This document shows, piece by piece, positions 1 to 63,549 of a DNA stretch of 63,549 bases (the first letter of the stretch is position 1; the number at the start of each line of letters is the position of its first letter). The notes beneath the pieces are model-generated. The model had not been told where the DNA came from, did no database searches, and saw only the letters and a list, made by a program, of their open reading frames with translations. The translations under genes were made by a program, and so were the position numbers. Location: the NCBI RefSeq assembly GCF_008107625.1, contig NZ_SDKK01000020.1, positions 27,256-90,804 of the forward strand, given 5' to 3'. The DNA is from Zoogloea oleivorans. GTDB lineage: Bacteria; Pseudomonadota; Gammaproteobacteria; Burkholderiales; Rhodocyclaceae.

Positions 1-109
1 CGGTGTTTTGCATCGACCTGTTAGGGCTTTACCGGCGTCTACTTTACGGGATGCTGCTGCTTTTACTTTCAAGGGCGCAGCTGGTGCGTCCCAGCGATGA
101 GGTGGACGT

Positions 110-519
110 CGCAGGCGCCTGTATCACGCGGTGCTGGCGTTAGCCAATCCTGATTGCCTGCGTGCCTAGCAAGATTAGACAGCGCGTTTGCAGGGGCTGA
201 CGGCAGCTTCTGCCTTTATTGAAGGTCAGGCCATGGTGCGGGACGTGTCCGGCCTGGCTCATTGGTTTCAGGCGTCGCCGACGCCGGCATAAGTACCGCC
301 GCCCCGCTGGAAAGTGGCGGTGGTGAGACTTGGCTCGGCATCTCTCCCACGGTTTACCTGTTGTTTCTGTTGCTGGCCGATGTGCTGGCACCCTGGCCGC
401 TGTTGCCGCGCATCATGGTGCTCACCGTGCTGGTGGTTGCCGTGATGACGTGGCTGGTGGCACCGAGACTGACACGACTGCTGAAGCCCTGGCTTTATCC
501 ATCGTCATCGCTCCGGTAG
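110..519 (+). pseudogene. Decayed antibiotic-biosynthesis-monooxygenase-like membrane protein
   Basis: Fragments of one protein can be followed across frames: an RRLYHAV segment from about 110, then a stretch ending in VRDVSGLAHWFQ (215-290) that runs into an in-frame TAA, then a PPPRWKVAVV piece, then a different frame continuing TWLGISPTVYLL and ending MTWLVAPRLTRLLKPWLYP. This order (ABM-like part, linker, two membrane helices, terminal LKPWLYP) matches membrane-anchored ABM-domain proteins as I remember them. At least one stop, two frameshifts and a deletion in the N-terminal half make it non-functional. Positions 1-109 have open reading but nothing I recognise. Confidence 0.6.
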
Positions 520-546
520 CAACGAGCTCAAACGCCATGCCTGCAA

Positions 547-650
547 GATCTGTTTCGCGTGATCAAGCACCAGTTCGGTTAGACGAAGGTGCGCTACAAG
601 GAGATCACTAATGAGTTGATGACGGAATTCGTCTACGGTGCCCGAGAACG
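547..650 (+). pseudogene. IS5-family transposase C-terminal remnant
   Basis: One frame reads DLFRVIKHQFG, stop (TAG), TKVRYKEITN. This resembles the conserved C-terminal FRVIKxQFG-xxKVRYRG block of IS5-family transposases. Only this block is recognisable, it contains a stop, and no terminal inverted repeats were found. It is a fossil of an insertion beside the decayed monooxygenase gene. Confidence 0.6.
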
Positions 651-772
651 GGCGGCCGGGGCCGATAGGACCTCGGAGTTCTCGGTAGGGGCGGAAAAAT
701 CTATGATCGAAGTGGGTCAGAAATGGTTGGCTTGGGTGTTATTGCTTAGGACATCAATTGATCAGGGATTCC

Positions 773-2152
773 CTAACCGCTGCTAGTGCTATCCAGCCAG
801 GCGTTGATGGTTCTGATTTCCTGCTCGTTGAGGGAGCTGACCAGGCCTTGTAGACGCACCCGGGCGAGGATGTACTGAAAGCGCGCCAGGGCCAGGTCGC
901 GCTTGACGTTGATGAGTTGCTGCTGGGCATTTAGAACGTCCACGCGGCTGCGCGTGCCGGCGGCAATACCCTTCTGGTTGGAGAAGAGGGCCCGTTGTGC
1001 CGAACGCTCGGCCTGCTGCTGGGCGCCGATCTTGGCGATGCCTTCGGCGATGCTCTGGAATTCCTTGCGGATCTGTTGCGCCACTTCGCGGCGCCGGGCT
1101 TCGTATTGTTGCTGGAATTTTTCGATGTTCGAGCGGGCCTGGCGCATTTGCGAAACGGTATAGCCGCCGGCAAACAGGGGGACGCTGGCCTGCAGGCCGA
1201 CCATGGATGTCAGGTATTGGCTGTTGATCGAGACATTGTTTTCACTTTGGCTCTGACTGCGCTGGACGATCAGGTCGATGGTCGGGAAATGACCAGCGCG
1301 GGCTTTTTCGAGTTCCTGGGTGGCTGACTCGATCGAGGCACGCAAGGCGCGCAATTCCGGATTGATCTCCTCGCCCCGGGCGATCCATTCCTCGACATTG
1401 GCCGGTAGCGGAGGGCTTAGCTCGAGGCGGTCCGGCTGCAGGTCGGCCAGATCATTGATCGGCTGGTTGACGATGCTTTCCAGCTGGCGGCGGGTGAAGC
1501 CGATGTTCTGGCTGGTTTCGAGCTCCTGGGCAACGGTGATGTCGTAGCGGGACTGGGCGTCGTCGATATCGGTGACAGTGCCTTGGCCCTTGGCCAGGGC
1601 CAGCTTGGCGACCTCGACCTGGAGCGCATAGGCTTCTTTCTGGGCCAGGGTGAGGGCGTGCTGTTGCTTGGCCATGAGCGCTTCGAAATAGGCGCTGGCG
1701 GTGCGCACGACGAGCTCCTGCAGGCTTTTGTCGAGGGTGGCCTCGGCGCTGGCGACATCGGAGTGGGCCTGCTGGTAGAGCGCGAAATTGTATTTCCGGT
1801 AGATCGGCTGGCGCAGGGTCAGCGCGTAATTGCTGCTGAAGTATTCATATTCGTTGGTGCTGCGGCTCTGGGAATTGACCGAGCGTTGGTCGGTCTGGTT
1901 TTTGCTGCGCTGCAGGTTGGCCGAAATGTTGGGCAGTAGCTGGGCACGGGCCAGCGGAATGGCTTCGCGCCGTGCATCGGTGTCGGCGCGGACCGCCTGG
2001 TAAGTGGCGTCCTGGCTCAGCGCCAGGCGGTAGCTCTGCAGCAGGTCGATGGCGCTGGCGGGTGATGCAGCCAGGGCCAGGCCAAGAGCCAGGCCGAGGG
2101 CAGATTTTTGGGGGAAGTGTCGCATGGCAATGGAGCGGGTGATGGCGGGCAC
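773..2152 (-). CDS. TolC-family outer-membrane channel of type I secretion system
   Basis: The product is a 459-residue outer-membrane efflux protein, the exit duct of the type I secretion system. A signal peptide (ALGLALGLALAASPASA) is followed by ALSQDATYQAVRADTDARRE, typical of TolC/PrtF proteins, and by the two long helical repeats of the family. Length is normal. The start chosen is a GTG at 2152, preceded by a GGAAGAG ribosome site and lying three bases after the adaptor stop codon. An ATG at 2125 (MRHFPQ) is the alternative and would also leave a complete signal peptide. It is the last gene of the ABC-ABC-adaptor-TolC unit, so it most likely exports the giant adhesin encoded upstream. 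Confidence 0.9.
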   Translation of the reverse strand: MPAITRSIAMRHFPQKSALGLALGLALAASPASAIDLLQSYRLALSQDATYQAVRADTDARREAIPLARAQLLPNISANLQRSKNQTDQRSVNSQSRSTNEYEYFSSNYALTLRQPIYRKYNFALYQQAHSDVASAEATLDKSLQELVVRTASAYFEALMAKQQHALTLAQKEAYALQVEVAKLALAKGQGTVTDIDDAQSRYDITVAQELETSQNIGFTRRQLESIVNQPINDLADLQPDRLELSPPLPANVEEWIARGEEINPELRALRASIESATQELEKARAGHFPTIDLIVQRSQSQSENNVSINSQYLTSMVGLQASVPLFAGGYTVSQMRQARSNIEKFQQQYEARRREVAQQIRKEFQSIAEGIAKIGAQQQAERSAQRALFSNQKGIAAGTRSRVDVLNAQQQLINVKRDLALARFQYILARVRLQGLVSSLNEQEIRTINAWLDSTSSG

Positions 2153-2155
2153 GGC

Positions 2156-3520
2156 TCACTCTTCCTTCATCGAAGCGGCAAGGCGCTTGAGCAGGGGATG
2201 AAGCAGGTATTCGAGCACCGTGCGTTCGCCGGTCTTGATGATGATTTCGGCAGGCATGCCGGCCTGCATCTGGCGATGGCCGAGTTCCTTGACGCCGGTG
2301 GGGGTGAGGGAGATGCGGGCCAGATAGTAGGCAACGTTGGTCTGCGGTTCGACGATGAGGTCACTTGAGATGGAGTCCACCTTGCCTTCGACCACCAGCG
2401 CCGGGGAGTGGGCAAAGGCGGAGAAACGGACATCGGTGGGCGCGCCCGGCTGGACCCGGTCGATCAGGTGGGGCGGGACGTGTGCTTCGAGCAGGAGGGT
2501 TTCGTTGAGCGGGACGATATCCATCAGCTTTTGTCCTGGTCCGATTACGCCGCCGACGTTTTGGGTCGCCAGCCCCAGAACCTGTCCTTCGACCGGGGTC
2601 CGGATGGTGGTGCGGGCCAGTTCGTCTCGTGAGGCCTTGAGCTTGTCGGCGTCAGCCTGGACTTCGCGACGGACGTCGGCCAACTGGGTGTCGACTTCCT
2701 TGCGGTACTCTTCCTTGCGTTGGCGGATCCGCGCTTTCGTTTCGGCAATCGCTTGGCGGGTACGCATGAGGTTGCCCTGCAGTTCGGCAAGGGCGCCTGT
2801 GTTTTCGGCTCTCATGCGCTCGAGTTCGAGTTGCTTGTTGCGCGGGGCGTAGCCTTCCTTGACCAGATCCCTGATGCCACCCAATTCTTCTTCGATGAAG
2901 GCGAGCTGGGCCTTGCGGCTGACGAGCAGGCCCTGGTAGCCCTGAATGGAGGCTTCCAGGCCCTGGATGCTTTCCTCGCTGGCTTGCATGTCGGCGGCCA
3001 GCGCATTGCGGCGCGACTGGAAGAGACTCTGCTGATTGTCCGTGGTCTGTTTGACCTGGGGGTTGGACAGTGCTTTTTGCAGGTCAGGGTGGAAGGTGAT
3101 GCGGTTTTGTCCGGTCTGCTCAGCCACCAGACGCCCTTCCATGGCGCGTACGGTGAGGTAGTGCTGGTGGATCGATTCAAAGTTGGCCTGGGAGGTGGCT
3201 TCATCGATGCGGACCAGTGGGGCTCCGGCTTTGACGAAGTCTCCTTCCTTGACGAAGACTTCCTGGATGATGCCGCCCGAGAGGTGCTGAATGGCCTTGC
3301 GCTTGGTGTCGATGGTGACTGTGCCGGGGGTCGGTACGCCTTCGTCCAGGGGGGCCAGGACGGCCCATAGCAGGAAGCCGCCAAAGCCGAGGCCGAGCAC
3401 CCACATGCCGATACGGGCCGGGCGGCCGGTGTCGGTGGGGAGCGGAAGTTCCGTTCCGGAGGCCGTGTTGGCGGGGTTGGCAGGAAAGGCTCCAGGGGTG
3501 GAGACGTTATGAAGGGCCAT
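2156..3520 (-). CDS. HlyD-family type I secretion periplasmic adaptor
   Basis: This 454-residue membrane-fusion protein links the inner-membrane ABC transporter to the TolC-type channel. It has a cytoplasmic N-terminus, a single membrane helix (about residues 37-60, MWVLGLGFGGFLLWAVLAPL), a lipoyl-like half-motif (GTVTIDTKRKAIQHLSGGII), a long coiled-coil hairpin (about 130-300) and the C-terminal beta domain with RTTIRTPVEGQVLGL. It ends in the usual PrtE/HlyD way (AEIIIKTGERTVLEYLLHPL). It lies 35 bp after the second ABC gene and 3 bp before the TolC gene, so the three are surely co-transcribed. Confidence 0.95.
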   Translation of the reverse strand: MALHNVSTPGAFPANPANTASGTELPLPTDTGRPARIGMWVLGLGFGGFLLWAVLAPLDEGVPTPGTVTIDTKRKAIQHLSGGIIQEVFVKEGDFVKAGAPLVRIDEATSQANFESIHQHYLTVRAMEGRLVAEQTGQNRITFHPDLQKALSNPQVKQTTDNQQSLFQSRRNALAADMQASEESIQGLEASIQGYQGLLVSRKAQLAFIEEELGGIRDLVKEGYAPRNKQLELERMRAENTGALAELQGNLMRTRQAIAETKARIRQRKEEYRKEVDTQLADVRREVQADADKLKASRDELARTTIRTPVEGQVLGLATQNVGGVIGPGQKLMDIVPLNETLLLEAHVPPHLIDRVQPGAPTDVRFSAFAHSPALVVEGKVDSISSDLIVEPQTNVAYYLARISLTPTGVKELGHRQMQAGMPAEIIIKTGERTVLEYLLHPLLKRLAASMKEE

Positions 3521-3555
3521 GATCGATTCTCTGGGTTGAAGGGTGAGAACGGAAT

Positions 3556-5292
3556 TTATGCGGGCTGGACGGCAGGGCTGCTGTCGCGGCTGGTAGAGGG
3601 GACGTTGGGCCGGGCCTGGAGTGCTGCCAGCACGTCCTGACGCGGACCGTAGTGGATGATGGCCCCTTCCTTGAGCACCAGCAGATGATCGGTGACGCTG
3701 AGCGCACTGGGGCGATGGGTGATGATGAAGATACTGCTGCCTTGCGCCTTCATTTCCTGGATGGCCTTGAGGAGTGCGGCTTCACCAGCATCGTCGAGGT
3801 TGGAGTTGGGTTCGTCGAGGACGATCAGGCGGGGCTCGCCGTACATGGCCCGGGCGAGGGCGATGCGCTGGCGTTGTCCGCCCGACAGGAGGCTGCCGGC
3901 CTCCCCCATTGTGGTGTCGTAGCCCCTGGGGAAGCGCAGAATCATTTCGTGAACGCCGGCCCGTTGACAGGCACGGATGACCTTGTCGGGGTCGACTTCA
4001 CCGAAACGGGCGATGTTTTCGGCAATGCTGCCGTCGAAAAGCTCGACGTCCTGCGGTAGGAAGCCCAGGAAGGGACCCAGTTCGTCGCGTTCCCAATCCT
4101 CCAAGGGGGTCTTGTCGAGGAGGATCCGGCCTTCTGTGTTGGGCCAGATACCGACCAAGGCGCGCGCCAGCGTCGATTTGCCGGAGCCGGATGGGCCGAT
4201 GATGCCGATGACCTGGCCGGCGGGAAAGTCGACCGTCAGTCCCTTGAGGATAGGCTCCGGGCGGGACGGGGCGGTGGCCACCAGGTGCTCCAGGCTCAAC
4301 TGGCCTTCGGGGACCGCGTGGATCAGCCTGCTGTCTTGCGTGGGGTGCTGAGCGAGCAGTTCTTCTAGGCGTTTGAAGGCCTGGCGGGCATCGATGAAGG
4401 GCTTCCAGGTGCCAACCATCATTTCGAGTGGCTGGGTGGCACGGCTGATCAGGACATTGGCAGCAATCATTGCACCCGGGCTCAGTTCGCCGCGGATGAC
4501 CAGCAGGGCTCCGGCGCCCAGTCCCAGGGATTGCTGGGTGTAGCGCAGAAATTTGGTCAGGTTTTGAATGCGTGCGCTGACCTCACCGGATTGGTGATTG
4601 AGATTCAGGTAGTGCTGGTGGCGCAGTAGCCAGCGCCGCCGTAGGTCAGGCAGCATACCCATTGATTCGATCACTTCGGCGTTGCGCAATTTGCTCTGGA
4701 TGTAGCCGTTGGCTCGGCCTCCCGCTTCCAGGGCGGTTTCGATGGGGCCCCGGGTGAGGGTGTGGGAGAGCCAGGCCATGCCGACCAGAATTAGCGAGAA
4801 GAAGATGCCGAGCAGGCCGAGCCAGGGGTGCAGCAAGAACAGCACGCCGATGTAGATGGGCGTCCAGGGGGCGTCCATGAAGGCGAACAGGCCGTTGCCG
4901 GTCAGGAATTGGCGCACGTTGTTGAGGTCGCTGAAGCCTTGGGCGGGGTTGCGGCCCATTTGTTGTAGTGAGGATTCGAAGCTGGCGGCAAAAACGCGGG
5001 AGTTAAGCTGCTGGTCGAGTTTGACGCTGACCCGCACGAGCAGGCGCGAGCGGGACCATTCAGTAAAACCCATGGTGGTGAACAAAAAGAGCGTCACGAG
5101 GGTCAGGGCGGTTAGCGTGACCAGACTCTGGCTGAGCATCACGCGGTCGAAGAGCTGCAGCATGTAGAGGGTTGGCGTCAGCATCAGCAGGTTCACGAGC
5201 ACCGTGAACAGCATGCACACTGCAAATTCGCGCCGGAAGGCCCACAGCGTGGTCTTCAGCTCGCTGCGCAGAAAGGGAGAGGGAGTCTTCAT
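3556..5292 (-). CDS. Type I secretion ABC permease/ATPase (second of two)
   Basis: A 578-residue PrtD-type exporter half-transporter. The N-terminal membrane domain starts ELKTTLWAFRREFAVCMLFT, and the C-terminal ATPase carries Walker A GPSGSGKSTLAR (about residue 365), signature LLSGGQRQRIALARAMYG, Walker B LIVLDEPNSNLDD and H-loop ITHR. All catalytic residues are present. There is no N-terminal C39 peptidase-like domain, so it is of the PrtD/LipB class rather than the HlyB class. It follows another ABC transporter of the same family by 30 bp; the pair may form a heterodimer or serve different cargoes. Confidence 0.93.
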   Translation of the reverse strand: MKTPSPFLRSELKTTLWAFRREFAVCMLFTVLVNLLMLTPTLYMLQLFDRVMLSQSLVTLTALTLVTLFLFTTMGFTEWSRSRLLVRVSVKLDQQLNSRVFAASFESSLQQMGRNPAQGFSDLNNVRQFLTGNGLFAFMDAPWTPIYIGVLFLLHPWLGLLGIFFSLILVGMAWLSHTLTRGPIETALEAGGRANGYIQSKLRNAEVIESMGMLPDLRRRWLLRHQHYLNLNHQSGEVSARIQNLTKFLRYTQQSLGLGAGALLVIRGELSPGAMIAANVLISRATQPLEMMVGTWKPFIDARQAFKRLEELLAQHPTQDSRLIHAVPEGQLSLEHLVATAPSRPEPILKGLTVDFPAGQVIGIIGPSGSGKSTLARALVGIWPNTEGRILLDKTPLEDWERDELGPFLGFLPQDVELFDGSIAENIARFGEVDPDKVIRACQRAGVHEMILRFPRGYDTTMGEAGSLLSGGQRQRIALARAMYGEPRLIVLDEPNSNLDDAGEAALLKAIQEMKAQGSSIFIITHRPSALSVTDHLLVLKEGAIIHYGPRQDVLAALQARPNVPSTSRDSSPAVQPA

Positions 5293-5322
5293 CGCAAAGG
5301 TTCGCCGGGTGCGGAGGATGGA

Positions 5323-7068
5323 TCAGGCGGCGACGGCCTGGGGGGGGCCGCCGGGGGATACGGGAATGGGAATGGCTTGCTGAGCGCTTCGCTGCAGGGC
5401 TGCAAGGACTTCGTCGCGGGGGCCATGGGCCTTGACCTGTCCGTCTTGAAGGAGGAGCAGGTTGTCCACCGCTGCGAGCACGTTGGTGCGGTGGGTGATC
5501 ACGATGACTGTGGTGCCTCCTGCCTTGAGTGCCAGGAGTGTCTGTAGCAGCGAGTGTTCGCCGAGTTCGTCGAGACTTGAGTTGGGCTCGTCGAGCACGA
5601 GGACCCGGGGATTACCATAGATGGCGCGTGCCAGGCCGATGCGTTGGCGTTGTCCGCCCGAGAGGAAACAGCCGTCATCCCCGATATTTGTGTCGTAGCC
5701 GTCGGGCAGGGCCATGATCATCTCGTGAATGCCGACCGCCCGCGCCGCGACCTCCACCTTGTCCATGTCTACCTGGCTGAAGCGGGCGATGTTCTCGGCC
5801 AGCGGGCCATCGAAGAGTTCCACCGCCTGGGGCAGATAGCCCATGTGGGGGCCCAGCTCGGCCTTGTTCCAGGGGTAGATATCGACGCCGTCGAGGCGCA
5901 CCTTGCCGCTCGCTGCCGGCCAGACGCCGACCAGCAGACGGGCCAGGGTGGATTTTCCGGAGGCGGAGGGACCGATCAGGCCGAGGGTGGTGCCCGCTGG
6001 TACGTTGAAGCTGACACCGCGCAGAATGGTCGCCTGGGAGCCGGGGGCGGCAGCGATGACGCCTTCCACGGAGAGCTGTCCGGTGGGGGCCGGCAGGGGC
6101 ATGCCGGCTTCGCGCAGGGCAACGTTTTCGATCAGCAGGCTGACGCGGGTGTACGCATCGCGGGCGCCGACCACCTGTTTCCAGCCTCCAATGACCTGGA
6201 CGATGGGGGCCAGCAGGCGCCCGCCGAGGGTCGAGGCGACGATCATCAGCCCGCCACCGCCGGGGAACAGGCCGACGATGGTCAACCAGCAGCCGGCTCC
6301 CAGCAGTAGTGAGGACTGCGACTGTTGGACGAATTTGGACATCGCCGAGTAGCGACCTGCGGTGTCCGAGGCGTTGGCCATCTGACGCAGGGTTTCGTTC
6401 TGCTTGTCGAGCCAGCGCCGGCGGATGCCACCTTGCATGCCCATCGCTTCGATGACTTGGGCATTGCGCAGGTTGTTGCTTGCATAGTTTTGAGCGTCGA
6501 TGGCGGCGCGTTGGGCTGCACCCAGCGGGCCTTGTGTATCGCGCTCTGTGAGCCACGCCAGGCCGACCTGGAGGAGGGCTCCAACGACCGATATCCAGCC
6601 CATGATCGGATTGATCATGAAAATGACAAAAATGTAGAGCATGGAGAGTGGAACGTCGATCATCGCCATCAGGGCCGGACTAGAGATGAAGTCACGCACT
6701 GTGCGCAGGTCTTGAATGGCCTGTGCGCCAGCACCTGGAATGCGCCGCAGGTTGGCTTCAAATACAGTATTGAAAAGACGTTCGTTGATGTGGGCGTCGA
6801 ACTTCAGGGCGATGTTGCGGAGCATGCCGCTGCGTACCCACTCCAGCACTTCCATCGCTACGTACAGTATGACGATCATCAGTGTCAGCATGCCCAGGGT
6901 CGTCAGGCTACGGCTGTTTACTACGCGGTCGTAGACCTGCAGCATGTACACCGTCGGCGCCATGACCAGCAGATTGATGAAAAAACTGAAGAAGATCACC
7001 TTGTGGAAGGTTGCTTTCTGAAGCAGCAGGGCCTCGCGTAGGACGGTGATTTTTTCGCCGGGCTTCAT
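5323..7068 (-). CDS. Type I secretion ABC permease/ATPase (first of two)
   Basis: A 581-residue PrtD-type half-transporter and the first gene of the export operon. The membrane domain has the family opening KVIFFSFFINLLVMAPTVYMLQVYDRV. The ATPase shows Walker A GPSASGKSTLARLLVG (about residue 363), signature FLSGGQRQRIGLARAIYG, Walker B LVLDEPNSSLDE and H-loop ITHR, so it should hydrolyse ATP. It is clearly paralogous to the neighbouring ABC gene but diverged over the membrane half. The C-terminus has a Pro/Ala-rich tail. The 390-bp gap upstream may hold its own promoter, though none was identified with confidence. Confidence 0.93.
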   Translation of the reverse strand: MKPGEKITVLREALLLQKATFHKVIFFSFFINLLVMAPTVYMLQVYDRVVNSRSLTTLGMLTLMIVILYVAMEVLEWVRSGMLRNIALKFDAHINERLFNTVFEANLRRIPGAGAQAIQDLRTVRDFISSPALMAMIDVPLSMLYIFVIFMINPIMGWISVVGALLQVGLAWLTERDTQGPLGAAQRAAIDAQNYASNNLRNAQVIEAMGMQGGIRRRWLDKQNETLRQMANASDTAGRYSAMSKFVQQSQSSLLLGAGCWLTIVGLFPGGGGLMIVASTLGGRLLAPIVQVIGGWKQVVGARDAYTRVSLLIENVALREAGMPLPAPTGQLSVEGVIAAAPGSQATILRGVSFNVPAGTTLGLIGPSASGKSTLARLLVGVWPAASGKVRLDGVDIYPWNKAELGPHMGYLPQAVELFDGPLAENIARFSQVDMDKVEVAARAVGIHEMIMALPDGYDTNIGDDGCFLSGGQRQRIGLARAIYGNPRVLVLDEPNSSLDELGEHSLLQTLLALKAGGTTVIVITHRTNVLAAVDNLLLLQDGQVKAHGPRDEVLAALQRSAQQAIPIPVSPGGPPQAVAA

Positions 7069-7405
7069 AGCCTGTACCTGAATGGGAGTGGGTCGAGCTT
7101 ACCGCTACAGGGACTGCTGGGTAGGCGGAACGGGGGGCGGTGAGTGGGGACACGAGAAAGGATTCTGGTGCGATCAGAACGTATTCGGGAAGGTCTCCCG
7201 GCGTGTACTGGATGACTTCAGCACTCTCGTCCTGGCTGCCCGGGGTATCGGAAAAACTGAAGGACAGCCGATAGTCCTTTCCAAAACGCGCGAGGACAAT
7301 TTCGCGGAGTTCGAGGCAAGCTGGTGATGTTTTAGCGGTGCTGGATACTCGTCTTGTCGCCGATGATGCGGGTGCGCACGGCTAGGCTCCAAGTCGATTT
7401 GGTGA
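7069..7405. other. Non-coding gap between lipoprotein gene and export operon
   Basis: No convincing gene lies here; short open frames have no recognisable product. A short inverted repeat AAGGAC/GTCCTT lies around 7260-7280. No clear sigma-70 or sigma-54 promoter for the downstream minus-strand export genes was found. Confidence 0.4.
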
Positions 7406-7436
7406 GGCACTGGCCAACTGTTAAATGGTCAGTGCC
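7406..7436 (-). terminator. Hairpin downstream of lipoprotein gene
   Basis: GGCACTGGCCA (7406-7416) pairs with TGGTCAGTGCC (7426-7436), an 11-bp stem with one G-T pair and a 9-base loop. It lies 24 bp after the lipoprotein stop on the minus strand. No T-run follows, so it may be a weak terminator or an mRNA 3'-end stabiliser between the adhesin/lipoprotein and export genes. Confidence 0.45.
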
Positions 7437-7459
7437 CTCGTGTGGATAGGGAAAGCGTC

Positions 7460-8230
7460 TTATTTGCTCAGCAGCAACACGAGGCCGCTGGTCTGGGTTG
7501 GGGTCGCTGCAACGATGGTCAGGCGGTTCTTGTCGGTGTTGAGTGTTGCTATACCCTCAAAGTTGGCCGTTGACCCATCTGGACAGTTTTCATTCAGGGT
7601 CGAGATGAAAGCGTTGGCATTGCTCACGGCGACCAGGTTGCCGGAGTAGGTGCAACCGGTGGTCGAGGTGCCGGAGAGGATGCCAGTTTGGCTCGCGATG
7701 GAGAAGTTGAGTGTCTGGACTCCGCTGCTAACACTACCTGTCCAGTTACCTGCCGTATCCGCAAGGGACGCGGGTTGAGTCAGAGCATCCTGCAGGGTTA
7801 TCTGTAAGACTTCGCTGTTTGCACCATTGAGGCTCAGAGTCTTGGTGCTAGAGGTTAGATCGGCTACCACCGTGCCTGTGGCCGTGATCGGCGTGCTGCT
7901 GCTGCCTAGAGCGTAGGTTTTGCCACTGAATACAGCCTGATCATTGATGCTGAGAACGTTCAAGTGGGACAGGTTTTGACTGAGCAGCCAGACGTTGGCC
8001 GTGTTACCGGCGCCGGGTAAAATGATGGCCGTATAGCTGGTGGCTGCGGTTGCCCCGGTGGAGCTCCAGCGGCCCTGCAGCTTGCTGGGCGTGAAGACCG
8101 TCGGCGTCGGAGTGGGTTCAGTGCTTGAAGCGTCACTGCCTCCTCCACCCCCACAAGCGGCCAGCAAGCCAACGGTACCGAGAGTGACGATGAATGCGCG
8201 TAACGCGGTATGTCCTTGTGTGTTTTTCAT
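7460..8230 (-). CDS. Putative lipoprotein between adhesin and its secretion operon
   Basis: A 256-residue protein with a lipoprotein signal peptide and lipobox LLAAC followed by a Gly-rich run, Ser/Thr/Pro linker and a Ser/Thr-rich, beta-predicted body. ATG at 8230 (MKNTQG) is preferred over a GTG four codons upstream because it gives the normal signal-peptide length. I recognise no named domain. It contains TWT-like core strands (GRWSS, GNWTGSV) that suggest two related beta domains. It lies 67 bp downstream of the giant adhesin and upstream of the type I system, so a role in anchoring or secreting the adhesin is a reasonable guess from position only. Confidence 0.75.
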   Translation of the reverse strand: MKNTQGHTALRAFIVTLGTVGLLAACGGGGGSDASSTEPTPTPTVFTPSKLQGRWSSTGATAATSYTAIILPGAGNTANVWLLSQNLSHLNVLSINDQAVFSGKTYALGSSSTPITATGTVVADLTSSTKTLSLNGANSEVLQITLQDALTQPASLADTAGNWTGSVSSGVQTLNFSIASQTGILSGTSTTGCTYSGNLVAVSNANAFISTLNENCPDGSTANFEGIATLNTDKNRLTIVAATPTQTSGLVLLLSK

Positions 8231-8297
8231 GGATTCGCTCACAAAATTATGCGTTATTGGTTGTGGGGACAGTCATCAGACTGGCCCCGGGTCTGAC

Positions 8298-11200
8298 TTA
8301 GAACCAGAAATCGTCCACGTTGGTATCCGGCCGTGTTCCCACGATGGATAGGGGCATGAAGGCGACTGTGCCGTGTGCTGTGATGACACCGTCAGCCTGT
8401 CCGTCGGTGTCGAATACACCTCCGTCCTGCACCTGGAAGTCGATGCGCAGGCGTCCGCCCTCAATCACCATCTGGCCGCCATAAATGGGGCTTGCCAGGT
8501 TGACCCAGGTGCTGGAGGTATCCTGCATCCAGTAGCCGTTAACCCCCAGAGCCGGATCCAGATACAGGCTGAAGGTTTCTAGCTCACTGGTGTTTTGTAC
8601 TTCGGCGACAAAATTCAGCATGCCTAAGGGCATCGTCATCGTGTCAGGTATGCTCGAAGGTGCATCTAGCTGTTCAACAGCACGAATCTTGGCGATGTTT
8701 CCGTCTGCTGTATCAGCTTTGCCGGCCTTGGCGTCAGCGACTAGAGTCACGAACGAATAGGGGGCCTCACCAGGGTTGGAAATGGCAGTCGGCGTTTTCA
8801 GGATTGGAGAGGACGCAACGTCGTCCTGGGTAGAGTCCTTGACGCCATCCCCGTTGCCGTCACCAGTGACAGCTCCCGGCACATAGGGCTGCGGTACAAA
8901 ATTCTCGACAAGCTCCGGAAGCCCGTCACCGTCGTCGTCGGGCAGGTTGGCCCAGTCATCCCTGGAGGGAATGCCGGGGACTGGCGTGGAGCCACCACCC
9001 GTGGAGCCACCACCCGTGGTGCCGCCATCCGTAGAACCTCCGCCTGAACTGCCACCGCCGGTGGAGGGGGTCAGGTTGCTTACGGCCGTTTCATTCAGTG
9101 TGACGGCATCATTGCCCGCCGCATCCTGCAGGGCGGCAACGTCATTGCCGCCCGTCGGGTCAGTGTAGGCGACCGTGACGCTCTGACCGGCCATCGCAGC
9201 CGAGGCCAGCGTCAGGGTCACGGTCTTGGCGGTGGCATCGATGGCGACGTTGTTGACGGCTACCGTGCTGCCTCCCACCTTGACTGCAAACGCAGATGTA
9301 GCCGGCAGATTGCTGATCGACAGGGGGCTGGCGTCAGTGTAGGTCATGACCAGGCTGCCACCATTGATGCGGGCATATCCGAAAGCGGGGCCCTCCGTAT
9401 CGCCGACAGCGGCATCTTCCGGGTCCTGATCCAGCACCGTGATGGCCAGAGTCTGTTCCGCGTAGGAGCCCAGATCGTTGGTGGCGCGCACGATCACGTT
9501 GTACACGTTGTTCGCACCGCTGTCGGCGGGGATTTCGTAGTCGGGCGCAGCCTTGAAGCGCAGCAGGTTGCCGGAAACGATCTCGAACTTGCCGCTGTCC
9601 GGGTTGTTGGTGCCGTCCGCCGTGCCACTGATGCTGAAGGTAATCGGCCTGCTGTTAGGATCGACAGCGGACAGCGCGGTGACTAGCTGGGTGTTCTCCA
9701 TGATGAAGAAGCCGTTGGCGATGGAGATGCTGGGCGTCACGCCGGTGGCAATGTTGACATTCACGGCGACCGGTTCCGCCTGGCCACCCACCGAGCCGTC
9801 GTTCAGCGCGAAGCTGATGGTGCGCGAAGGGTTGGCAGGCGAAGCCTGGTCATTGGAAAACTGGATTGCCTTGACGAGTGCCGACACCGCGGCTGGTGTG
9901 GCGTCGCCATTGAAGCTCACCACCAGATCATTCGTACCGGTACCGCCCGCAACGGTGCCGATGGTGGTGCCAGCGTAGGTCACGTTGCCGCCGGAGATGC
10001 CAATGTCACCGACATTGGCAATGTTCAGCACGTCATGGCCAGGGTCGCGATTGAAGGTGATCGAAACCCGCAGATTGCCGCCGTTGAAATTGCTGGAGTC
10101 GGGATCGCTGATCAGTACGTCACCACCCTGTTCCAGCGCCTTGGCACCGGAATTGGCCGGGTAGCTCAATACGTCGCTGCCCAGGCCGCTGATGGTCGGT
10201 GCGTCGTTTACAGCCGTGCGGTTGACCGTCATCGTGACGGGTGCCGAGGTGCCGCCCTGACTGTCGCTGACAGTAATCGCGAAGCTGTCGCCATCTTCGT
10301 TACCGTCATGCTGGTAACGTACCTTGCCCGAGTTCAGCAGGGTGTAGGTGAAGGTGCCGTCGGTGGGCAGCGCTTCTCCGACATCCTTGACGCCATTGCC
10401 GTTGGCGTCGATATAGACAGTGCCGTGGGTGGGTGCAGAGGAGAGCTTGTAAGTCAGGCCGCTCAGCGGGGAGTCCACGTCGGCCGCGTTAATCGCCGTC
10501 GTGTCCAGCGTCAGGGAGCCGCCTTCCAGAACGGTTATGGGGGTGAGTGCCGACGTTGGCGGGTCGTTAACCGGGGTGACGTTCACATAGCTGGTGATGG
10601 CGACATCGCTGCTCTGGCCGCTCGTTTCGGTGACTTGAGTCAGAGTGATGCTGCGGTTGCCAGCAGTGGGGTTTTCACTGGTGTTGCGGTATGCAAGGCC
10701 ATCGATCAGTCCGTTCCAGATAGCGCTCGTTGCGTCCTTGCCCAGCGTGATGGTGGCGGTGCCGCCGGTGACGCTGACGCTGTAGCCTACGCTGGCCCCT
10801 CCCGTGCTGGTGCCGGTGATACCGTGCGTCAGCGCAATGGCTGTGCCATCGATCACCAGATTTTCCACGGTTCCGTCACGCAGGCCGCTGACCATCACCG
10901 TGATGGCGGTGATGTTTTCGTCGGTTTCGACCGGGCTGGCCGCTGTACCCGAGAACAGTGCTTGAGCCGTTGGGCCTTCGGTAAATGCAACCGGCGTACC
11001 GAGGGTTCCTAGCGCCGTGGCGCTGAGGGTGGGCGTATCGTCCACTGGGGTGACGGTGATGCTGAACGTGGTGGGTTGGTTACCGTCAGAGCCTCCATCG
11101 GAATCGCTCTGCGCCAGACCATCGCTGACGTTGAAGGTGAAGCTGTCGTCCGCCGCAGGGTTCGTATCGGGATCGTCACCGTTGTGAGCGTACTTGATGC

Positions 11201-14200
11201 GGCCGGCGTCGATGTCGGCCAAGGCAAAGTTGCTGCCCGTGGTCAGCGTTTCACCTGCGTCGACGATCCCGTTGTTGTTGGTGTCGCGGAACAGCGTGCC
11301 ATGGGTCGGCGCGGAGGCCAGGACGACCTTCAGGCCCGGTTGCTCGGTGTCACTGGCGCTCAGGTCGGCGGTTGCCAAGGTCATGGTGCCGCCTTCGTCC
11401 ACCGAGCCTGCCAGATCGCCGCTACCCACCGGTGCGGTATTGCTACCCGGCAGTGTCGAGCCCACATCGACCGTTGCGCTGATGCCGATGACTCCGGTGT
11501 CGTGTCCACCGCTGGCCGTACCGCCGCTGTCCTGCAGGCTGGTCAGTGTGACCACGCGCAGGCCGGCAGTCGTTCCGCCGCTCAGTGCCAGTCCTTCGAT
11601 CAGGGTCTTGGTCTGTGCGTTGGTCAGGCCGGCATGGGTAATCGTGACGGTGGCCACGTCCGGATTGGTTCCATTCATCGTGATGGCGTAGCTCACGCCG
11701 TCAAGCGTTCCGCCAGTGATGGCTGTAGTGCTTGCTGCGCCCAGCACGACGTCCACACCATCCACTTTGAGTGTCTCGGCACCCGCGTCTTTCAGACCAC
11801 CCACCGTCAGCGTCAGTGTCTGGATGCTCTGGCCGCTTTCCACCGTCGTCACATTCACGCCGGAGAACAGGGCTGTGGTCGCCGGGAAGTTGCCGGTACC
11901 GTTCAGGGACGGTGCGTCATTGATGTCTGCTGCGGGGGCGACGATGGTCACGACCGAGCTGTCGATGTTTTCGCTGTTGCCGCGACCGTCGGTGTAGCTG
12001 ACGACAGCCTTGTACTGGGTGCCGGTCGTGGCGTCGCCTGGCAGGGCGTAGGTCTTGCCGGTGGCGCCGCCGATGGACGTCCAGGTAGTGCCACCGTCGG
12101 TGCTGACTTCCCATTGGTAGCTGAAGGGACCGAGACCGTCAGCATCAGCCAGGGCACTGGTGTCGGCGGTCAGGGTCTCGCCGGCCTGGGGCGTGCCATC
12201 GTTGGTTATGGTGACGCCACCCGCGCCCAGCGTGTTGGTAAAGGCGACGGTGCCGCTGGCGTTGCCGGTCAGGCTGTTCGTCCGGCCCAATGCGTCATCG
12301 AAGGTCACGATAACCTTGACCTGCTTGCCTTGATCGGCTGTGCCAAGCGTGTAGCTGCCCGTGGTGCTGCCCGCACCGGTAGCGTTGGTCCAGTCTGTGC
12401 CGTTGCTGCTGACTTGCCATTGGTAGCTGAAAGTGGGGCTGGCAGGCCCGTCGGCATCGGCAATGCTGCTCACATCGCTAGTGAGTACCTGTCCCGGTTG
12501 CAGCGTGCCACTGATCGCCGGTGCGCCGGTGGCAGGGTCGTTCACCTCGGTCACGGTCAGCGTCACCGTATCGGCCGGAATGGTGTTGAAGACATAGTCC
12601 TCCATGCCATCCACCACCTTGAAGCCGAAGGTGTCGGTACCTGTGGCGTTGGTGCCGTTGGGGTTCTGGCCGTTGTGGGCATATTTGATGGTGCCCGCAG
12701 TTACCTCGGCCTGGGTGAAGTAGGCACCCGTGCCGATGGCATTGATGGTAGCCACGCTGGTGGTGGTGCCCACGGTGGCAATGGCTTCGCCCACATCCAC
12801 CACGCCGTTGTTGTTGGTGTCGCGGAACAGGGTGCCTTGTGCCGGTAGCGAGGTCAGCACGTACTTCAGCGTACCCGCCGCGTTGTCCACGTCGGTGCTG
12901 TTGAGGTCGCCCGTGGTGAACACATACACCGCGCCTTCGTTCAGCGTGCCAGCAAAGTCGCCACCTTTTACGGGGACGTCGTTGACGGGGATGATGTTGA
13001 TGGTGGCGCTGGCTGGCACGCCGGTGTTGTTGTCTTGGTCGACAATATCCACCGTTACCGTACGCGGGGTGATGCTGGGGTTTTCGGAGGTGTTCTTGTA
13101 CTGTACCTCGCGCATGCCCAACTGGAAGGTGGTGGCGTCCTTGTTGCCGGAGAACACGATTTTGTGGACGCCGGCAGAGCCATTGGCAAGCACGTTATCG
13201 GTCGCGCCGTAGAACGTGGTGGTAATGCCGTTGGTAGCCAGATTGCTGACGATGCCCGCCGCTATGAACAGCGTTTCGGTGCTGTTGCCACCAGAGGTGT
13301 CGGCGGCATTGTTCAGCGTCACCGTCACCGTTTTCAGGTTGCCGTCCTGGTCGGTGATCAGGGCGTCGGTGCTGGTGATGTAGGTGCCGTTGCTGCCCTC
13401 AGTGTAGGAGGTGGTGTAGCTCACGCTGCTGGCAGTGTTGCCGTTGAGATCCACAACCGGGGTCCACAGTACCTGCACTGTGGTGGTGGCTGCTGCCGGT
13501 GCATACCCCGCGGCTGCCAGCGGAGCCCTGGCGGTTGCTGTGGTGACTTGCGTACCGTCGAGCCAGAAGCTCAGGGCGGCGTTGTTGGCGAGAGTGGGGA
13601 GCGGTCCGCTGGCAATGAAGTGGGTGGTGTCGATGACCGTGGCCACCGTCTTGCCCGTGTCGATGCCGGCGATGTAGATCTTCTGGCCGACCACAACGCT
13701 GGGGTTGGCTGCGGTGGTGGTGAAGGCTGAGGCGTTGGATTCCAGGCCGCCATCTACCGTTTCCTTGTCGAACACAGCAATGGTGATGCTGCGGTTGCCG
13801 GCAAAGGCGTTCTCGTTGCTATTGTTGTAGACGATGGTCTTCAGCGCGTCCTGGTACTGTGCGTGCGTTGCGGTACCTGTCAGCGTCAGCTTGGTGGCAC
13901 TGGTCAAGCCATTGATGCCCGTGCCGTTGCCGGTGATCGTGATGCCAGCCGTGCTCGCGGTGGAGTTCAGCGTTTCGTAAATGGTGCGGGAGTTGTCCCA
14001 GGCTCCGGCGGTGATTTCCACGGTGGCCCTGACCAGTGTCGTGTCACCGTCGATGTCGGTGATCGTGACGTCGCTGTCCACCACCTGTACATCGGAGCCG
14101 CGGGGGCGGAATACGACGGCATGGTCGTTGCCGGTAAGATCGGCACCGGTTGCCCCTGCTACATCCACGCCAGCCGCCGTGTTGTTGTTGGCGTTCAGGT

Positions 14201-17200
14201 CCAGGCGCGGTGCGTCGTTGGTGGCGGTAACATCCACATTCACCGTGGCCAGGGTCACATCCCCGCTGACACCGTCATTCGCCTTGAGGGTGATGGTGGC
14301 AGTGCCTGTGCCGTTGTCGTTGGGCGAACTGGTGTATGAGACCTTGTCTGCCGTCTTGAGCCAGGTGTTGATGGCACTGAGGGTACCCGACAGGGTCAGA
14401 GTGCCGCTGTCGTTGCCCGTTACTGTGACGCCATCGCTGCTCGCAGCACTGAGCTTGCCTTCGCTGGCGACCAGTTTGACGGTGGCGGCATCGGTATTGT
14501 CCGGATCGCTCAATGCGAAGGTTGCCGGGATGACCAGAGCGGTTTTCTGGTCTTCAACAGCGGTGAACACTGTGGGTACATCACGGACCGAAATCGCGTC
14601 GTTCGCACCGTTGATGGTCACTTCCAGGACGCCGATATCCGATTTGAGCGTACTGTCAGTGACCGTGTAGTTGAAGTAGTCCTTGATCGAGTCCCCGCTG
14701 TTGAGGGCTTCGACACCGTATGCGGCCTGGTTGATAGTGTAGGTGTACACGCCAGTGCTGGCGTTGATGCGCAGGGTACCGTACTCGCCGGTCACCGAAT
14801 ACTCGCCCGCTTCGAGCAGGCCGATTTCACCCAGGCCTTCGGTATTCCCCGAGCGGAGGCCCGTCATAGCCTTGGTGTCGCCGCTATTGACGTCGGTGTC
14901 GTTGATCAGCAGATTGCCCGTGGCATTGCTGCCCGCAGTGCCGTTGTTCTCTCCGCCGGCTTCGGTGGCCGTGCCCATGTCATTTACCGCGACCGGAGCT
15001 ACCGCGCCCAATTGTACGGGGCTGTCGGTGCTGTCCTGGCGTGTCTCAGCGGTGCCCTCGTTGTCGGTGTAGGTGACGACGACCGTCACGTACTTGCTAC
15101 CGTCGGCGTCCGTGAGGGTGTAAGAGCTGAAGGTGGCGCCACTGATGGCGGTGGTCAGCGCGCCGGAGGTATCACCCCGATACCACTGGTAGGTGGGCGT
15201 GATGCCGACGATACCATTCCCGTCGCCGAGGGAGGCGACCAGGGTTTCACCCGGAGTCGAGCTGCCATTGACCGTCACAATGCCGGGAATGTTGAAGGCG
15301 GGAACCGTCAGGGCGTTCGATACCGGCGCTTCGGCGTAGCCGCCGGCATCGGTATAGAAGGCCTGGGCGCGTACCTGCTTGCTGGATTCGGCTTGCGTAA
15401 GTGTGTAGGTATTGGATGTAGCGCCGCCAATATCCGTCCATGCACCGTTGGCGTAGACCTGCCATTGGTATTTCACGTTGGCCAGAACGTAGCCATCGTC
15501 GTCCACCGGGGCGCTGGCCGTCAGTACATCGCCCAGGGCGATGCTGCCCCCGTTGGTGTCGCTGATGGTGGTGCTGCTGGTGCTGTTGGTGGCGCCGGCA
15601 CCGTTGTCGGGGGTGGTGAGGTTGAGGGTGAAGGTGGTGAAGCCCGCTGCGCCCGTGGCGTCCGTGCCGATGACCTTGATGTTCAGGTAGGGAGTGCCGG
15701 CGGGGGGGTTGCCGCTGAAGGTGTGGGTGCCAGAGTTGAAGCTCAGCCAGCTGGGCAACGGATCACCGTTGGCCAGGGTGGCGCTATAGGTGATGAGTTC
15801 GCCTTCCGGGTCGGCAAACAGAGTGTTGCCTGCGCCATCGACGTCGAAGCTCCAGGCAGCCTCGGTGGCCAGGGTCTGGTCGGCCACCTTGGTGGCAACG
15901 GGGGCATCGTTGACCGACGTCACCACGATGGCGGTGGTGCCGACGTTGCTGCTGTTGGCGCCGTCATTGACTTGCCAGGACAGGCTGCGGCTGGTGCCTG
16001 GGTTGTCGCTGGTGGAGGCGAAGGTGATGGCTTTGAGAGCGGCCTCCCACTGGGCCAGGGTCGCCGTGCTGCCCGCAGAGCCCAGGGTCAGGGTTCCGGT
16101 GCCTGAGTCGTAGACCCCGAGAATGTTTCCGTAGGTGGCTGCGTTATCGTTGGTGAATGCCAGCAGATCACCGCTTACTTTTCCTGTACTGAGGGTCACC
16201 GTGGCGCTGGCCAGGGTGGTGCTGTCCACATCGGTCAGGTCGAGCGCTGGATTCAGTGCCTTGGGTGCAGCGTTTTCGGTGTAGGCGGCATCACCGTTGA
16301 TCGACAGCACAGGAGCGGCGTCGAGCTTGGTGAGGGTGATAGTGCGGGAGGCTTGTTCGGCAACGGTTCCGCTGCCTGTAAAGCTGCCGCCGTACTCGAT
16401 CACATAGCCAGTGACGGTGTAGTCAGCGGTTCCGCCCTCATTGGCTAGGTCATTCCATTTTCCGGCAACGAGACCTGCGTCAAAGTTGTTGACCGTGATG
16501 ATCTGCGCGTAATCTTCTGCACCTCCAGTACCGTTCGGCTCGCCACTTTGCCAAGTGTAGTAAGACGGTGATGTGCTCGTTCCGCCATTGGTTCCATTGA
16601 AGAAAATGGTGTCCTTCTCTGGACCGCCCACCCATTTCCAAACGCCGTCCGAGCCTGAGTCACTTGCGCCGATCCAGGCATTGCCACCGACCTTGCTGAC
16701 AATAAAGGCGTTCTCTGTCTCGGAGGTGATAGTGGCCAGATAGCCATTCAGGCCATTGAACGTGGAGCCTTCGGCAGCAGCGTTCGCAGCAGTCCAGGTA
16801 ATGGCGGAGTCCGCCACATACCGGTAATAGTGCTGGTTGTCCGGGTTGTAGGCTGAGCCGCCCGCGATGGCGTTGACCGTCAGCGTCATATTGGGGTTGG
16901 CGGCGAGGTTGGCCTGCAGTTGCTGCAGGGCCAAATTCACGTTAGTCAACGTGCCTTCAAAGGCAATGCTGGCGGAGCCGGAGGTCAGACTGCCGTATCC
17001 CGTCGCAGCGCTGACGCCTGTGGCATCGGCCAGTTTGACCGTTCCTCCCGTGGCTTCGATGACCACCCGCACGGTGCCTGTGTAACCGGTGAGTACTTCC
17101 GGGTTGCCGCTGTAAACCGAGGTCCAGGTATTGGCCTGGGCCGTGCTGACATCCGATGCGTCAAAGGTGATGGTGCCGGTGGCGCTGCCGACGTCGATCG

Positions 17201-20200
17201 CCAAGGTGTGCGTGTTGCTGAACGCGGTACCGTCACCCACCTGGAAAGTGATGGCTGCTGAGTTGGTGCCAGGCTCGAACGTGAGTTTGTTGGCGGTGAT
17301 GTCAGCCGCGCTAACCGTAGTCTCGGTTGTGATGGCTCCGCCATTCAGCTTGAGCGTGCCGCTGCTGCCCGAAGGCGGCGAGACGATTTTCACCGATGCC
17401 AGGGCATCCCCGTTGGCGTCGCTGTAGTTGCCGAAATCGTTGACGGTCAGCGTGATGGACGTCGCTCCGGTGGAGCTGAGGTCGTCGTCAGTGGTGGTCG
17501 GCGCCACATTGCCCGGGGCGGGGTTGGTATCCGAGGCGGACAGATCAAGGGTGGCGGTAAATGTGTCGCTGACGCTGGCGCTGCCGTCGGAGGCAGTGAC
17601 CTTGATGTTCAGGGGTAGCGGCGCGGTGGCGGTGGGGGTGCCGCTGAGGGTGCGCGAGGCTTCGTTGAAGATCAGCCAGTTGGAAGGCTTGCTGACATCG
17701 TCGCCAGTTGTCCCGCTGATGGTGTCGATGACATTGCCCGAGCCGTCGACCACCTCGATGGTATAGGTCAGGTTGCTGCCTTCAGCATCCGCGAAGGCAT
17801 TGGCCGGGATCTGATAACTCCAGCTGCCGTTACCGTTGAAAGTAGTATCGGCAAGGACTGCGGCCACCACGGGCAGATCGTTGGTGCCGGTGTAGGTGAT
17901 GGTCAGTGCCTGGCTAGTGGTGGCGCCGTTCGAGTCGATGATGCTGAATTCGAAGGTATCGGTGGCGGTTTGATCTTGCGCCAGTGCGTTGATGGCGGGG
18001 AAGTTGCTGGGGGTGTAGGTCCAGGCTTTGGTGGTGGTGTCGAGGGTCAGGGTGCCGTAGAAGCCAGCCTTGGTGACGGTGCTGCTGCTCGTGCCGCCGC
18101 CGCGGATGCTGAAGGTGACGGCGGTGCCGTCTTCCACGTCAGTACCGTCCAGGGGACCGGTGAGGGCGCCGGACGCTGTTGTCACCGCACTGTCGTAGGT
18201 CGACGTTTCCGTGAGGCTGGCCCCCCCTACTGTGCTGGTGAAATACGGCAGATCGTTCACCGAGGTGACGGTAGTGCTCAGATTCACCGTATTGGTGGAC
18301 AGACCATTGGCCGAGGTGCTCGTCTCCGTGTCGCGTGTGGCACCGTTGGTGAGGCCGCCCGCGTAGGCGTTGTCGGTCAGATAAACGGTCAGCACTCCCG
18401 GCGTACCGTACCAGTTGTCCTCCGGATCAAAACGTAGCTTGGTGCTGGTCGAGAGGGCCAGTCCATTGTTGCTCGCAACGGTACCGATATCGAACCAGGT
18501 GGTGCCGTCGGTGCTGTACTGCCACTTGCCATGGGCGGGGTTGGAGGCGTCGTTCACCACGACGATGCCGCTCATCGTGGCACCGCTGTCCACATCGGTG
18601 AAGCGCGGGCCAAACAAGCTGCTGACGGTGGCGCCGGCGTTGGTGCCGGTAGGCTGGTCTTCGTTGATCCCCGGCAGGACCACCGCTGTGGCTGCGGAGG
18701 CAATGAGCGGAGCATCGTTGACCGCAGTGACCGTGACCTGTGCCTGCACCGGGGTGCTAGACTTCAGGCCGTCTTCGTCACGGGCCACCACCTTGAAGGC
18801 GTTGAGGGGGCCGTTGGTATTGGCGGCGGGGGTCCAGTAGGCCTTTTTGGTTCCATCGATGACGTCGTTGACACCCGGATTCCAGGCGACGGCACTGCCG
18901 GCGTCGATGCCGATCTTCAAGCTGCCGCTGGTTACGCTGGTGACAATGAATGCGGTGACCGTACCTGCGACGAGTCCGCCGCCGGCGTCAGGTTTTTGGT
19001 CTGCCTCGTTGCCTTGGGCTGCCAGCTCGGCGTAGGTGATCTCGACTTGGTTGTCTTCGGCTACGGTATCCACGGGCGCTGCAAACGCTGTGAACGTGGG
19101 GGCCGGGTTGGAGGCCAGCTCTATCTGCGCGATGGTGGTGCTGACGTCGGCGGTGTCGAGCGAGGTGAAGTACTCGAAACTTACACTGGCCCCTGCTGCG
19201 AGGCTACCGCCCTTGAACATGATGGCAATGCCCGAATCCGAGGTGCTACTGTAGCCCTTGGCCTGGGTAGGCATGGCATAGGGGTTGGAGTTCGAGAAAC
19301 CAAAGTTGGCGACGTTGGCCCGACTGTCGGACGAGAAGAACAGGATCTTTGCTGTGCTGCCCGCTGCTGAGTTATAGGCATCACCAGCCGCGCTGGTGGC
19401 CGACACCACGGCCTTGCCGTCACCGGCGACGATGGTGTTTTCGATCTTGTTGGTCGTGCTGTAGCTACCGCCTTTGTACACCGTGTTGTCCGGGTCAAAG
19501 GAGCGCATGAAGCGGACATCGGTCAGCGTGCTGCCCGAGGTATTGGTCAGGGTGACGACGGTCTTGAAGAACTTGTCGTTGACCTTGAATGTATGGGTTT
19601 GTTCGACTTTGAGGACGCTGCCCACAGTGCCCGTGAACTTCGCGCCCAACGAATCACCAGAGGAAAGATTCGTCAGGGATGTACTGCTAAGTGCGGCACC
19701 GCTGTTGCTGTTAAGAGCGCTATAGCCGCCCGTTGTGCTGCCGTTGTACCCCACTGCCCAGCGTTCTTCTGGTGTGCCGGGCAGGAAGTAGTCGATCCGG
19801 AGATCCCCCCCATTCCCAAAACCATCGGCATCGTTGCTCATGCCTACGGCACTACTTCCAGTAGTGCCGTAGAACCCACCGGGTTTGCTGCTGGAAGTCC
19901 CGAAGGAGCCTACCGAGCTGATGCCCAGCTCAATGTAGTTGCCCCCGATGAAGACTTCACTGCCCTGGGTGGCACTGTGTGCGCCCGGAAGAGCTAGTGT
20001 GTCATCGAAGTTGAATGCTGTGATGCCGGCTGCTTCGATCACTCCGCTGTGAGCCTCCAGCTCCCAGTCACCCCCCAGGCTGCTCGATCCGGTCAGATCG
20101 GTGGATGCGGCTACGTCGGCGCCGGTGAGGTCGGCGATCTGGCTGATGAGCGCACGGCCTTCTTCGCTGGCGCCCACGTCACAACCGTAGAACAGGATGT

Positions 20201-20507
20201 CGGCATCCGCGGACAGGTGCTGACCAAGGGCCTGGAGCGTGCTGCTGACCGAAGACAGGGTAGCTGCGTTGAGTTGGGTGTTGCCCAGCTGGATCTGGCC
20301 CGGTGCTCCGTGGGTCAGTACGTGGACTGCGTCAACGCCATTGTGGCCGTTGAGGGCTGCCAGCATCTGGGTGAGCCCGTCCTGGGTGGAGTCAAGTAGG
20401 ACAACTTCAGCGCCGGCCGGTAGTCCGGCGAGAAGGGTATCCAGATCGTCTAGACTGGCATCGACAAAATAAAGGGAGTTACTGGTGCTGGCGGATGCAA
20501 GGGACAT
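8298..20507 (-). CDS. Giant DUF4347/cadherin-like type I secreted adhesin (4069 aa)
   Basis: The start at ATG 20507 (MSLASASTSNSLYFVD) has a GGAG ribosome site seven bases upstream; a further in-frame start 36 bp upstream lacks support. The product opens with a DUF4347 domain (about residues 5-165, with HVLTHGAPGQIQLG and ILFYGCDVG). A beta-rich unit (about 180-480) and a long array of cadherin-like/VCBS-like Ig repeats follow. A C-type-lectin-like domain sits at about 1220-1370 (YLATITSETENAFI, WIGASDSGSDGVWKWV). Near the C-terminus come a SwmB-like domain (about 3700-3810), a Gly/Ser linker, Asp-rich calcium-type repeats (DDDGDGLPE, DGNGDGVKD) and a choice-of-anchor-U-like domain ending NVDDFWF, the likely type I secretion signal. 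EF-hand-like LFRDTNNNG segments recur three times. Expected role: surface adhesion or biofilm formation. Confidence 0.9.
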   Translation of the reverse strand: MSLASASTSNSLYFVDASLDDLDTLLAGLPAGAEVVLLDSTQDGLTQMLAALNGHNGVDAVHVLTHGAPGQIQLGNTQLNAATLSSVSSTLQALGQHLSADADILFYGCDVGASEEGRALISQIADLTGADVAASTDLTGSSSLGGDWELEAHSGVIEAAGITAFNFDDTLALPGAHSATQGSEVFIGGNYIELGISSVGSFGTSSSKPGGFYGTTGSSAVGMSNDADGFGNGGDLRIDYFLPGTPEERWAVGYNGSTTGGYSALNSNSGAALSSTSLTNLSSGDSLGAKFTGTVGSVLKVEQTHTFKVNDKFFKTVVTLTNTSGSTLTDVRFMRSFDPDNTVYKGGSYSTTNKIENTIVAGDGKAVVSATSAAGDAYNSAAGSTAKILFFSSDSRANVANFGFSNSNPYAMPTQAKGYSSTSDSGIAIMFKGGSLAAGASVSFEYFTSLDTADVSTTIAQIELASNPAPTFTAFAAPVDTVAEDNQVEITYAELAAQGNEADQKPDAGGGLVAGTVTAFIVTSVTSGSLKIGIDAGSAVAWNPGVNDVIDGTKKAYWTPAANTNGPLNAFKVVARDEDGLKSSTPVQAQVTVTAVNDAPLIASAATAVVLPGINEDQPTGTNAGATVSSLFGPRFTDVDSGATMSGIVVVNDASNPAHGKWQYSTDGTTWFDIGTVASNNGLALSTSTKLRFDPEDNWYGTPGVLTVYLTDNAYAGGLTNGATRDTETSTSANGLSTNTVNLSTTVTSVNDLPYFTSTVGGASLTETSTYDSAVTTASGALTGPLDGTDVEDGTAVTFSIRGGGTSSSTVTKAGFYGTLTLDTTTKAWTYTPSNFPAINALAQDQTATDTFEFSIIDSNGATTSQALTITYTGTNDLPVVAAVLADTTFNGNGSWSYQIPANAFADAEGSNLTYTIEVVDGSGNVIDTISGTTGDDVSKPSNWLIFNEASRTLSGTPTATAPLPLNIKVTASDGSASVSDTFTATLDLSASDTNPAPGNVAPTTTDDDLSSTGATSITLTVNDFGNYSDANGDALASVKIVSPPSGSSGTLKLNGGAITTETTVSAADITANKLTFEPGTNSAAITFQVGDGTAFSNTHTLAIDVGSATGTITFDASDVSTAQANTWTSVYSGNPEVLTGYTGTVRVVIEATGGTVKLADATGVSAATGYGSLTSGSASIAFEGTLTNVNLALQQLQANLAANPNMTLTVNAIAGGSAYNPDNQHYYRYVADSAITWTAANAAAEGSTFNGLNGYLATITSETENAFIVSKVGGNAWIGASDSGSDGVWKWVGGPEKDTIFFNGTNGGTSTSPSYYTWQSGEPNGTGGAEDYAQIITVNNFDAGLVAGKWNDLANEGGTADYTVTGYVIEYGGSFTGSGTVAEQASRTITLTKLDAAPVLSINGDAAYTENAAPKALNPALDLTDVDSTTLASATVTLSTGKVSGDLLAFTNDNAATYGNILGVYDSGTGTLTLGSAGSTATLAQWEAALKAITFASTSDNPGTSRSLSWQVNDGANSSNVGTTAIVVTSVNDAPVATKVADQTLATEAAWSFDVDGAGNTLFADPEGELITYSATLANGDPLPSWLSFNSGTHTFSGNPPAGTPYLNIKVIGTDATGAAGFTTFTLNLTTPDNGAGATNSTSSTTISDTNGGSIALGDVLTASAPVDDDGYVLANVKYQWQVYANGAWTDIGGATSNTYTLTQAESSKQVRAQAFYTDAGGYAEAPVSNALTVPAFNIPGIVTVNGSSTPGETLVASLGDGNGIVGITPTYQWYRGDTSGALTTAISGATFSSYTLTDADGSKYVTVVVTYTDNEGTAETRQDSTDSPVQLGAVAPVAVNDMGTATEAGGENNGTAGSNATGNLLINDTDVNSGDTKAMTGLRSGNTEGLGEIGLLEAGEYSVTGEYGTLRINASTGVYTYTINQAAYGVEALNSGDSIKDYFNYTVTDSTLKSDIGVLEVTINGANDAISVRDVPTVFTAVEDQKTALVIPATFALSDPDNTDAATVKLVASEGKLSAASSDGVTVTGNDSGTLTLSGTLSAINTWLKTADKVSYTSSPNDNGTGTATITLKANDGVSGDVTLATVNVDVTATNDAPRLDLNANNNTAAGVDVAGATGADLTGNDHAVVFRPRGSDVQVVDSDVTITDIDGDTTLVRATVEITAGAWDNSRTIYETLNSTASTAGITITGNGTGINGLTSATKLTLTGTATHAQYQDALKTIVYNNSNENAFAGNRSITIAVFDKETVDGGLESNASAFTTTAANPSVVVGQKIYIAGIDTGKTVATVIDTTHFIASGPLPTLANNAALSFWLDGTQVTTATARAPLAAAGYAPAAATTTVQVLWTPVVDLNGNTASSVSYTTSYTEGSNGTYITSTDALITDQDGNLKTVTVTLNNAADTSGGNSTETLFIAAGIVSNLATNGITTTFYGATDNVLANGSAGVHKIVFSGNKDATTFQLGMREVQYKNTSENPSITPRTVTVDIVDQDNNTGVPASATINIIPVNDVPVKGGDFAGTLNEGAVYVFTTGDLNSTDVDNAAGTLKYVLTSLPAQGTLFRDTNNNGVVDVGEAIATVGTTTSVATINAIGTGAYFTQAEVTAGTIKYAHNGQNPNGTNATGTDTFGFKVVDGMEDYVFNTIPADTVTLTVTEVNDPATGAPAISGTLQPGQVLTSDVSSIADADGPASPTFSYQWQVSSNGTDWTNATGAGSTTGSYTLGTADQGKQVKVIVTFDDALGRTNSLTGNASGTVAFTNTLGAGGVTITNDGTPQAGETLTADTSALADADGLGPFSYQWEVSTDGGTTWTSIGGATGKTYALPGDATTGTQYKAVVSYTDGRGNSENIDSSVVTIVAPAADINDAPSLNGTGNFPATTALFSGVNVTTVESGQSIQTLTLTVGGLKDAGAETLKVDGVDVVLGAASTTAITGGTLDGVSYAITMNGTNPDVATVTITHAGLTNAQTKTLIEGLALSGGTTAGLRVVTLTSLQDSGGTASGGHDTGVIGISATVDVGSTLPGSNTAPVGSGDLAGSVDEGGTMTLATADLSASDTEQPGLKVVLASAPTHGTLFRDTNNNGIVDAGETLTTGSNFALADIDAGRIKYAHNGDDPDTNPAADDSFTFNVSDGLAQSDSDGGSDGNQPTTFSITVTPVDDTPTLSATALGTLGTPVAFTEGPTAQALFSGTAASPVETDENITAITVMVSGLRDGTVENLVIDGTAIALTHGITGTSTGGASVGYSVSVTGGTATITLGKDATSAIWNGLIDGLAYRNTSENPTAGNRSITLTQVTETSGQSSDVAITSYVNVTPVNDPPTSALTPITVLEGGSLTLDTTAINAADVDSPLSGLTYKLSSAPTHGTVYIDANGNGVKDVGEALPTDGTFTYTLLNSGKVRYQHDGNEDGDSFAITVSDSQGGTSAPVTMTVNRTAVNDAPTISGLGSDVLSYPANSGAKALEQGGDVLISDPDSSNFNGGNLRVSITFNRDPGHDVLNIANVGDIGISGGNVTYAGTTIGTVAGGTGTNDLVVSFNGDATPAAVSALVKAIQFSNDQASPANPSRTISFALNDGSVGGQAEPVAVNVNIATGVTPSISIANGFFIMENTQLVTALSAVDPNSRPITFSISGTADGTNNPDSGKFEIVSGNLLRFKAAPDYEIPADSGANNVYNVIVRATNDLGSYAEQTLAITVLDQDPEDAAVGDTEGPAFGYARINGGSLVMTYTDASPLSISNLPATSAFAVKVGGSTVAVNNVAIDATAKTVTLTLASAAMAGQSVTVAYTDPTGGNDVAALQDAAGNDAVTLNETAVSNLTPSTGGGSSGGGSTDGGTTGGGSTGGGSTPVPGIPSRDDWANLPDDDGDGLPELVENFVPQPYVPGAVTGDGNGDGVKDSTQDDVASSPILKTPTAISNPGEAPYSFVTLVADAKAGKADTADGNIAKIRAVEQLDAPSSIPDTMTMPLGMLNFVAEVQNTSELETFSLYLDPALGVNGYWMQDTSSTWVNLASPIYGGQMVIEGGRLRIDFQVQDGGVFDTDGQADGVITAHGTVAFMPLSIVGTRPDTNVDDFWF

Positions 20508-20574
20508 GATCGGGCTCCACAACAAGTGTAAGGATATTCCCAATCAAGATACCCATTTCGATAGGTCTTGAGCT

Positions 20575-20606
20575 CTCAAAAACTCTCAGCGTTGAGAGTT
20601 CTTGAG
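20575..20606 (-). terminator. Hairpin terminator between histidine kinase and adhesin genes
   Basis: AACTCTCA (20581-20588) and TGAGAGTT (20593-20600) form a perfect 8-bp stem with a GCGT loop, extended by CTCAA/TTGAG across one mismatch. On the minus strand the stem runs into a TTTTT tract. It lies 25-56 bp after the kinase stop codon, so it probably ends the kinase transcript and separates it from the adhesin. Confidence 0.65.
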
Positions 20607-20630
20607 CGCAGTGCTATGGGTGTGGGGGCG

Positions 20631-22694
20631 TTATTCAACAGGGAATGTGACTTCCATTGTTCTGGGTAGGCGTAGGGCCAGTATGGTGCCACCACCTGGG
20701 TTGTCAGACGCATAGACACAGCCCCCGTGGGCGACGGTGATGGCACGTACGATGGAGAGCCCGAGGCCATCACCATGTGCTCGCGTGGTGCTTGAAAAGT
20801 CGGCCGTTCGTTTTTTGGTGAGGGTGTGGAAGCGTTTGAAAATCTGTGTCTTGTCACTGTCGGGGATGCCTGGTCCCCGGTCGGCCACGCGCAGTTCCAG
20901 GCTGTCCGCTTGGGCATCAAGGGTGATGCTGATGGGGGGCGACATAGGCATGCCGACAGGCCTGCCATGCTGGAGGGCGTTATCAATGAGATTGTGGATG
21001 GCAATACTGAGGAGCGCGGGGTCTGCCATTGTGCTGCTGGTGTGCGATGTCGATGTATTACTGACGGGGTGTAGCGTCATCAGGGGCGTGGGGGTGTCTG
21101 GCAGGGAATGGGTATAACGAGTTACGACTTCTTCCATGAGTGCCTGCAAGTCGACCCGGACCAGCTTAGGGTGGAGGGCTAGTTCCCGGAGGCGGTCCTG
21201 ATGAATCAGGGTGTTGCTGAGATAAGTAAGGCGCGTGCAGGCGTGTTCTATGTTGTGCAGGCGCCGGGCGACTTCGGGGGGAGTTCGATTTGCGAGAAAG
21301 CGCAGAGAGTCGAGAGAGGACTTGATCATCGCCGCTGGTGTTCGAAATTCATGGGAGGCCATGGACAGCAGTTGGCGCTGTTCCGATTCGGCCTGCTGAA
21401 CGTCGCGCAGGGCTTGGGCGAGGCTCGCCGTTCGTTCGGTCACCTGATGTTCGAGTTCCACGTTCTTGTTGCTGAGCTCATGCATCAAGTGGAGGCGCTG
21501 GCGCTCGTTTTCGTACAAGTAGTGGCGCATGCGCATGAACATGCTGGCCTGTAGGGAAAGCAGGTTGAAAAAGTTCGTCAGCTGCCAGCCGTACAGAGTG
21601 AGCTCGGAGAAGGGCCCGCTACCTATAATTGCAAGGACATTGATCAGAGATGCGATCATATGAATGACATGCATTGGGCCGTAGAGGCGACTTGTCTGAT
21701 GGCCCCGTAGCATCTGGATTACGACAGCGGCTATCGCCAGTGGAAAGAGGGGGAGGCCCATTCGTCCCAATATGCCTACAATCCAGGCTTCCCCAAAGGG
21801 AACGACAATCAAGGGCACTATCATGGCGAGCGCCCAGCCTACAAAGATCCGGTGCAGCCAAGGATGAATCTGGTGGAATTGAAACAGTGTGGTTGAAAGC
21901 AAGGCCCCGATTGAAAATAGCAGTATGCTGAATATGTTGGTGGCCAGGTTCAGGTTGCTCAGGTTCTCCCAGGGGTAGTAGAGGTAAAGCAGGCCGTCCA
22001 GGGATAGCCACTGGACACAGGTGAGCAGCACATACAGCGTCCACACTAGATAGGTCCGGTCCCGAAGCAACAGATAAAGCGCCAAGGCACCCATGCCCAT
22101 GACCAGATTGATTGCCGATACCGCTCCGAAGATCAGTCCCTCTGCTGATCGGAGAGCAAAATAGTGAGATTCGGAGTGGAGGTTGACGATGGCGGCCTGG
22201 GTGCTAGTAGTCCGGATCTCCAGCAGGATGGTGGTGCCAGCAGAGGGTCGAATGGCGAAGGCGGGCCGCAGGCCGCGCATCGCAACCTCTTGCAGCGGGA
22301 TCTGGTCGCCCGCTCGGCCTAGTTGGGTGATGGTTCCTGTTTCATCCACCTGATAAGCCCGGACTTCGTCCAGATAGGCTGGGCCCACATCAACGATCAG
22401 AGATCTGGGAGAGGGCGGGCCAGCCTCAATAGTGAAACCCAGCCAGACCTTGTCCTTGCGAAAGCCCCGCCCTAGGTAGGCGGGCAGATGCTCAAATCCA
22501 CCTCTGTGGTAGAGGGCTAGTGCCTCTTCTGGTGTTCCAGGACTGGCTTCTGCAGGGCTGGCGTACAGAAAACCCTCCAAAGGAAGGGTCGTGATGTGGG
22601 CGTTCACAGGTATTGCTACCCGGTTAGCCAGGGTATCTGTTGGCAGGCCGATCAACAGCATAAAACACAGCAGCAGGGGAAGCATGAGCAGCAT
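20631..22694 (-). CDS. 7TM-DISM sensor histidine kinase
   Basis: A 687-residue membrane sensor kinase. A signal-like helix leads into a periplasmic 7TMR-DISMED2-type beta domain (about 30-170, with KVWLGFTIEAG), then seven membrane helices (about 180-390), a coiled coil, a HisKA domain with phospho-acceptor His448 in SMASHEFRTPAAM, and HATPase_c with N-box NLIDNALQHG, G1 DRGPGIP and G2 GDGLGLSIV. All key residues are intact. DISMED2 domains commonly bind carbohydrate-like ligands. It is divergently arranged with a response regulator (84 bp between likely starts) and lies directly upstream of the adhesin gene; the two probably form a cognate pair controlling the adhesin or its exporter. That link is positional. 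Confidence 0.9.
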   Translation of the reverse strand: MLLMLPLLLCFMLLIGLPTDTLANRVAIPVNAHITTLPLEGFLYASPAEASPGTPEEALALYHRGGFEHLPAYLGRGFRKDKVWLGFTIEAGPPSPRSLIVDVGPAYLDEVRAYQVDETGTITQLGRAGDQIPLQEVAMRGLRPAFAIRPSAGTTILLEIRTTSTQAAIVNLHSESHYFALRSAEGLIFGAVSAINLVMGMGALALYLLLRDRTYLVWTLYVLLTCVQWLSLDGLLYLYYPWENLSNLNLATNIFSILLFSIGALLSTTLFQFHQIHPWLHRIFVGWALAMIVPLIVVPFGEAWIVGILGRMGLPLFPLAIAAVVIQMLRGHQTSRLYGPMHVIHMIASLINVLAIIGSGPFSELTLYGWQLTNFFNLLSLQASMFMRMRHYLYENERQRLHLMHELSNKNVELEHQVTERTASLAQALRDVQQAESEQRQLLSMASHEFRTPAAMIKSSLDSLRFLANRTPPEVARRLHNIEHACTRLTYLSNTLIHQDRLRELALHPKLVRVDLQALMEEVVTRYTHSLPDTPTPLMTLHPVSNTSTSHTSSTMADPALLSIAIHNLIDNALQHGRPVGMPMSPPISITLDAQADSLELRVADRGPGIPDSDKTQIFKRFHTLTKKRTADFSSTTRAHGDGLGLSIVRAITVAHGGCVYASDNPGGGTILALRLPRTMEVTFPVE

Positions 22695-22778
22695 AGGGGG
22701 CGAATGGAAGGGCGGCTTCTACGTTAAAATATGATGTCCTTCGGGGCACAACCAGTGTGTTGTAATCTCTTGAAAACT

Positions 22779-23483
22779 ATGTCCGTTCAGCCAGCCAGCA
22801 TTTCCGTTCTAATTGTCGAAGATGAGCCGGTTCTCCGTGAAGAGCTTGCCTTCCAACTCGGACATATGGGGTTTGCCGTTGAAACCTTCGAAAACGCCAG
22901 TCAGTTGTACCGATATCTTGCCGCATTCAGCACAACACTTGTTGTTTTGGATATTGGCCTGGAGGGGGAGGATGGCTTGAGCGTATGCCGGTATCTAAGA
23001 GCCCACGACAGCAGGATCGGGATCATCTTTGTAACTGCACGGTCCCTGCGGGACCAGCGGATCGAGGGCCTGGAGGCTGGTGCGGATGCCTATCTGGTCA
23101 AGCCTATCGATATCGACGAGCTTGCACTGGTCTTACACCGCTTGGCGGCCCGGACACATTGGCCAGCGGTGGAGCGACGAGCCTCGCTAGAAGCTCGCCC
23201 AACCTGGCACCTTGACGAGACCGAATATGAGCTTCACGCTCCCAACGGAGTCAGGACTACCCTGACCCTGACCGAAATGCGAGTGCTGCGTGCCTTGATC
23301 GCTTCTGGATCCTATACCTGCACCCATGCCCAGCTAGGTGTTGCGCTGGGTGTTCACCCCGACGAACTCGACAAACATCGCATCGAGGTGATTGTGAGCC
23401 GTTTACGCAGCAAGGTCACCCGCAGTACTGGTTTGGCTGCCCCTCTTCGGACGGATCGAAACCTTGGTTACCGTTGGGGGTAA
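22779..23483 (+). CDS. OmpR-type response regulator
   Basis: A receiver domain (VLIVEDEPVLREELAFQL, phospho-acceptor Asp58 in LVVLDIGLEGEDG, conserved T and K in FVTAR and LVKPID) is followed by a winged-helix DNA-binding domain (about 140-234, LTLTEMRVLRALIASG and HRIEVIVSRLRSK, ending TDRNLGYRWG). ATG at 22779 (MSVQPASISVLIV) is preferred over an upstream ATG at 22731 because receiver domains start close to the N-terminus and room is needed for a divergent promoter. It is a likely partner of the adjacent 7TM kinase. An IS3 element begins about 16 bp after its stop, so the gene is intact but its original 3' neighbour has been displaced. Confidence 0.9.
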   Translation: MSVQPASISVLIVEDEPVLREELAFQLGHMGFAVETFENASQLYRYLAAFSTTLVVLDIGLEGEDGLSVCRYLRAHDSRIGIIFVTARSLRDQRIEGLEAGADAYLVKPIDIDELALVLHRLAARTHWPAVERRASLEARPTWHLDETEYELHAPNGVRTTLTLTEMRVLRALIASGSYTCTHAQLGVALGVHPDELDKHRIEVIVSRLRSKVTRSTGLAAPLRTDRNLGYRWG

Positions 23484-23804
23484 CGGTACTGTGTGTGGTG
23501 GTCAAGTAATTTCGGATACCTCGATGGGGTGCTGTACTGCGGTTTGCCGTTCATAGGCGGTGGGCGGCAGATAGCCCAGCGTCGAATGCAGACGGACGTT
23601 GTTGTAGAACCGAACGATGTAATCGGTGACGTCACGACTGGCTTCGGCGTGGTTGGCGTAGTCGTTCTGCCAGACGCGCTCCCTCTTCAGATTCAGGAAG
23701 AAGCGCTCCATGACGGCGTTGTCCCAGCAATTGCCTTTGCGACTCATGCTGCCCGTCAAGCCATGACGGCTCAGCAAGGCACGGTGGGCTTCGCTGGCGT
23801 ACTG

Positions 23805-23832
23805 GGCGGATTCAACCGGTCGTCGCAACACC
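23805..23832 (+). repeat. IS30 terminal inverted repeat (left)
   Basis: A 28-bp repeat beginning GGCGGATTCAACCGGTCGTC. It is identical to the reverse complement of 25228-25255. Confidence 0.95.
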
Positions 23833-25209
23833 GGATTGCTGTGCGGATTTTAGATAGTCATTCAAAGCTTCTGCGGGAGTCTTCCATCCGAGCGTCTTCC
23901 GTGGCCGTGCGTTGAGCGTGTTGGCTACGGACTGAATCTCCTGGGCGCTCCAGCGGGACAAGTCTGTTCCCTTTGGGAAGTACTGCCGTAGAAGTCCATT
24001 CGTGTTCTCGTTCGTGCCGCGCTGCCACGGACTATGCGGGTCAGCGAAGAAGACACTCACCCCGGACTCGATAGTGAAGCGGGCGTGATCCGATAGCTCT
24101 TTACCGCGATCCCAGGTCAATGATTGCCAGAGCCGGGCAGGCAAGGTCGCTACCGTTCGTTTGAGTGCATTGGCCATCGTGATGGCGCCGTAGCCGGCCA
24201 AGGCAGGACCGTTCTTGGTTCGCGGAGCCTGCCCATAGCCCTGCTCCCGAGGCAGGTGAACAAGTATGGTGAAGCGACTGGACCGCTCTACAAGCGTCCC
24301 TATCGCGGAGCGGTTCAGCCCAATGATCAGGTCTCCTTCCCAATGGCCTGGCACGGCGCGATCTTGTACTTCTACGGGGCGGCTGGAGATCATCACCTCC
24401 TCGCTGACGTGGGCCCACGACCTGGCCTGAGACCTCGCCCGAGGCACGCGCAATGCCCGCCCGGTACGCAGGCAGCTGACCAGCTCCCGCTTGAGCGCAC
24501 CCCGACCTTGAATGTAGAGCGCCTGATAAATGGCTTCATGAGAGATGCGCATGGATTCATCTTCCGGAAAGTCGACGCGCAGCCGATTGGCTATCTGCTC
24601 AGGAGACCAGCCATTGACCCATTTGCGGTCACCCCGATGTGGCTTGTTCCGGCCTTTGAAGGGCGCGTGCGCAGGTCCGACAATCTCATGGCCATCGGCG
24701 TCATGCATCTTGCCCTCTAACCGGTCTTGAACGTAGCACCGAAGTCGCGGGTGAGTCACCAACTTAGCGGACTTCGGTCTCCGGGCCGCCAGTTCCGCCT
24801 TCCACTGCGCAACCGATGCCCGATACTCGAGTTGGCCGCCGCGCGTGGCGGCGTTGCGAACCAGCTCCCGCGACACCGTCGATGGGCTTCGCCCGGTTTG
24901 CCGAGCAATCTCCCGTACGCCAACGCCCTGGGCGCGGAGCACCCCTATCTCTTCACGCTCGGCAAATGACAAGTACCGCCCGGACACAGGATTCGACATG
25001 AACAAGGGCATGCCTCCACGATGACGAAACCAGCGCGAGCCTACAGCCTGTGATGCGCCAACTGCTTCTGCCGCCTTCTCGCTTGTGATGCCGGTTGCGA
25101 TCTGCGCCCAGAACCGCCGCTCAACCTCACGGCAAAGCGATGGTGCGCCAGGCGAGCGCATTGTCTCTCGACCTGTCACCTGCTTTTGCCACCCTGCGGG
25201 TCGCCCCAT
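23812..25209 (-). CDS. IS30-family transposase
   Basis: A 465-residue DDE transposase. The N-terminal part has MRSPGAPSLCREVERRFW and a first helix-turn-helix region; a second helix-turn-helix carries GRYLSFAEREEIGVLRAQG and REIARQTGRSPSTVSREL. Catalytic residues are in GHWEGDLIIG (D), LTWDRGKEL (D) and the SPWQRGTNENTNGLLRQYFP block (E). Length matches long-form IS30 transposases. The stop codon falls just inside the left inverted repeat. The gene is oriented the same way as the IS3 orfB it interrupts. Confidence 0.95.
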   Translation of the reverse strand: MGRPAGWQKQVTGRETMRSPGAPSLCREVERRFWAQIATGITSEKAAEAVGASQAVGSRWFRHRGGMPLFMSNPVSGRYLSFAEREEIGVLRAQGVGVREIARQTGRSPSTVSRELVRNAATRGGQLEYRASVAQWKAELAARRPKSAKLVTHPRLRCYVQDRLEGKMHDADGHEIVGPAHAPFKGRNKPHRGDRKWVNGWSPEQIANRLRVDFPEDESMRISHEAIYQALYIQGRGALKRELVSCLRTGRALRVPRARSQARSWAHVSEEVMISSRPVEVQDRAVPGHWEGDLIIGLNRSAIGTLVERSSRFTILVHLPREQGYGQAPRTKNGPALAGYGAITMANALKRTVATLPARLWQSLTWDRGKELSDHARFTIESGVSVFFADPHSPWQRGTNENTNGLLRQYFPKGTDLSRWSAQEIQSVANTLNARPRKTLGWKTPAEALNDYLKSAQQSGVATTG

Positions 25210-25227
25210 ACAAACCTCCAGTTAGAA

Positions 25228-25255
25228 GGTGTTGCGACGACCGGTTGAATCCGCC
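25228..25255 (-). repeat. IS30 terminal inverted repeat (right)
   Basis: Read on the minus strand this is the same 28-bp sequence as at 23805-23832, with divergence starting at base 29. Confidence 0.95.
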
Positions 25256-25839
25256 CTGACTGCCCCGGTCGGAATACACGATCAGGCCCGCCGGCGGTTG
25301 GCGCTGCGTAATGGCCATCTGCAAGGCTGAACACACCAGTTCGGCAGGCATGTTCGGCGCCATGGCCCAGCCGACAATCTTGCGCGAGTACAGATCCAGC
25401 ACCGCCGCCAGGTACAGCCAGCCACTGCGCGTGCGGATGTAGGTGATGTCCGAAACCCAGGCTGCATTCGCCGTGGCTGGAGTGAAGTGCCGGTTCAGAA
25501 CATTGTCGGCAATCGGCAAGCCGTGGCGGCTGTCGGTGGTGTGAATGAATTTGCGCCGCCACACCGGACGTAGCCCATTGATACGCATGAGGGTTCGTAT
25601 CCGGTATCGCCCCACGCGAAGCCCCTGCGCATGCAGGACGGCCCGCAGGCGCCGGCTGCCATAGCAGCGTCCGGAGGCGGTGAAGGCGGCGCGCAGGTGG
25701 GTGCTCGTTGGGCAAACCCTGGCGGGTTCGCCCCTGCGTGAGCGTACGGCGTAGAAGCCCGAACGACTCACGCCCAGCAACCGGCACAGCAATGCGGTGT
25801 TGTCGGCCTTCTCTTGCAACTGAGCGATGCACCGGTAGG

Positions 25840-26136
<297 letters not shown>

Positions 26137-26392
26137 CTATTTCTCCTCCACGGGTGGATCATCCACCTATCGAGGTGTCCGAGGAAATTAGACCACTGCA
26201 GGAACAGATATTGTGGTGTTGCCATTCCGCGATCAAGAACATCCAAAGTCGGTCGTAGACTATATGTGAAACATGGATGCTGCCTCGTTTGTCGGGCTGT
26301 CTTCGGCATGGTGCCATGAAGACCTTGAAATATTGTGTCCAAAATAATAATGACCTGGCCCCAACCAAGCAGACACGGAGGCAAGGGGCGCG

Positions 26393-27619
26393 ATGAAAAA
26401 GAGTCGGTGGATATGGGGTGTAGCTGCCGCTGCGCTATCCCAGGATGCGCTATCGACAGATTTTGGCGATGGATTGGAAATCGGCGGCTATGTGCGTGGC
26501 GGACCGACCGCTACCCAGTCGAGTAGCCAGGCGAGGGGACACTATTCGCTGGGTATGGATGGCGACATGTGGCGCCTGGGCAATGAAGGTGATCTCGACG
26601 CCAATATTCGCATTCGCAAGACTTTCAAGCTGGAGGAGGGCCTGCAATGGACTGTGGGTTTTCGCCCCTCCTACACGAATCCCAATGGCGGACTGAGTGA
26701 TGCCGGGGTCTATGCGACCCGTGAGGCCTATATCGAGACCGGGGGCTACGCTTTCATGCCGGCAGCCAGGTTCTGGGCCGGCCGGCGCTTGTTGCGCGAT
26801 GACGTTCATGCGGTCGATACCTTTTTCATCTACCTGGCCGGCGGTCGCCAGGAAAGTGGCGCCGGCATCTTCGACATGCCGCTCGGGCAAGGGAAACTGG
26901 GCCTCCATCTGTTTCGCAGCGATCAGGAGATGGAGCCGACCGACAATCGCCAGAACACTACCCGCCTGACCGCCGATGTTTATGACCTGCCGGTCAATCC
27001 GGGGGGCAAGCTGCGTCTGCTCGGCGCCTTCTATTCGGGCCGTTTCAAAGACGGCACACAGGGCACGGCCCTGACGATCAAGCATGACCAGGCCGGCTTT
27101 TTGCTGCCAGGCCTGAACAATTCCCTGTGGCTTCAGGGCAGCACAGGCTATGGTGCGCTCAATACAGGGTTTGGCGGGCCAGGCAGTCTCAATGGCGACC
27201 TCAATGCGGCTTCCGGTACCCGGGCGTGGCGCCTGATCGATTCCCTGATTTGGCAGCATGGCCGATTGGGTGGACAGGCCATGGCTGAAATCGAACATGA
27301 CCGTAAAGAGCAGGGGGGATCCTCTTCCCGGGGGACTTCTCTGGGGGGACGCATTTCCTATGATTTCAACGATAACTTGCGCTTTCTTGCCGAGGGGGCG
27401 ATGACGACCCGGGTGGATTCGGGCGGCGCTCTTCAGCGTCTGGACAAGCTGACTGTCGGTCTCGGGCTGGGGCCGCGCCCCGGCTTCATGTCGCGTCCGG
27501 AGTTGCGGGTGTACTGCACACGGCTCGACTGGAATGAAGCTGCTGCGGCGGCGCGTACCATGCTGGCGGGTCGCAGCGGTACGACCTTGATCGGACTGCA
27601 GCTGGAAAGCTGGTGGTGA
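26393..27619 (+). CDS. LamB-like (maltoporin-family) outer-membrane porin
   Basis: A 408-residue beta-barrel protein with a short signal peptide and the hallmark pattern of sugar porins: IGGYVRGGPTAT, MWRLGNEGDL, then AGRRLLRDDVHAVDTFFIYL and GAGI, matching the RRYYxRxDVHxxD...SGxGAGI region of LamB. It ends IGLQLESWW with a terminal aromatic residue as outer-membrane barrels require. The start ATG at 26393 follows a GGAGG ribosome site. It begins a four-gene plus-strand unit with a solute-binding protein and two signalling proteins, so it probably admits the ligand they sense. Whether the ligand is a sugar is not shown by sequence. Confidence 0.8.
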   Translation: MKKSRWIWGVAAAALSQDALSTDFGDGLEIGGYVRGGPTATQSSSQARGHYSLGMDGDMWRLGNEGDLDANIRIRKTFKLEEGLQWTVGFRPSYTNPNGGLSDAGVYATREAYIETGGYAFMPAARFWAGRRLLRDDVHAVDTFFIYLAGGRQESGAGIFDMPLGQGKLGLHLFRSDQEMEPTDNRQNTTRLTADVYDLPVNPGGKLRLLGAFYSGRFKDGTQGTALTIKHDQAGFLLPGLNNSLWLQGSTGYGALNTGFGGPGSLNGDLNAASGTRAWRLIDSLIWQHGRLGGQAMAEIEHDRKEQGGSSSRGTSLGGRISYDFNDNLRFLAEGAMTTRVDSGGALQRLDKLTVGLGLGPRPGFMSRPELRVYCTRLDWNEAAAAARTMLAGRSGTTLIGLQLESWW

Positions 27620-27646
27620 TTCGTCGGCAGGGCAAAAGGAAAAACA

Positions 27647-28546
27647 ATGAATGTTCCGAAAAATGACTGGCTGATGTCCCTGATGGCAGGCTGCCTGCTC
27701 GCGGCCACGCTGTTGTTCGGCTGGGTTGGCGCGGCGATGGCCGGCGAAACGTCGATTCGTTACTTTCCATCCGGCCCGATTTACGAATATCGCTGGAAAC
27801 TGCTGGAGCTGGCGCTGGCCCACGTGAAAGCGGATGCCGGTGAGTTTCGGCTGGAGCCTTACGCCGAAGAAGTGACGCAAAACCGCGGCATGCTTTTGCT
27901 GCAGTCCGGTGCCATTGACGTCATCGCCCTGGGGACGAACGATGAACGCGAAAGCAGGATGCGTCCGATCAAGATCGATATCCTGCGCGGCATCGTCGGC
28001 TTTCGGTTGTTCGTGATTCGGGCGGCGGATCAGGGACGTATTGCGCAAATGGACGAGCGCTCGCTGCGCAAGCAGCTGACCTTCGGCCTGAATAGCCAAT
28101 GGGCCGATTTGCCGATCATGCGGGCCAACGGATTTTCGGTGATCACTTCTTCAACCTATGAAAATCTGTTTGAAATGCTCTCTGCTGCCCGCTTCGATGC
28201 GTTTCCGCGTGGTTTGAACGAGGCCCGGCGCGAACTCGATGAGCGCAAGCAGATTTATCCGAAATTGGCGATCGAGCAATCCAAGGCGCTGTATTTTCCG
28301 TATCCGATCTATTTCTGGGTTCACAAGGACAATGTGGCGCTGGCCAAAACCATTGAGCGCGGGCTTCAGCTGTCACTGGCCGATGGCTCGTTTCGCAAGC
28401 TCTTCGAGAGCTATCATGCGATAGAGATTGCAACGATCAGGAAAGAAAAGCGTCAGGTTATTCTGCTCGATAATCCGGTTTTGCCGGCCGGTACTGCAAA
28501 ACCGGAGACGAGCTGGTGGTGGCCCGATGCAGCCAGTCGCCGCTGA
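27647..28546 (+). CDS. Periplasmic solute-binding-like protein (sensor accessory)
   Basis: A 299-residue secreted protein. Residues 1-32 form a signal peptide ending AAMAG. The rest resembles family 3 periplasmic binding proteins: RYFPSGPIYEYRWKLLELAL, a middle RGLNEARREL segment, and IYFWVHKDNVALAKTIERGL near the end. No ABC permease or ATPase is nearby. It is instead followed, 43 bp on, by a hybrid histidine kinase with a periplasmic region, so it more likely presents a ligand to the kinase than feeds a transporter. The C-terminus has an unusual ETSWWWPDAA tail. Confidence 0.7.
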   Translation: MNVPKNDWLMSLMAGCLLAATLLFGWVGAAMAGETSIRYFPSGPIYEYRWKLLELALAHVKADAGEFRLEPYAEEVTQNRGMLLLQSGAIDVIALGTNDERESRMRPIKIDILRGIVGFRLFVIRAADQGRIAQMDERSLRKQLTFGLNSQWADLPIMRANGFSVITSSTYENLFEMLSAARFDAFPRGLNEARRELDERKQIYPKLAIEQSKALYFPYPIYFWVHKDNVALAKTIERGLQLSLADGSFRKLFESYHAIEIATIRKEKRQVILLDNPVLPAGTAKPETSWWWPDAASRR

Positions 28547-28589
28547 GGGGGCTGGTCTGAAAATAGTCGTTGTTGACTAAGGAGGGATC

Positions 28590-31500
28590 ATGGTTTTACC
28601 GCAGACGCTGGCCAGACGGCTGCTCTACACCATGCTTCCGTGGTATCTGCTGCTGGCTGTCAGTGTCACCGGGATTCACCTGGTCATCCAGTATTTCGCG
28701 GTCAGCCATACCATTGCCGACGACATGGCCTCGCTCGGGCGGACCGTCGAGCCGGGCGTCAGCGGTGCAGTCTGGGAACTGGATTCGGCTCAGCTGGCGT
28801 CGATGGCCCGCGGGGTCAGACAAAATGCCATCGTGACCGGCGTCCGGATCGAGACTGAAAAAGGCGATACCCTCGTCAGCGATGGTGATGTACCGGTTGC
28901 CCAGGACGAGCGGAGCGACTTTCTCCCCAGCCACTATAAGCGGGAAGTCGTCCCGCTTTATCACCAGGGGGCGGCGGGAGACCGTCATCTGATTGGCTAC
29001 CTGAATCTCTATTCGAGTGCCGACGTTCTCTGGGACCGCATCAAGTACAGCTTCCTGGTGGTCTTGCTCAATGCGCTGGTTGTCACCACCGGGCTGTGGC
29101 TGATCTTCTCCTGGGCCATCCGCTTCCGTCTGTCGGACAGCGTGACGGCCGTTGCCAAAACAGTGGCCGGTTGGCAGTTCAAGACCGGGGAAGTGCAGGT
29201 CGAGAAGATCAGCTATCCCTACCAGGACGAACTCGGTGGTCTGGTGGAAGCGCTCAACGACGGCCAGGCGCGCTTGTCCGATTCGCTGCAGAAACTCAAC
29301 GAGGTGAATCTGAACCTCGAAAAAACGGTGGCCGAGCGAACCGGGGAATTGCAGCTGGCAAAGAACGTGGCTGAGGAGGCCAATCAGGCCAAGAGCCAGT
29401 TTCTGGCCAACATGAGCCACGAAATCCGTACCCCGATGAACGCGATTCTCGGCATGCTCTACCTCGCGCTGAAGATGGAGTTGCCACCGGCGCTGCAGAA
29501 TTACCTGCTCAAGGCGCAGGGCGCAGCGCATTCACTGCTCGGCATCATTAATGACATTCTCGATTTCTCCAAGATCGAGGCCGGCAAGCTCGATATCGAG
29601 CAGGTTGAATTCGGGCTCGATGCCGTTCTCGAACAGCTCACCGATGCGCTGGGCTATCAGGCTGAACACAAGGGCGTTGAATTCCTGATCCGCTATGATC
29701 CGGCCATTCCGACGACGCTGATCGGCGATCCGCTGCGTTTCGGTCAAGTGCTGCTCAACGTCTGCGGCAATGCCGTCAAGTTTACCGAGCATGGGGAAGT
29801 GGAACTGGCCTTCCGTGCGCTGAAGACGACCGAGACGGAAATCAGCATACAGGTCTGCGTGCGGGATACCGGTATCGGCATGACGCCCGGGATGCAACAG
29901 AAGATGTTCCAGAAATTCACCCAGGCCGATCAGTCCACTACCCGACGTTTTGGCGGAACGGGGCTGGGATTGGCGATCAGCAAGCAACTCGTCGAACTGA
30001 TGGGCGGCCGGATCTGGGTCGAGGATTCGCAACCGGGCAAGGGCACGACCATCTGCTTCACGGTGCAACTCAAGGTGGCCGAGCAGGCACAGTCCCGTCG
30101 GCGCGAACTGGTCGCCCAGGTCGGCCCGCTGTTGCAGGGGGTGCGTGTGCTGGTCGTGGACGACAACGAGGTCTCCCGCGAAATCCTGGCCGAGATGCTG
30201 CGCTTCTTCCATCTTGACGTCAGCGTTGCCGCCAATGGACAGGCGGCGCTGACGGCACTCGAGGCGGCCAGCGAAAAGCCCTTCGACCTCGTCCTGATGG
30301 ACTGGCGGATGCCGGGCATGAATGGCGATGAAGTGACGCTACGCATCCACGGAAATCCGGCGATCACGTCTCAACCGAAGGTCGTGATGATCACCGCCTA
30401 TGGCCGTGAGGATGTGATGCGACTGGCGGAGCAGGCCGGCGTCAGCAGTTTCCTGATCAAGCCGGTTTCGCCCTCGACCCTGCTCGACACCATGCTGTCG
30501 GTACTCGGCCGGGGCCGGGTGCTGGGCAAGGATCAAGGGCGCATCGCTCCGCCTTCGGTGGGGCAGGGCGCTCTGGCGGGTGCCCGAATCTTGCTGGTCG
30601 AGGATAACGACATCAACCGCGAATTTGCCTGCGAGTTGTTGCGCAGCGAGGGCATGGAGGTTGATGAGGCGGTGAATGGCCAGGACGCCGTCGACAAGGT
30701 TCGGCAGCATGCCTACGATGCCGTGTTGATGGATATCCAGATGCCGGTCATGGACGGTCTGGAGGCGGCATGCGCCATCCGTGCCCTGGCCGAGGCGCCG
30801 GGCGGCAAACGTTTCGCCAGCTTGCCGATCATTGCCATGACGGCCCTGGCGATGGCTCACGATGCCGAGAAAAGCCGGGAGGCCGGCATGAACGATCATG
30901 TGACCAAGCCGGTTGTGCCGGAGCAGTTGATGGCGGCGCTGGGCAAGTGTGTGCAGGTTCCAAAGGATCGGGCAAGGACCCGGCCGACTGTCACTTCCAC
31001 CACTGCGCTGCCGGGATTTCCCGCCGATTTGCTGGCCCTGACCAGTATTGATGCGCGCGAAGGGATACGCCGCATCGGTGGCAAGGCCGATGCCTATCGC
31101 AAGCAACTACGCCGATTCCGCGAACACTACACGAATGCCGATATCGAGCTGGAGCGCTTGCTCAAGGAGCGTGGTATTGAAGGTGCCGAGGAATATTGCC
31201 ACGCCTTGAAAGGTGTGACCGGAAACATCGGCGCCGGGGTGTTGTATGAAAAAATCACCGACATTGATGGGCTGCTCAAACAGGGCAAAATGCCGGAAGA
31301 GGGCGAACTGCAAGGCATGCGCACGCTACTGCAACAGGTGATTGCCGATATCGACAGTCTGGCGGCCGCCACGCCGGCTGCGGTGGCTGCCGGTGTTTCC
31401 CTGACTGGTGCCGAGATCATTGAGCGTCTGGAGCGTTTGCGGCAAGCACTCGATTCCGACCTGGGGGCCGCTGAGGGACCGCTGGCGGAATTGCGCGCCG

Positions 31501-31625
31501 GCGTGGTCGGCGATGCCTGCGAGCCTGCCATGACTGAAATTGCCGCAAGAGTCGATGAGTTCTCCATTGACGAGGCACAGGTGTTGATCGATGCCCTGCG
31601 TGATCGCCTGAAATCGAGAGTCTGA
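28590..31625 (+). CDS. Hybrid histidine kinase with two receivers and Hpt domain
   Basis: A 1011-residue membrane kinase. Two helices (about 13-40 and 153-175) flank a periplasmic sensor region, followed by a HAMP-like linker and coiled coil. HisKA has [18 protein letters not shown] (His about 277), and HATPase_c has [16 protein letters not shown] and [10 protein letters not shown]. Two receiver domains follow ([11 protein letters not shown] at about 518 with [23 protein letters not shown] at about 665 with LMDIQMPVM), then a C-terminal Hpt domain ([13 protein letters not shown], His about 871). All phosphorelay residues are present. A strong AGGAGGG site precedes the ATG. It is coupled to the binding protein upstream and the c-di-GMP protein downstream (7 bp gap). 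Confidence 0.93.
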
Positions 31626-31632
31626 GCTGGAT

Positions 31633-34593
31633 GTGACCATGACCGAATCTGCCCAAGAACGTCCGCGCATTCTGATCGTCGATGACGTGCATGAGAATCT
31701 GCATGTCCTGATGAACATCCTGCGTGATGATTATGTGATCAGTGCTGCGACCAGCGGCGAGAAGGCCCTTGAGCTGGCGCATCGACAGCCGTCGCCGGAC
31801 ATCATCCTGCTCGATATCAAGATGCCGGGCATGGATGGTTATTCGGTCCTGGCCCATTTGAAGTCGAGTCCGCAAACGGCAGACATTCCCGTTATTTTCG
31901 TTACGGCACTGGCCGAAGCGGCCGATGAGGCGCGCGGCCTCAAGCTCGGCGTCGCCGACTACATCACCAAGCCGGTCAATCCCGATTTGTTGCAACTCCG
32001 TCTGCGTACCCAGCTTGAATTGAGACGGTATCGCATGGAACCGGTGCGCTTCGATACTGCGAAGCATGTCGATCCGGGTCATCCGCCGACCCTGCTCGTG
32101 GTCGATGACATTCCGGAAAACATTCACGAATTGCTTGAAGTGCTCAAGGGGGACTACCGGATCACGGTCGCCAACAATGGTGCAAAAGCACTCAGGCTGA
32201 TCGAAGGGGCAACGCCGCCCGATCTCGTTTTACTGGATGTCATGATGCCGGAGATGGATGGCTACGAAGTCTGCCGGCGGATCAAGGCGACGACGGCAGG
32301 CAATCGCATTCCGGTCATCTTCGTTACCGTGGTGGATGCGGTCCAGGAAAAAGTGAAAGGCTTCAGCGTTGGTGCGGCCGACTACATTACCAAGCCTTTC
32401 GATATCGACGAGGTGCGGGCCCGGGTGCAAACGCATCTGGAACTGTCGCGCCTGCGGTGTTTTCTGGAGGCGCAGGTGGCGCAACGGACGGCGCTGCTTG
32501 AGCAGAGCGAGGAGAAATACCGCATCCTGGCCGATTACTCCCCGAACTGGGAGTACTGGCTGGCTCAGGATGGCAATTTTCTGTATGTCTCACCGGCTTG
32601 CGAAACGGTGTCGGGACATGCGCCGGCCGAGTTCTTTGCCGATGCCCGGCTGATGGACAGCATCATCCATCCGGACGATCTGGATGCCTGGACAACGTAC
32701 GGGCCGGGGGCTGCCAGTGTTGACGTCGATGTTCCGCTGATCCTGCGTATTTGCCGGAAGGACGGCAGCGAACGCTGGGTCGAACATGTTGCCAGACCGG
32801 TTTTCAGCGATGTCGGCCAGTCGCTGGGGCTGAGAGGGTCGTATTGCGACATTACGCAGCGCCGTCATGCTGAACAAAAGCTCGATTTCTTCACCCACCG
32901 TGACCCGCTGACTGGTTTGCCCAATCGGGCCTTGTTCGCCGAAATGCTGGCCCAGGCCATTCGCCAGGCAGACTACGGGCAGTCGGAATTCGCGCTGCTC
33001 ATCATCAATCTCGACAACTTCAAAACGGTCAATGAAAGCCTCGGGCACAGCGCGGGCGACCGGCTGTTGATCGAAGTGGCCGACCGGCTGCGTGCCTTGT
33101 TGCCGGGGGTTGAGGCGATTGCCCGTATCGGCGGCGACGAGTTCAACATCATCATCGTGCAGGATGCCAATGGCCCGGGCGTCGATCTTGTCGCCCAGCG
33201 CCTGATCGATGCCCTGGCCAAAACCCACCTGCTCGATGGGCATGGCGTCTATATCGGTGCCAGTGCCGGGATTGCGCTCTATCCCACCGACGGACCGAAT
33301 GCGGAAACCTTGCAGAGCAACGCCGATGCTGCACTTCATGAAGCCAAGGTGCAGGGCCGTGGCATTCTGCGTTTCTCATCGCCGGGAATGACGACGCGTG
33401 CGAAGGAGCGCTTGTCCCTTGAGGCCGACTTGCGCCTTGCTCTGGATCAGGGAGAGTTGTCTCTTCACTACCAGCCCCAGGTCGATTTGATCAGTGGCCA
33501 GATTGTTGGCCTTGAAGCATTGGCGCGCTGGCAGCATCCGACGCGTGGCATGGTTTCACCGGCCGCCTTCATTCCTCTGGCAGAAGAGTGCGGGCTGATC
33601 GTCAACCTGGGACATTGGGCGCTTCAATCCGCCTGTCGCCAGATCAGGGTGTGGACCGATGCCGGCCTGGCGCCTCGGCAGATTGCGGTTAACGTTTCTG
33701 CCGTTCAACTGAGCCGGGGAGATTTACTCGAATCGGTCAGGCTTGCGCTGAAGGAAAGCGGAATTTCTCCCGACCAGCTTGAACTGGAAATTACCGAGAG
33801 TTTTGTCATGGCAGACCGTGATCGCTCCTTCAAGGCGATTGCCGATCTCAAGGCACTCGGCGTACGTCTTTCGATTGACGATTTCGGGACGGGTTATTCG
33901 TCGCTTGCTTACCTGCAGCAACTGGAAGTCGATAAATTGAAGGTCGATATCTCCTTTGTCCGGGATATGACCAGAAATAGCGGCAATGCGTCCATCGTCA
34001 AGGCGGTGATCGCGCTTGGTCATAGCCTTGGTCTTGAGATTATTGCCGAAGGGGTCGAGGAGGCCGGGCAGGCGCGTTATTTACGCTCGCTGAGTTGCGA
34101 CGTCATGCAGGGCTACCTGATCAGCAAGCCACTACCCGCCGAGGAAATGACCTGTTTTCTGCATGCCTTCGCACCCCAGTTGGTTCCTGTCGACAACGCG
34201 GGTTCTTTTACCCTGCTCCTGGTGGATGACGAGCCGGCCATCCTGTCTGCGCTGACGCGGGTATTGCGGCGCGAAAACTATCACATACTGACGGCAGGTA
34301 GCGGGGAGGAGGCCCTGTTGCTGTTGGCCCAGCATCAGGTTGGTGTCATCGTTACCGATCAGCGCATGCAGGGCATGAGTGGCACCGAACTGCTGGCGCG
34401 GGCCCGTACGATGCATCCGCAAGCCGTGCGCGTCCTGCTCTCGGGCTATACGGGACTGGATAGCCTGACCGAGGCGATCAATCGCGGCGAGATCTACAAG
34501 TTCATTACCAAGCCCTGGGGCGAGGTTGAACTCCTCGAAACGATCCGCCAGGCCTTCCGTCATTACGACAGAAGCCAGGGCGGAGCCTACTGA
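31633..34593 (+). CDS. REC-REC-PAS-GGDEF-EAL-REC c-di-GMP signalling protein
   Basis: A 986-residue cytoplasmic multidomain regulator. Receivers: 1 (about 13-125, [26 protein letters not shown]) and 2 (about 150-265, [26 protein letters not shown]). Then a PAS domain (about 290-410), GGDEF with an intact IGGDEF motif near residue 500, EAL with intact LEALARW near residue 628 and [13 protein letters not shown], and a third receiver at the C-terminus (about 857-975, [24 protein letters not shown]). Both catalytic motifs look competent, so it may make and degrade c-di-GMP. The start is a GTG at 31633, or the ATG at 31639. It is probably phosphorylated by the hybrid kinase upstream. Confidence 0.93.
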
Positions 34594-34597
34594 AGCA

Positions 34598-35134
34598 CTA
34601 CCACATCAAGTCGTCCGGCACCTTGAAGTCGGCGTAAGGATCGTCCGCATCGATTGCGGTGCTGGCTTTTTTCACCTGCACGACGAGCGAGGGGTCGCGT
34701 TCGGCGATCTTGTCGGCGATCACCTTGGGGACCAGTTCGGTGGTGCCGCCGTGGCAGACGATGGCCAGCAGTCCGTCCACCAGATGGGCCTGGACGGCGG
34801 CCGACACGTACAGCCGTTTGACCTTGTTGTCGTGGGTGAAGTTGTAGGCGATGTCGCCGCCGCCCTTGCTCTGGCGATGCTGTTTCACCATCTGGACAAT
34901 TTGCGCCACGATCGCCTTCTGGTGGGCGGCCGCGTCGCGCTGGGCGTTGAGTTCGCGGGCCCGCTCGGCATTCTTGCGTTGTGTTTCAAGGGCCGCCAGG
35001 CGCGCTTCATCGACACTCTGCGTCCCGGTCCGGCGCTCGACCTTCTTCTGCTTGGTTTTTTCCTGATGGACCTGTTTGGCCTTGTTTTTGTCGACCAGGC
35101 CGGCTTTTAAGAACTGTTCCTGCAAGGAGGCCAT
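34598..35134 (-). CDS. DUF2058 (YaiL-like) protein
   Basis: A 178-residue soluble, highly charged protein. The N-terminal MASLQEQFLKAGLVDKNKAK and a Lys/Glu/Gln-rich helical stretch are followed by the conserved GGGDIAYNFTHDNKVKRLYV core and an acidic C-terminus. This is the DUF2058 family, sometimes called nucleoprotein/polynucleotide-associated YaiL; its role is not established. ATG at 35134 is chosen because the family starts MASLQEQF; an in-frame start 69 bp upstream adds unrelated residues. It converges on the GGDEF/EAL gene with a 4-bp gap and no visible terminator. Confidence 0.88.
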   Translation of the reverse strand: MASLQEQFLKAGLVDKNKAKQVHQEKTKQKKVERRTGTQSVDEARLAALETQRKNAERARELNAQRDAAAHQKAIVAQIVQMVKQHRQSKGGGDIAYNFTHDNKVKRLYVSAAVQAHLVDGLLAIVCHGGTTELVPKVIADKIAERDPSLVVQVKKASTAIDADDPYADFKVPDDLMW

Positions 35135-35280
35135 GTTTGCCACTCCGTCAATGAGGTCTGCCAGCCCAAGCTGCTGCGCTGGGCGGCGAAAAAGCGGCAG
35201 CATAGCAAAAATGTCGACGCTAGAGCCCCGCTATGGCGCGCCTTGTCGGCGCGCTTGGCCCAGGTGTTTCCGGTTGCTGG

Positions 35281-35628
35281 CTACGACACGTCGAATGTCA
35301 GCTTGTTGCCATCCAGTTGCATGCTGCGGGCCTTGATCAGCTTTCCGGGTCTTTGCTTTTTGATTACCGCAACGCTTTCGCCAACGCCCGACCAAATGCC
35401 GGTGACGACAGCGGACTCACTGAGTTCTTCCCCGTCCTGGTTCGTGCTGCTTGCACGAAGGGTGAAGAAGCGCTGGGGGCTGTTGCCTGGCGTCACGAAG
35501 TAAGCCTGAATGTCTTCCGACCTTCCCGTTTGCCAGTCGAACCCGATTGCCCGAAGGGCTTGCGAAAAGGGCTCGTAGCCGATGCTGATGTCTTTGAAGT
35601 TGATGGTATCGATGGGGGCAGCTTGCAT
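35281..35628 (-). CDS. Unknown small protein
   Basis: About 115 residues (from ATG 35628, MQAAPIDTINFKDISIGYEP), with no signal peptide, membrane helix or motif I recognise. Codon use looks ordinary for the region. Alternative starts are ATG 35658 and TTG 35679. The segment VTPGNSPQRFFTLRASS and a Lys/Arg-rich region before the end suggest a small beta-rich soluble protein, but that is weak. It lies 73 bp downstream of the redoxin gene on the same strand and might be the last gene of that operon. Confidence 0.55.
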   Translation of the reverse strand: MQAAPIDTINFKDISIGYEPFSQALRAIGFDWQTGRSEDIQAYFVTPGNSPQRFFTLRASSTNQDGEELSESAVVTGIWSGVGESVAVIKKQRPGKLIKARSMQLDGNKLTFDVS

Positions 35629-35700
35629 GTGGACAGATCCGGGGGAGGGGGCAGGCATCTTAACAACACCAGGAACCAAATTTTTGTCGCATCGTTTCCA

Positions 35701-36330
35701 TCAATCTGCGTACTTGATCGAGCATCCGTAGGGTTTGGTGCTGGCGTGGGCCACCTTGCGGCCGGCTGCCAGATCGGCGAAGGCGAGCTTCACGTAATTG
35801 TCGGCTTTGGCGATGTCGTTCTTGCTGGCGGACGGGATGCTGTCGATGCCGCCCTTGTAAACCAGCTGCCCGGCGGGATCGACGATGAACAGGTGGGGCG
35901 TGGTCTGGGCGCCGTAGGTCTTGCCGATCTTGCCGTCCGGGTCGAGAACGACGCCGCTGGGGGTGGCGTTGCGAAAGCCGTTGATCTTGATCGCCGAGGG
36001 GCCGTCCACGTGGCCCTGCTTGTCAGGCGCGGAGGAAATCACTTGCAGCCAGACCACACCCTTGGCGGTGAATTCCTTTTGCAGTTGTGGAATGTTGCCG
36101 CTTTCATAGTGTTTCACGACGAAGGGGCATTCGTGGTTGGTCCATTCGAGCACCACCGTTTTACCCTTGAAGCTGGCGAGGCTGACGGACTTGCCGTCGG
36201 CGCCCTGGGCGGTGAAGGCCGGCGCGGGCTGGCCGATTTCGGCCGCGGCGTGGGCGGCCGTGCCGGCGAAGAGGGGCAGGCTGGCGGCGAGGCTCAGGAC
36301 GGTGCGGCGCAGGGCGGTGGCATTCAGCAT
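35701..36330 (-). CDS. Periplasmic redoxin-domain (thioredoxin-like) protein
   Basis: A 209-residue exported thioredoxin-fold protein. Start ATG 36330 (MLNATALRRTV) gives a clear signal peptide ending AAHAAAEIGQ; a longer open frame upstream is only overlap with the DsbD gene. The fold is shown by IGQPAPAFTAQGADGKSVSL, VVLEWTNHECPFVVKHYES and TPHLFIVDPAGQLVYKGGID. The active site is CPFV with one Cys rather than CxxC; a second Cys is near the C-terminus (YGCSIKYAD). It overlaps no gene but is only 5 bp after the DsbD-like gene, so it is likely kept reduced by it. Confidence 0.9.
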   Translation of the reverse strand: MLNATALRRTVLSLAASLPLFAGTAAHAAAEIGQPAPAFTAQGADGKSVSLASFKGKTVVLEWTNHECPFVVKHYESGNIPQLQKEFTAKGVVWLQVISSAPDKQGHVDGPSAIKINGFRNATPSGVVLDPDGKIGKTYGAQTTPHLFIVDPAGQLVYKGGIDSIPSASKNDIAKADNYVKLAFADLAAGRKVAHASTKPYGCSIKYAD

Positions 36331-36335
36331 GGGTT

Positions 36336-38489
36336 CTATTCCTTGGCGAGCTTGGGTGAAGAGGGGGTTTGCAGGGCGGCGATGACGGTGGCAGGCGTGA
36401 GCAGTTGGGGTAGCACGCGGGCTTCGGTTTTGTTGCCGCCCGGGTAGAAGAGGTAAAGCGGCACGCCGCTGCGTCCGAAGTCGGCGAGGTGGGCGGAGAT
36501 CTGCGGGTCCTGGTTGGTCCAGTCGCCTTTCAGGTAGGTGATGCCGGTCTGGCGGAAGGCGGCGATGACTGACTCGTCGGACAGGGCGACCCGTTCGTTG
36601 GCCAGGCAGGTGATGCACCAGGCGGCGGTGAAGTTCACGAAGACCGGTTTTTCCTCGGCGCGCAGGGCGTCGAAGCGGGCTTTTGTGTACGGCTCCCAGG
36701 CTTTGCCGGCGACCTTGGCGGTGCGGGTTTGCGCGGCATCGGCGACGTTGCTGGCGATGCCTGCATAGCCACCGGCCAGCGCCAGGCCCAGTGCTGCGGC
36801 TGCCAGGGCGCGGCTGCCGTGACGGGCTAGGGGGCGAACGGCGTGGCTGGTCTCGTAGAGCCAGGCGGCGAAGGCGATGGCCAGCATGCCGCCAAGCGCA
36901 ATCGCGATGGCGTTGGGGCCGGCCTGCTGGGCCAGCACCCACACCAGCCACACGGCGGCGCCGTACATCGGAAAAGCGAGGAACTCCTTGAGGCGTTCCA
37001 TCCACCGCCCGGGGCGGGGCAGCAGACGCTGCAGGGCCGGCCAGAAACTCAGCAGCAGGTAGGGCAGGGCCAGCCCCAGGCCGAGGCTCAGGAATACCGC
37101 CAGCAGTACCGCTGTCGGTTGTCCGAGGGCGAAGCCCAGCGCCGCACCCATGAACGGGGCGGTGCAGGGTGTGGCGACCACGGTGGCGAGCACTCCGGTG
37201 AAGAAGCTGCCGGTGTAGCCGGGCTTGTCGGCCAGCGTCGTGCCCACTCCGGCTGTCGAGGCGCCCAGCGTGAACACGCCGGACAGGTTGAGTCCGACTG
37301 CGAACATCAGGTAGGCGACGGCGAGCACGAAGATCGGCGACTGGAACTGGAAGCCCCAGCCCACTTCGGCGCCGCCGGTTTTGAGGGCGATCAGCACGCC
37401 GGCCAGGAGCGAGAAGCTGGCCAGCACGCCGGCGGTGTAGGCCAGGCCCTGCAGGCGGGTGTGCGCCGGCGATTGGTGGGCGTGTCGCAACAGGGCCAGG
37501 GCTTTGATCGACAGCACCGGGAAGACGCAGGGCATCAGGTTGAGGACCAGTCCGCCGAGCAGGGCGAAGAGCAGCGCGGCGCCGAGCTGGATGTCGTCGC
37601 GGGTGTTGGGCGCGGTGCTTGCGATGGCCGCAGAGCCACTGACCGGCGCGGAAATCTTGTAGGCGCTGACGCCGCCGTCGGCATGGCGGATTGTGAGGAT
37701 GCCGTTCAGCGGGCTGCCGGCGGAGGGGGCGGCGTCACCGGGCTGGATGTGCAGCGCCAGGGTGTCGCCTTCGATGCGCAGGGTTTGCGGGCCGTCGTGG
37801 GCGGTCTTGCCCCATTCGTCGGCGTAGAACCACACTTCGGCGGGTTTCAGGGCGGCAATGCCGGTGCCGCTGGCGTGCAGCAGCAGGCCGTCGCTGGTGG
37901 TGTCGACGCGGGTTTGCCACGGACTGGCGGCAGGCAGGGCGGCGAGGGTTTTGTCGATCAGCGGGCTGCCGGGCTGGCGGGGCGTTCCCGCGGCGATCAC
38001 CGGCAGGTTCAGTTCCAGCTCGACTTGCTGGGGAATGCAGATCTCCTGGCAGACGAGCCAGTCCACGGTGGCTTTCACCGGGAAGCTGCTGCCGGGCTGG
38101 AGCGAATTCGGGATGGTTAGCGGGGTGAGCAGGACGACTTCATTTTCGTAGCCGTAGTTGCTGACCGGGCCGAGCTTGAAGCGGCTGGGCGCAGGCCACT
38201 GGATATCGCCGGCCTTGGTGCCGTCGGGCAGGGTCCAGGCGATGGTGGTGGGCAGGCCGGAGTCCCCCGGGTTCACCCAGTAGGTGTGCCAGTGGGGGAT
38301 GATCTTTTGGTGCAGGCCGAGCTGGATCTGCTCGCCGGGCTGCACGGCGGTGACCGAGGCGATGAGTTCGGCCCGGACCTGGGGTGTGGCGGCCTGCGGG
38401 CTGGCTGCCGGGCTGACGGTGCTGGCCAGCGTCAGCGCAATGGCGGTCAGGGCCGAGAGGCTGGCGTGGCGGGACACAAGGAGGGACAT
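36336..38489 (-). CDS. DsbD/ScsB-like thiol:disulfide interchange protein
   Basis: A 717-residue membrane protein that should move electrons from cytoplasmic thioredoxin to periplasmic partners. A signal peptide (LTAIALTLASTVSPAAS) is followed by a periplasmic DsbD-like domain (about 30-270, with HWHTYWVNPGDSGLP and DWLVCQEICIPQQ). The multi-helix core (about 295-570) has the Cys pair motifs NLMPCVFPVLS and ATPCTAPFMG. The C-terminal thioredoxin domain has AAWCITCLANE. All redox Cys expected of the family are present. ATG 38489 is chosen because it starts the signal peptide directly. It lies between a lectin-like gene and a redoxin gene in a probable PepSY-led operon. Confidence 0.92.
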   Translation of the reverse strand: MSLLVSRHASLSALTAIALTLASTVSPAASPQAATPQVRAELIASVTAVQPGEQIQLGLHQKIIPHWHTYWVNPGDSGLPTTIAWTLPDGTKAGDIQWPAPSRFKLGPVSNYGYENEVVLLTPLTIPNSLQPGSSFPVKATVDWLVCQEICIPQQVELELNLPVIAAGTPRQPGSPLIDKTLAALPAASPWQTRVDTTSDGLLLHASGTGIAALKPAEVWFYADEWGKTAHDGPQTLRIEGDTLALHIQPGDAAPSAGSPLNGILTIRHADGGVSAYKISAPVSGSAAIASTAPNTRDDIQLGAALLFALLGGLVLNLMPCVFPVLSIKALALLRHAHQSPAHTRLQGLAYTAGVLASFSLLAGVLIALKTGGAEVGWGFQFQSPIFVLAVAYLMFAVGLNLSGVFTLGASTAGVGTTLADKPGYTGSFFTGVLATVVATPCTAPFMGAALGFALGQPTAVLLAVFLSLGLGLALPYLLLSFWPALQRLLPRPGRWMERLKEFLAFPMYGAAVWLVWVLAQQAGPNAIAIALGGMLAIAFAAWLYETSHAVRPLARHGSRALAAAALGLALAGGYAGIASNVADAAQTRTAKVAGKAWEPYTKARFDALRAEEKPVFVNFTAAWCITCLANERVALSDESVIAAFRQTGITYLKGDWTNQDPQISAHLADFGRSGVPLYLFYPGGNKTEARVLPQLLTPATVIAALQTPSSPKLAKE

Positions 38490-38540
38490 GGATTGCTCTC
38501 GGTGGGGGTCGGACACTTGTCCGACCCGTGGTTGCCCGCT

Positions 38541-39221
38541 TCAGTTCGATGCGAAGCAATAGAGAAGGCCGGCGCCGCCGGTGCCCACCAGGTTTTCCTG
38601 ACTGCAGCCGCGACTGCCGTGGGCCGAGTTCCAGGAGGTGTTGCCGCCGCCGGTGCGGTCGAAGTGGCCGACCTGTGCGGAGCCGTCGGCCGCACTGCTC
38701 GTGTAGTTCTTGCAGGTGTGGTCGGCGGCGTCGGTGAAGGCGGTGCCGTCGGCCTTCGAGCCGGTCAGGATGTCGTGTTCGTTGGGCTTGTCGCCGGCGC
38801 CCTTGACCGGTTCGCCCTTCTCGGTGATGACGGTGGTGCGGCTCAGGTTGTTGCCGAGGCGGGCCTGCTCGATGACGTCGCCGTGCAGATGGGCGACATC
38901 CTTGGCGACGATCTGGCCCTTGGCATTGGCCCAAGGGCCGGTGCCGATGCGGTCACGGGCGTTGACGGCGGGCTGGCCGTTGGCGGCCTGGGTGCTCAGG
39001 TAAGCGCGCCAGGTGCGATTGCCGGCGCCGACGGCACTGGCGAGCTTCTGGCAGTGCGCGTCGGCACCGCTCAGACCGCCCAGGTCGGCACCCTTGCCGA
39101 GGCCGCTGCTGGTGACGAAGAAGCCGAGGGGCGGCTTGGGGGCGTCCGCCGGGGTTTGCTGGGCCTGGGCAGCGCTGGTTGCGATGAGCAGCAGGGCGGC
39201 GAGAAGTTTGCAGGTTTTCAT
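38541..39221 (-). CDS. Secreted lectin-like (DUF1554/endostatin-like) protein, copy 1
   Basis: A 226-residue exported protein (signal peptide MKTCKLLAALLLIATSAAQA). The mature part has LGFFVTSSGLGKGADLGGLS, ADAHCQKLASAVGAG, WRAYLSTQA, ARDRIGTGPWANAKG, HDILTGSKADGTAF, DHTCKNYTSS and a C-terminal SRGCSQENLVGTGGAGLLYCF. This is a C-type-lectin/endostatin-like fold family found in many proteobacteria and usually annotated simply as lectin; its ligand is unknown. Four conserved Cys could form two disulfides, fitting its position just before a DsbD-like gene. A 177-bp stretch is nearly identical to the paralogue at 41031-41720. Confidence 0.8.
   Translation of the reverse strand: MKTCKLLAALLLIATSAAQAQQTPADAPKPPLGFFVTSSGLGKGADLGGLSGADAHCQKLASAVGAGNRTWRAYLSTQAANGQPAVNARDRIGTGPWANAKGQIVAKDVAHLHGDVIEQARLGNNLSRTTVITEKGEPVKGAGDKPNEHDILTGSKADGTAFTDAADHTCKNYTSSAADGSAQVGHFDRTGGGNTSWNSAHGSRGCSQENLVGTGGAGLLYCFASN
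38956..39132. repeat. Near-identical 177-bp segment shared with the second lectin-like gene
   Basis: Matches 41455-41631 with one visible mismatch, while the flanking parts of the two genes differ clearly. The match covers the region encoding LGFFVTSSG to AVNARDR. Confidence 0.85.
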
Positions 39222-39256
39222 GAAATGGGCTCGTTCAGGTTGGTGTAGGTGATGGG

Positions 39257-40825
39257 TTATTGCCCCTGGGTGACAGCCATGGGTTTGGCGGCCCTGCTGG
39301 TGTCGGTCTGGCGGGGGGCGGGTTTGTCTGCGTGAAAGGTCTTCTTGAGGCGCTTCCAGCCGATGACGACCGAGCTGCTGCCGAGCACCACGCCCATCAG
39401 CACCCAGGTGAGCATCCAGGCGTCCCACAGGGGGCGCTGAGCGAGCCAGCCGATGTCCCAATGGTGAATGGCGGACCATAGCCAGCGGTAGGCGCGGCGG
39501 CTGGTGTCCTGACGCAGCAGCAGGCGGCCGTCCTGGGGATCGAGGTACAGGCGGGTCGCGGCGGCATCGGCGAGGTCAATCTGCAGTACCGGCAGGGGGC
39601 GATCGAAGGCAGCCTGACCACGCCGCGCGTAGTAGTAGCTGTCGTATTCGGTGATGAGCGCCTGGCTCGCCACCGGGGTCTTGTCGGTCAGGCGTTCGGC
39701 AGCGGCAAGCAGGGCGCTGGTCTGGAAGTGCAGGCTGCCGCCGTCTACTGGCTGGGGCAGGCGCCGGCCGTCGCGGGTGAGGCCGAGCAGCACGGTGGTG
39801 TCGCCAAGGCGGCGCCAGGCCAGTTCGACGATGTCGCGGTTGTCGGTATCGGTGACGAAGGCTGACGGGCGCCAGTCGCGCATGCTCGCCGGCAGGCTGC
39901 TGCCCTGGTAGCGGAGCAGTTCGGCCCGGTTTGGGGCGGCGGGGGAGAACAGTCCGAAGGGATTGCCGTTGAGGTAGCCACTGAAGGCCCATAGCAGGGC
40001 GAAGCTGCCGCCCAGCAGGCCGGTCCAGAAATGCCACTTGAACCAGAATTCCCGGTACGGCTGTTTGCGTCCCTGACTGTAGGTGGCCCGGCCGCCCCAG
40101 CCCGGACGCCAGCGTTGCCAGCCGATGATGAGGCCGGTGAGGGCGCCGGCAAAGGCGAAGCCGCCCAGCCAGGTCAGGACGGTGCGGCGGGTGTCGGCGG
40201 ACAGGCCGAGGGTTTCCAGCGGGCGCAGCAGATGGATCCAGTTGCCGGTCCAGTACAGCGCCCGGTCGAGTCGGGTGGAGTCGCGCACGACTTCGCCGGT
40301 GATGGCCGACACCAGCAGCTCGCGGCTGCCGTCGCCGATGGCGAAACGGTGGAAGGGGCGCAGGGCTTCGTAATTGCGCACGGCGCTGTCCTGGGCACCG
40401 GTGTCGATGTAGCGGATGTCTGTGCGCTCATCGCCAGTCCAGTGGCGTGCAATGCTTGCGGCGTCATTCACCGAGGCGCCGTCGAGGCGGCCGTTGATGG
40501 CCGACAGGGCGAAGCGTTTTCCCTGGCTGTCTTCGATCAGCCAGCGGGCTTCCGCACCCTGGCGAACCAGGCGGGCATCGATGATGGTGGCGGGCTTGCC
40601 ATCGAATAGCATCTGACGCTGGATGGCGCTGCGCTCCCAGGCCTGACCAAGGGACAGCCATCCGGATTGGGGCTGAAGGCTTTGGGCGTGGGCAAGCTGC
40701 TCGGCACGGTTCAGGGCCGAGGCGTCCGAGTACATGATGACCAGCCCGGACAGGAACCACAGGGACATGAACACCGCCAGGGCAATGCCTACCCAGCGAT
40801 GGATCTGGTAAAGGAGACGTTTCAC
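39257..40825 (-). CDS. PepSY-domain inner-membrane protein
   Basis: A 522-residue membrane protein of the PepSY-associated TM family. The start MKRLLYQIHRWVGIALAVFM is typical. There are four helices (about 10-32, 205-228, 255-285 and 470-495), the last ending VVIGWKRLKKTF. The long periplasmic region between helices carries PepSY-like segments. Relatives are often linked to ferric or other metal reduction at TonB-dependent uptake sites; a reductase role here is inference. It is the first gene of a minus-strand unit with lectin-like, DsbD-like and redoxin genes, and a sigma-54 promoter lies 74-88 bp upstream of its ATG. Confidence 0.88.
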   Translation of the reverse strand: MKRLLYQIHRWVGIALAVFMSLWFLSGLVIMYSDASALNRAEQLAHAQSLQPQSGWLSLGQAWERSAIQRQMLFDGKPATIIDARLVRQGAEARWLIEDSQGKRFALSAINGRLDGASVNDAASIARHWTGDERTDIRYIDTGAQDSAVRNYEALRPFHRFAIGDGSRELLVSAITGEVVRDSTRLDRALYWTGNWIHLLRPLETLGLSADTRRTVLTWLGGFAFAGALTGLIIGWQRWRPGWGGRATYSQGRKQPYREFWFKWHFWTGLLGGSFALLWAFSGYLNGNPFGLFSPAAPNRAELLRYQGSSLPASMRDWRPSAFVTDTDNRDIVELAWRRLGDTTVLLGLTRDGRRLPQPVDGGSLHFQTSALLAAAERLTDKTPVASQALITEYDSYYYARRGQAAFDRPLPVLQIDLADAAATRLYLDPQDGRLLLRQDTSRRAYRWLWSAIHHWDIGWLAQRPLWDAWMLTWVLMGVVLGSSSVVIGWKRLKKTFHADKPAPRQTDTSRAAKPMAVTQGQ

Positions 40826-40898
40826 CGCGCAGACCTTTCAGTTTCGGAAACCAATCGATGAGCCGGCGCCGTGTGCGGGGCCGGGATCCGGTGACTCA

Positions 40899-40913
40899 GC
40901 AATCTTGATGCCA
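40899..40913 (-). promoter_or_regulatory. Sigma-54 promoter for PepSY operon
   Basis: Read on the minus strand: TGGCATCAAGATTGC, with GG (40912-40911) and GC (40900-40899) separated by exactly ten bases. The -12 TTGC is perfect and the -24 differs from TGGCAC at one base. Expected transcript start is near 40887, 62 bp before the ATG at 40825. Confidence 0.7.
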
Positions 40914-40968
40914 CCCTGGTTTGTCGAAAAAGACCATTTTTATCAGTTGCTTAGTCTGTGGGGCGAGG

Positions 40969-40997
40969 CAGCCTGCTGCGCCATGTGCAGCAGGCTG
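40969..40997. promoter_or_regulatory. Strong hairpin / possible enhancer upstream of PepSY promoter
   Basis: CAGCCTGCTGC (40969-40979) and GCAGCAGGCTG (40987-40997) form a perfect 11-bp inverted repeat with a 7-base loop. It lies 34 bp after the lectin-like gene 2 stop and about 95 bp upstream of the predicted PepSY transcript start. It could terminate the lectin-like transcript (no T-run follows) or serve as an activator site; the sequence cannot decide. Confidence 0.5.
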
Positions 40998-41030
40998 CTG
41001 GTGAGCTGTGTGTTGGCGGGCAATAAAAGC

Positions 41031-41720
41031 TCAGTCGGCCGCGAAGCAGTAGAAGTAACCTGCGCCGCCGGTGCTGATCAGGTTCTCCTGGCTGCAGCCA
41101 CGGCTGGCGTGGGTGGAATTCCATGACACGTTGCCGCCGGTTGCGCCACGGTTGGTGCGGTCGGAGTGGCCGAGCTGGACGGTGCCTTCGCTGCTGCTCG
41201 TGTAGTTCTTGCAGGTGTGGTCGGCGGCGTCGGTGTAGGCGGTGCCGTCGGGCCTGGAGCCGGTGAGGATGTCATGGTCGTTGGGCGTTTCGCCGACCCC
41301 CTTGATCGGCGTGCCCTTCTCGGTCAGCGTGGTCAGGCGGTGCACGTTGCTGCCGAGCTGGCCGAGTTCGACCGTGTCGCCATGCAGGTGGGCCACGTTG
41401 TTGGCGACGATGGCGCCCTTGGCGTTGGCCCACGGGCCCTTGCCGATGCGGTCGCGGGCGTTGACGGCGGGCTGGCCGTTGGCGGCCTGGGTGCTCAGGT
41501 AAGCGCGCCAGGTGCGATTGCCGGCGCCGACGGCACTGGCGAGCTTCTGGCAGTGCGCGTCGGCACCGCTCAGACCGCCCAGGTCGGCGCCCTTGCCGAG
41601 GCCGCTGCTGGTGACGAAGAAGCCGAGGGGCTGGGCCGGTGCGGCGGGGGCTGCTTGCTGGGCGAGGGCCACTGTGGCGTTGAACAAAAAGGCGCCGAGG
41701 AGCGCGTGGTGGATCTGCAT
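41031..41720 (-). CDS. Secreted lectin-like (DUF1554/endostatin-like) protein, copy 2
   Basis: A 229-residue exported paralogue of the protein at 38541-39221. Signal peptide from ATG 41720 (MQIHHALLGAFLFNATVALA). It shares LGFFVTSSGLGKGADLGGLS, ADAHCQKLASAVGAG, ARDRIGKGPWANAKG, HDILTGSRPDGTAY, DHTCKNYTSS and the SRGCSQEN...YCFAAD ending, with the four conserved Cys. The signal peptide and C-terminal third differ from copy 1. It follows the first TonB receptor across an intrinsic terminator with no promoter of its own that I can see, so readthrough may drive it. The ligand is unknown. Confidence 0.8.
   Translation of the reverse strand: MQIHHALLGAFLFNATVALAQQAAPAAPAQPLGFFVTSSGLGKGADLGGLSGADAHCQKLASAVGAGNRTWRAYLSTQAANGQPAVNARDRIGKGPWANAKGAIVANNVAHLHGDTVELGQLGSNVHRLTTLTEKGTPIKGVGETPNDHDILTGSRPDGTAYTDAADHTCKNYTSSSEGTVQLGHSDRTNRGATGGNVSWNSTHASRGCSQENLISTGGAGYFYCFAAD
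41455..41631. repeat. Near-identical 177-bp segment shared with the first lectin-like gene
   Basis: The partner copy is 38956-39132. The sharp edges of identity inside two otherwise diverged genes point to gene conversion rather than a simple recent duplication. Confidence 0.85.
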
Positions 41721-41738
41721 GGCGGATTCTCCGTTACT

Positions 41739-41768
41739 CAAAAAAAGCCCGGGGAGTTACCCCGGGCT
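41739..41768 (-). terminator. Intrinsic terminator after TonB receptor 1
   Basis: GCCCGGGG (41747-41754) pairs with CCCCGGGC (41760-41767) around a five-base loop; on the minus strand the stem is followed directly by a run of seven or so T. It lies 27 bp after the receptor stop codon and before the lectin-like gene 2. Confidence 0.9.
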
Positions 41769-41794
41769 GAAGGACGAGGACGATTCGGCTTGGC

Positions 41795-44611
41795 TTACAG
41801 CTTTCCGGTGAACATCACGCCGAACCAGCGCTGGGTGGCCGGGTTGTAGCTGTTCCATGACTTGGACAATGGGGTGTCGTCGGCAAAGGCATTCTTGACC
41901 AGCAGGCTCACGTCATAGGACTTGTCCGTGCGGCCGATGCCGATGGCCAGATCGGTGGTGCTGTAGTCGGAGATCCAGCCGTAGGTGGACAGGGAGTTGT
42001 CCGAGTTGAAGCGGCTGTAGTAGGCCGTGTTGAAGCTGGCGTGGAACTCCTTGTCGCCCAGCACCGGCTTGCGGTAGTCGCCGCCGAAGTTGAAAGCCCA
42101 CTTCGATGCGCCGGGCAGGGTCTTGCCGGTGAAGTCCGTGTAGGCCGGGGCGCCGCTGTAGTTGTCTTCGTTCGCCAGGGCGGCGTTCTTGAAGTCCTTG
42201 TAGCGGGCGTCGTTGTAAGAGCCGGCGAAGCGCAGCGTCACGTTGCGGATGCCGCCATACACGCCATCCACCTCGATACCCTTGGCCTCGACCTTGGCCA
42301 CGTTGCCGGTGGCGGAGGTGTAGTAGTTGGTGCCATCGGCGTTGAGGCCGGTGGTGTATTGGTCAAGCACGCGCACCGACTGCTGGTAGTCGCGGATCTT
42401 GGTCAGGTAGAGGGCCGTGTTGAGGATCAGGGTCTTGTCGAGCAGGGCAGACTTGAGGCCCAGTTCGAAGGAGTTGGTCTTCTCCGGTTTGACCAGGTTG
42501 GAGAGGCCGTTGGTCAGCTGGGAAATGCCTGCTTTCTCGCCGTACTGCCACGAGAAGTAGCCGGTCTGGTTCGGGTTGAACTTGTAGGACGGGCTGACCA
42601 CGAAGGCCGGCTGAGTGTCGCGGTAGGATTCGGCGCGGGTCTGGTTGAACAGCACGCCCATCTGCGAGGCACGGATCGCCTTGGCATCCGACACCTGGCG
42701 CTTCTGGTCTGCCGTCAGGCTGTTGTAGGCCGCACCCGGGTTGCCTGGGTCGACGGCAACGCCGAAATACTTGTTGGCGACCTTGTCGGCCAGGCTCAAC
42801 TGGGTGGCGTTGTTGGTGCCAAGCACGCCCTGGCTGTTGGAGGCAAAGCCGCCGAGCTGCACGCCATTGACTGCCACCGGGTTGAGTTCGGCGCCGTTGC
42901 CGTAGTCGCGAACAAAGCTGGAGCCGGTGTTGGTCCGGTCTTCGCGGGTCAGGCGGATGCCGGTGGTCAGGGTCAGCGGCTCGGTCAGGTGCCAGTTGGC
43001 CTGGGCGAAGATGGCACCGCTCTTGTTCTTGATGCTTTGCAGGCCCGTCGGCGAGTTGTAGGCCATGGTCAGGCGGTCCAGCGAGTTCTGCATCAGCACC
43101 TGACCGGCCGCGGTGGCGCTCAGGCGGCCGTACTGACCGTTGTTGGCGAACCACGCGCCGGCATCGTTGCCCCATTCACGCTGGTACTCGGAGCTGTTGC
43201 TGACGTTGATGAGGTACAGGCCGGCCTGGTAGTCCACAAAGCCGCCGGCCTTGGAGCTGATCCGCAGTTCCTGGCTGCGCTGGCTGTAGTCGTTCCAGAA
43301 ACCGCCGGAGTTGCGGTGGATGTCGAAGGGCGTGCCTTCGTCGTTTACCGCGTTGAAGTGGTAGTCCTTGTAGGCCGTGATGGACGTCAGGGTGTGATCG
43401 GCGACGTTCCAGTTGAGTTCGAGCGATGCACCGCGGCTGCCGGTTACCAGCGGGCGGGCGGTATCGGCATTCACCGAGTTGCCGTTGCGACCGCCGTAGA
43501 GGTAGTCCTTCTCGTAGGTGTAGTTGCCTTGCTGGGTGAACCAGCCGCGGCTGAGGCGCGTTTTGGCGTCGGTGCCGAGGGTGTTGGTGGTGCCGTTGGA
43601 GTAGACCGTCGGGGTCGGCGTGTTGATCGTGCGGCCGTTGGTGTATTCGCCGGCGCGCGGCTGCATTTCCAGGGCCAGGCGGGCGTTGAAGTCGGCCGTC
43701 GGGGTCAGCAGAAACTGGACGCGGCCGGAAACCCGGTCGATGTTCTGGTAGGACTGATCCCGGTTGTCGGCATTGATCATGTCACCGCGACCCTTGTCGA
43801 CCACGAAGGCGCCGCGCCAGGCCAGCAGGTCTTCCACGATGGGACCGCCGGCGGCGAGCTTGCCAATCACCCGGTCACGCTGGCCGAGGGTCAGCGAGTA
43901 GTCGGCGCTGGGCGTGAAGGAGGGCTTGCGGGTGGAGATGTTGATGACGCCGAGACTGGTGTTCTTGCCGAGCAGGGTGCCCTGCGGGCCGCGGGTGACT
44001 TCGACGGCTTCGACGTCGTGGTAGTTGAAGCTGGAGGTCAGCGCGTTGTAGGCGAAGTTCACGCCGTCGACGATCACGCCGACGCTGGGGTCCTGGGCCT
44101 CGGTCTGGCTCTGCTTGCCGATGCCGCGGATGGACAGGCTGGAGGTGCGCTGGTTGCCCTGGTTCCAGGACACGTTGCCGAGGCGCTGGGTGATGGCCTT
44201 GATGTCGTCGGCGCCGGTGCGGTCGAGTTCCTTGCCGGTCACCACGGACACCGACAGGGGTACATCCTGCAGTTTTTCAATGCGGTTGCGGGAGCGGATC
44301 ACCACGGCGTCGAGGGCGACGTTTTCTTCGGCAGCCGGGGCGACAGTGGCCACCGGGGCGGCGACAGGTGCCGGGGCCGGAGCGGCAACACCCTGCTTCT
44401 TGTTCAGGTCCTGCTGGGCTTTTTCGAGGGCCTGCTGGAGGCGGGTGACTTCGGCCTGCAGTTCGGAGGCGGATTTTTCCTGAGCTTGAACGCCGCCGGC
44501 AGCAAGGAAGGCGACGGCTGCCACGGCGGCGGCAAAGGGGGTCAGGCGAAACTGGACGGTTTTGTTGTGGCGTGCCGCTTGGGCTGCCCGCTTGATATTG
44601 TTTTGGCTCAT
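41795..44611 (-). CDS. TonB-dependent outer-membrane receptor 1
   Basis: A 938-residue receptor. Signal peptide about 1-44 (FAAAVAAVAFLAAGGVQAQ), then an unusual coiled-coil stretch (ELQAEVTRLQQALEKAQQDL) and an Ala/Pro linker. The plug (about 105-230) has VVIRSRNRIEKLQDVPLSVS, LSIRGIGKQSQTEAQDPSVG and VEAVEVTRGPQGTLLGKNTS. A 22-strand-type barrel ends RWFGVMFTGKL. The closest general class is the FecA/BtuB-like and sphingomonad-type receptors with a plug carrying DPSVGVIVDGV. The substrate is not predictable from sequence. It has a near-perfect sigma-54 promoter and is paralogous to receptor 2 at 44915-47743. Confidence 0.93.
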   Translation of the reverse strand: MSQNNIKRAAQAARHNKTVQFRLTPFAAAVAAVAFLAAGGVQAQEKSASELQAEVTRLQQALEKAQQDLNKKQGVAAPAPAPVAAPVATVAPAAEENVALDAVVIRSRNRIEKLQDVPLSVSVVTGKELDRTGADDIKAITQRLGNVSWNQGNQRTSSLSIRGIGKQSQTEAQDPSVGVIVDGVNFAYNALTSSFNYHDVEAVEVTRGPQGTLLGKNTSLGVINISTRKPSFTPSADYSLTLGQRDRVIGKLAAGGPIVEDLLAWRGAFVVDKGRGDMINADNRDQSYQNIDRVSGRVQFLLTPTADFNARLALEMQPRAGEYTNGRTINTPTPTVYSNGTTNTLGTDAKTRLSRGWFTQQGNYTYEKDYLYGGRNGNSVNADTARPLVTGSRGASLELNWNVADHTLTSITAYKDYHFNAVNDEGTPFDIHRNSGGFWNDYSQRSQELRISSKAGGFVDYQAGLYLINVSNSSEYQREWGNDAGAWFANNGQYGRLSATAAGQVLMQNSLDRLTMAYNSPTGLQSIKNKSGAIFAQANWHLTEPLTLTTGIRLTREDRTNTGSSFVRDYGNGAELNPVAVNGVQLGGFASNSQGVLGTNNATQLSLADKVANKYFGVAVDPGNPGAAYNSLTADQKRQVSDAKAIRASQMGVLFNQTRAESYRDTQPAFVVSPSYKFNPNQTGYFSWQYGEKAGISQLTNGLSNLVKPEKTNSFELGLKSALLDKTLILNTALYLTKIRDYQQSVRVLDQYTTGLNADGTNYYTSATGNVAKVEAKGIEVDGVYGGIRNVTLRFAGSYNDARYKDFKNAALANEDNYSGAPAYTDFTGKTLPGASKWAFNFGGDYRKPVLGDKEFHASFNTAYYSRFNSDNSLSTYGWISDYSTTDLAIGIGRTDKSYDVSLLVKNAFADDTPLSKSWNSYNPATQRWFGVMFTGKL

Positions 44612-44651
44612 GACGAGACAGTTCCTGTAAAAGATTCCGTCCCGTACTTTC

Positions 44652-44666
44652 GCAATTGGTGTGCCA
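44652..44666 (-). promoter_or_regulatory. Sigma-54 promoter for TonB receptor 1
   Basis: Minus-strand TGGCACACCAATTGC: perfect TGGCAC at -24, TTGC at -12 and GG-N10-GC spacing (GG 44665-44664, GC 44653-44652). Predicted transcript start is about 44640, 29 bp before the ATG at 44611. Confidence 0.85.
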
Positions 44667-44735
44667 CTGCTCCCTGAAGGGTTTATATGAAATTCTGGAA
44701 TCGATATTTCCGCGGATTAGTCGTGTAAAAACAGG

Positions 44736-44753
44736 GGCCTTTTTGTAAAGGCC
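44736..44753 (-). terminator. Small hairpin between TonB receptor genes
   Basis: GGCCTTT/AAAGGCC, a 7-bp stem with a 4-base loop. It is a candidate end of the receptor 2 transcript, located 162-179 bp after that stop codon. Weak evidence alone. Confidence 0.4.
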
Positions 44754-44872
44754 GGTTTGCGTTCGGCATGGAATCGTTACGGAACGAAGAGTGCCTGGGC
44801 GAGCCGCACAGCGGGTGGGTGCTGCAGGGGCAACAGTTGCGTGTGCACGCTGTTTGCTGCGGCGCAGTGCGG

Positions 44873-44892
44873 CCCACCCCTTGCGGGGCGGG
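44873..44892 (-). terminator. GC-rich hairpin after TonB receptor 2
   Basis: CCC-A-CCCC pairs with GGGG-C-GGG around TTGC, 23 bp after the receptor 2 stop codon. No T-run follows. The interval from here to 44666 also holds a partly palindromic stretch (44830-44857, GCAACAG...CTGTTTGC) that could be an activator site for the receptor 1 promoter. Confidence 0.4.
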
Positions 44893-44914
44893 TTGTGTGG
44901 CGGGATGTTTGGCC

Positions 44915-47743
44915 TTAGAGCTTGCCGCTGAGAACGATGCCGAACCAGCGCGGGTAGGGGTAGGGCGTGTAGCTGTTCCAGCCCTTTTCGTGGGCGTTGT
45001 TGTTGAAGGCGTTCTTGGCGATCAGTGTCACGTCATAGTTGCCCTTGTGGTGACCGAGGCCGATGGCCAGGTCGGTGGTGGCCCGGTCCGGCACCCACGA
45101 GTAGTCCGACATCAGCTCGTCGGTGGTGGTGCTGCCGATGTAGGCGGTGGTGAAGCTGGTGTGGAAGACCTTGTCGCCAAAGACCGGGCGCCGGTATTCA
45201 CCGCTTACATTGACCGTCCAGTACGGGGCTTCGCCGAGGCGCTGACCACTGCGGTCGATGAAGGGGCTGGACAGGTAGGCCAGCTCCGAGGGTTTGCCGG
45301 CGTTGGGGAAGTCCTTGTAGCGGGCGTCGTTATACGAGGCGGCGGCCCGCAAGCTGGTGTAGCGGAGGCCGTTGTAGGCGGCATCCACTTCGACGCCGGA
45401 AACCTGCACCTTCGGTACGTTGCCCTGCACGCTGGTGTAGGCCAGCGGGTTGGTCACGTTGTTGTTGATGTTGTCCTGGGTGGCGAACTGGTCCACCGCG
45501 ACGACGTTCTGCTGGTAGTCCTTGATGTCCATCAGATACACGTCGGCGTTGAGCGTCAGCGTCTTGTCGAGCAGGAAGGTCTTTACCCCCAGTTCATAGG
45601 CGTTGGTGCGCTCCGGCTTGACCGTGGTGGCGACGCCGTTGACGTTGAGGGCCGAGCCGGATTTCTCTCCGTACTGCCAGCTGGCATAGGCCGTCACGTT
45701 GTCGTTGAACTTGTACTTGGGGCTGAGTACCGCAGTGTGGATCTGGTCCTTGTAGTCGCTGCGCACGCCGGTGATCAGCGCACCGATCTGGGATGCCCGG
45801 ATGGCCTTGGCGGCGGCGACCTGGGCTTTCTGGGCGGGGCTCAGGCTGGCGTAGGAGGCCGCGCCGAAGTACTTCTGGGCGACCGAGTCGGCCAGCGCCA
45901 GTTGCGCCGTGCTGGGATTGACCAGATTGCCCGCCGTGCCGTTGGCCACACTGGCGTTGGAGTAGGCGATGGAATTGAAGCCGCCCAGCGCCGTGCCGCG
46001 GGACGACACCGGGTTGAGCGCAGCGCCGACGCCGTTGTTGCGCAGGTCGGCAAAGTTCTCGGTGGTGCGCCGCTCCGTGCCGATGCGCAGCCCGGCGGTG
46101 ACGGTGAGTGCGTCGCTGAGGTGGAAGTTGGCCTGACCGTAGAGGGCCTGGCTGAAGGTATTGATGTTCTGCTGGCCGAAGCGGAACAGATCCTTGAGGG
46201 AGTTGGTCAGCAGTGCCCCGCCTGCGCTGGCGTTGAGGCCGGCGTTGGTGACCAGGGTGTTGTACTGGTTGTTGTTGGCGTACCAGGCGCCGGCGTCGGC
46301 ACCATAGCCGTTCTTTGATTCCACCTCGTTCTCGGTGCGCAGGAAATACAGGCCGGTCTGGTAATCGACGAACTTGTTGGGCTTGCCGGCGAGGCGGAAT
46401 TCCTGGCTGGTCTGGTTGTAGAAAACGCTGCCACCCCCGTTTTTCTGGACATCGAAGGGCGTGCCTTCGTCGTTGCGTGCCTGGAAGTTGTAAATGCGGT
46501 GGGCCGTGATCGAGGTGAGGGTGAGCTTATCGGTCAGGTTGTAATTCACTTCGGCCGATGCGCCCGAGGTGCCGGCGGTCTGCCCCTGGGTCTGGTTCTG
46601 GTACACCTTGCCTTCCCGGCCGATGCTGTTGAGTAACTGGTCGTAGGTGAAATTGCGTCCCTGGAACCAGTCCCGTCCAAGCCGGGCCTGGGTGCCAGTG
46701 CCGTTGGGGTCGACCAGGGTACCGTTGGCATAGCGCTGCGGTTGCTGGACGAATTCCGTGAAGCCGTTCTGGAGCTGGGTGGCGCGGGGCTGGATGTCGA
46801 GGCTGAGTTTGGCGTTCAGGTCGGCGGTGGGCGTCAGCAGGAACTGGGTGCGCGCACTGACGCGGTCCCGGTTGTACATGGTGTCTGCTTCCCGGTCGGT
46901 GTCCTCGGCAACGGTGTAGGCGCCGCGCTGCTTGTTCACCACGAAGGAGCCGCGCCATGCCAGCAGGTCGTCAATGATGGGGCCGCCGAGGGCGCCCTTG
47001 ATGAAGACCGTCTCCCGTTGCCCGTAGGTCACTTCATAGTTGGCGCTGGGGGTGAACGACGGCCCCCGGCTGGTGACGGTGACCGCACCGGCGCTGGCCC
47101 CCTTGCCGAGCAGGGTGCCCTGGGGGCCGCGGGCCACTTCGACCGATTGCACGTCGTAGAAGTCGAAGTTGCCGAGCTGGCTGAGGCCGTAGCTGACGCC
47201 GTCCACGATCAGCCCGACGCTGGGGTCCTGGGTTTCGGTGAAGCCGCGCCGGCCCAGGCCGCGGATCGACAGCGACGAGCCGCGCGTGTTGTTCTGGTTG
47301 AAGGTGATGTTGCCCAGGCGCTTGGTCAGCGCTTCCAGGTCGGTAGCCTGTTCGCGGTCGAGTTCGCCACCCGAAACCACCGAGATCGATACCGGCACAT
47401 CGTGCAGCTTTTCGAGCTGGCGCCGGCTGCGGACAACGACCGAGTCGAGGGTCTGCGTTGCCGTGGCTGCTTCGACGCTTTCTTCCCGGGCGGCTACGGC
47501 TGTCGCGACCGGTGCGGCCTGGGGTGTTGCGATTCCGCCGCGGTTTCTTTCCAGTTCCTTTTTGAGATTCTGGATTTCTGTATTGGCCTTCTTCAATTCT
47601 GCCTGAAGTTCGGCGGCTGATTTCTCGTCCGCTGCGGCGAGCGGTGCGGAGGTGCCAATAGCCAGTCCTGCAAGAAACAGGGCCAGTGGCTTGAGACGGG
47701 AGGGGTGTGCTGAACGTCGGCTTTCTTTTGTATTTTGATTCAT
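44915..47743 (-). CDS. TonB-dependent outer-membrane receptor 2
   Basis: A 942-residue receptor paralogous to receptor 1. Signal peptide about 1-38 (ALFLAGLAIGTSAPLAAAD), coiled-coil stretch (ELQAELKKANTEIQNLKKEL), linker, then a plug with VVVRSRRQLEKLHDVPVSIS, LSIRGLGRRGFTETQDPSVG and VQSVEVARGPQGTLLGKGAS. The barrel ends RWFGIVLSGKL. The shared layout with receptor 1, including the coiled coil between signal peptide and plug, shows an old duplication. It is divergent from the first DUF1549/DUF1553 operon across a 551-bp regulatory region and has its own sigma-54 promoter. Substrate unknown. Confidence 0.93.
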   Translation of the reverse strand: MNQNTKESRRSAHPSRLKPLALFLAGLAIGTSAPLAAADEKSAAELQAELKKANTEIQNLKKELERNRGGIATPQAAPVATAVAAREESVEAATATQTLDSVVVRSRRQLEKLHDVPVSISVVSGGELDREQATDLEALTKRLGNITFNQNNTRGSSLSIRGLGRRGFTETQDPSVGLIVDGVSYGLSQLGNFDFYDVQSVEVARGPQGTLLGKGASAGAVTVTSRGPSFTPSANYEVTYGQRETVFIKGALGGPIIDDLLAWRGSFVVNKQRGAYTVAEDTDREADTMYNRDRVSARTQFLLTPTADLNAKLSLDIQPRATQLQNGFTEFVQQPQRYANGTLVDPNGTGTQARLGRDWFQGRNFTYDQLLNSIGREGKVYQNQTQGQTAGTSGASAEVNYNLTDKLTLTSITAHRIYNFQARNDEGTPFDVQKNGGGSVFYNQTSQEFRLAGKPNKFVDYQTGLYFLRTENEVESKNGYGADAGAWYANNNQYNTLVTNAGLNASAGGALLTNSLKDLFRFGQQNINTFSQALYGQANFHLSDALTVTAGLRIGTERRTTENFADLRNNGVGAALNPVSSRGTALGGFNSIAYSNASVANGTAGNLVNPSTAQLALADSVAQKYFGAASYASLSPAQKAQVAAAKAIRASQIGALITGVRSDYKDQIHTAVLSPKYKFNDNVTAYASWQYGEKSGSALNVNGVATTVKPERTNAYELGVKTFLLDKTLTLNADVYLMDIKDYQQNVVAVDQFATQDNINNNVTNPLAYTSVQGNVPKVQVSGVEVDAAYNGLRYTSLRAAASYNDARYKDFPNAGKPSELAYLSSPFIDRSGQRLGEAPYWTVNVSGEYRRPVFGDKVFHTSFTTAYIGSTTTDELMSDYSWVPDRATTDLAIGLGHHKGNYDVTLIAKNAFNNNAHEKGWNSYTPYPYPRWFGIVLSGKL

Positions 47744-47788
47744 GGCTCTTTTTTAACAATGAATGAAGGGCGGACTCCATCGTTATTA

Positions 47789-47803
47789 GCATTAGCTGTG
47801 CCA
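47789..47803 (-). promoter_or_regulatory. Sigma-54 promoter for TonB receptor 2
   Basis: Minus-strand TGGCACAGCTAATGC: perfect TGGCAC at -24, TGC with one mismatch at -12 and ten bases between GG (47802-47801) and GC (47790-47789). Predicted start is about 47777, 34 bp before the ATG at 47743. Confidence 0.75.
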
Positions 47804-48219
47804 TGCGGTTTTTCTGGTGATTGAAGCGTGCTTTATGCAGATTTAAAGATATGTCTTCGTGAGGTGTTTTTAATTTACCCTGAAGAAACATGGGTTATAT
47901 ATGAATGCGAATGAGATATGGGATTTTGATGGAATGTCTGTCTGTGCTCAATGCTGTTTGTCAGGTGTCTGAATACGGACATGACGATGGGGTTTACTCT
48001 TTTATTCCTTTTTGAATCTCGTGATGATTGTCGGGGCGGGGGTTTTTGGTGCTGTCTGATAATCAGCAGCCAAGCTGGACGGGCTGCTGATGGAGCAACA
48101 TGAAATGCTGCTGAAATGCCATTTTGATCAAAGGGTTATTGTTCGGTTTTTTGTTTTTAAGTGCTGATTTGAAACAACTTATTTTATTTGCAGGCTGTTT
48201 TGAATGTGTACGCCTGGCA
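47804..48219. other. Divergent regulatory region between TonB receptor 2 and DUF1549 operon
   Basis: This AT-richer stretch has no gene. It contains TGTC-N8-GACA (47966-47981), a perfect inverted repeat at 48062-48091 and the palindrome TTTGATCAAA near 48124. Sigma-54 promoters at both ends point outward, so activator sites for both are expected here. Confidence 0.7.
48062..48091. promoter_or_regulatory. Perfect 10-bp inverted repeat, candidate sigma-54 activator site
   Basis: ATCAGCAGCC (48062-48071) and GGCTGCTGAT (48082-48091) separated by ten bases. Its centre is about 170 bp upstream of the predicted start of the DUF1549 operon and 300 bp upstream of that of TonB receptor 2, distances typical of enhancer-binding-protein sites. 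The binding protein is unknown. Confidence 0.5.
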
Positions 48220-48235
48220 CTGGCACGATAGCTGC
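48220..48235 (+). promoter_or_regulatory. Sigma-54 promoter for first DUF1549/DUF1501 operon
   Basis: CTGGCACGATAGCTGC: perfect TGGCACG at -24, CTGC at -12 and GG (48222-48223) to GC (48234-48235) with ten bases between. A second TGGCAC directly precedes it. Predicted start is about 48246, 49 bp before the ATG at 48295. Confidence 0.85.
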
Positions 48236-48294
48236 GACAGGAGTGTCATGTGTTTCGTGGCGATCTTGTTAATAGCGTTTCAGGGAGTGTGCAG

Positions 48295-50640
48295 ATGCGT
48301 GTCAGAAATGGAGTGTGTGTAGCGGTCTTGCTGGCGGTGACGTCTTCCGCCATCGGCGCTGAGCTCGAGAAGAAACCTGCCGCCGCGGCCGCGACGGGGA
48401 AATCGGCGGTTCCCAACGGCTGGGCTTATTTGCCGGTGAAAAACCCGGAAGCCCCGGCGGTCAAGCAGGGCAAATGGGTTCGTACTCCTGTCGATGCTTT
48501 CGTGCTGGCCAGGCTGGAAGAAAAGGGCATCAAGCCCTCCGCCGAAACGGATCGCGCCACTTTCATTCGCCGCGCCACGCTGGATGCGTGGGGCTTGCTG
48601 CCGACCCCGGAAGAGGTCAAGGCTTTCGTCAATGACAAATCGCCCAATGCCCATGAAAAGCTGGTCGACCGCTTGCTGGCGTCGCACCATTTCGGCGAGC
48701 GTCAGGCCCGGCGCTGGCTCGATCTGGCCCGCTACGCCGACAGCTCCGGTTTCCAGAACGATGCGACCCGCCCGAATAACTGGCGCTACCGCGATTACGT
48801 GATCAAGGCCTTCAACGACGACAAGCCTTTCGATCGCTTTATCAAGGAACAGGTTGCCGGCGACGAGTTGTGGCCCGATAGCCAGGACGCGAAGATTGCC
48901 ACCGGCTTCCTGGCCGGCTATCCCGACAATGCCAACTCCCGCGATCTGGTGCAGCGCAAGTACCAGATCACCACCGACATCACCGACACCATCGGTGAAA
49001 CCTTTCTGGCCTCGACGACCGGCTGCGCCCGCTGCCACAACCACAAGGCCGACAAGCTGAGCCAGAAGGAGTATTTCCAGTTCCAGGCCTTCTTCGCCAA
49101 CACGGCCTTCGATCAGCGTCTTCCGTTGCTCAAGGGCACCGAAACCGAGTGGGACAAGAAATTTACCGAGCAGCAGGCCAAGTACCGCGAAGCCACCAAG
49201 GCCATCCGCGACAAGCAGGCGGCCGTGCTGGCGCCGTACAAGGAGGCGGGCGTCAAGTATCAGAAGGAGCGTTACCTGACCGACAGCCGGGAATCCATCT
49301 TCAAGGCCGAGAAGGACTGGAACGCGCTGGACCGCTGGGTGAACTTCCGCCACAAGACGGTTTTCAATGCGGATACCGATACCGCTGGCTACCTGCGCCT
49401 GACCGCCGAGAACAAGGACCACGCCGATCACACGCCTGACCGGATTGTTGCCTGGAAGGACTACCAGAAGCTGCAGGCCGAACTGCGCAAGTTCGACCAC
49501 CTGCGCCCCGAGCGCGGTTCCACCAACATCACCGCGGCGACGGAACTTGGTCATTCGGATTCGCCGCCCACCTTTGTGCGCTTCGGTGGCATCCACGAGC
49601 GTCCGCTTGAAGAAGTCCAGCCGGGCATTCCGGCCCTGTGGGGTGGCGACAAGATCGACATCAAGCCGACGGCAACCTCGTCCGGCCGCCGCACGGCGCT
49701 GGCCAACTGGCTGTCCAGCGCCAACAACCCGCTGACGGCGCGGGTGTATGTGAACCGCGTGTGGGGACAGTATTTCGACAAGGGGCTTGTCGGCACGCTG
49801 GCCGACTTTGGCCGTGCCGGTGAGAAGCCGACCAATCCGGAACTGCTCGACTATCTGGCCACCAGCTTCGTCAAGAACGGCTGGAGCGTGAAGAAGCTGC
49901 AACGGGAGATCATGCTGTCCAGCGTCTACCGTCAGTCTTCCGACCCGCGTGACGATGTGGCCAGGCTGGATCCGAAGAACGAGTTGCTGGCGGTGTACCC
50001 CCGCAAGCGCCTTGAAGCCGAGGAAATCCGTGATGCCCTGCTGTACGCATCCGGTCAGCTGACCGATGTGGTGGGCGGCCCGTCGGTGTTCCCGCCGATT
50101 GCCAAGGTGCTCGAAGGCGGTCAGGCCGACTTTGACGGCAACCGTGCCTGGAGCGTGTCGAAGGACAAGGCCGACTGGAACCGTCGCAGCGTCTATATCT
50201 TCAGCCGCCGCAGCCTGCCGTACCCGCTGCTGCAGAACTTCGATCCGGCCAACCCTTCCCAGGCCCACCACAAGCGTGACGTGACCACCACGCCGCTGCA
50301 GGCTCTGACGCTGTTCAACAGCGACATCGTGGTGAATTGGTCGCAGGCGCTGGCTGGTCGGATCATCAATGAAGCGGGCAAGGACGAATCTGCCCAGTTC
50401 AACCGCCTGTACCAGATCCTCTTCTCCCGCGAGCCGAGCAAGGCCGAGACGGCTGCGCTGAAGGCCTTCCTGGCCAGGGAAGAAAGCGTCGTCCAGAAAA
50501 AGGTTGCCGCCGGCAAGTTCGAAGCCGCGGTGCCGGTCGGCCTGAAGGATCCGTCCAGCATCAATCCGGTGCGTGGCGCGGCCTTCGTCGATCTGGTGCA
50601 CACCGTGGCCAATTCCAACGATTTCGCCTACCGCTTCTGA
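48295..50640 (+). CDS. DUF1549/DUF1553 haem-motif protein 1 (planctomycete-type)
   Basis: A 781-residue exported protein. Signal peptide MRVRNGVCVAVLLAVTSSAIGA; DUF1549 (PSCyt2) about 40-260 with RTPVDAFVLARLEEKGIKP, ERQARRWLDLARYADSSGF and a haem-binding CARCHNHK at about 245; DUF1553 (PSD1) about 460-705 with GRRTALANWLSSANNPLTAR, YVNRVWGQYF and RDVTTTPLQALTLFNSD. It lacks the separate N-terminal PSCyt1 cytochrome domain many relatives carry. Such proteins are abundant in Planctomycetes and uncommon in Betaproteobacteria; function is unknown. ATG 48295 has a GGGAG site and starts the signal peptide; an ATG 45 bp upstream is poorer. It pairs with the DUF1501 gene 35 bp downstream. Confidence 0.92.
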   Translation: MRVRNGVCVAVLLAVTSSAIGAELEKKPAAAAATGKSAVPNGWAYLPVKNPEAPAVKQGKWVRTPVDAFVLARLEEKGIKPSAETDRATFIRRATLDAWGLLPTPEEVKAFVNDKSPNAHEKLVDRLLASHHFGERQARRWLDLARYADSSGFQNDATRPNNWRYRDYVIKAFNDDKPFDRFIKEQVAGDELWPDSQDAKIATGFLAGYPDNANSRDLVQRKYQITTDITDTIGETFLASTTGCARCHNHKADKLSQKEYFQFQAFFANTAFDQRLPLLKGTETEWDKKFTEQQAKYREATKAIRDKQAAVLAPYKEAGVKYQKERYLTDSRESIFKAEKDWNALDRWVNFRHKTVFNADTDTAGYLRLTAENKDHADHTPDRIVAWKDYQKLQAELRKFDHLRPERGSTNITAATELGHSDSPPTFVRFGGIHERPLEEVQPGIPALWGGDKIDIKPTATSSGRRTALANWLSSANNPLTARVYVNRVWGQYFDKGLVGTLADFGRAGEKPTNPELLDYLATSFVKNGWSVKKLQREIMLSSVYRQSSDPRDDVARLDPKNELLAVYPRKRLEAEEIRDALLYASGQLTDVVGGPSVFPPIAKVLEGGQADFDGNRAWSVSKDKADWNRRSVYIFSRRSLPYPLLQNFDPANPSQAHHKRDVTTTPLQALTLFNSDIVVNWSQALAGRIINEAGKDESAQFNRLYQILFSREPSKAETAALKAFLAREESVVQKKVAAGKFEAAVPVGLKDPSSINPVRGAAFVDLVHTVANSNDFAYRF

Positions 50641-50675
50641 CCAACCCCGATTATTCGAAATAAGGAAAACCGATC

Positions 50676-52127
50676 ATGAGTACCAACCGTCGCGACTTTC
50701 TTCTCAAGGCCGGGCTGGGTGTAGGCGGTGTTGCCGCCAGCGGCTTCATCCCGGGCGTGGGCTACATCAATGCCGCCACGGCGGCCGAATTGATCGACCC
50801 GCTGGCCGCCAAGCAGCCGCACTTTCCGGGCAAGGTCAAATCGGTGATCTGGCTCCACCAGAACGGCGCGCCTTCCACGCTGGACCTGTATGACTACAAG
50901 CCGGAGCTCTTCAAGCTGGCCGGCCAGCCGGTGCCGGCGTCCTTCCTGAAAGGCATCAAGACCTCCACCCAGGGCGGGGTGAACAAGCTTTTTGCGTCCA
51001 ACAAGCGCACCTTCAAGCAGTACGGCGAGAGCGGTGCGTGGTTCTCCGAACTGCTGCCCAACCTGGCCCAGCAGGCCGACAAGCTGGCCTTCATCAAGTC
51101 GAGCGTGACTGTTGGCGCGACCCACGACATCTCGATCCTGAAGCTCAACACGGGCGATCTGAACCCGGGCCGCCCGTCCCTCGGGGCGTGGATCAATTAC
51201 GCGCTGGGTTCCCTCAACCCGGACCTGCCGTCCTACGTGGTGCTCTACAACGGCGAGCAGGAACCCAGCGCCGGCTCGGTGAACTGGAGCTCCGGCTTCC
51301 TGCCGGCGGTTTATCAGGGCACGGCCTTCCGGCCCAGCGATTCGCCGATTCTCTACCTCGAGCGTCCGGACCTGCGTTCCGCCGACCAGCAGCGGGCCTC
51401 GCTGGATCTGCTGAAGCATCTCAACAAGCTCGGCGGCGATCGTCGTCCGAACGACACCGAACTGCGGGCCCGTCTCGAATCCTACGAACTGGCTGACCGC
51501 ATGCAGAAGGCCGCGCCGGAAGCGGTCGATCTGTCGAAGGAGTCCGAAGCCACGCTCAAGCTCTACGGCATCGACGACCCGACGAGCGAAAGCTACGGCA
51601 AGGTGTTGCTGCGTGCCCGTCGCCTGGTGGAGCGGGGCGTTCGCTTCATCCAGGTGGTGTCCGGCTATCCGAGCAACGTGCAGGATAACGAGCGGCGCAG
51701 CTGGGACGCCCACAGTGACCTGGACGGCAACCACGCCACCCAGGCACGCATGGTGGACAAGCCCATCGCCGGCCTGCTGGCTGATCTCAAGACCCTCGGC
51801 CTGCTCGATTCGACGCTGGTGGTGTGGGCCTCCGAGTTCTCCCGCACCCCGTGGGGCGAGAGCGGTACCGGCCGCGACCACAATCCGTGGGGTTACACCC
51901 AGTGGGTGGCGGGCGGCGGCGTGAAGGCCGGCTACACCTTCGGCGAGACGGACGAGCTGGGTGTGCAGGTAGCCGACAAGGACAAGGCCGTGGATACCTA
52001 CGACCTGCACGCCACGGTGCTGCACCTGCTCGGCCTTGATCACCTCAAGACCACCTTCATCAACAACGGCCGTTCGGAACGCCCGACCGTGGTGTATGGC
52101 AAGGTCGTGAAGGAAATCCTGGCCTGA
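50676..52127 (+). CDS. Tat-exported DUF1501 protein 1
   Basis: A 483-residue protein with a twin-arginine signal (TNRRDFLLKAGLGVGGVAA) ending before AAELIDPLAAKQPHF. DUF1501 proteins share the sulfatase/alkaline-phosphatase fold; family blocks seen are SVIWLHQNGAPSTLDLYDYK, RARRLVERGVRFIQVV, SWDAHSDLDGNHATQ, LVVWASEFSRTPWGESGTGR and DHNPWGYTQWVAGGG, rich in potential metal ligands (D, H). No enzyme activity is established for the family. An AAGGAA site precedes the ATG. It is co-transcribed with the DUF1549/DUF1553 gene, the usual pairing of these families, and has a close paralogue at 56338-57783. Confidence 0.92.
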   Translation: MSTNRRDFLLKAGLGVGGVAASGFIPGVGYINAATAAELIDPLAAKQPHFPGKVKSVIWLHQNGAPSTLDLYDYKPELFKLAGQPVPASFLKGIKTSTQGGVNKLFASNKRTFKQYGESGAWFSELLPNLAQQADKLAFIKSSVTVGATHDISILKLNTGDLNPGRPSLGAWINYALGSLNPDLPSYVVLYNGEQEPSAGSVNWSSGFLPAVYQGTAFRPSDSPILYLERPDLRSADQQRASLDLLKHLNKLGGDRRPNDTELRARLESYELADRMQKAAPEAVDLSKESEATLKLYGIDDPTSESYGKVLLRARRLVERGVRFIQVVSGYPSNVQDNERRSWDAHSDLDGNHATQARMVDKPIAGLLADLKTLGLLDSTLVVWASEFSRTPWGESGTGRDHNPWGYTQWVAGGGVKAGYTFGETDELGVQVADKDKAVDTYDLHATVLHLLGLDHLKTTFINNGRSERPTVVYGKVVKEILA

Positions 52128-52136
52128 TAAGGGATG

Positions 52137-52181
52137 CAGGAATCGCTTCGGGCCCTGCGCCGCAAGCGATTCCTGCTTTTC
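52137..52181 (+). terminator. Intrinsic terminator inside first cassette
   Basis: GCAGGAATCGCTT (52137-52149) pairs perfectly with AAGCGATTCCTGC (52165-52177), a 13-bp stem with a 15-base loop followed by TTTT. It begins 9 bp after the DUF1501 stop and lies before the peroxiredoxin gene, so it should reduce expression of the two genes downstream. Confidence 0.85.
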
Positions 52182-52218
52182 CGAATACAAAACAAGAAAT
52201 GCTGAGGAAATGACTTTG

Positions 52219-52803
52219 ATGAACCGCGCGCTTGTTCCCGCTCTTTTGCTGTCTGCCCTGTTTGCCACGCCCTCCCTGGCCGCCCTGAATGAGGGCGACA
52301 AGGCGCCGGACTTCAGCGCCCAGGCCTCCCTGGCCGGCAAGGCCTTCAATTACACCTTCAAGGACGCCCTGAAAAAGGGGCCGGTGGTGGTCTATTTCTA
52401 TCCGTCGGCCTTTACCGGCGGCTGCAATCTGCAGGCTCACACCTTTGCCGAAAATATCGACAAATTTGCCGCGGCCGGTGCCACGGTGATTGGCGTGTCC
52501 CTCGACAGCATCGGGCGTCTGAATGCCTTCTCGGCCGACCCCGAATACTGCGCCGGCAAAGTGGCGGTGGCCTCCGACCCGGACGGCAAGATCGCCCGCT
52601 CTTTCGACCTGGCCGTGGTCGACACGCCGGCCGGTCGCAAGGACAGCAAGGGCAATGACATCGACCATGGCCGCGTGGATCGGGTGACCTACGTCATCAA
52701 GCCCGACGGCAAGGTCGCCGCCACCATCGGGGGGGTCGCCCCGGTGGCCAACGTGGAAAAAGCCCTCGAAACCGTAACCCGTCTGGCGTCGGCCCGCCGC
52801 TGA
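52219..52803 (+). CDS. Periplasmic peroxiredoxin (AhpC/TSA family)
   Basis: A 194-residue exported peroxiredoxin, expected to reduce peroxides. Signal peptide MNRALVPALLLSALFATPSLA; LNEGDKAPDFSAQASLAGK starts the fold; peroxidatic Cys in YPSAFTGGCNLQAHTFAE, a second Cys in DPEYCAGKVAVASD; end typical of the BCP/Prx group (VIKPDGKVAATIGG). The usual PxxxT/SxxC proline-threonine context is changed (FTGGC). ATG 52219 is preferred over 52210 because the AGGA site is ten bases upstream, versus one for the earlier ATG. Its place between haem proteins and a cytochrome suggests protection from peroxide made by the neighbours. Confidence 0.88.
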   Translation: MNRALVPALLLSALFATPSLAALNEGDKAPDFSAQASLAGKAFNYTFKDALKKGPVVVYFYPSAFTGGCNLQAHTFAENIDKFAAAGATVIGVSLDSIGRLNAFSADPEYCAGKVAVASDPDGKIARSFDLAVVDTPAGRKDSKGNDIDHGRVDRVTYVIKPDGKVAATIGGVAPVANVEKALETVTRLASARR

Positions 52804-52816
52804 GGTCGATTTGCCG

Positions 52817-53530
52817 ATGAGGGGTTTGCGAGGAAGGGGCCAGGCCCCGGTGAGTTGTTTGGGAGGCGTGGTCCTGGCGCTGCTGCTGGCAGCGCTCGTC
52901 CTGTCTGCGCCGGTCATGGCCCAGGCCGGGAAGGGGAAGGCGGCTGCCGTGGCTGTCGCCAGGGGCGATCCGCAGCGTGGAGCGCTCAAGTCGGAGGACG
53001 AGCGTTGCCAGGAGTGCCACGGGGCGGACGGTCACGGTTTCGGGCAGAGCGCCAGTTCCGAGGGGCGTCACCCCAAGCTGGCCGGGCAGTCGGCGGCGTA
53101 CATCATCAAGCAGCTCGACAACTTTCGCAGCGGCGCGCGCAAGCATGACGTGATGAGCATGATGGCCAGAACGGTGGATCCAGCAGACATCGTCGACATT
53201 GCCGCCTACTTTGCCAGCCGCACGCCGATGAAGGGCGATGGAACGGGTGACAGCGCGGCGGGCAGGGCGCTCTACGAAAAGGGCGATCCGGCGCGGGGCG
53301 TAACGGCCTGCATCACCTGCCATGGCCCGGGCGGCAAGGGGCTGGCCGGGCTGGGGGCCGAATCGCCGCTGATTGGCGGGCAGGAGTGGCGCTACCTGGA
53401 GAAGCAACTGCTCGACTGGCGCAGTGGCGAGCGCAGCAACAGCCGCGACGGTGTCATGAACACGGTGATCCGCCCGCTCACCGACCAGGATATTCGTGCC
53501 TTGAGCGACTACCTTTCGGGGCTGCCCTGA
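52817..53530 (+). CDS. Dihaem cytochrome c (c4-like)
   Basis: A 237-residue exported cytochrome with two haem motifs, CQECH (GADGHGFG) and CITCH (GPGGKGL), each in a separate class I domain, with HPKLAGQSAAYIIKQLDNFR and IGGQEWRYLEKQLLDWRSGE as family-type segments after each haem. The signal/anchor helix is near the N-terminus (VVLALLLAALVLSAPVMAQA). Start ATG 52817 is preferred over the TTG at 52811; GAGG lies about 11 bases upstream. It begins 13 bp after the peroxiredoxin stop and ends the first cassette. Likely an electron carrier between periplasmic redox enzymes and a terminal oxidase. Confidence 0.9.
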   Translation: MRGLRGRGQAPVSCLGGVVLALLLAALVLSAPVMAQAGKGKAAAVAVARGDPQRGALKSEDERCQECHGADGHGFGQSASSEGRHPKLAGQSAAYIIKQLDNFRSGARKHDVMSMMARTVDPADIVDIAAYFASRTPMKGDGTGDSAAGRALYEKGDPARGVTACITCHGPGGKGLAGLGAESPLIGGQEWRYLEKQLLDWRSGERSNSRDGVMNTVIRPLTDQDIRALSDYLSGLP

Positions 53531-53751
53531 GCGCATTCCGTTCAGGTGGCCGGTGCCGGGCTGCTGACGAACTGTTGGTGCCGCAGCACGGCCGTTTATC
53601 CGCTTGCTGGGCTGGCAACAGTCGGCCTGGTTGCATGGCATTGAAAAGACCCCGGCTGGACCTGGAAGGCGTTGAAATAACGTTGAATTTGTTTTTCAAA
53701 TTCAAATGCTTGATTTTATTTCCCATGTCTTTCGAATCAACGCCTGTGGGG
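53531..53751. other. Intergenic region upstream of second cassette
   Basis: No gene is seen. It holds GGCTGCTGA at 53559-53567 (the same half-site as in the inverted repeat at 48082) and an ACTGTTG...CAACAGT pair (about 53571-53618), candidates for activator sites of the sigma-54 promoter that follows. Confidence 0.45.
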
Positions 53752-53767
53752 TCGGCACGGAATCTGC
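53752..53767 (+). promoter_or_regulatory. Sigma-54 promoter for second DUF1549/DUF1501 operon
   Basis: TCGGCACGGAATCTGC, with GG (53754-53755) and GC (53766-53767) ten bases apart; one mismatch at -24 (CGGCAC) and one at -12 (CTGC). Predicted start is about 53779, some 79 bp before the ATG at 53858. Confidence 0.75.
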
Positions 53768-53857
53768 TGTTTCTTCTCCAGAGCCAGTTGGCGTTTAGCA
53801 CTGGCGGCGGAACGGAGCGCCAGCGGTGTTCCAGGTGAATCCACAGGAGTAGAGAAG

Positions 53858-56311
53858 ATGAAAAGAAAAGCAGCCTACCTTGCCGTAGTCTGGAGCCTGA
53901 GCGGTGTGATGGCGCTTGAGTCGGTGGCCGTTGTTGCCGCCGAGACCAGTGCCGTCGAGGTCGCCCCCAGGCGTGGCAGCCAGAGTCAGCCGCACTGGGC
54001 TTACCAGCCCGTCGCCCGCCCGGCGACGCCTGCCGTGAAGGACGCCAAGTGGGTCCGTTCGCCGATCGACGCACTGGTGCTGGCGCAGCTCGAAGCGAAA
54101 GACATCAAGCCCTCGCCCGATGCCGACCGGGCCACGCTGATCCGCCGGGTCACGCTGGACACCTGGGGCATCATCCCGACCCCGGAAGAGGTCAAGGCCT
54201 TCGTCAATGACAAGTCGCCCAACGCCTACGAAAAGCTCGTCGACCGCCTGCTTGCCTCGTCCCGCTACGGCGAGCGTTGGGGCCGTCGCTGGCTCGACCT
54301 GACCCGCCACGCCGACAGCGACGGCTACAACACCGACGGCACCCGGCCCAACATGTGGCGTTACCGGGACTATGTCATCAAGGCCTTCAACGACGACAAG
54401 CCCTACAACACCTTCATCAAGGAACAACTGGCCGGCGACGAACTGTGGCCCGACCGCAAGGACGCCCTGGTGGCCACCGGTTTCCTGCGCAACTTTCCGG
54501 ACGAGATCAACGCCCGCGACCTGAATCTGAAGAAGCAGGAGATCGGCAACGACCTTGCCGACACCATCAGTTCGGTGTTCCTGGCCACCACGGCCAACTG
54601 CGCCCAGTGCCACAACCACAAGTTCGACAAGTTCACGCAGAAGGAGTACTACCAGCTCCAGGCCTACTTCGCGAACACCAGCTTCCGCGACGACGTCACG
54701 CCCCTCACCGGCAAGGATCTGTCCGACTTTTCGACCCGTCAGGCCAAGTGGGAAGAAGCGACCAAGGACATCCGCGCCAGGCAGGATGCGCTGCTCAAGC
54801 CCTACATCGAAAAGGCCGAGGCCGACCGCGTGCTCGGCTTCGTGCCCGAGACCCGCGAGTCGATCACCAAGCCCGAGAAGGACCGCAACGCCTACGATCG
54901 CTGGATCTACCACCGCAACCTGTGGACCATGTCCGGCCGCACCCGCAACGCGGCCAACCAGATGAAGGAGAAGGACAAGGCCCAGTACGCCGAGTTTGAA
55001 AAGCTGAGCGCCGAACTCAAGAAGTTCGACTCGCTCAAGCCGAAGGACCCGGGCTACATCTCCACCGCCACCGAACTGGGCAGCAGCGAGTCACCCCCGA
55101 CTCACGTGCTGTTCAAGGGCATCTACGACCGCAAGCTCGAAGAAGTCCAGCCGGGCCTGCCGTCGGCCCTGTCGGCCGAGTCGCCGAAGATCGTGCCCAC
55201 CGCCACCTCGTCCGGTCGTCGCACGGCCATTGCCGGCTGGATCGCCAGCGACAGCAACCCGCTCACCTCGCGGGTGCTGGTGAACCGGGTGTGGAACCAG
55301 TACTTCGGCCGCGGCCTGGTCGATACGGTCAATGACTTCGGCAAGATGGGCCAGAAGCCGGTCAATCCGGCGCTGCTCGACTACCTGGCCGACAGCTTCG
55401 TCAAGAACGGCTGGAGCGTGAAGAAGCTGCAGAAGGAAATCCTCCTTTCCAGCGTCTATCGCCAGTCGTCCGATCACCGCGAAGAGCTGGTCAGCATCGA
55501 CCCGGAAAACAAGCTGCTGGCCTACTTCCCGCGTCAGCGCCTGGACGCCGAGCAGATTCGCGATTCGCTGCTCTACGCCGCCGGCCTGCTCGAAGAAAAG
55601 GTGGGTGGCCCGTCGGTGTATCCGCCGGTTCCGGCCAACTTCGACAACCGCAACGCGTGGAAAGTCTCCGACAGCCAGGCCGACCAGCATCGTCGCAGCG
55701 CCTACATCTTCGTGCGCCGCAACACGCCGTACCCGCTGCTCGACACCTTCGACTGGGCCAACCCGCAGCTCGTGCATGGCCGTCGTGAAGTCACCACCAC
55801 TGCGCCGCAAGCCCTGGCCCTGGCCAACAGCGACCTGGTCTTCGAGTGGTCCAAGGCCCTGGCCGGCCGGGTGATCCGCGAAGCCGGCGAGAGCGAGTCG
55901 GCCCGTCTCGACCGCCTGTACCAGATCGCCTTTGGCCGCACGCCCGACAAGAGCGAGAAGGAAAGCCTGTTGAGCTTCCTCGACAAGCAGGAAAAGCTCG
56001 TCGGTACGCAGCTCGCCAGCGGCAAGAAGGCCGTTGCACCGATTGGTGCAAAAGACGCCGGCGCCGTGAAGGAAAAGCTTGAAGGCCTGTTCAAGACCCT
56101 CTACGGCCGTACGCCCGACAAGTTCGAGCGCGCCACCTTGCTGTCCTACCTGGACACCCAGCAGATCAAGACCGCCAAGGCCGCATCGGATGACGAAGGC
56201 GCTGGCGCATCCGCAGGGTCGGCCGCCAAGGCCAACCCGGCCCGCAGCGCTGCTTTTGTCGAGCTGGTGCACGCCGTGGTCAATTCCAACGAATTCCTCT
56301 ATCGCCTGTAA
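53858..56311 (+). CDS. DUF1549/DUF1553 haem-motif protein 2
   Basis: An 817-residue exported paralogue of the protein at 48295-50640, with long stretches of identity (LLSSVYRQSSD, PTPEEVKAFVNDKSPNA, FVKNGWSVKKLQ). Signal peptide about 1-31; DUF1549 about 45-265 with haem motif CAQCHNHK near residue 248; DUF1553 about 450-730. The C-terminus is longer than in copy 1: an insert of about 40 residues (GAVKEKLEGLFKTLYGRTPD) repeats the preceding IAFGRTPDKSEKESLLSFLD segment, an internal duplication. AGGAG lies eight bases before the ATG. It is followed 26 bp later by the second DUF1501 gene. Confidence 0.92.
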   Translation: MKRKAAYLAVVWSLSGVMALESVAVVAAETSAVEVAPRRGSQSQPHWAYQPVARPATPAVKDAKWVRSPIDALVLAQLEAKDIKPSPDADRATLIRRVTLDTWGIIPTPEEVKAFVNDKSPNAYEKLVDRLLASSRYGERWGRRWLDLTRHADSDGYNTDGTRPNMWRYRDYVIKAFNDDKPYNTFIKEQLAGDELWPDRKDALVATGFLRNFPDEINARDLNLKKQEIGNDLADTISSVFLATTANCAQCHNHKFDKFTQKEYYQLQAYFANTSFRDDVTPLTGKDLSDFSTRQAKWEEATKDIRARQDALLKPYIEKAEADRVLGFVPETRESITKPEKDRNAYDRWIYHRNLWTMSGRTRNAANQMKEKDKAQYAEFEKLSAELKKFDSLKPKDPGYISTATELGSSESPPTHVLFKGIYDRKLEEVQPGLPSALSAESPKIVPTATSSGRRTAIAGWIASDSNPLTSRVLVNRVWNQYFGRGLVDTVNDFGKMGQKPVNPALLDYLADSFVKNGWSVKKLQKEILLSSVYRQSSDHREELVSIDPENKLLAYFPRQRLDAEQIRDSLLYAAGLLEEKVGGPSVYPPVPANFDNRNAWKVSDSQADQHRRSAYIFVRRNTPYPLLDTFDWANPQLVHGRREVTTTAPQALALANSDLVFEWSKALAGRVIREAGESESARLDRLYQIAFGRTPDKSEKESLLSFLDKQEKLVGTQLASGKKAVAPIGAKDAGAVKEKLEGLFKTLYGRTPDKFERATLLSYLDTQQIKTAKAASDDEGAGASAGSAAKANPARSAAFVELVHAVVNSNEFLYRL

Positions 56312-56337
56312 GGCCCCCAGAGAACAAGGACACAACA

Positions 56338-57783
56338 ATGACCAACGATCAAAACGCCCGTCGGCGCTTCCTCGTCAATGCTGGCTACGGTATCGGTGCC
56401 TACGCCTTCAGCGGCCTGCTGCCGGGCGGCGGCTTCATCTCCTCGGTGCAGGCTGCCGAGTTTCTCGACCCGCTGGCGCCCAAGCAGCCGCACCACGCGC
56501 CGCAGGCCAAGGCGGTGATCTGGCTGCACATGGCCGGCGCGCCGTCCACGCTCGATCTGTTCGACTACAAGCCGGACCTCGTCAAGCTGCACGGCCAGCC
56601 GCTGCCGGATTCGTTCTCGAAGAACCTCAAGACGGCCACCGACGGCGGCGTCGGCGCCCTTTACGCGACCAAGCGCACCTGGAAGCAGCACGGCCAGAGC
56701 GGCGCGTGGTTCTCCGACCTGGTGCCGAATCTGGCGGCCCACGCCGACAAGATCTGCTTCCTGAAGGGCAGCAAGACCGAAGGCTCGACCCACGTCATCG
56801 CCTCGCTCAAGCTGCACACCAGCGGCCTGGTGCCGGGTCGCCCGGCCCTGGGGTCGTGGATCCAGTACGGCCTGGGCACCAGTAACCCCGACCTGCCGGC
56901 CTTCGTCGTGCTGGCCAACGGCCGCAGCACCGGCGGCGGCGGTCGTGGTCAGGTGATCTGGAGTTCCGGCTTCCTGCCGGCGGTGTACCAGGGCACCGCC
57001 TTCCGTCAGGGTGATTCTCCGATCCTCCACCTTGATCGCCCGGCCGGCATTTCCGACACCGAGCAAAAGAACACCCTCGACCTGCTGAAGAGCCTCAACC
57101 AGCGCACTGCCGCCCGCTACCCGGCCGACACCGAACTGGAAGCCCGCCTGCGTTCCTACGATCTGGCCTACCGCATGCAGACCTCGGCCCCGGAAGCGGT
57201 GGACCTGTCCAAGGAGACGGCGGCCACCAAGGCCATGTACGGCCTGGACGACAAGTCCACCGTCGAGTACGGCACCAACCTGCTGCGTGCCCGTCGCCTG
57301 GTGGAGAAGGGCGTGCGCTTCGTGCATGTGATCTCCGGCTCGCCGGACGACAGCCTGCCGGACTGGGATGCCCACAACAACATCGAGAAGAACCACGCCA
57401 CCATGGCCAGGCTGGTGGACAAGCCGATCGCCGGCCTGCTCGCCGACCTGGAAGCCCGGGGTTTGCTCAAGGACACCCTGGTGGTGTGGACCTCCGAGTT
57501 CGGCCGCACGCCGTATGGCCAGACCGGTGACGGCCGCGACCACAACCCCTGGGGCTTCACCTCGTGGGTGGCGGGCGGCGGCATCAAGGCCGGCTACACC
57601 CACGGCGCCACCGACGAGATCGGCCTGCGCGCCGCCAGCGGCATTGTCGATACCTACGACCTGCAGGCCACCTTGCTGTACCAGCTGGGCCTCGACCACC
57701 GCAAGCTCACCTTCCAGTACCAGGGCCGCCAGGAAAAGGCCACCACGGTCTTCGGCGACGTGGTGAAGGAAATCATTACGTAA
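56338..57783 (+). CDS. Tat-exported DUF1501 protein 2
   Basis: A 481-residue paralogue of the DUF1501 protein at 50676-52127. Twin-arginine-like signal QNARRRFLVNAGYGIGAYA; core blocks AVIWLHMAGAPSTLDLFDYK, RARRLVEKGVRFVHVISGSP, DWDAHNNIEKNHATM, LVVWTSEFGRTPYGQTGDGR and DHNPWGFTSWVAGGG. The arrangement with the preceding DUF1549/DUF1553 gene is the same as in cassette 1. It has a Gly-rich insert (GRSTGGGGRGQ) absent from copy 1. The likely location is the periplasm; the activity is unknown. An AAGGA site precedes the ATG. Confidence 0.92.
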   Translation: MTNDQNARRRFLVNAGYGIGAYAFSGLLPGGGFISSVQAAEFLDPLAPKQPHHAPQAKAVIWLHMAGAPSTLDLFDYKPDLVKLHGQPLPDSFSKNLKTATDGGVGALYATKRTWKQHGQSGAWFSDLVPNLAAHADKICFLKGSKTEGSTHVIASLKLHTSGLVPGRPALGSWIQYGLGTSNPDLPAFVVLANGRSTGGGGRGQVIWSSGFLPAVYQGTAFRQGDSPILHLDRPAGISDTEQKNTLDLLKSLNQRTAARYPADTELEARLRSYDLAYRMQTSAPEAVDLSKETAATKAMYGLDDKSTVEYGTNLLRARRLVEKGVRFVHVISGSPDDSLPDWDAHNNIEKNHATMARLVDKPIAGLLADLEARGLLKDTLVVWTSEFGRTPYGQTGDGRDHNPWGFTSWVAGGGIKAGYTHGATDEIGLRAASGIVDTYDLQATLLYQLGLDHRKLTFQYQGRQEKATTVFGDVVKEIIT

Positions 57784-57834
57784 AACCCCGCGGAGGCGAG
57801 CCTCTTCGCCCCCGACATGCCCCGCACAGAGATC

Positions 57835-58215
57835 ATGAAAAAGAAACTTGCTCACCTTGCCTTGGCTGCCGTTCTCGCCGGCAGCGCCTTCACTGCCTCG
57901 GGTGCGGTGGACGAAGACTTCATGCGCAACGTGGAAGACACCTTCAAGAGCGCGGATTCCGCCATCGGCCTGAAGGATGCCAAGACCGCCACCGCCGACG
58001 CCCGGGAACTGGAAAAAATGTTCAAGGAAGTGGTGGATCACTACGTGAAGAAGGGCGATGCGGAAGAGGGCGTGAAGCTCTCGGAAAAGAGCATTGCGCT
58101 GTCCACGAAGATCGTGACCACCGTTGCCGCCAACGATTTCGATTCGGCAGCCGCCGCCTCGGCCGAGCTGGGCCGGGCCTGCAAGACTTGCCACAACGTT
58201 TACAAGCAGGATTGA
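57835..58215 (+). CDS. Cytochrome c'-like four-helix protein A
   Basis: A 126-residue exported protein. Signal peptide MKKKLAHLALAAVLAGSAFTASGA, then an all-helical body with a single haem motif close to the C-terminus, RACKTCHNVYKQD. Haem at the C-terminal end of a helical bundle is typical of class II cytochromes (c'/c556). ATG 57835 (MKKKLAHL) is chosen over an ATG 18 bp upstream because it starts the signal peptide. It lies 51 bp after DUF1501-2 and its stop overlaps the start of the next cytochrome gene (TGATG). Confidence 0.88.
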   Translation: MKKKLAHLALAAVLAGSAFTASGAVDEDFMRNVEDTFKSADSAIGLKDAKTATADARELEKMFKEVVDHYVKKGDAEEGVKLSEKSIALSTKIVTTVAANDFDSAAAASAELGRACKTCHNVYKQD

Positions 58216-58640
58216 TGGCCGGCGAGCCGCAAGCCGTGAGTCGAAGCATCCGGCGGGCCGTCTTGATCCTGGGCCTGGGCGCCAGCCTGCTGGCCCAGGC
58301 CACATCGGCGGGCAGCATCCTCGAGTTCGACGTGTGGATGCAGAAGATCGACCGTCACAGCCAGACCATCCTGACCCATCTCAAGCGCCACGATGCACCG
58401 GCCGCAGTGGCAGACGCCAAGGCGCTGGAGCACTTCTACGGTCTGATGGAGCGTTTCTATGAAGCGCGCGGCGAGCACGACGATCCGCTGCTGCTCTCCT
58501 ACGACGGACGCGAGCGTGCCGCCGCGGCGGCGCGTCAGGCGGCGCAGGGCGATTTTGACGGGGCCTTCGAGTCGGCGCTGGGTATCGCCCGCGACTGCCG
58601 TGCCTGTCACGACCGCTTCAAGCCCATCAAGTCCCTTTGA
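58215..58640 (+). CDS. Cytochrome c'-like four-helix protein B
   Basis: A 141-residue exported protein with signal helix SIRRAVLILGLGASLLAQATSAG and a helical body carrying one C-terminal haem motif, DCRACHDRFKPIKSL. Same class as the preceding gene but only distantly similar. It is translationally coupled to it (the start codon shares a base with the upstream stop). The two may form a heterodimeric class II cytochrome or successive electron carriers. Confidence 0.85.
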   Translation: MAGEPQAVSRSIRRAVLILGLGASLLAQATSAGSILEFDVWMQKIDRHSQTILTHLKRHDAPAAVADAKALEHFYGLMERFYEARGEHDDPLLLSYDGRERAAAAARQAAQGDFDGAFESALGIARDCRACHDRFKPIKSL

Positions 58641-58647
58641 GCGATCC

Positions 58648-59010
58648 ATGGCTTCCATTTCGATACGACTGATCCGCAACGCCCTCGGCGTCCTGTTTTT
58701 TGCTGCCACGGCGCTGGCCCAGGCCGCGGACAGCCACCCGAATCCGCGCATCGCCGTGGGCGATTCCGTTGCCGGCCGGGCCTGGTCCGACGACAACGTG
58801 TGCAAGGAATGCCACAACCCGGACGGCAACAGCACGGTGCCGGAATACCCGCGTCTGGGTGGCCAGTTTTCGCCCTACATGCTCAAGCAGTTGCAGGACT
58901 GGAAGGCCGGCATCCGCAGCAACAGTCCGGACGGGATCATGAACAGCATTGCCAGGGCCCTCGGCGACGCCGACATCGAAGCCCTCGCCGATTACCTTTC
59001 CGGTCTATAA
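58648..59010 (+). CDS. Class I monohaem cytochrome c
   Basis: A 120-residue exported cytochrome. Signal peptide SIRLIRNALGVLFFAATALAQAA; haem motif CKECHNPDGNS; later PRLGGQFSPYMLKQLQDWKA and a terminal ALADYLSGL, as in the second domain of c4-type cytochromes. The ending is very like that of the dihaem cytochrome at 52817-53530 (IRALSDYLSGLP). It starts 7 bp after cytochrome B and precedes the molybdenum hydroxylase genes, so it is a plausible electron acceptor for them. Confidence 0.9.
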   Translation: MASISIRLIRNALGVLFFAATALAQAADSHPNPRIAVGDSVAGRAWSDDNVCKECHNPDGNSTVPEYPRLGGQFSPYMLKQLQDWKAGIRSNSPDGIMNSIARALGDADIEALADYLSGL

Positions 59011-59049
59011 AACCGTCATCCCTTCCTTCATCAGGATCGACCCTTCGCC

Positions 59050-59535
59050 ATGAGCAATTACTCCCTTTCCATCAACGGGCAGAGCCGCAGCGTCGATGTG
59101 GCGCCGGACACGCCCCTGTTGTGGGTTTTGCGTGACAACCTGGACTTGCCAGGCACCAAGTTCGGCTGCGGGGCCGGCCATTGTGGCGCGTGTACCGTCC
59201 ATCTCAACGGCGTGCCCACCCGCTCGTGCATGACGCCCGTCTCCACCGTCGGCCGCAAGCAGGTGACGACCATCGAAGGCCTCGACCCCAAGGGCGAGCA
59301 TCCCCTGCAAAAAGCCTGGCTGCTGCTCGATGTACCCCAGTGCGGCTACTGCCAGGCCGGCCAGATCATGACCGCCGCCGCCCTGCTGAAAGAGAACCCC
59401 AAGCCCACCGACGAGGAAATCGACGGTGCCATGGCCGGCAACCTGTGCCGTTGCGGCACCTACCTGCGCATCCGCGCCGGCATTCACCAGGCCGCTGCCC
59501 AGCTGGCCGCCGGACCGAAGAAAGGCAGCAAATGA
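59050..59535 (+). CDS. [2Fe-2S] subunit of IorAB-type molybdenum hydroxylase
   Basis: A 161-residue iron-sulfur subunit with all eight cluster Cys: plant-type [2Fe-2S] cluster in [17 protein letters not shown] plus the later C, and the second cluster in [10 protein letters not shown] and [11 protein letters not shown]. It belongs to the isoquinoline 1-oxidoreductase alpha / aldehyde dehydrogenase small-subunit family, moving electrons from the Mo site to an acceptor, probably cytochrome c. It has no signal peptide and is expected to be carried across by its Tat-tagged partner, whose gene overlaps it by 4 bp (ATGA). Confidence 0.93.
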
Positions 59536-61781
59536 ACGCCTTTGAACCCGCTAGCGCCGGCCGCCGCAACTTCCTGCGCAAATCCGCCCTTGCCAGTGGC
59601 GGCCTTGTTCTTGGCTTCTATCTGAACGGCACGACCAACGCCGCCGAGCAGGTTGCCAAACCCTCGGCTGCGCCGGGCGCCGAGTTCCGGCCCAGCGCCT
59701 TCATCCGCATCGGCCGTGACGGCATCGTCACGCTGATCTCCAAGCAGCCGGAAATCGGCCAGGGCATCAAGACATCGCTGCCGGCGGTGATCGCCGAAGA
59801 ACTGGAGGTCAGCTGGAAGGATGTGCGCATCGTGCAGGGCGACCTCGACCCGGCCTATGGCCGCCAGAGCGCCGGTGGCTCTACCTCCACGCCCACCAAT
59901 TACGACGAGTTCCGCCGCCTCGGCGCCACCGCCCGGGCGATGCTGATCGACGCCGCCGCCCAGACCTGGAAGGTGCCGGCGGCCGAGTGCTTCGCCGCCG
60001 ACAGCGCCGTTCATCACCGCCCGAGCAAGCGCAAGCTCGGCTACGGCCAGTTGGTGGACAAGGCCGCGACGCTGCCGGTGCCCGAGGCCAAGACCGTGGC
60101 GCTGAAAGACCCGAAGGATTTCAAGCTCCTCGGCAAGCGCATCAGCGGGGTGGACAACCACGCCGTCGTCACCGGCAAGCCCCTGTTCGGCATCGACACC
60201 AAACTGCCGGGCATGCTCTACGCCGTGTATGAAAAGTCGCCGGTGTTCGGTGGCAAGGTGAAGCGTGTCAACCTGGACGCCATCAAGGCCCTGCCGGGTG
60301 TGAAGGACGCCTTCGTCATCGAGGGGACCGACGATCTGCGCGGGCTGCTGCCCGGCGTGGCCATCCTTGCCGACTCCACTTGGGCCGCCTTCAGCGCCCG
60401 CAAGCAGTTGCAGGTCGAATGGGACGAGGGCCGCTTTGGCGGGCAGAGCTGGGCCGGCTTCGTGGCCCAGGCGAAGGCGCTGGCCAAAAAGCCCGGCACC
60501 ACCCAGCTGCGCAAGGACGGCGACGTGAACGCCGCGCTGGCCGGTGCCGCCAAAACCGTCGAGGCCGACTACACCTACCCCTTCATCTCCCACGCCAGCT
60601 TCGAGCCGCAAAACTGCACCGCCTGGTTCCGTGACGGCGCGCTGGAACTGTGGGCCCCCACCCAGAACCCGGCCGCCGGGCAGGATCTGGTGGCCGCCAC
60701 CCTCGGCCTGCCCAAAGAGAAGATCACCCTCCACATCACCCGCAGCGGTGGCGGCTTCGGCCGGCGCCTGTCAGCCGACTACATCGTTGAGGCGGCGGCC
60801 ATTGCCCAGCGTGTCGGTGCACCGGTGAAGCTCACCTGGAGCCGAGAGGACGACCTGCGCCACGACCACTTCCGGGCCGGCGGCTTTCACTTCCTGCGCG
60901 GCGGCACGGATGCCAGGGGCAAGCTGATCGCCTGGCACAACCACTTCGTCACCTTCGCCAACCCGGTCACCCGCGACGGCAAGACCACCCTGCAAACCGG
61001 CAGCGGCGGCAGTCTGAGCGGCGACGAGTTCCCCGGCCGCTGGATCGACAATTGCCATCTGGAACAGACCGCCATCGAATGCGGCGTGCCGATGGGCCCC
61101 TGGCGGGCGCCGGGCAGCAACGTGTTCGCGTGGGTCTTCCACAGCTTCATCGACGAGCTGGCCCACGCCGCCGGCCGCGACCCGCTGGAATTCCGCCTCG
61201 AAATCCTCGGCGACAAGGCCATCGTGTCGGGCACCGGCGAGCGGGGCGTGCCCTACGACGTCAGCCGCATGCGCCGGGTGTTGCTGGACGTGGCCGACAA
61301 GGCCGGCTGGGGCAAGAAGAAACTCCCGAAGGGGCAGGGCCAGGGCATCGCCTTCCACTTCAGCCACCGGGGCTATATCGCCCAGGTGGCTGAGGTGACG
61401 GTGGGCAAGGACGGCAGCCTCAAGCTCGACCGGGTGGTGGTATCCACCGACATCGGCGCGCAGATCGTGAACCTCTCGGGTGCCGAGAATCAGGTCGAGG
61501 GCTCCATCGTCGATGGCCTGGGCACGCTGATGTTCCCCGAGATCAACATCGAACGCGGCCGCGCGGTGCAGGGCAACTTCAACGACTATCCGCTGATCCG
61601 CATCTCCGACGCACCGGCGAAGATCGAGGTGCATTTCGTGAAGACCGACTATCCGGTCACCGGCCTCGGCGAACCCGCCTTCCCGCCGCTGGCGCCGGCG
61701 GTGTGCAACGCGATTTTTGCCGCCACCGGCAAGCGGGTGCGCCAACTGCCCCTGTCGCGCACCGATTTGCGCTGGGGCTGA
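59532..61781 (+). CDS. Tat-exported molybdopterin-binding subunit, IorB-like
   Basis: A 749-residue catalytic subunit of the xanthine dehydrogenase/isoquinoline 1-oxidoreductase beta family. It starts at ATG 59532 with a Tat signal ([20 protein letters not shown]). Cofactor-binding blocks: [37 protein letters not shown] and the C-terminal [14 protein letters not shown], where Glu is the conserved base. Length is normal. Relatives oxidise N-heterocycles or aldehydes; this substrate cannot be deduced. No FAD subunit is present, in keeping with cytochrome c as acceptor. It is the last gene of the second cassette; an xdhC remnant lies 0.7 kb on. Confidence 0.92.
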
Positions 61782-61817
61782 GTCGTTCCCAAGCGGCAGC
61801 GCCGCTGAGATTCCGGC

Positions 61818-62414
61818 CTAGCCCGCAGGGGTGTCTGAAAGGTTTTTCCTCTGGGTGGCCTCGAAGTCGGCATAGCCCTGATTGACAAGTGCGAGGGTTT
61901 TGTCGATGTTGCTGGCAATGTCGCCGGACAGAACGCCCATGCCCTTCAGGATGTCCTGCGCTTCCCGGGCGCCTTGCTCGAAGCCGCTACGGATGGTGCT
62001 CATGAATTTGCTCAGCACCTCGTTGGCATCCTCGCCTTGATGCTGCTGCTTGAAGGCTTCGAAAAAGCCTGTGGACAAGGACACGATACGGCCCGCTGTG
62101 CCCGTAGGCGTGTTGTCCTGGCTGGCTGCTTCCTGCAGGGCGTTGTCGCCGAATTGCGCCTTGAGCAGATCGTTGATGCCATTGATCGCCGACTTCAGCA
62201 GCAGAGCCAGCGGCTCGTTCTTCGATTGAAGCGACACGTCGAGCGAGGCCTGCAGTATTGCGGCGTTCTGCTTGATCTTGGTTTCGGCGCCGGTAGCGGG
62301 TGTTGATTCCCCCGCTTTGGCGACATTCGTCTGTGTCGCGACTTTGGGGCGGGTGTAATCAGACATGTCCGGCTGACGGGAATTGACTGCGAACGAATCC
62401 TCTTCTTCCAGCAT
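61818..62414 (-). CDS. DUF5610 protein
   Basis: A 198-residue soluble protein whose core matches DUF5610: AAILQASLDVSLQSKNEPLA, then GRIVSLSTGFFEAFKQQH, STIRSGFEQGAREAQDILKG and NIDKTLALVNQGYADFEA. ATG 62414 (MLEEEDSFAV) is preferred: GGAG lies nine bases upstream. Alternatives are 62474 and 62366 (MSDYTRPK). Related domains are found in proteobacteria without known function. It points against the hydroxylase operon and appears to separate it from the xdhC remnant. Confidence 0.85.
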   Translation of the reverse strand: MLEEEDSFAVNSRQPDMSDYTRPKVATQTNVAKAGESTPATGAETKIKQNAAILQASLDVSLQSKNEPLALLLKSAINGINDLLKAQFGDNALQEAASQDNTPTGTAGRIVSLSTGFFEAFKQQHQGEDANEVLSKFMSTIRSGFEQGAREAQDILKGMGVLSGDIASNIDKTLALVNQGYADFEATQRKNLSDTPAG

Positions 62415-62508
62415 GGCGATGTACTCCGCTTGGGGGGGCTGATTGAAGATTACTCTGGTGGGACATCCGGACATCTACTTATGTTCCGGCAAGTCTTCAT
62501 TGTTTCCT

Positions 62509-62678
62509 CTCGCCGAACTTCGCCTCGGCGGCTTTGGCATCGGCAGCAAGACGCCGCCGGAGATCGCCGTCTCCATCCTGCGGAGATGACGGCCGTCAAG
62601 CGTCTGGGCAGCACCCCGGCGGCAAGCGCCGAGTTCCGCGAGCTGGTGGTGTCCCTGTCGGGCTGTGGCATTCCCTGA
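62509..62678 (+). pseudogene. xdhC C-terminal remnant (frameshifted)
   Basis: One frame reads LAELRLGGFGIGSKTPPEIA then VSIL, and after a frame change reads EMTAVKRLG. Together they match the conserved C-terminus of XdhC/CoxI proteins (IGxKTPxEIAVSILAEMxAVRxG), which help insert the sulfurated cofactor into molybdenum hydroxylases. Two bases appear missing near 62580. The rest of the gene is absent; the DUF5610 gene occupies the interval. The downstream 32 residues to the stop at 62678 are in the shifted frame. Confidence 0.7.
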
Positions 62679-62691
62679 AAGGAAAAGCATC

Positions 62692-63075
62692 ATGCGACAC
62701 CTCACCTCGTTCGTCTGGCTCCTTGTGTTCGGGTTGGCTGTCGGCTGGCTCGGCCTGGCCGCCGCCGAGGACGATGCCCGTCAGGTCGAAGCAGCAGATA
62801 CCCCGCAGCTCGTCATCCCCGGCGTAAACCACGGCGGCATCCGCGACTGGGTGCCGGTGGATGACTTCACGCTGCTGATCCAGGACAACTTCCGGAAGTG
62901 GTACCGGGTGAAGCTCGTTGTGCCATCACGGCAACTGGCCTATGCGGAGAACCTCGGCTTTGTCACCGGCCCGTCCGGCATCCTCGACAATACCGGCGCC
63001 ATCGTCGTGCGCGGGCAGACTTATCCGATAGCATCGATTACCGCCAGCGAGGGGCCCAAGCGGCAGCGGCGCTAG
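62692..63075 (+). CDS. Exported DUF6491-like small protein
   Basis: A 127-residue protein with a signal peptide (VWLLVFGLAVGWLGLAAAEDD) and a compact beta domain: GGIRDWVPVDDFTLLIQDNF, RKWYRVKLVVPSRQLAYAEN and an IVVRGQTYPIASI end. This resembles the DUF6491 family (a short periplasmic domain starting with I..W and a later YxVxL). It lacks the conserved Cys that some members show. ATG 62692 has a GAAAGG site. Function unknown. Confidence 0.75.
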   Translation: MRHLTSFVWLLVFGLAVGWLGLAAAEDDARQVEAADTPQLVIPGVNHGGIRDWVPVDDFTLLIQDNFRKWYRVKLVVPSRQLAYAENLGFVTGPSGILDNTGAIVVRGQTYPIASITASEGPKRQRR

Positions 63076-63153
63076 TCTGGACGGCCGGGGACGTGATGTA
63101 AGCTTCGGCCGGTGGTGTCCCCTTTTGACTTTTCCCCGGCTCATTTCCTGTCC

Positions 63154-63292
63154 ATGCATTACGTCTATCTGGGTCTGGCTATTGCCTGCGAGGTGGTGGC
63201 AACGTCCGCCCTCAAAAATGCCGAAGGCTTCAGCCGCCTGGTGCCGAGCCTGATCGTGGCGGTGGGCTACGGGGCGGCCTTCTTCTTCCTGT
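63154..63292 (+). pseudogene. SMR-family transporter gene, truncated by IS66
   Basis: MHYVYLGLAIACEVVATSAL then GFSRLVPSLIVAVGYGAAF, FFLC: the start of an EmrE-like small multidrug transporter, including the conserved membrane Glu (helix 1, CEVVATS). The family runs to about 105-110 residues, but here homology stops after about 46, exactly where an IS66-type end (GTAAGCG) begins. The rest of the gene would lie beyond the element and outside the window. Confidence 0.85.
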
Positions 63293-63333
63293 GTAAGCGT
63301 CCGGCCACCCCATCTCCCCCGGGCAGCCCAAAT

Positions 63334-63377
63334 AGCGTATTCGTGTCCACGCCGAACGACGTGGACACGAATACGCT
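63334..63377. repeat. 17-bp perfect stem-loop at IS66 end
   Basis: AGCGTATTCGTGTCCAC (63334-63350) and GTGGACACGAATACGCT (63361-63377) with a 10-base loop. It lies 17 bp beyond the transposase stop, between it and the terminal repeat. It could terminate transcription out of or into the element. Confidence 0.85.
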
Positions 63378-63393
63378 TCAATTTCTTTTGAAT

Positions 63394-63549
63394 TCAGCCA
63401 GCGCGTACGCTTGCCCAGCGGTGGGGCAGTAATTCCGAGATCCGACTGGCCTTTTGTGTGGGCAGCCGCGTGAGCACATCACGCAGGTACTCGTAGGGGT
63501 CGAGCCCGTTGAGCTTGGCGCTTTGGATCAGGCTCATCAGGGCAGCCGC
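63394..63549 (-). CDS. IS66-family transposase TnpC, C-terminal part
   Basis: The partial frame reads LMSLIQSAKLNGLDPYEYLRDV, then RISELLPHRWASVRAG and stop (TGA, 63394-63396). The xxIQxxKLNGxDPxxYLxDVL and ELLPxxW blocks are characteristic of the C-terminus of IS66 TnpC. The remaining roughly 450 residues are outside the window. The intact end suggests a recent copy. Confidence 0.9.
   Translation of the reverse strand, partial: AAALMSLIQSAKLNGLDPYEYLRDVLTRLPTQKASRISELLPHRWASVRAG

Follow-up and report, generated by a model that had tools for sequence, protein, structure and literature searches.

Five transcription units within a 63,549-nucleotide stretch of the Zoogloea oleivorans genome (here called the window) probably form an SfnR-type sigma-54 sulfur-starvation regulon, a reading to which we assign a probability of about 0.72. 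The predicted regulon includes TonB receptors, thiol-redox proteins, cytochromes, and two DUF1549–DUF1553/DUF1501 pairs (Table 1). The initial annotation had proposed a single sigma-54 regulon whose activator is encoded outside the window, and the presence of rpoN, the recurrence of the sites in relatives, and a common enhancer motif all argue for this proposal; the motif, the identity of the activator, and the link to sulfur are new here. The sites, the motif, their conservation, and the presence and linkage of the activator are direct observations on the sequence, and regulation of the block by an SfnR-type sigma-54 system is strongly supported by them.

Each of the five GG-N10-GC sites listed in the initial annotation was found on the correct strand (P1–P3 on the minus strand and P4–P5 on the plus strand), and each shows GG and GC separated by 10 bp within a TGGCAC-N5-TTGC context (5/5 sites). 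The distances reported to the first ATG need one amendment: for PepSY, the codon so placed is GTG (40825) instead of ATG. A -24/-12 weight matrix, with weights set from the consensus, was used to scan within 300 bp of gene starts. The five unit starts scored 12.8–15.2 versus at most 9.9 at the 27 other gene starts (32 tested in the window), and a score of 12.7 was reached in 84 of 4000 random 300-bp stretches. No comparable site was found upstream of the adhesin, secretion, and signalling genes tested (best score 9.9), in agreement with what had been claimed. Matrix hits counted over the whole window irrespective of genes were in little excess: nine sites scored at least 12 versus 6.5 in simulated sequence, and the other four matches at this level (10848, 11001, and 48965 on the minus strand; 27684 on the plus strand) fall within coding sequence. 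Because the excess is small and the extra matches are intragenic, the signal lies in the position of the sites relative to genes, and the density test suggested in the initial annotation would have missed it; raw hit density, barely above simulation, was rejected as evidence, the gene-start test being the informative one. Across the genome, TGGCAY-N6-TGC occurs 147 times versus 93 times for a reversed control, and rpoN is present (PF00309 match, E 4e-18). In relatives, sites scoring at least 11 with altered spacer bases recur upstream of DUF1549a (15/21 loci), TonB1 (11/17), TonB2 (7/7), and DUF1549b (7/8), and were found at none of the control genes (DUF1501a, 0/22; DsbD, 0/6). The PepSY site also recurs, at four of seven loci, with a score (10.9) slightly short of this threshold.

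Table 1. Promoter sites, genes, and dyads of the five transcription units (positions within the window).
Feature	Position	Strand	Basis or remark
P1, sigma-54 -24/-12 site TGGCATCAAGATTGCT, PepSY operon	40898..40913	-	matrix scan; equivalent upstream of PepSY in L056-L059 (10.9)
P2, sigma-54 site TGGCACACCAATTGCG	44651..44666	-	matrix scan; recurrence in relatives
P3, sigma-54 site TGGCACAGCTAATGCT	47788..47803	-	matrix scan; recurs in relatives; kept in intergenic alignment
P4, sigma-54 site TGGCACGATAGCTGCG	48221..48236	+	matrix scan; recurrence in relatives
P5, sigma-54 site CGGCACGGAATCTGCT	53753..53768	+	matrix scan; recurrence in relatives
P1 unit, first gene: PepSY_TM membrane protein, GTG start	39257..40825	-	PF03929, 1.1e-14
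P1 unit: secreted protein, weak endostatin/DUF1554-like match, start approximate	38541..39248	-	E 4e-4, below cut-off
P1 unit: DsbD-like thiol:disulfide transmembrane reductase	36336..38516	-	profile search
P1 unit: secreted redoxin/AhpC-TSA protein	35701..36330	-	AhpC-TSA 4.7e-14
P2 unit: TonB-dependent receptor 1	41795..44611	-	profile search
P2 unit: 236-aa protein, 76% identity to 38541 protein of P1 unit	41031..41741	-	sequence comparison
P3 unit: TonB-dependent receptor 2	44915..47743	-	profile search
DUF1549(PSCyt2)-DUF1553(PSD1) protein a, one CxxCH haem motif	48250..50640	+	likely start ATG 48295
DUF1501 protein a, twin arginine invariant in alignment	50676..52127	+	profile search and alignment
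AhpC/TSA redoxin	52210..52803	+	profile search
Secreted cytochrome, two CxxCH motifs	52811..53530	+	translation
DUF1549-DUF1553 protein b	53858..56311	+	profile search
DUF1501 protein b	56338..57783	+	profile search
Cytochrome c'-like protein	57817..58215	+	E 4e-5, just under cut-off
Cytochrome c	58459..59010	+	profile search
[2Fe-2S] subunit of molybdenum hydroxylase	59050..59535	+	profile search
Molybdopterin-binding subunit, molybdenum hydroxylase of 59050 gene	59181..61781	+	true start probably near 59535
Weak dyad TGCACATGGCGCAGCA (8/10), 76 bp upstream of P1	40974..40989	-	overlaps longer inverted repeat
Dyad TGTTGCCCCTGCAGCA (10/10), 169 bp upstream of P2	44820..44835	-	
Weaker member of pair between P3 and P4, TGTCTGATAATCAGCA (8/10)	48053..48068	+	
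Dyad TGCTGATGGAGCAACA (10/10), 136 bp upstream of P4, 297 bp upstream of P3	48085..48100	+	in conserved island of P3-P4 intergenic region (alignment)
Dyad TGTTGGTGCCGCAGCA (10/10), 180 bp upstream of P5	53573..53588	+	
Dyad TGCTGGGCTGGCAACA (10/10), 148 bp upstream of P5	53605..53620	+	32 bp from 53573 dyad

The enhancer motif is a dyad, TGYTG-N6-CARCA, derived from one intergenic region aligned over eight Zoogloea-type loci together with the window sites; no clear motif had emerged when the regions upstream of the five units were searched for simple palindromes and shared 10-mers. Every unit has a dyad, its own or shared, which is weak at P1 and distant at P3. P2, P4, and P5 have 10/10 dyads at the distance of ~80–200 bp of an upstream activator, and P3 appears to use the dyad pair lying closer to P4, which provides its only dyads, at 265 and 297 bp. 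Membership is thus best supported for P2, P4, and P5, because the P1 dyad is weak and P3 relies on the shared pair. Among 46 hand-picked cluster promoters, in which some divergent pairs share dyads, a match of at least 9/10 occurs at 42 (shuffled mean 2.5) and a 10/10 match at 32 (shuffled mean 0.09). Eighteen of these promoters are not independent of the motif, since it was read from Zoogloea-type alignments and window sites; the dyad (at least 9/10) is found at 14 of the 18 and at all 28 others. Control upstream regions carry it in 3 of 119 cases. When the gap was varied, 10/10 matches were found at 32 of 46 promoters with 6 bp and at 0–5 with other gaps, except for 15 at 9 bp, which we read as the shadow of an extended palindrome; at the level of at least 9/10, gaps of 2, 3, 9, and 12 bp also score 16–34 of 46. 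The spacing of dyad pairs peaks at 31 and 32 bp. Perfect dyads number 54 in the Z. oleivorans genome versus 32 for the reversed control, and seven of the 34 examined have a sigma-54 site 50–320 bp away: four in the window, two around the activator gene described below, and one within a flagellin region (C8:57729, L219), which we regard as a chance occurrence.

The genome contains 20 strong enhancer-binding-protein genes, none of them on the contig of the window, and encodes one close SfnR-like activator, on contig C77 (351 aa, with an AAA+ domain and a C-terminal HTH). Given their common enhancer motif, the units would respond to one activator, for which this protein is the candidate. It has no N-terminal sensor domain and is therefore probably controlled by its abundance. 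The C77 protein is 58.5% identical to a protein encoded beside msuE and ssuD on a P. aeruginosa plasmid and 52–59% identical to proteins encoded beside msuE, sfnG, ssuD, or ssuA in seven inspected records. Its C-terminal 46 residues share 39–63% identity with cluster-linked and SfnR-type activators outside the genus and 15–33% with the other 19 activators of its own genome, in a comparison that leaves out three fusion proteins as not comparable. Within the family, the cluster and the SfnR-like gene co-occur (150 genomes, 6/1/8/135, p = 1.4e-6). Four other genomes have a homologue close to the cluster, ~8 kb from the DUF1549 gene in L061 and L067 and ~20 kb from DUF1501 in G026 and G086. In Z. 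oleivorans, dyads are found directly upstream of the SfnR-like gene, and an RND operon one gene downstream is preceded by a dyad pair and a sigma-54 site. Neighbors of the activator linked to sulfur occur in single genomes: a family 2A encapsulin in Z. oleivorans, the encapsulin's cysteine desulfurase and a sulfate-binding protein in L179, and a serine acetyltransferase in L178. The encapsulin and cysteine desulfurase genes were rejected as regulon members for having no upstream sigma-54 site of at least 11.5. Next to the activator, a short protein (L061:19634-20074) resembles a rhodanese on visual inspection only; it has no Pfam match, and its L067 counterpart has no NCBIfam match. One of the cluster genomes, G111 (apparently identical to L069/G168), has the promoter and dyad and no close SfnR-like gene. 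At methanotroph loci (L071–L074 and L076), the gene pair is present with neither a dyad nor a strong sigma-54 site at DUF1549 despite an SfnR-like gene in the four methanotroph genomes; the pair is therefore not tied to SfnR everywhere.

SfnR is reported to be a sigma-54 activator under CysB control that is required for growth on dimethyl sulfone, with flavin monooxygenases and their partners as its known targets (PMC8234197). The Zoogloea block resembles the Pseudomonas sfn–msu regulon (SfnR, sfnG, and msuEDC) in its sigma-54 -24/-12 promoters and SfnR-like activator, and the identical dyad type is found upstream of msuE at the P. aeruginosa plasmid locus. Unlike the Pseudomonas regulon, its targets are TonB receptors, a PepSY/DsbD/redoxin module, and planctomycete-type DUF1549–DUF1553/DUF1501 pairs. 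Nine plasmid records were inspected. In seven, msuE, sfnG, ssuD, or ssuA adjoins an SfnR-like gene, and each of these seven has a neighboring operon with a sigma-54 site and a dyad of at least 9/10 within 450 bp (a raw count), the dyad being 10/10 in five. In one of them (L251), the annotation of the dyad-bearing operon says no more than monooxygenase, and the dyad is missing from two further sigma-54 units of that record. The sister species (G094) has SfnG and SsuD matches above cut-off, and in its sfnG-holding unit a sigma-54 site scoring 15.3 is accompanied by a 9/10 dyad at -173. The Z. oleivorans genome, in contrast to the Pseudomonas system, has no SfnG or SsuD match (likewise the cluster genomes G032 and G056), and its SsuA-family matches are all below cut-off. 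In the sister and related genomes, four SsuD loci that pass the cut-off have neither a dyad pair nor a sigma-54 site in the stretches examined, and among the SsuA-family loci of Z. oleivorans and its sister the best case is a single 9/10 dyad close to a sigma-54 site (L244). Since SfnG and SsuD are missing, the sulfur link in Z. oleivorans rests on activator kinship and the motif. SsuACB-like transporter genes and a porin neighbor the cluster in L061 (SsuA match below cut-off) and, by eye, in L062, L065, and L181.

In the mechanism we propose, in which the sulfur signal, the binding of the activator to the dyads, and the role of the enzymes are all putative, sigma-54 RNA polymerase would wait at P1–P5 until scarce sulfate or cysteine leads to production of the SfnR-like activator. 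The activator would bind the dyads, often at two sites spaced 31–32 bp, or roughly three turns of the helix, and usually 80–200 bp upstream, and remodel the waiting polymerase. The units would then yield the two TonB receptors, the PepSY/DsbD/redoxin thiol-redox module, the two pairs of DUF1501 and haem-bearing DUF1549–DUF1553 proteins, c-type cytochromes, and the molybdenum hydroxylase. As the units carry a sulfur-starvation-type promoter and enhancer, the encoded proteins probably help to scavenge sulfur. We infer their substrate and chemistry: the products may take up an organosulfur compound and process it oxidatively or hydrolytically in the periplasm.

The same regulon could instead serve side effects of starvation, such as antioxidant or metal handling or membrane redox repair, and not sulfur uptake. 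The abundance of redoxins, DsbD, cytochromes, and PepSY in the units is in keeping with this idea, and sulfur-starved P. aeruginosa also induces antioxidant genes, for instance lsfA (PMC12581299). However, the units also encode two TonB receptors and a molybdenum hydroxylase, and transporter and porin genes lie beside the cluster in relatives; these are more in line with uptake and catabolism, and we consider this explanation unlikely. Still less probable is control by a different enhancer-binding protein, or by an SfnR-like protein answering another signal. The dyad resembles the TGT-N10-ACA class and is a sub-pattern of TGY-N10-RCA, the shape of NifA sites, and the genome offers 20 strong enhancer-binding proteins and lacks SfnG and SsuD; against this, seven records have the dyad upstream of operons that neighbor an SfnR-like gene, the C77 protein is the one singled out by linkage and co-occurrence, and its DNA-binding end is distinct from those of the other 19. 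It is very improbable that ordinary promoters drive the units and that the GG-N10-GC sites arose by chance, the genome being rich in G+C, since, despite the near-simulated hit density, the five unit starts separate from the 27 others, the sites recur across genera, and the enhancer motif lies at the expected distance.

Within the sulfur-starvation reading, the DUF1549–DUF1553/DUF1501 proteins might act as a periplasmic haem-linked desulfurising system standing in for cytoplasmic SfnG/SsuD, an assignment we offer as tentative and doubtful. A large substrate, either an organosulfur compound or a sulfate ester, would enter through the TonB receptors and be cleaved or oxidised by the DUF1501 protein (probably Tat-exported) together with its cytochrome partner. 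Electrons would pass through cytochromes c, redoxins, and DsbD, with the whole system switched on by the SfnR-type sulfur-starvation activator. The likeness of DUF1501 to the alkaline phosphatase/sulfatase superfamily consists of weak profile matches only, its C-terminal part being similar to several sulfatases, none significantly (best 9s8a, E = 0.016). Formylglycine (type I) sulfatases carry the signature and nucleophile motif CxPxR; no such invariant or near-invariant columns were found among 65 aligned DUF1501 sequences, and an ordinary sulfatase was rejected on this ground.

Among the matches listed in a literature search, no paper tied DUF1501, DUF1549, or DUF1553 to SfnR or sulfur starvation. 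The only discussion found of the cytochrome part of the pair states that nothing is known of its function; it calls the PSCyt/PSD families unexplained and often adjoining sulfatase genes, and its main text does not mention DUF1501 (PMC5615132). Placing the pair under a sulfur-starvation-type activator offers a hint from regulation and makes growth assays possible in proteobacteria that can be cultured, and the enhancer motif is a means to seek SfnR-type targets elsewhere. If the reading is true, the SfnR regulon would extend beyond cytoplasmic monooxygenases and take in receptors of the outer membrane as well as redox enzymes of the periplasm. The pair is found in many planctomycetes and verrucomicrobia, and it shares domain pair and gene order with PSCyt2–PSD1 and DUF1501 of Planctomycetes, Verrucomicrobia, and Acidobacteria. 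Unlike in the planctomycete setting, it occurs here in a betaproteobacterium, adjoins TonB receptors, and is predicted to be under sigma-54, and the Zoogloea protein has no extra N-terminal cytochrome domain of the kind present in other alignment rows. Outside the Proteobacteria, identity is 30–48% for DUF1501 and 30–38% for DUF1549.

The best reading of the analysis is that sulfur limitation acts through an SfnR-like activator on five sigma-54 promoters (P1–P5) of the window: limitation would raise the amount of activator, which would bind paired dyads and open the promoters. All five GG-N10-GC elements lie at the positions and on the strands reported in the initial annotation, although the first codon of the PepSY gene is GTG rather than ATG. 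The units that they precede were proposed from Pfam matches and an ORF list, with extents inferred from gene order (see table). A -24/-12 matrix with consensus frequencies was run over the sense strand within 300 bp of 32 gene starts, and the top site at each was kept: the five unit starts score 12.8–15.2 and the 27 others at most 9.9; 84 of 4000 random 300-bp stretches attain 12.7. The absence of such sites at adhesin, secretion and signalling genes, also claimed earlier, was correct for the starts tested. The suggested density check over the whole window gave little excess (9 sites at ≥12 vs. 6.5 simulated), because four other high-scoring sites sit inside genes.

The promoters are conserved in relatives. 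A scan of the genome collection kept 79 loci, and 23 proteobacterial ones (L055–L077) were used for the promoter test. Sense-strand sites of at least 11 precede the first DUF1549 gene (DUF1549a) in 15 of 21 cases, TonB receptor 1 in 11 of 17, TonB receptor 2 in 7 of 7 and the second DUF1549 gene (DUF1549b) in 7 of 8. Control starts in the same loci gave 0/22 (DUF1501a), 0/8 (DUF1501b), 0/6 (DsbD), 2/23 (redoxin) and 1/28 (cytochrome c'), and the opposite strand gave 1/21 for DUF1549a and 2/17 for TonB receptor 1. PepSY reached this threshold in none of seven loci, yet four have a site of 10.9, all at the same distance. DUF1549a falls short in six loci: L068 (10.5), the four methanotroph loci L071–L074, and L061, where the start had been mis-projected and a site of 16.0 was found. 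The DUF1549b miss is L076.

In an alignment of eight loci, the region between TonB receptor 2 and DUF1549a is diverged except for the two -24/-12 sites and one conserved island, within which sits the dyad TGYTG-N6-CARCA, the proposed enhancer. Upstream stretches of 280 bp from 46 hand-picked promoters of the cluster or its neighbours were scored for the dyad, out of 10, against 200 shuffles. Scores of at least 9 occur in 42 of the 46 (shuffles: mean 2.5, maximum 8) and of 10 in 32 (mean 0.09, maximum 2). All 28 promoters from loci outside the motif derivation reach 9, some being divergent pairs with common dyads, as do 14 of the 18 from loci that the motif was read from and 3 of 119 control upstream regions. 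With other gap lengths, perfect matches number 0–5, but 15 at 9 bp; this count was read as the shadow cast by an extended palindrome. When ≥9/10 is allowed, gaps of 2, 3, 9 and 12 bp match in 16, 22, 34 and 18 of the 46 promoters. Paired dyads are spaced by 31 bp (n = 14), 32 bp (n = 13) or 34 bp (n = 7), and by 3 bp as a register shadow (n = 12). The window holds five perfect dyads (shuffles: mean 0.41, none at 5): four at P2, P4 (48085) and P5 (53573 and 53605), the fifth inside a GGDEF/EAL gene. P3 has its dyads in common with P4, at 265–297 bp, and P1 has a weak dyad only; membership of the regulon is best supported for P2, P4 and P5. As a result against the proposed reading, the whole Z. 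oleivorans genome contains 54 perfect dyads vs. 32 for the reversed control, and a sigma-54 site lies near 7 of 34 examined. Periodic matches in L227 (contig C39; seven of ≥9/10, spaced by multiples of 21 bp) and L233 (three, 126 bp apart) are probably repeat-protein coding sequence.

The activator had been predicted to lie outside the window, and none of the sigma-54 activator-domain matches of the 5.68-Mb draft genome (23, 20 of them strong; rpoN is present) is on the window's contig (C36). Loci L061 and L067 each have an activator gene ~8 kb away from DUF1549; the closest Z. oleivorans counterpart of both is a 351-aa protein on contig C77 (54% and 57% identity). In two further genomes (G026, G086) a homologue lies ~20 kb from DUF1501. 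Taking a strong DUF1501 match as the cluster and E ≤ 1e-88, a limit chosen after the homologue search, as a close homologue, 150 genomes of the family divide into 6 with both, 1 with the cluster only, 8 with the activator only and 135 with neither (Fisher p = 1.4e-6, uncorrected for relatedness). The other two genomes of the genus in this sample (G036, G133) are cluster-free and have no close homologue; in G111, apparently identical to L069/G168, cluster, promoter and dyad are present and a close activator was not found. Over its last 46 residues, the C77 protein shares 39–63% identity with cluster- or sulfur-operon-linked activators of other genera and 15–33% with the other 19 activators of its own genome, three non-comparable fusion proteins (L250, L252, L253) being left out.

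This activator has no sensor domain (profile matches begin at residues 13–48), and control by abundance is therefore inferred. Dyads lie immediately upstream of its gene, where a weak -24/-12-like site (11.5) points away from it, and an RND-type operon one gene downstream is preceded by a dyad pair and a site of 13.1. In L181 and L182, too, genes that look RND-like by eye occur close to the DUF1549 cluster. Some SfnR-like genes are longer than usual: the Azospirillum ORF in L250 carries the annotation of an aliphatic-sulfonate ABC substrate-binding protein, which suggests a fusion of activator and sulfonate-binding domain, the latter perhaps a built-in ligand sensor.

Gene neighbourhoods suggest a link to sulfur. 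Homologues of the activator occur in 77 plasmid records (E ≤ 1e-90); in seven of nine inspected, msuE, sfnG, ssuD or ssuA genes adjoin the SfnR-like gene, the other two being one unannotated record and one without a sulfur neighbour. In all seven, a dyad of ≥9/10 (10/10 in five) accompanies a sigma-54 site upstream of an operon there. This operon carries msuE, sfnG or ssuD in six records; in the seventh, L251, it has a gene with no annotation beyond monooxygenase. Two other sigma-54 units in L251 lack the dyad. In the sister species G094, the unit with sfnG has a 9/10 dyad and a sigma-54 site scoring 15.3. A second SfnR-like gene there lies near a DszC/SfnB-like monooxygenase gene, the latter with a -24/-12 site of its own (16.0) and a perfect dyad at -222. 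The activator's neighbours include a family 2A encapsulin in Z. oleivorans, the encapsulin's cysteine desulfurase and a sulfate-binding protein in L179, and a serine acetyltransferase in L178; encapsulin and desulfurase genes lie ~6 kb or less from the SfnR-like gene. Sulfur starvation is reported to induce this encapsulin type in a cyanobacterium (PMC8049743). SsuACB-like genes adjoin the cluster in L061, with an SsuA match under the cut-off; inspection by eye places such genes beside it in L062, L065 and L181 too.

Other results stand against this link. SfnG and SsuD have no match in Z. oleivorans, G032 or G056, all with cluster and activator, and the SsuA-family matches of Z. oleivorans are all below cut-off. 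Two readings fit the missing SfnG and SsuD: replacement of these monooxygenases by the cluster, or an activator that answers to another signal here. Four SsuD loci of relatives have no promoter with a dyad in the stretches examined, and the methanotroph clusters lack dyads, though SfnR-like genes are present in their genomes.

The closest named relatives of the DUF1549 protein are from Zoogloea (up to 95% identity). CxxCH is invariant in the DUF1549 alignment and a twin arginine in that of DUF1501. DUF1501 is only weakly similar to sulfatases, and their CxPxR signature is absent from the conserved columns of its alignment. The promoters and the activator belong to a known kind; judging from searches of the open-licence literature, the set of targets is new. 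One paper on these cytochrome and domain families gives their functions as unknown and notes sulfatase neighbours (PMC5615132).

Coordinates of promoters, genes and repeats (P1–P5 and unprefixed ranges are window positions)
Feature	Location	Strand	Site score	Content or remark
P1	40899	minus	13.7	PepSY, secreted protein, DsbD, redoxin
P2	44652	minus	14.4	TonB receptor 1, protein 76% identical to the secreted protein of the P1 unit
P3	47789	minus	15.2	TonB receptor 2
P4	48220	plus	12.9	DUF1549-DUF1553, DUF1501, AhpC/TSA, cytochrome with two CxxCH motifs
P5	53752	plus	12.8	DUF1549-DUF1553, DUF1501, cytochrome c'-like, cytochrome c, [2Fe-2S] and molybdopterin hydroxylase subunits
Fifth perfect dyad	34319
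SfnR-like activator gene	C77:4929–5981
RND-type efflux operon	L169 (contig C77):6559–14494			by eye
Encapsulin shell gene	L169:138–1067			HMM match
Encapsulin shell gene	L174:5170–6099			by eye
Encapsulin/cargo region	L179:13008–15831			shell by eye, cysteine desulfurase by HMM match
Second SfnR-like gene of G094	L183 (contig C23):12571–13869
Long SfnR-like gene	L250:6824–9001
Long SfnR-like gene	L252:1–1989
Long SfnR-like gene	L253:6965–8896
Periodic dyad matches	L227:1424–1628
Type I secretion genes (OEP, HlyD-type, two ABC)	773–20543			adjoin one 4081-aa ORF (adhesin in the initial annotation), whose upstream region lacks any strong sigma-54 site or dyad
Two overlapping transposase-type ORFs	23812–25843			HTH_38/rve and HTH_21/rve, between response regulator and LamB genes
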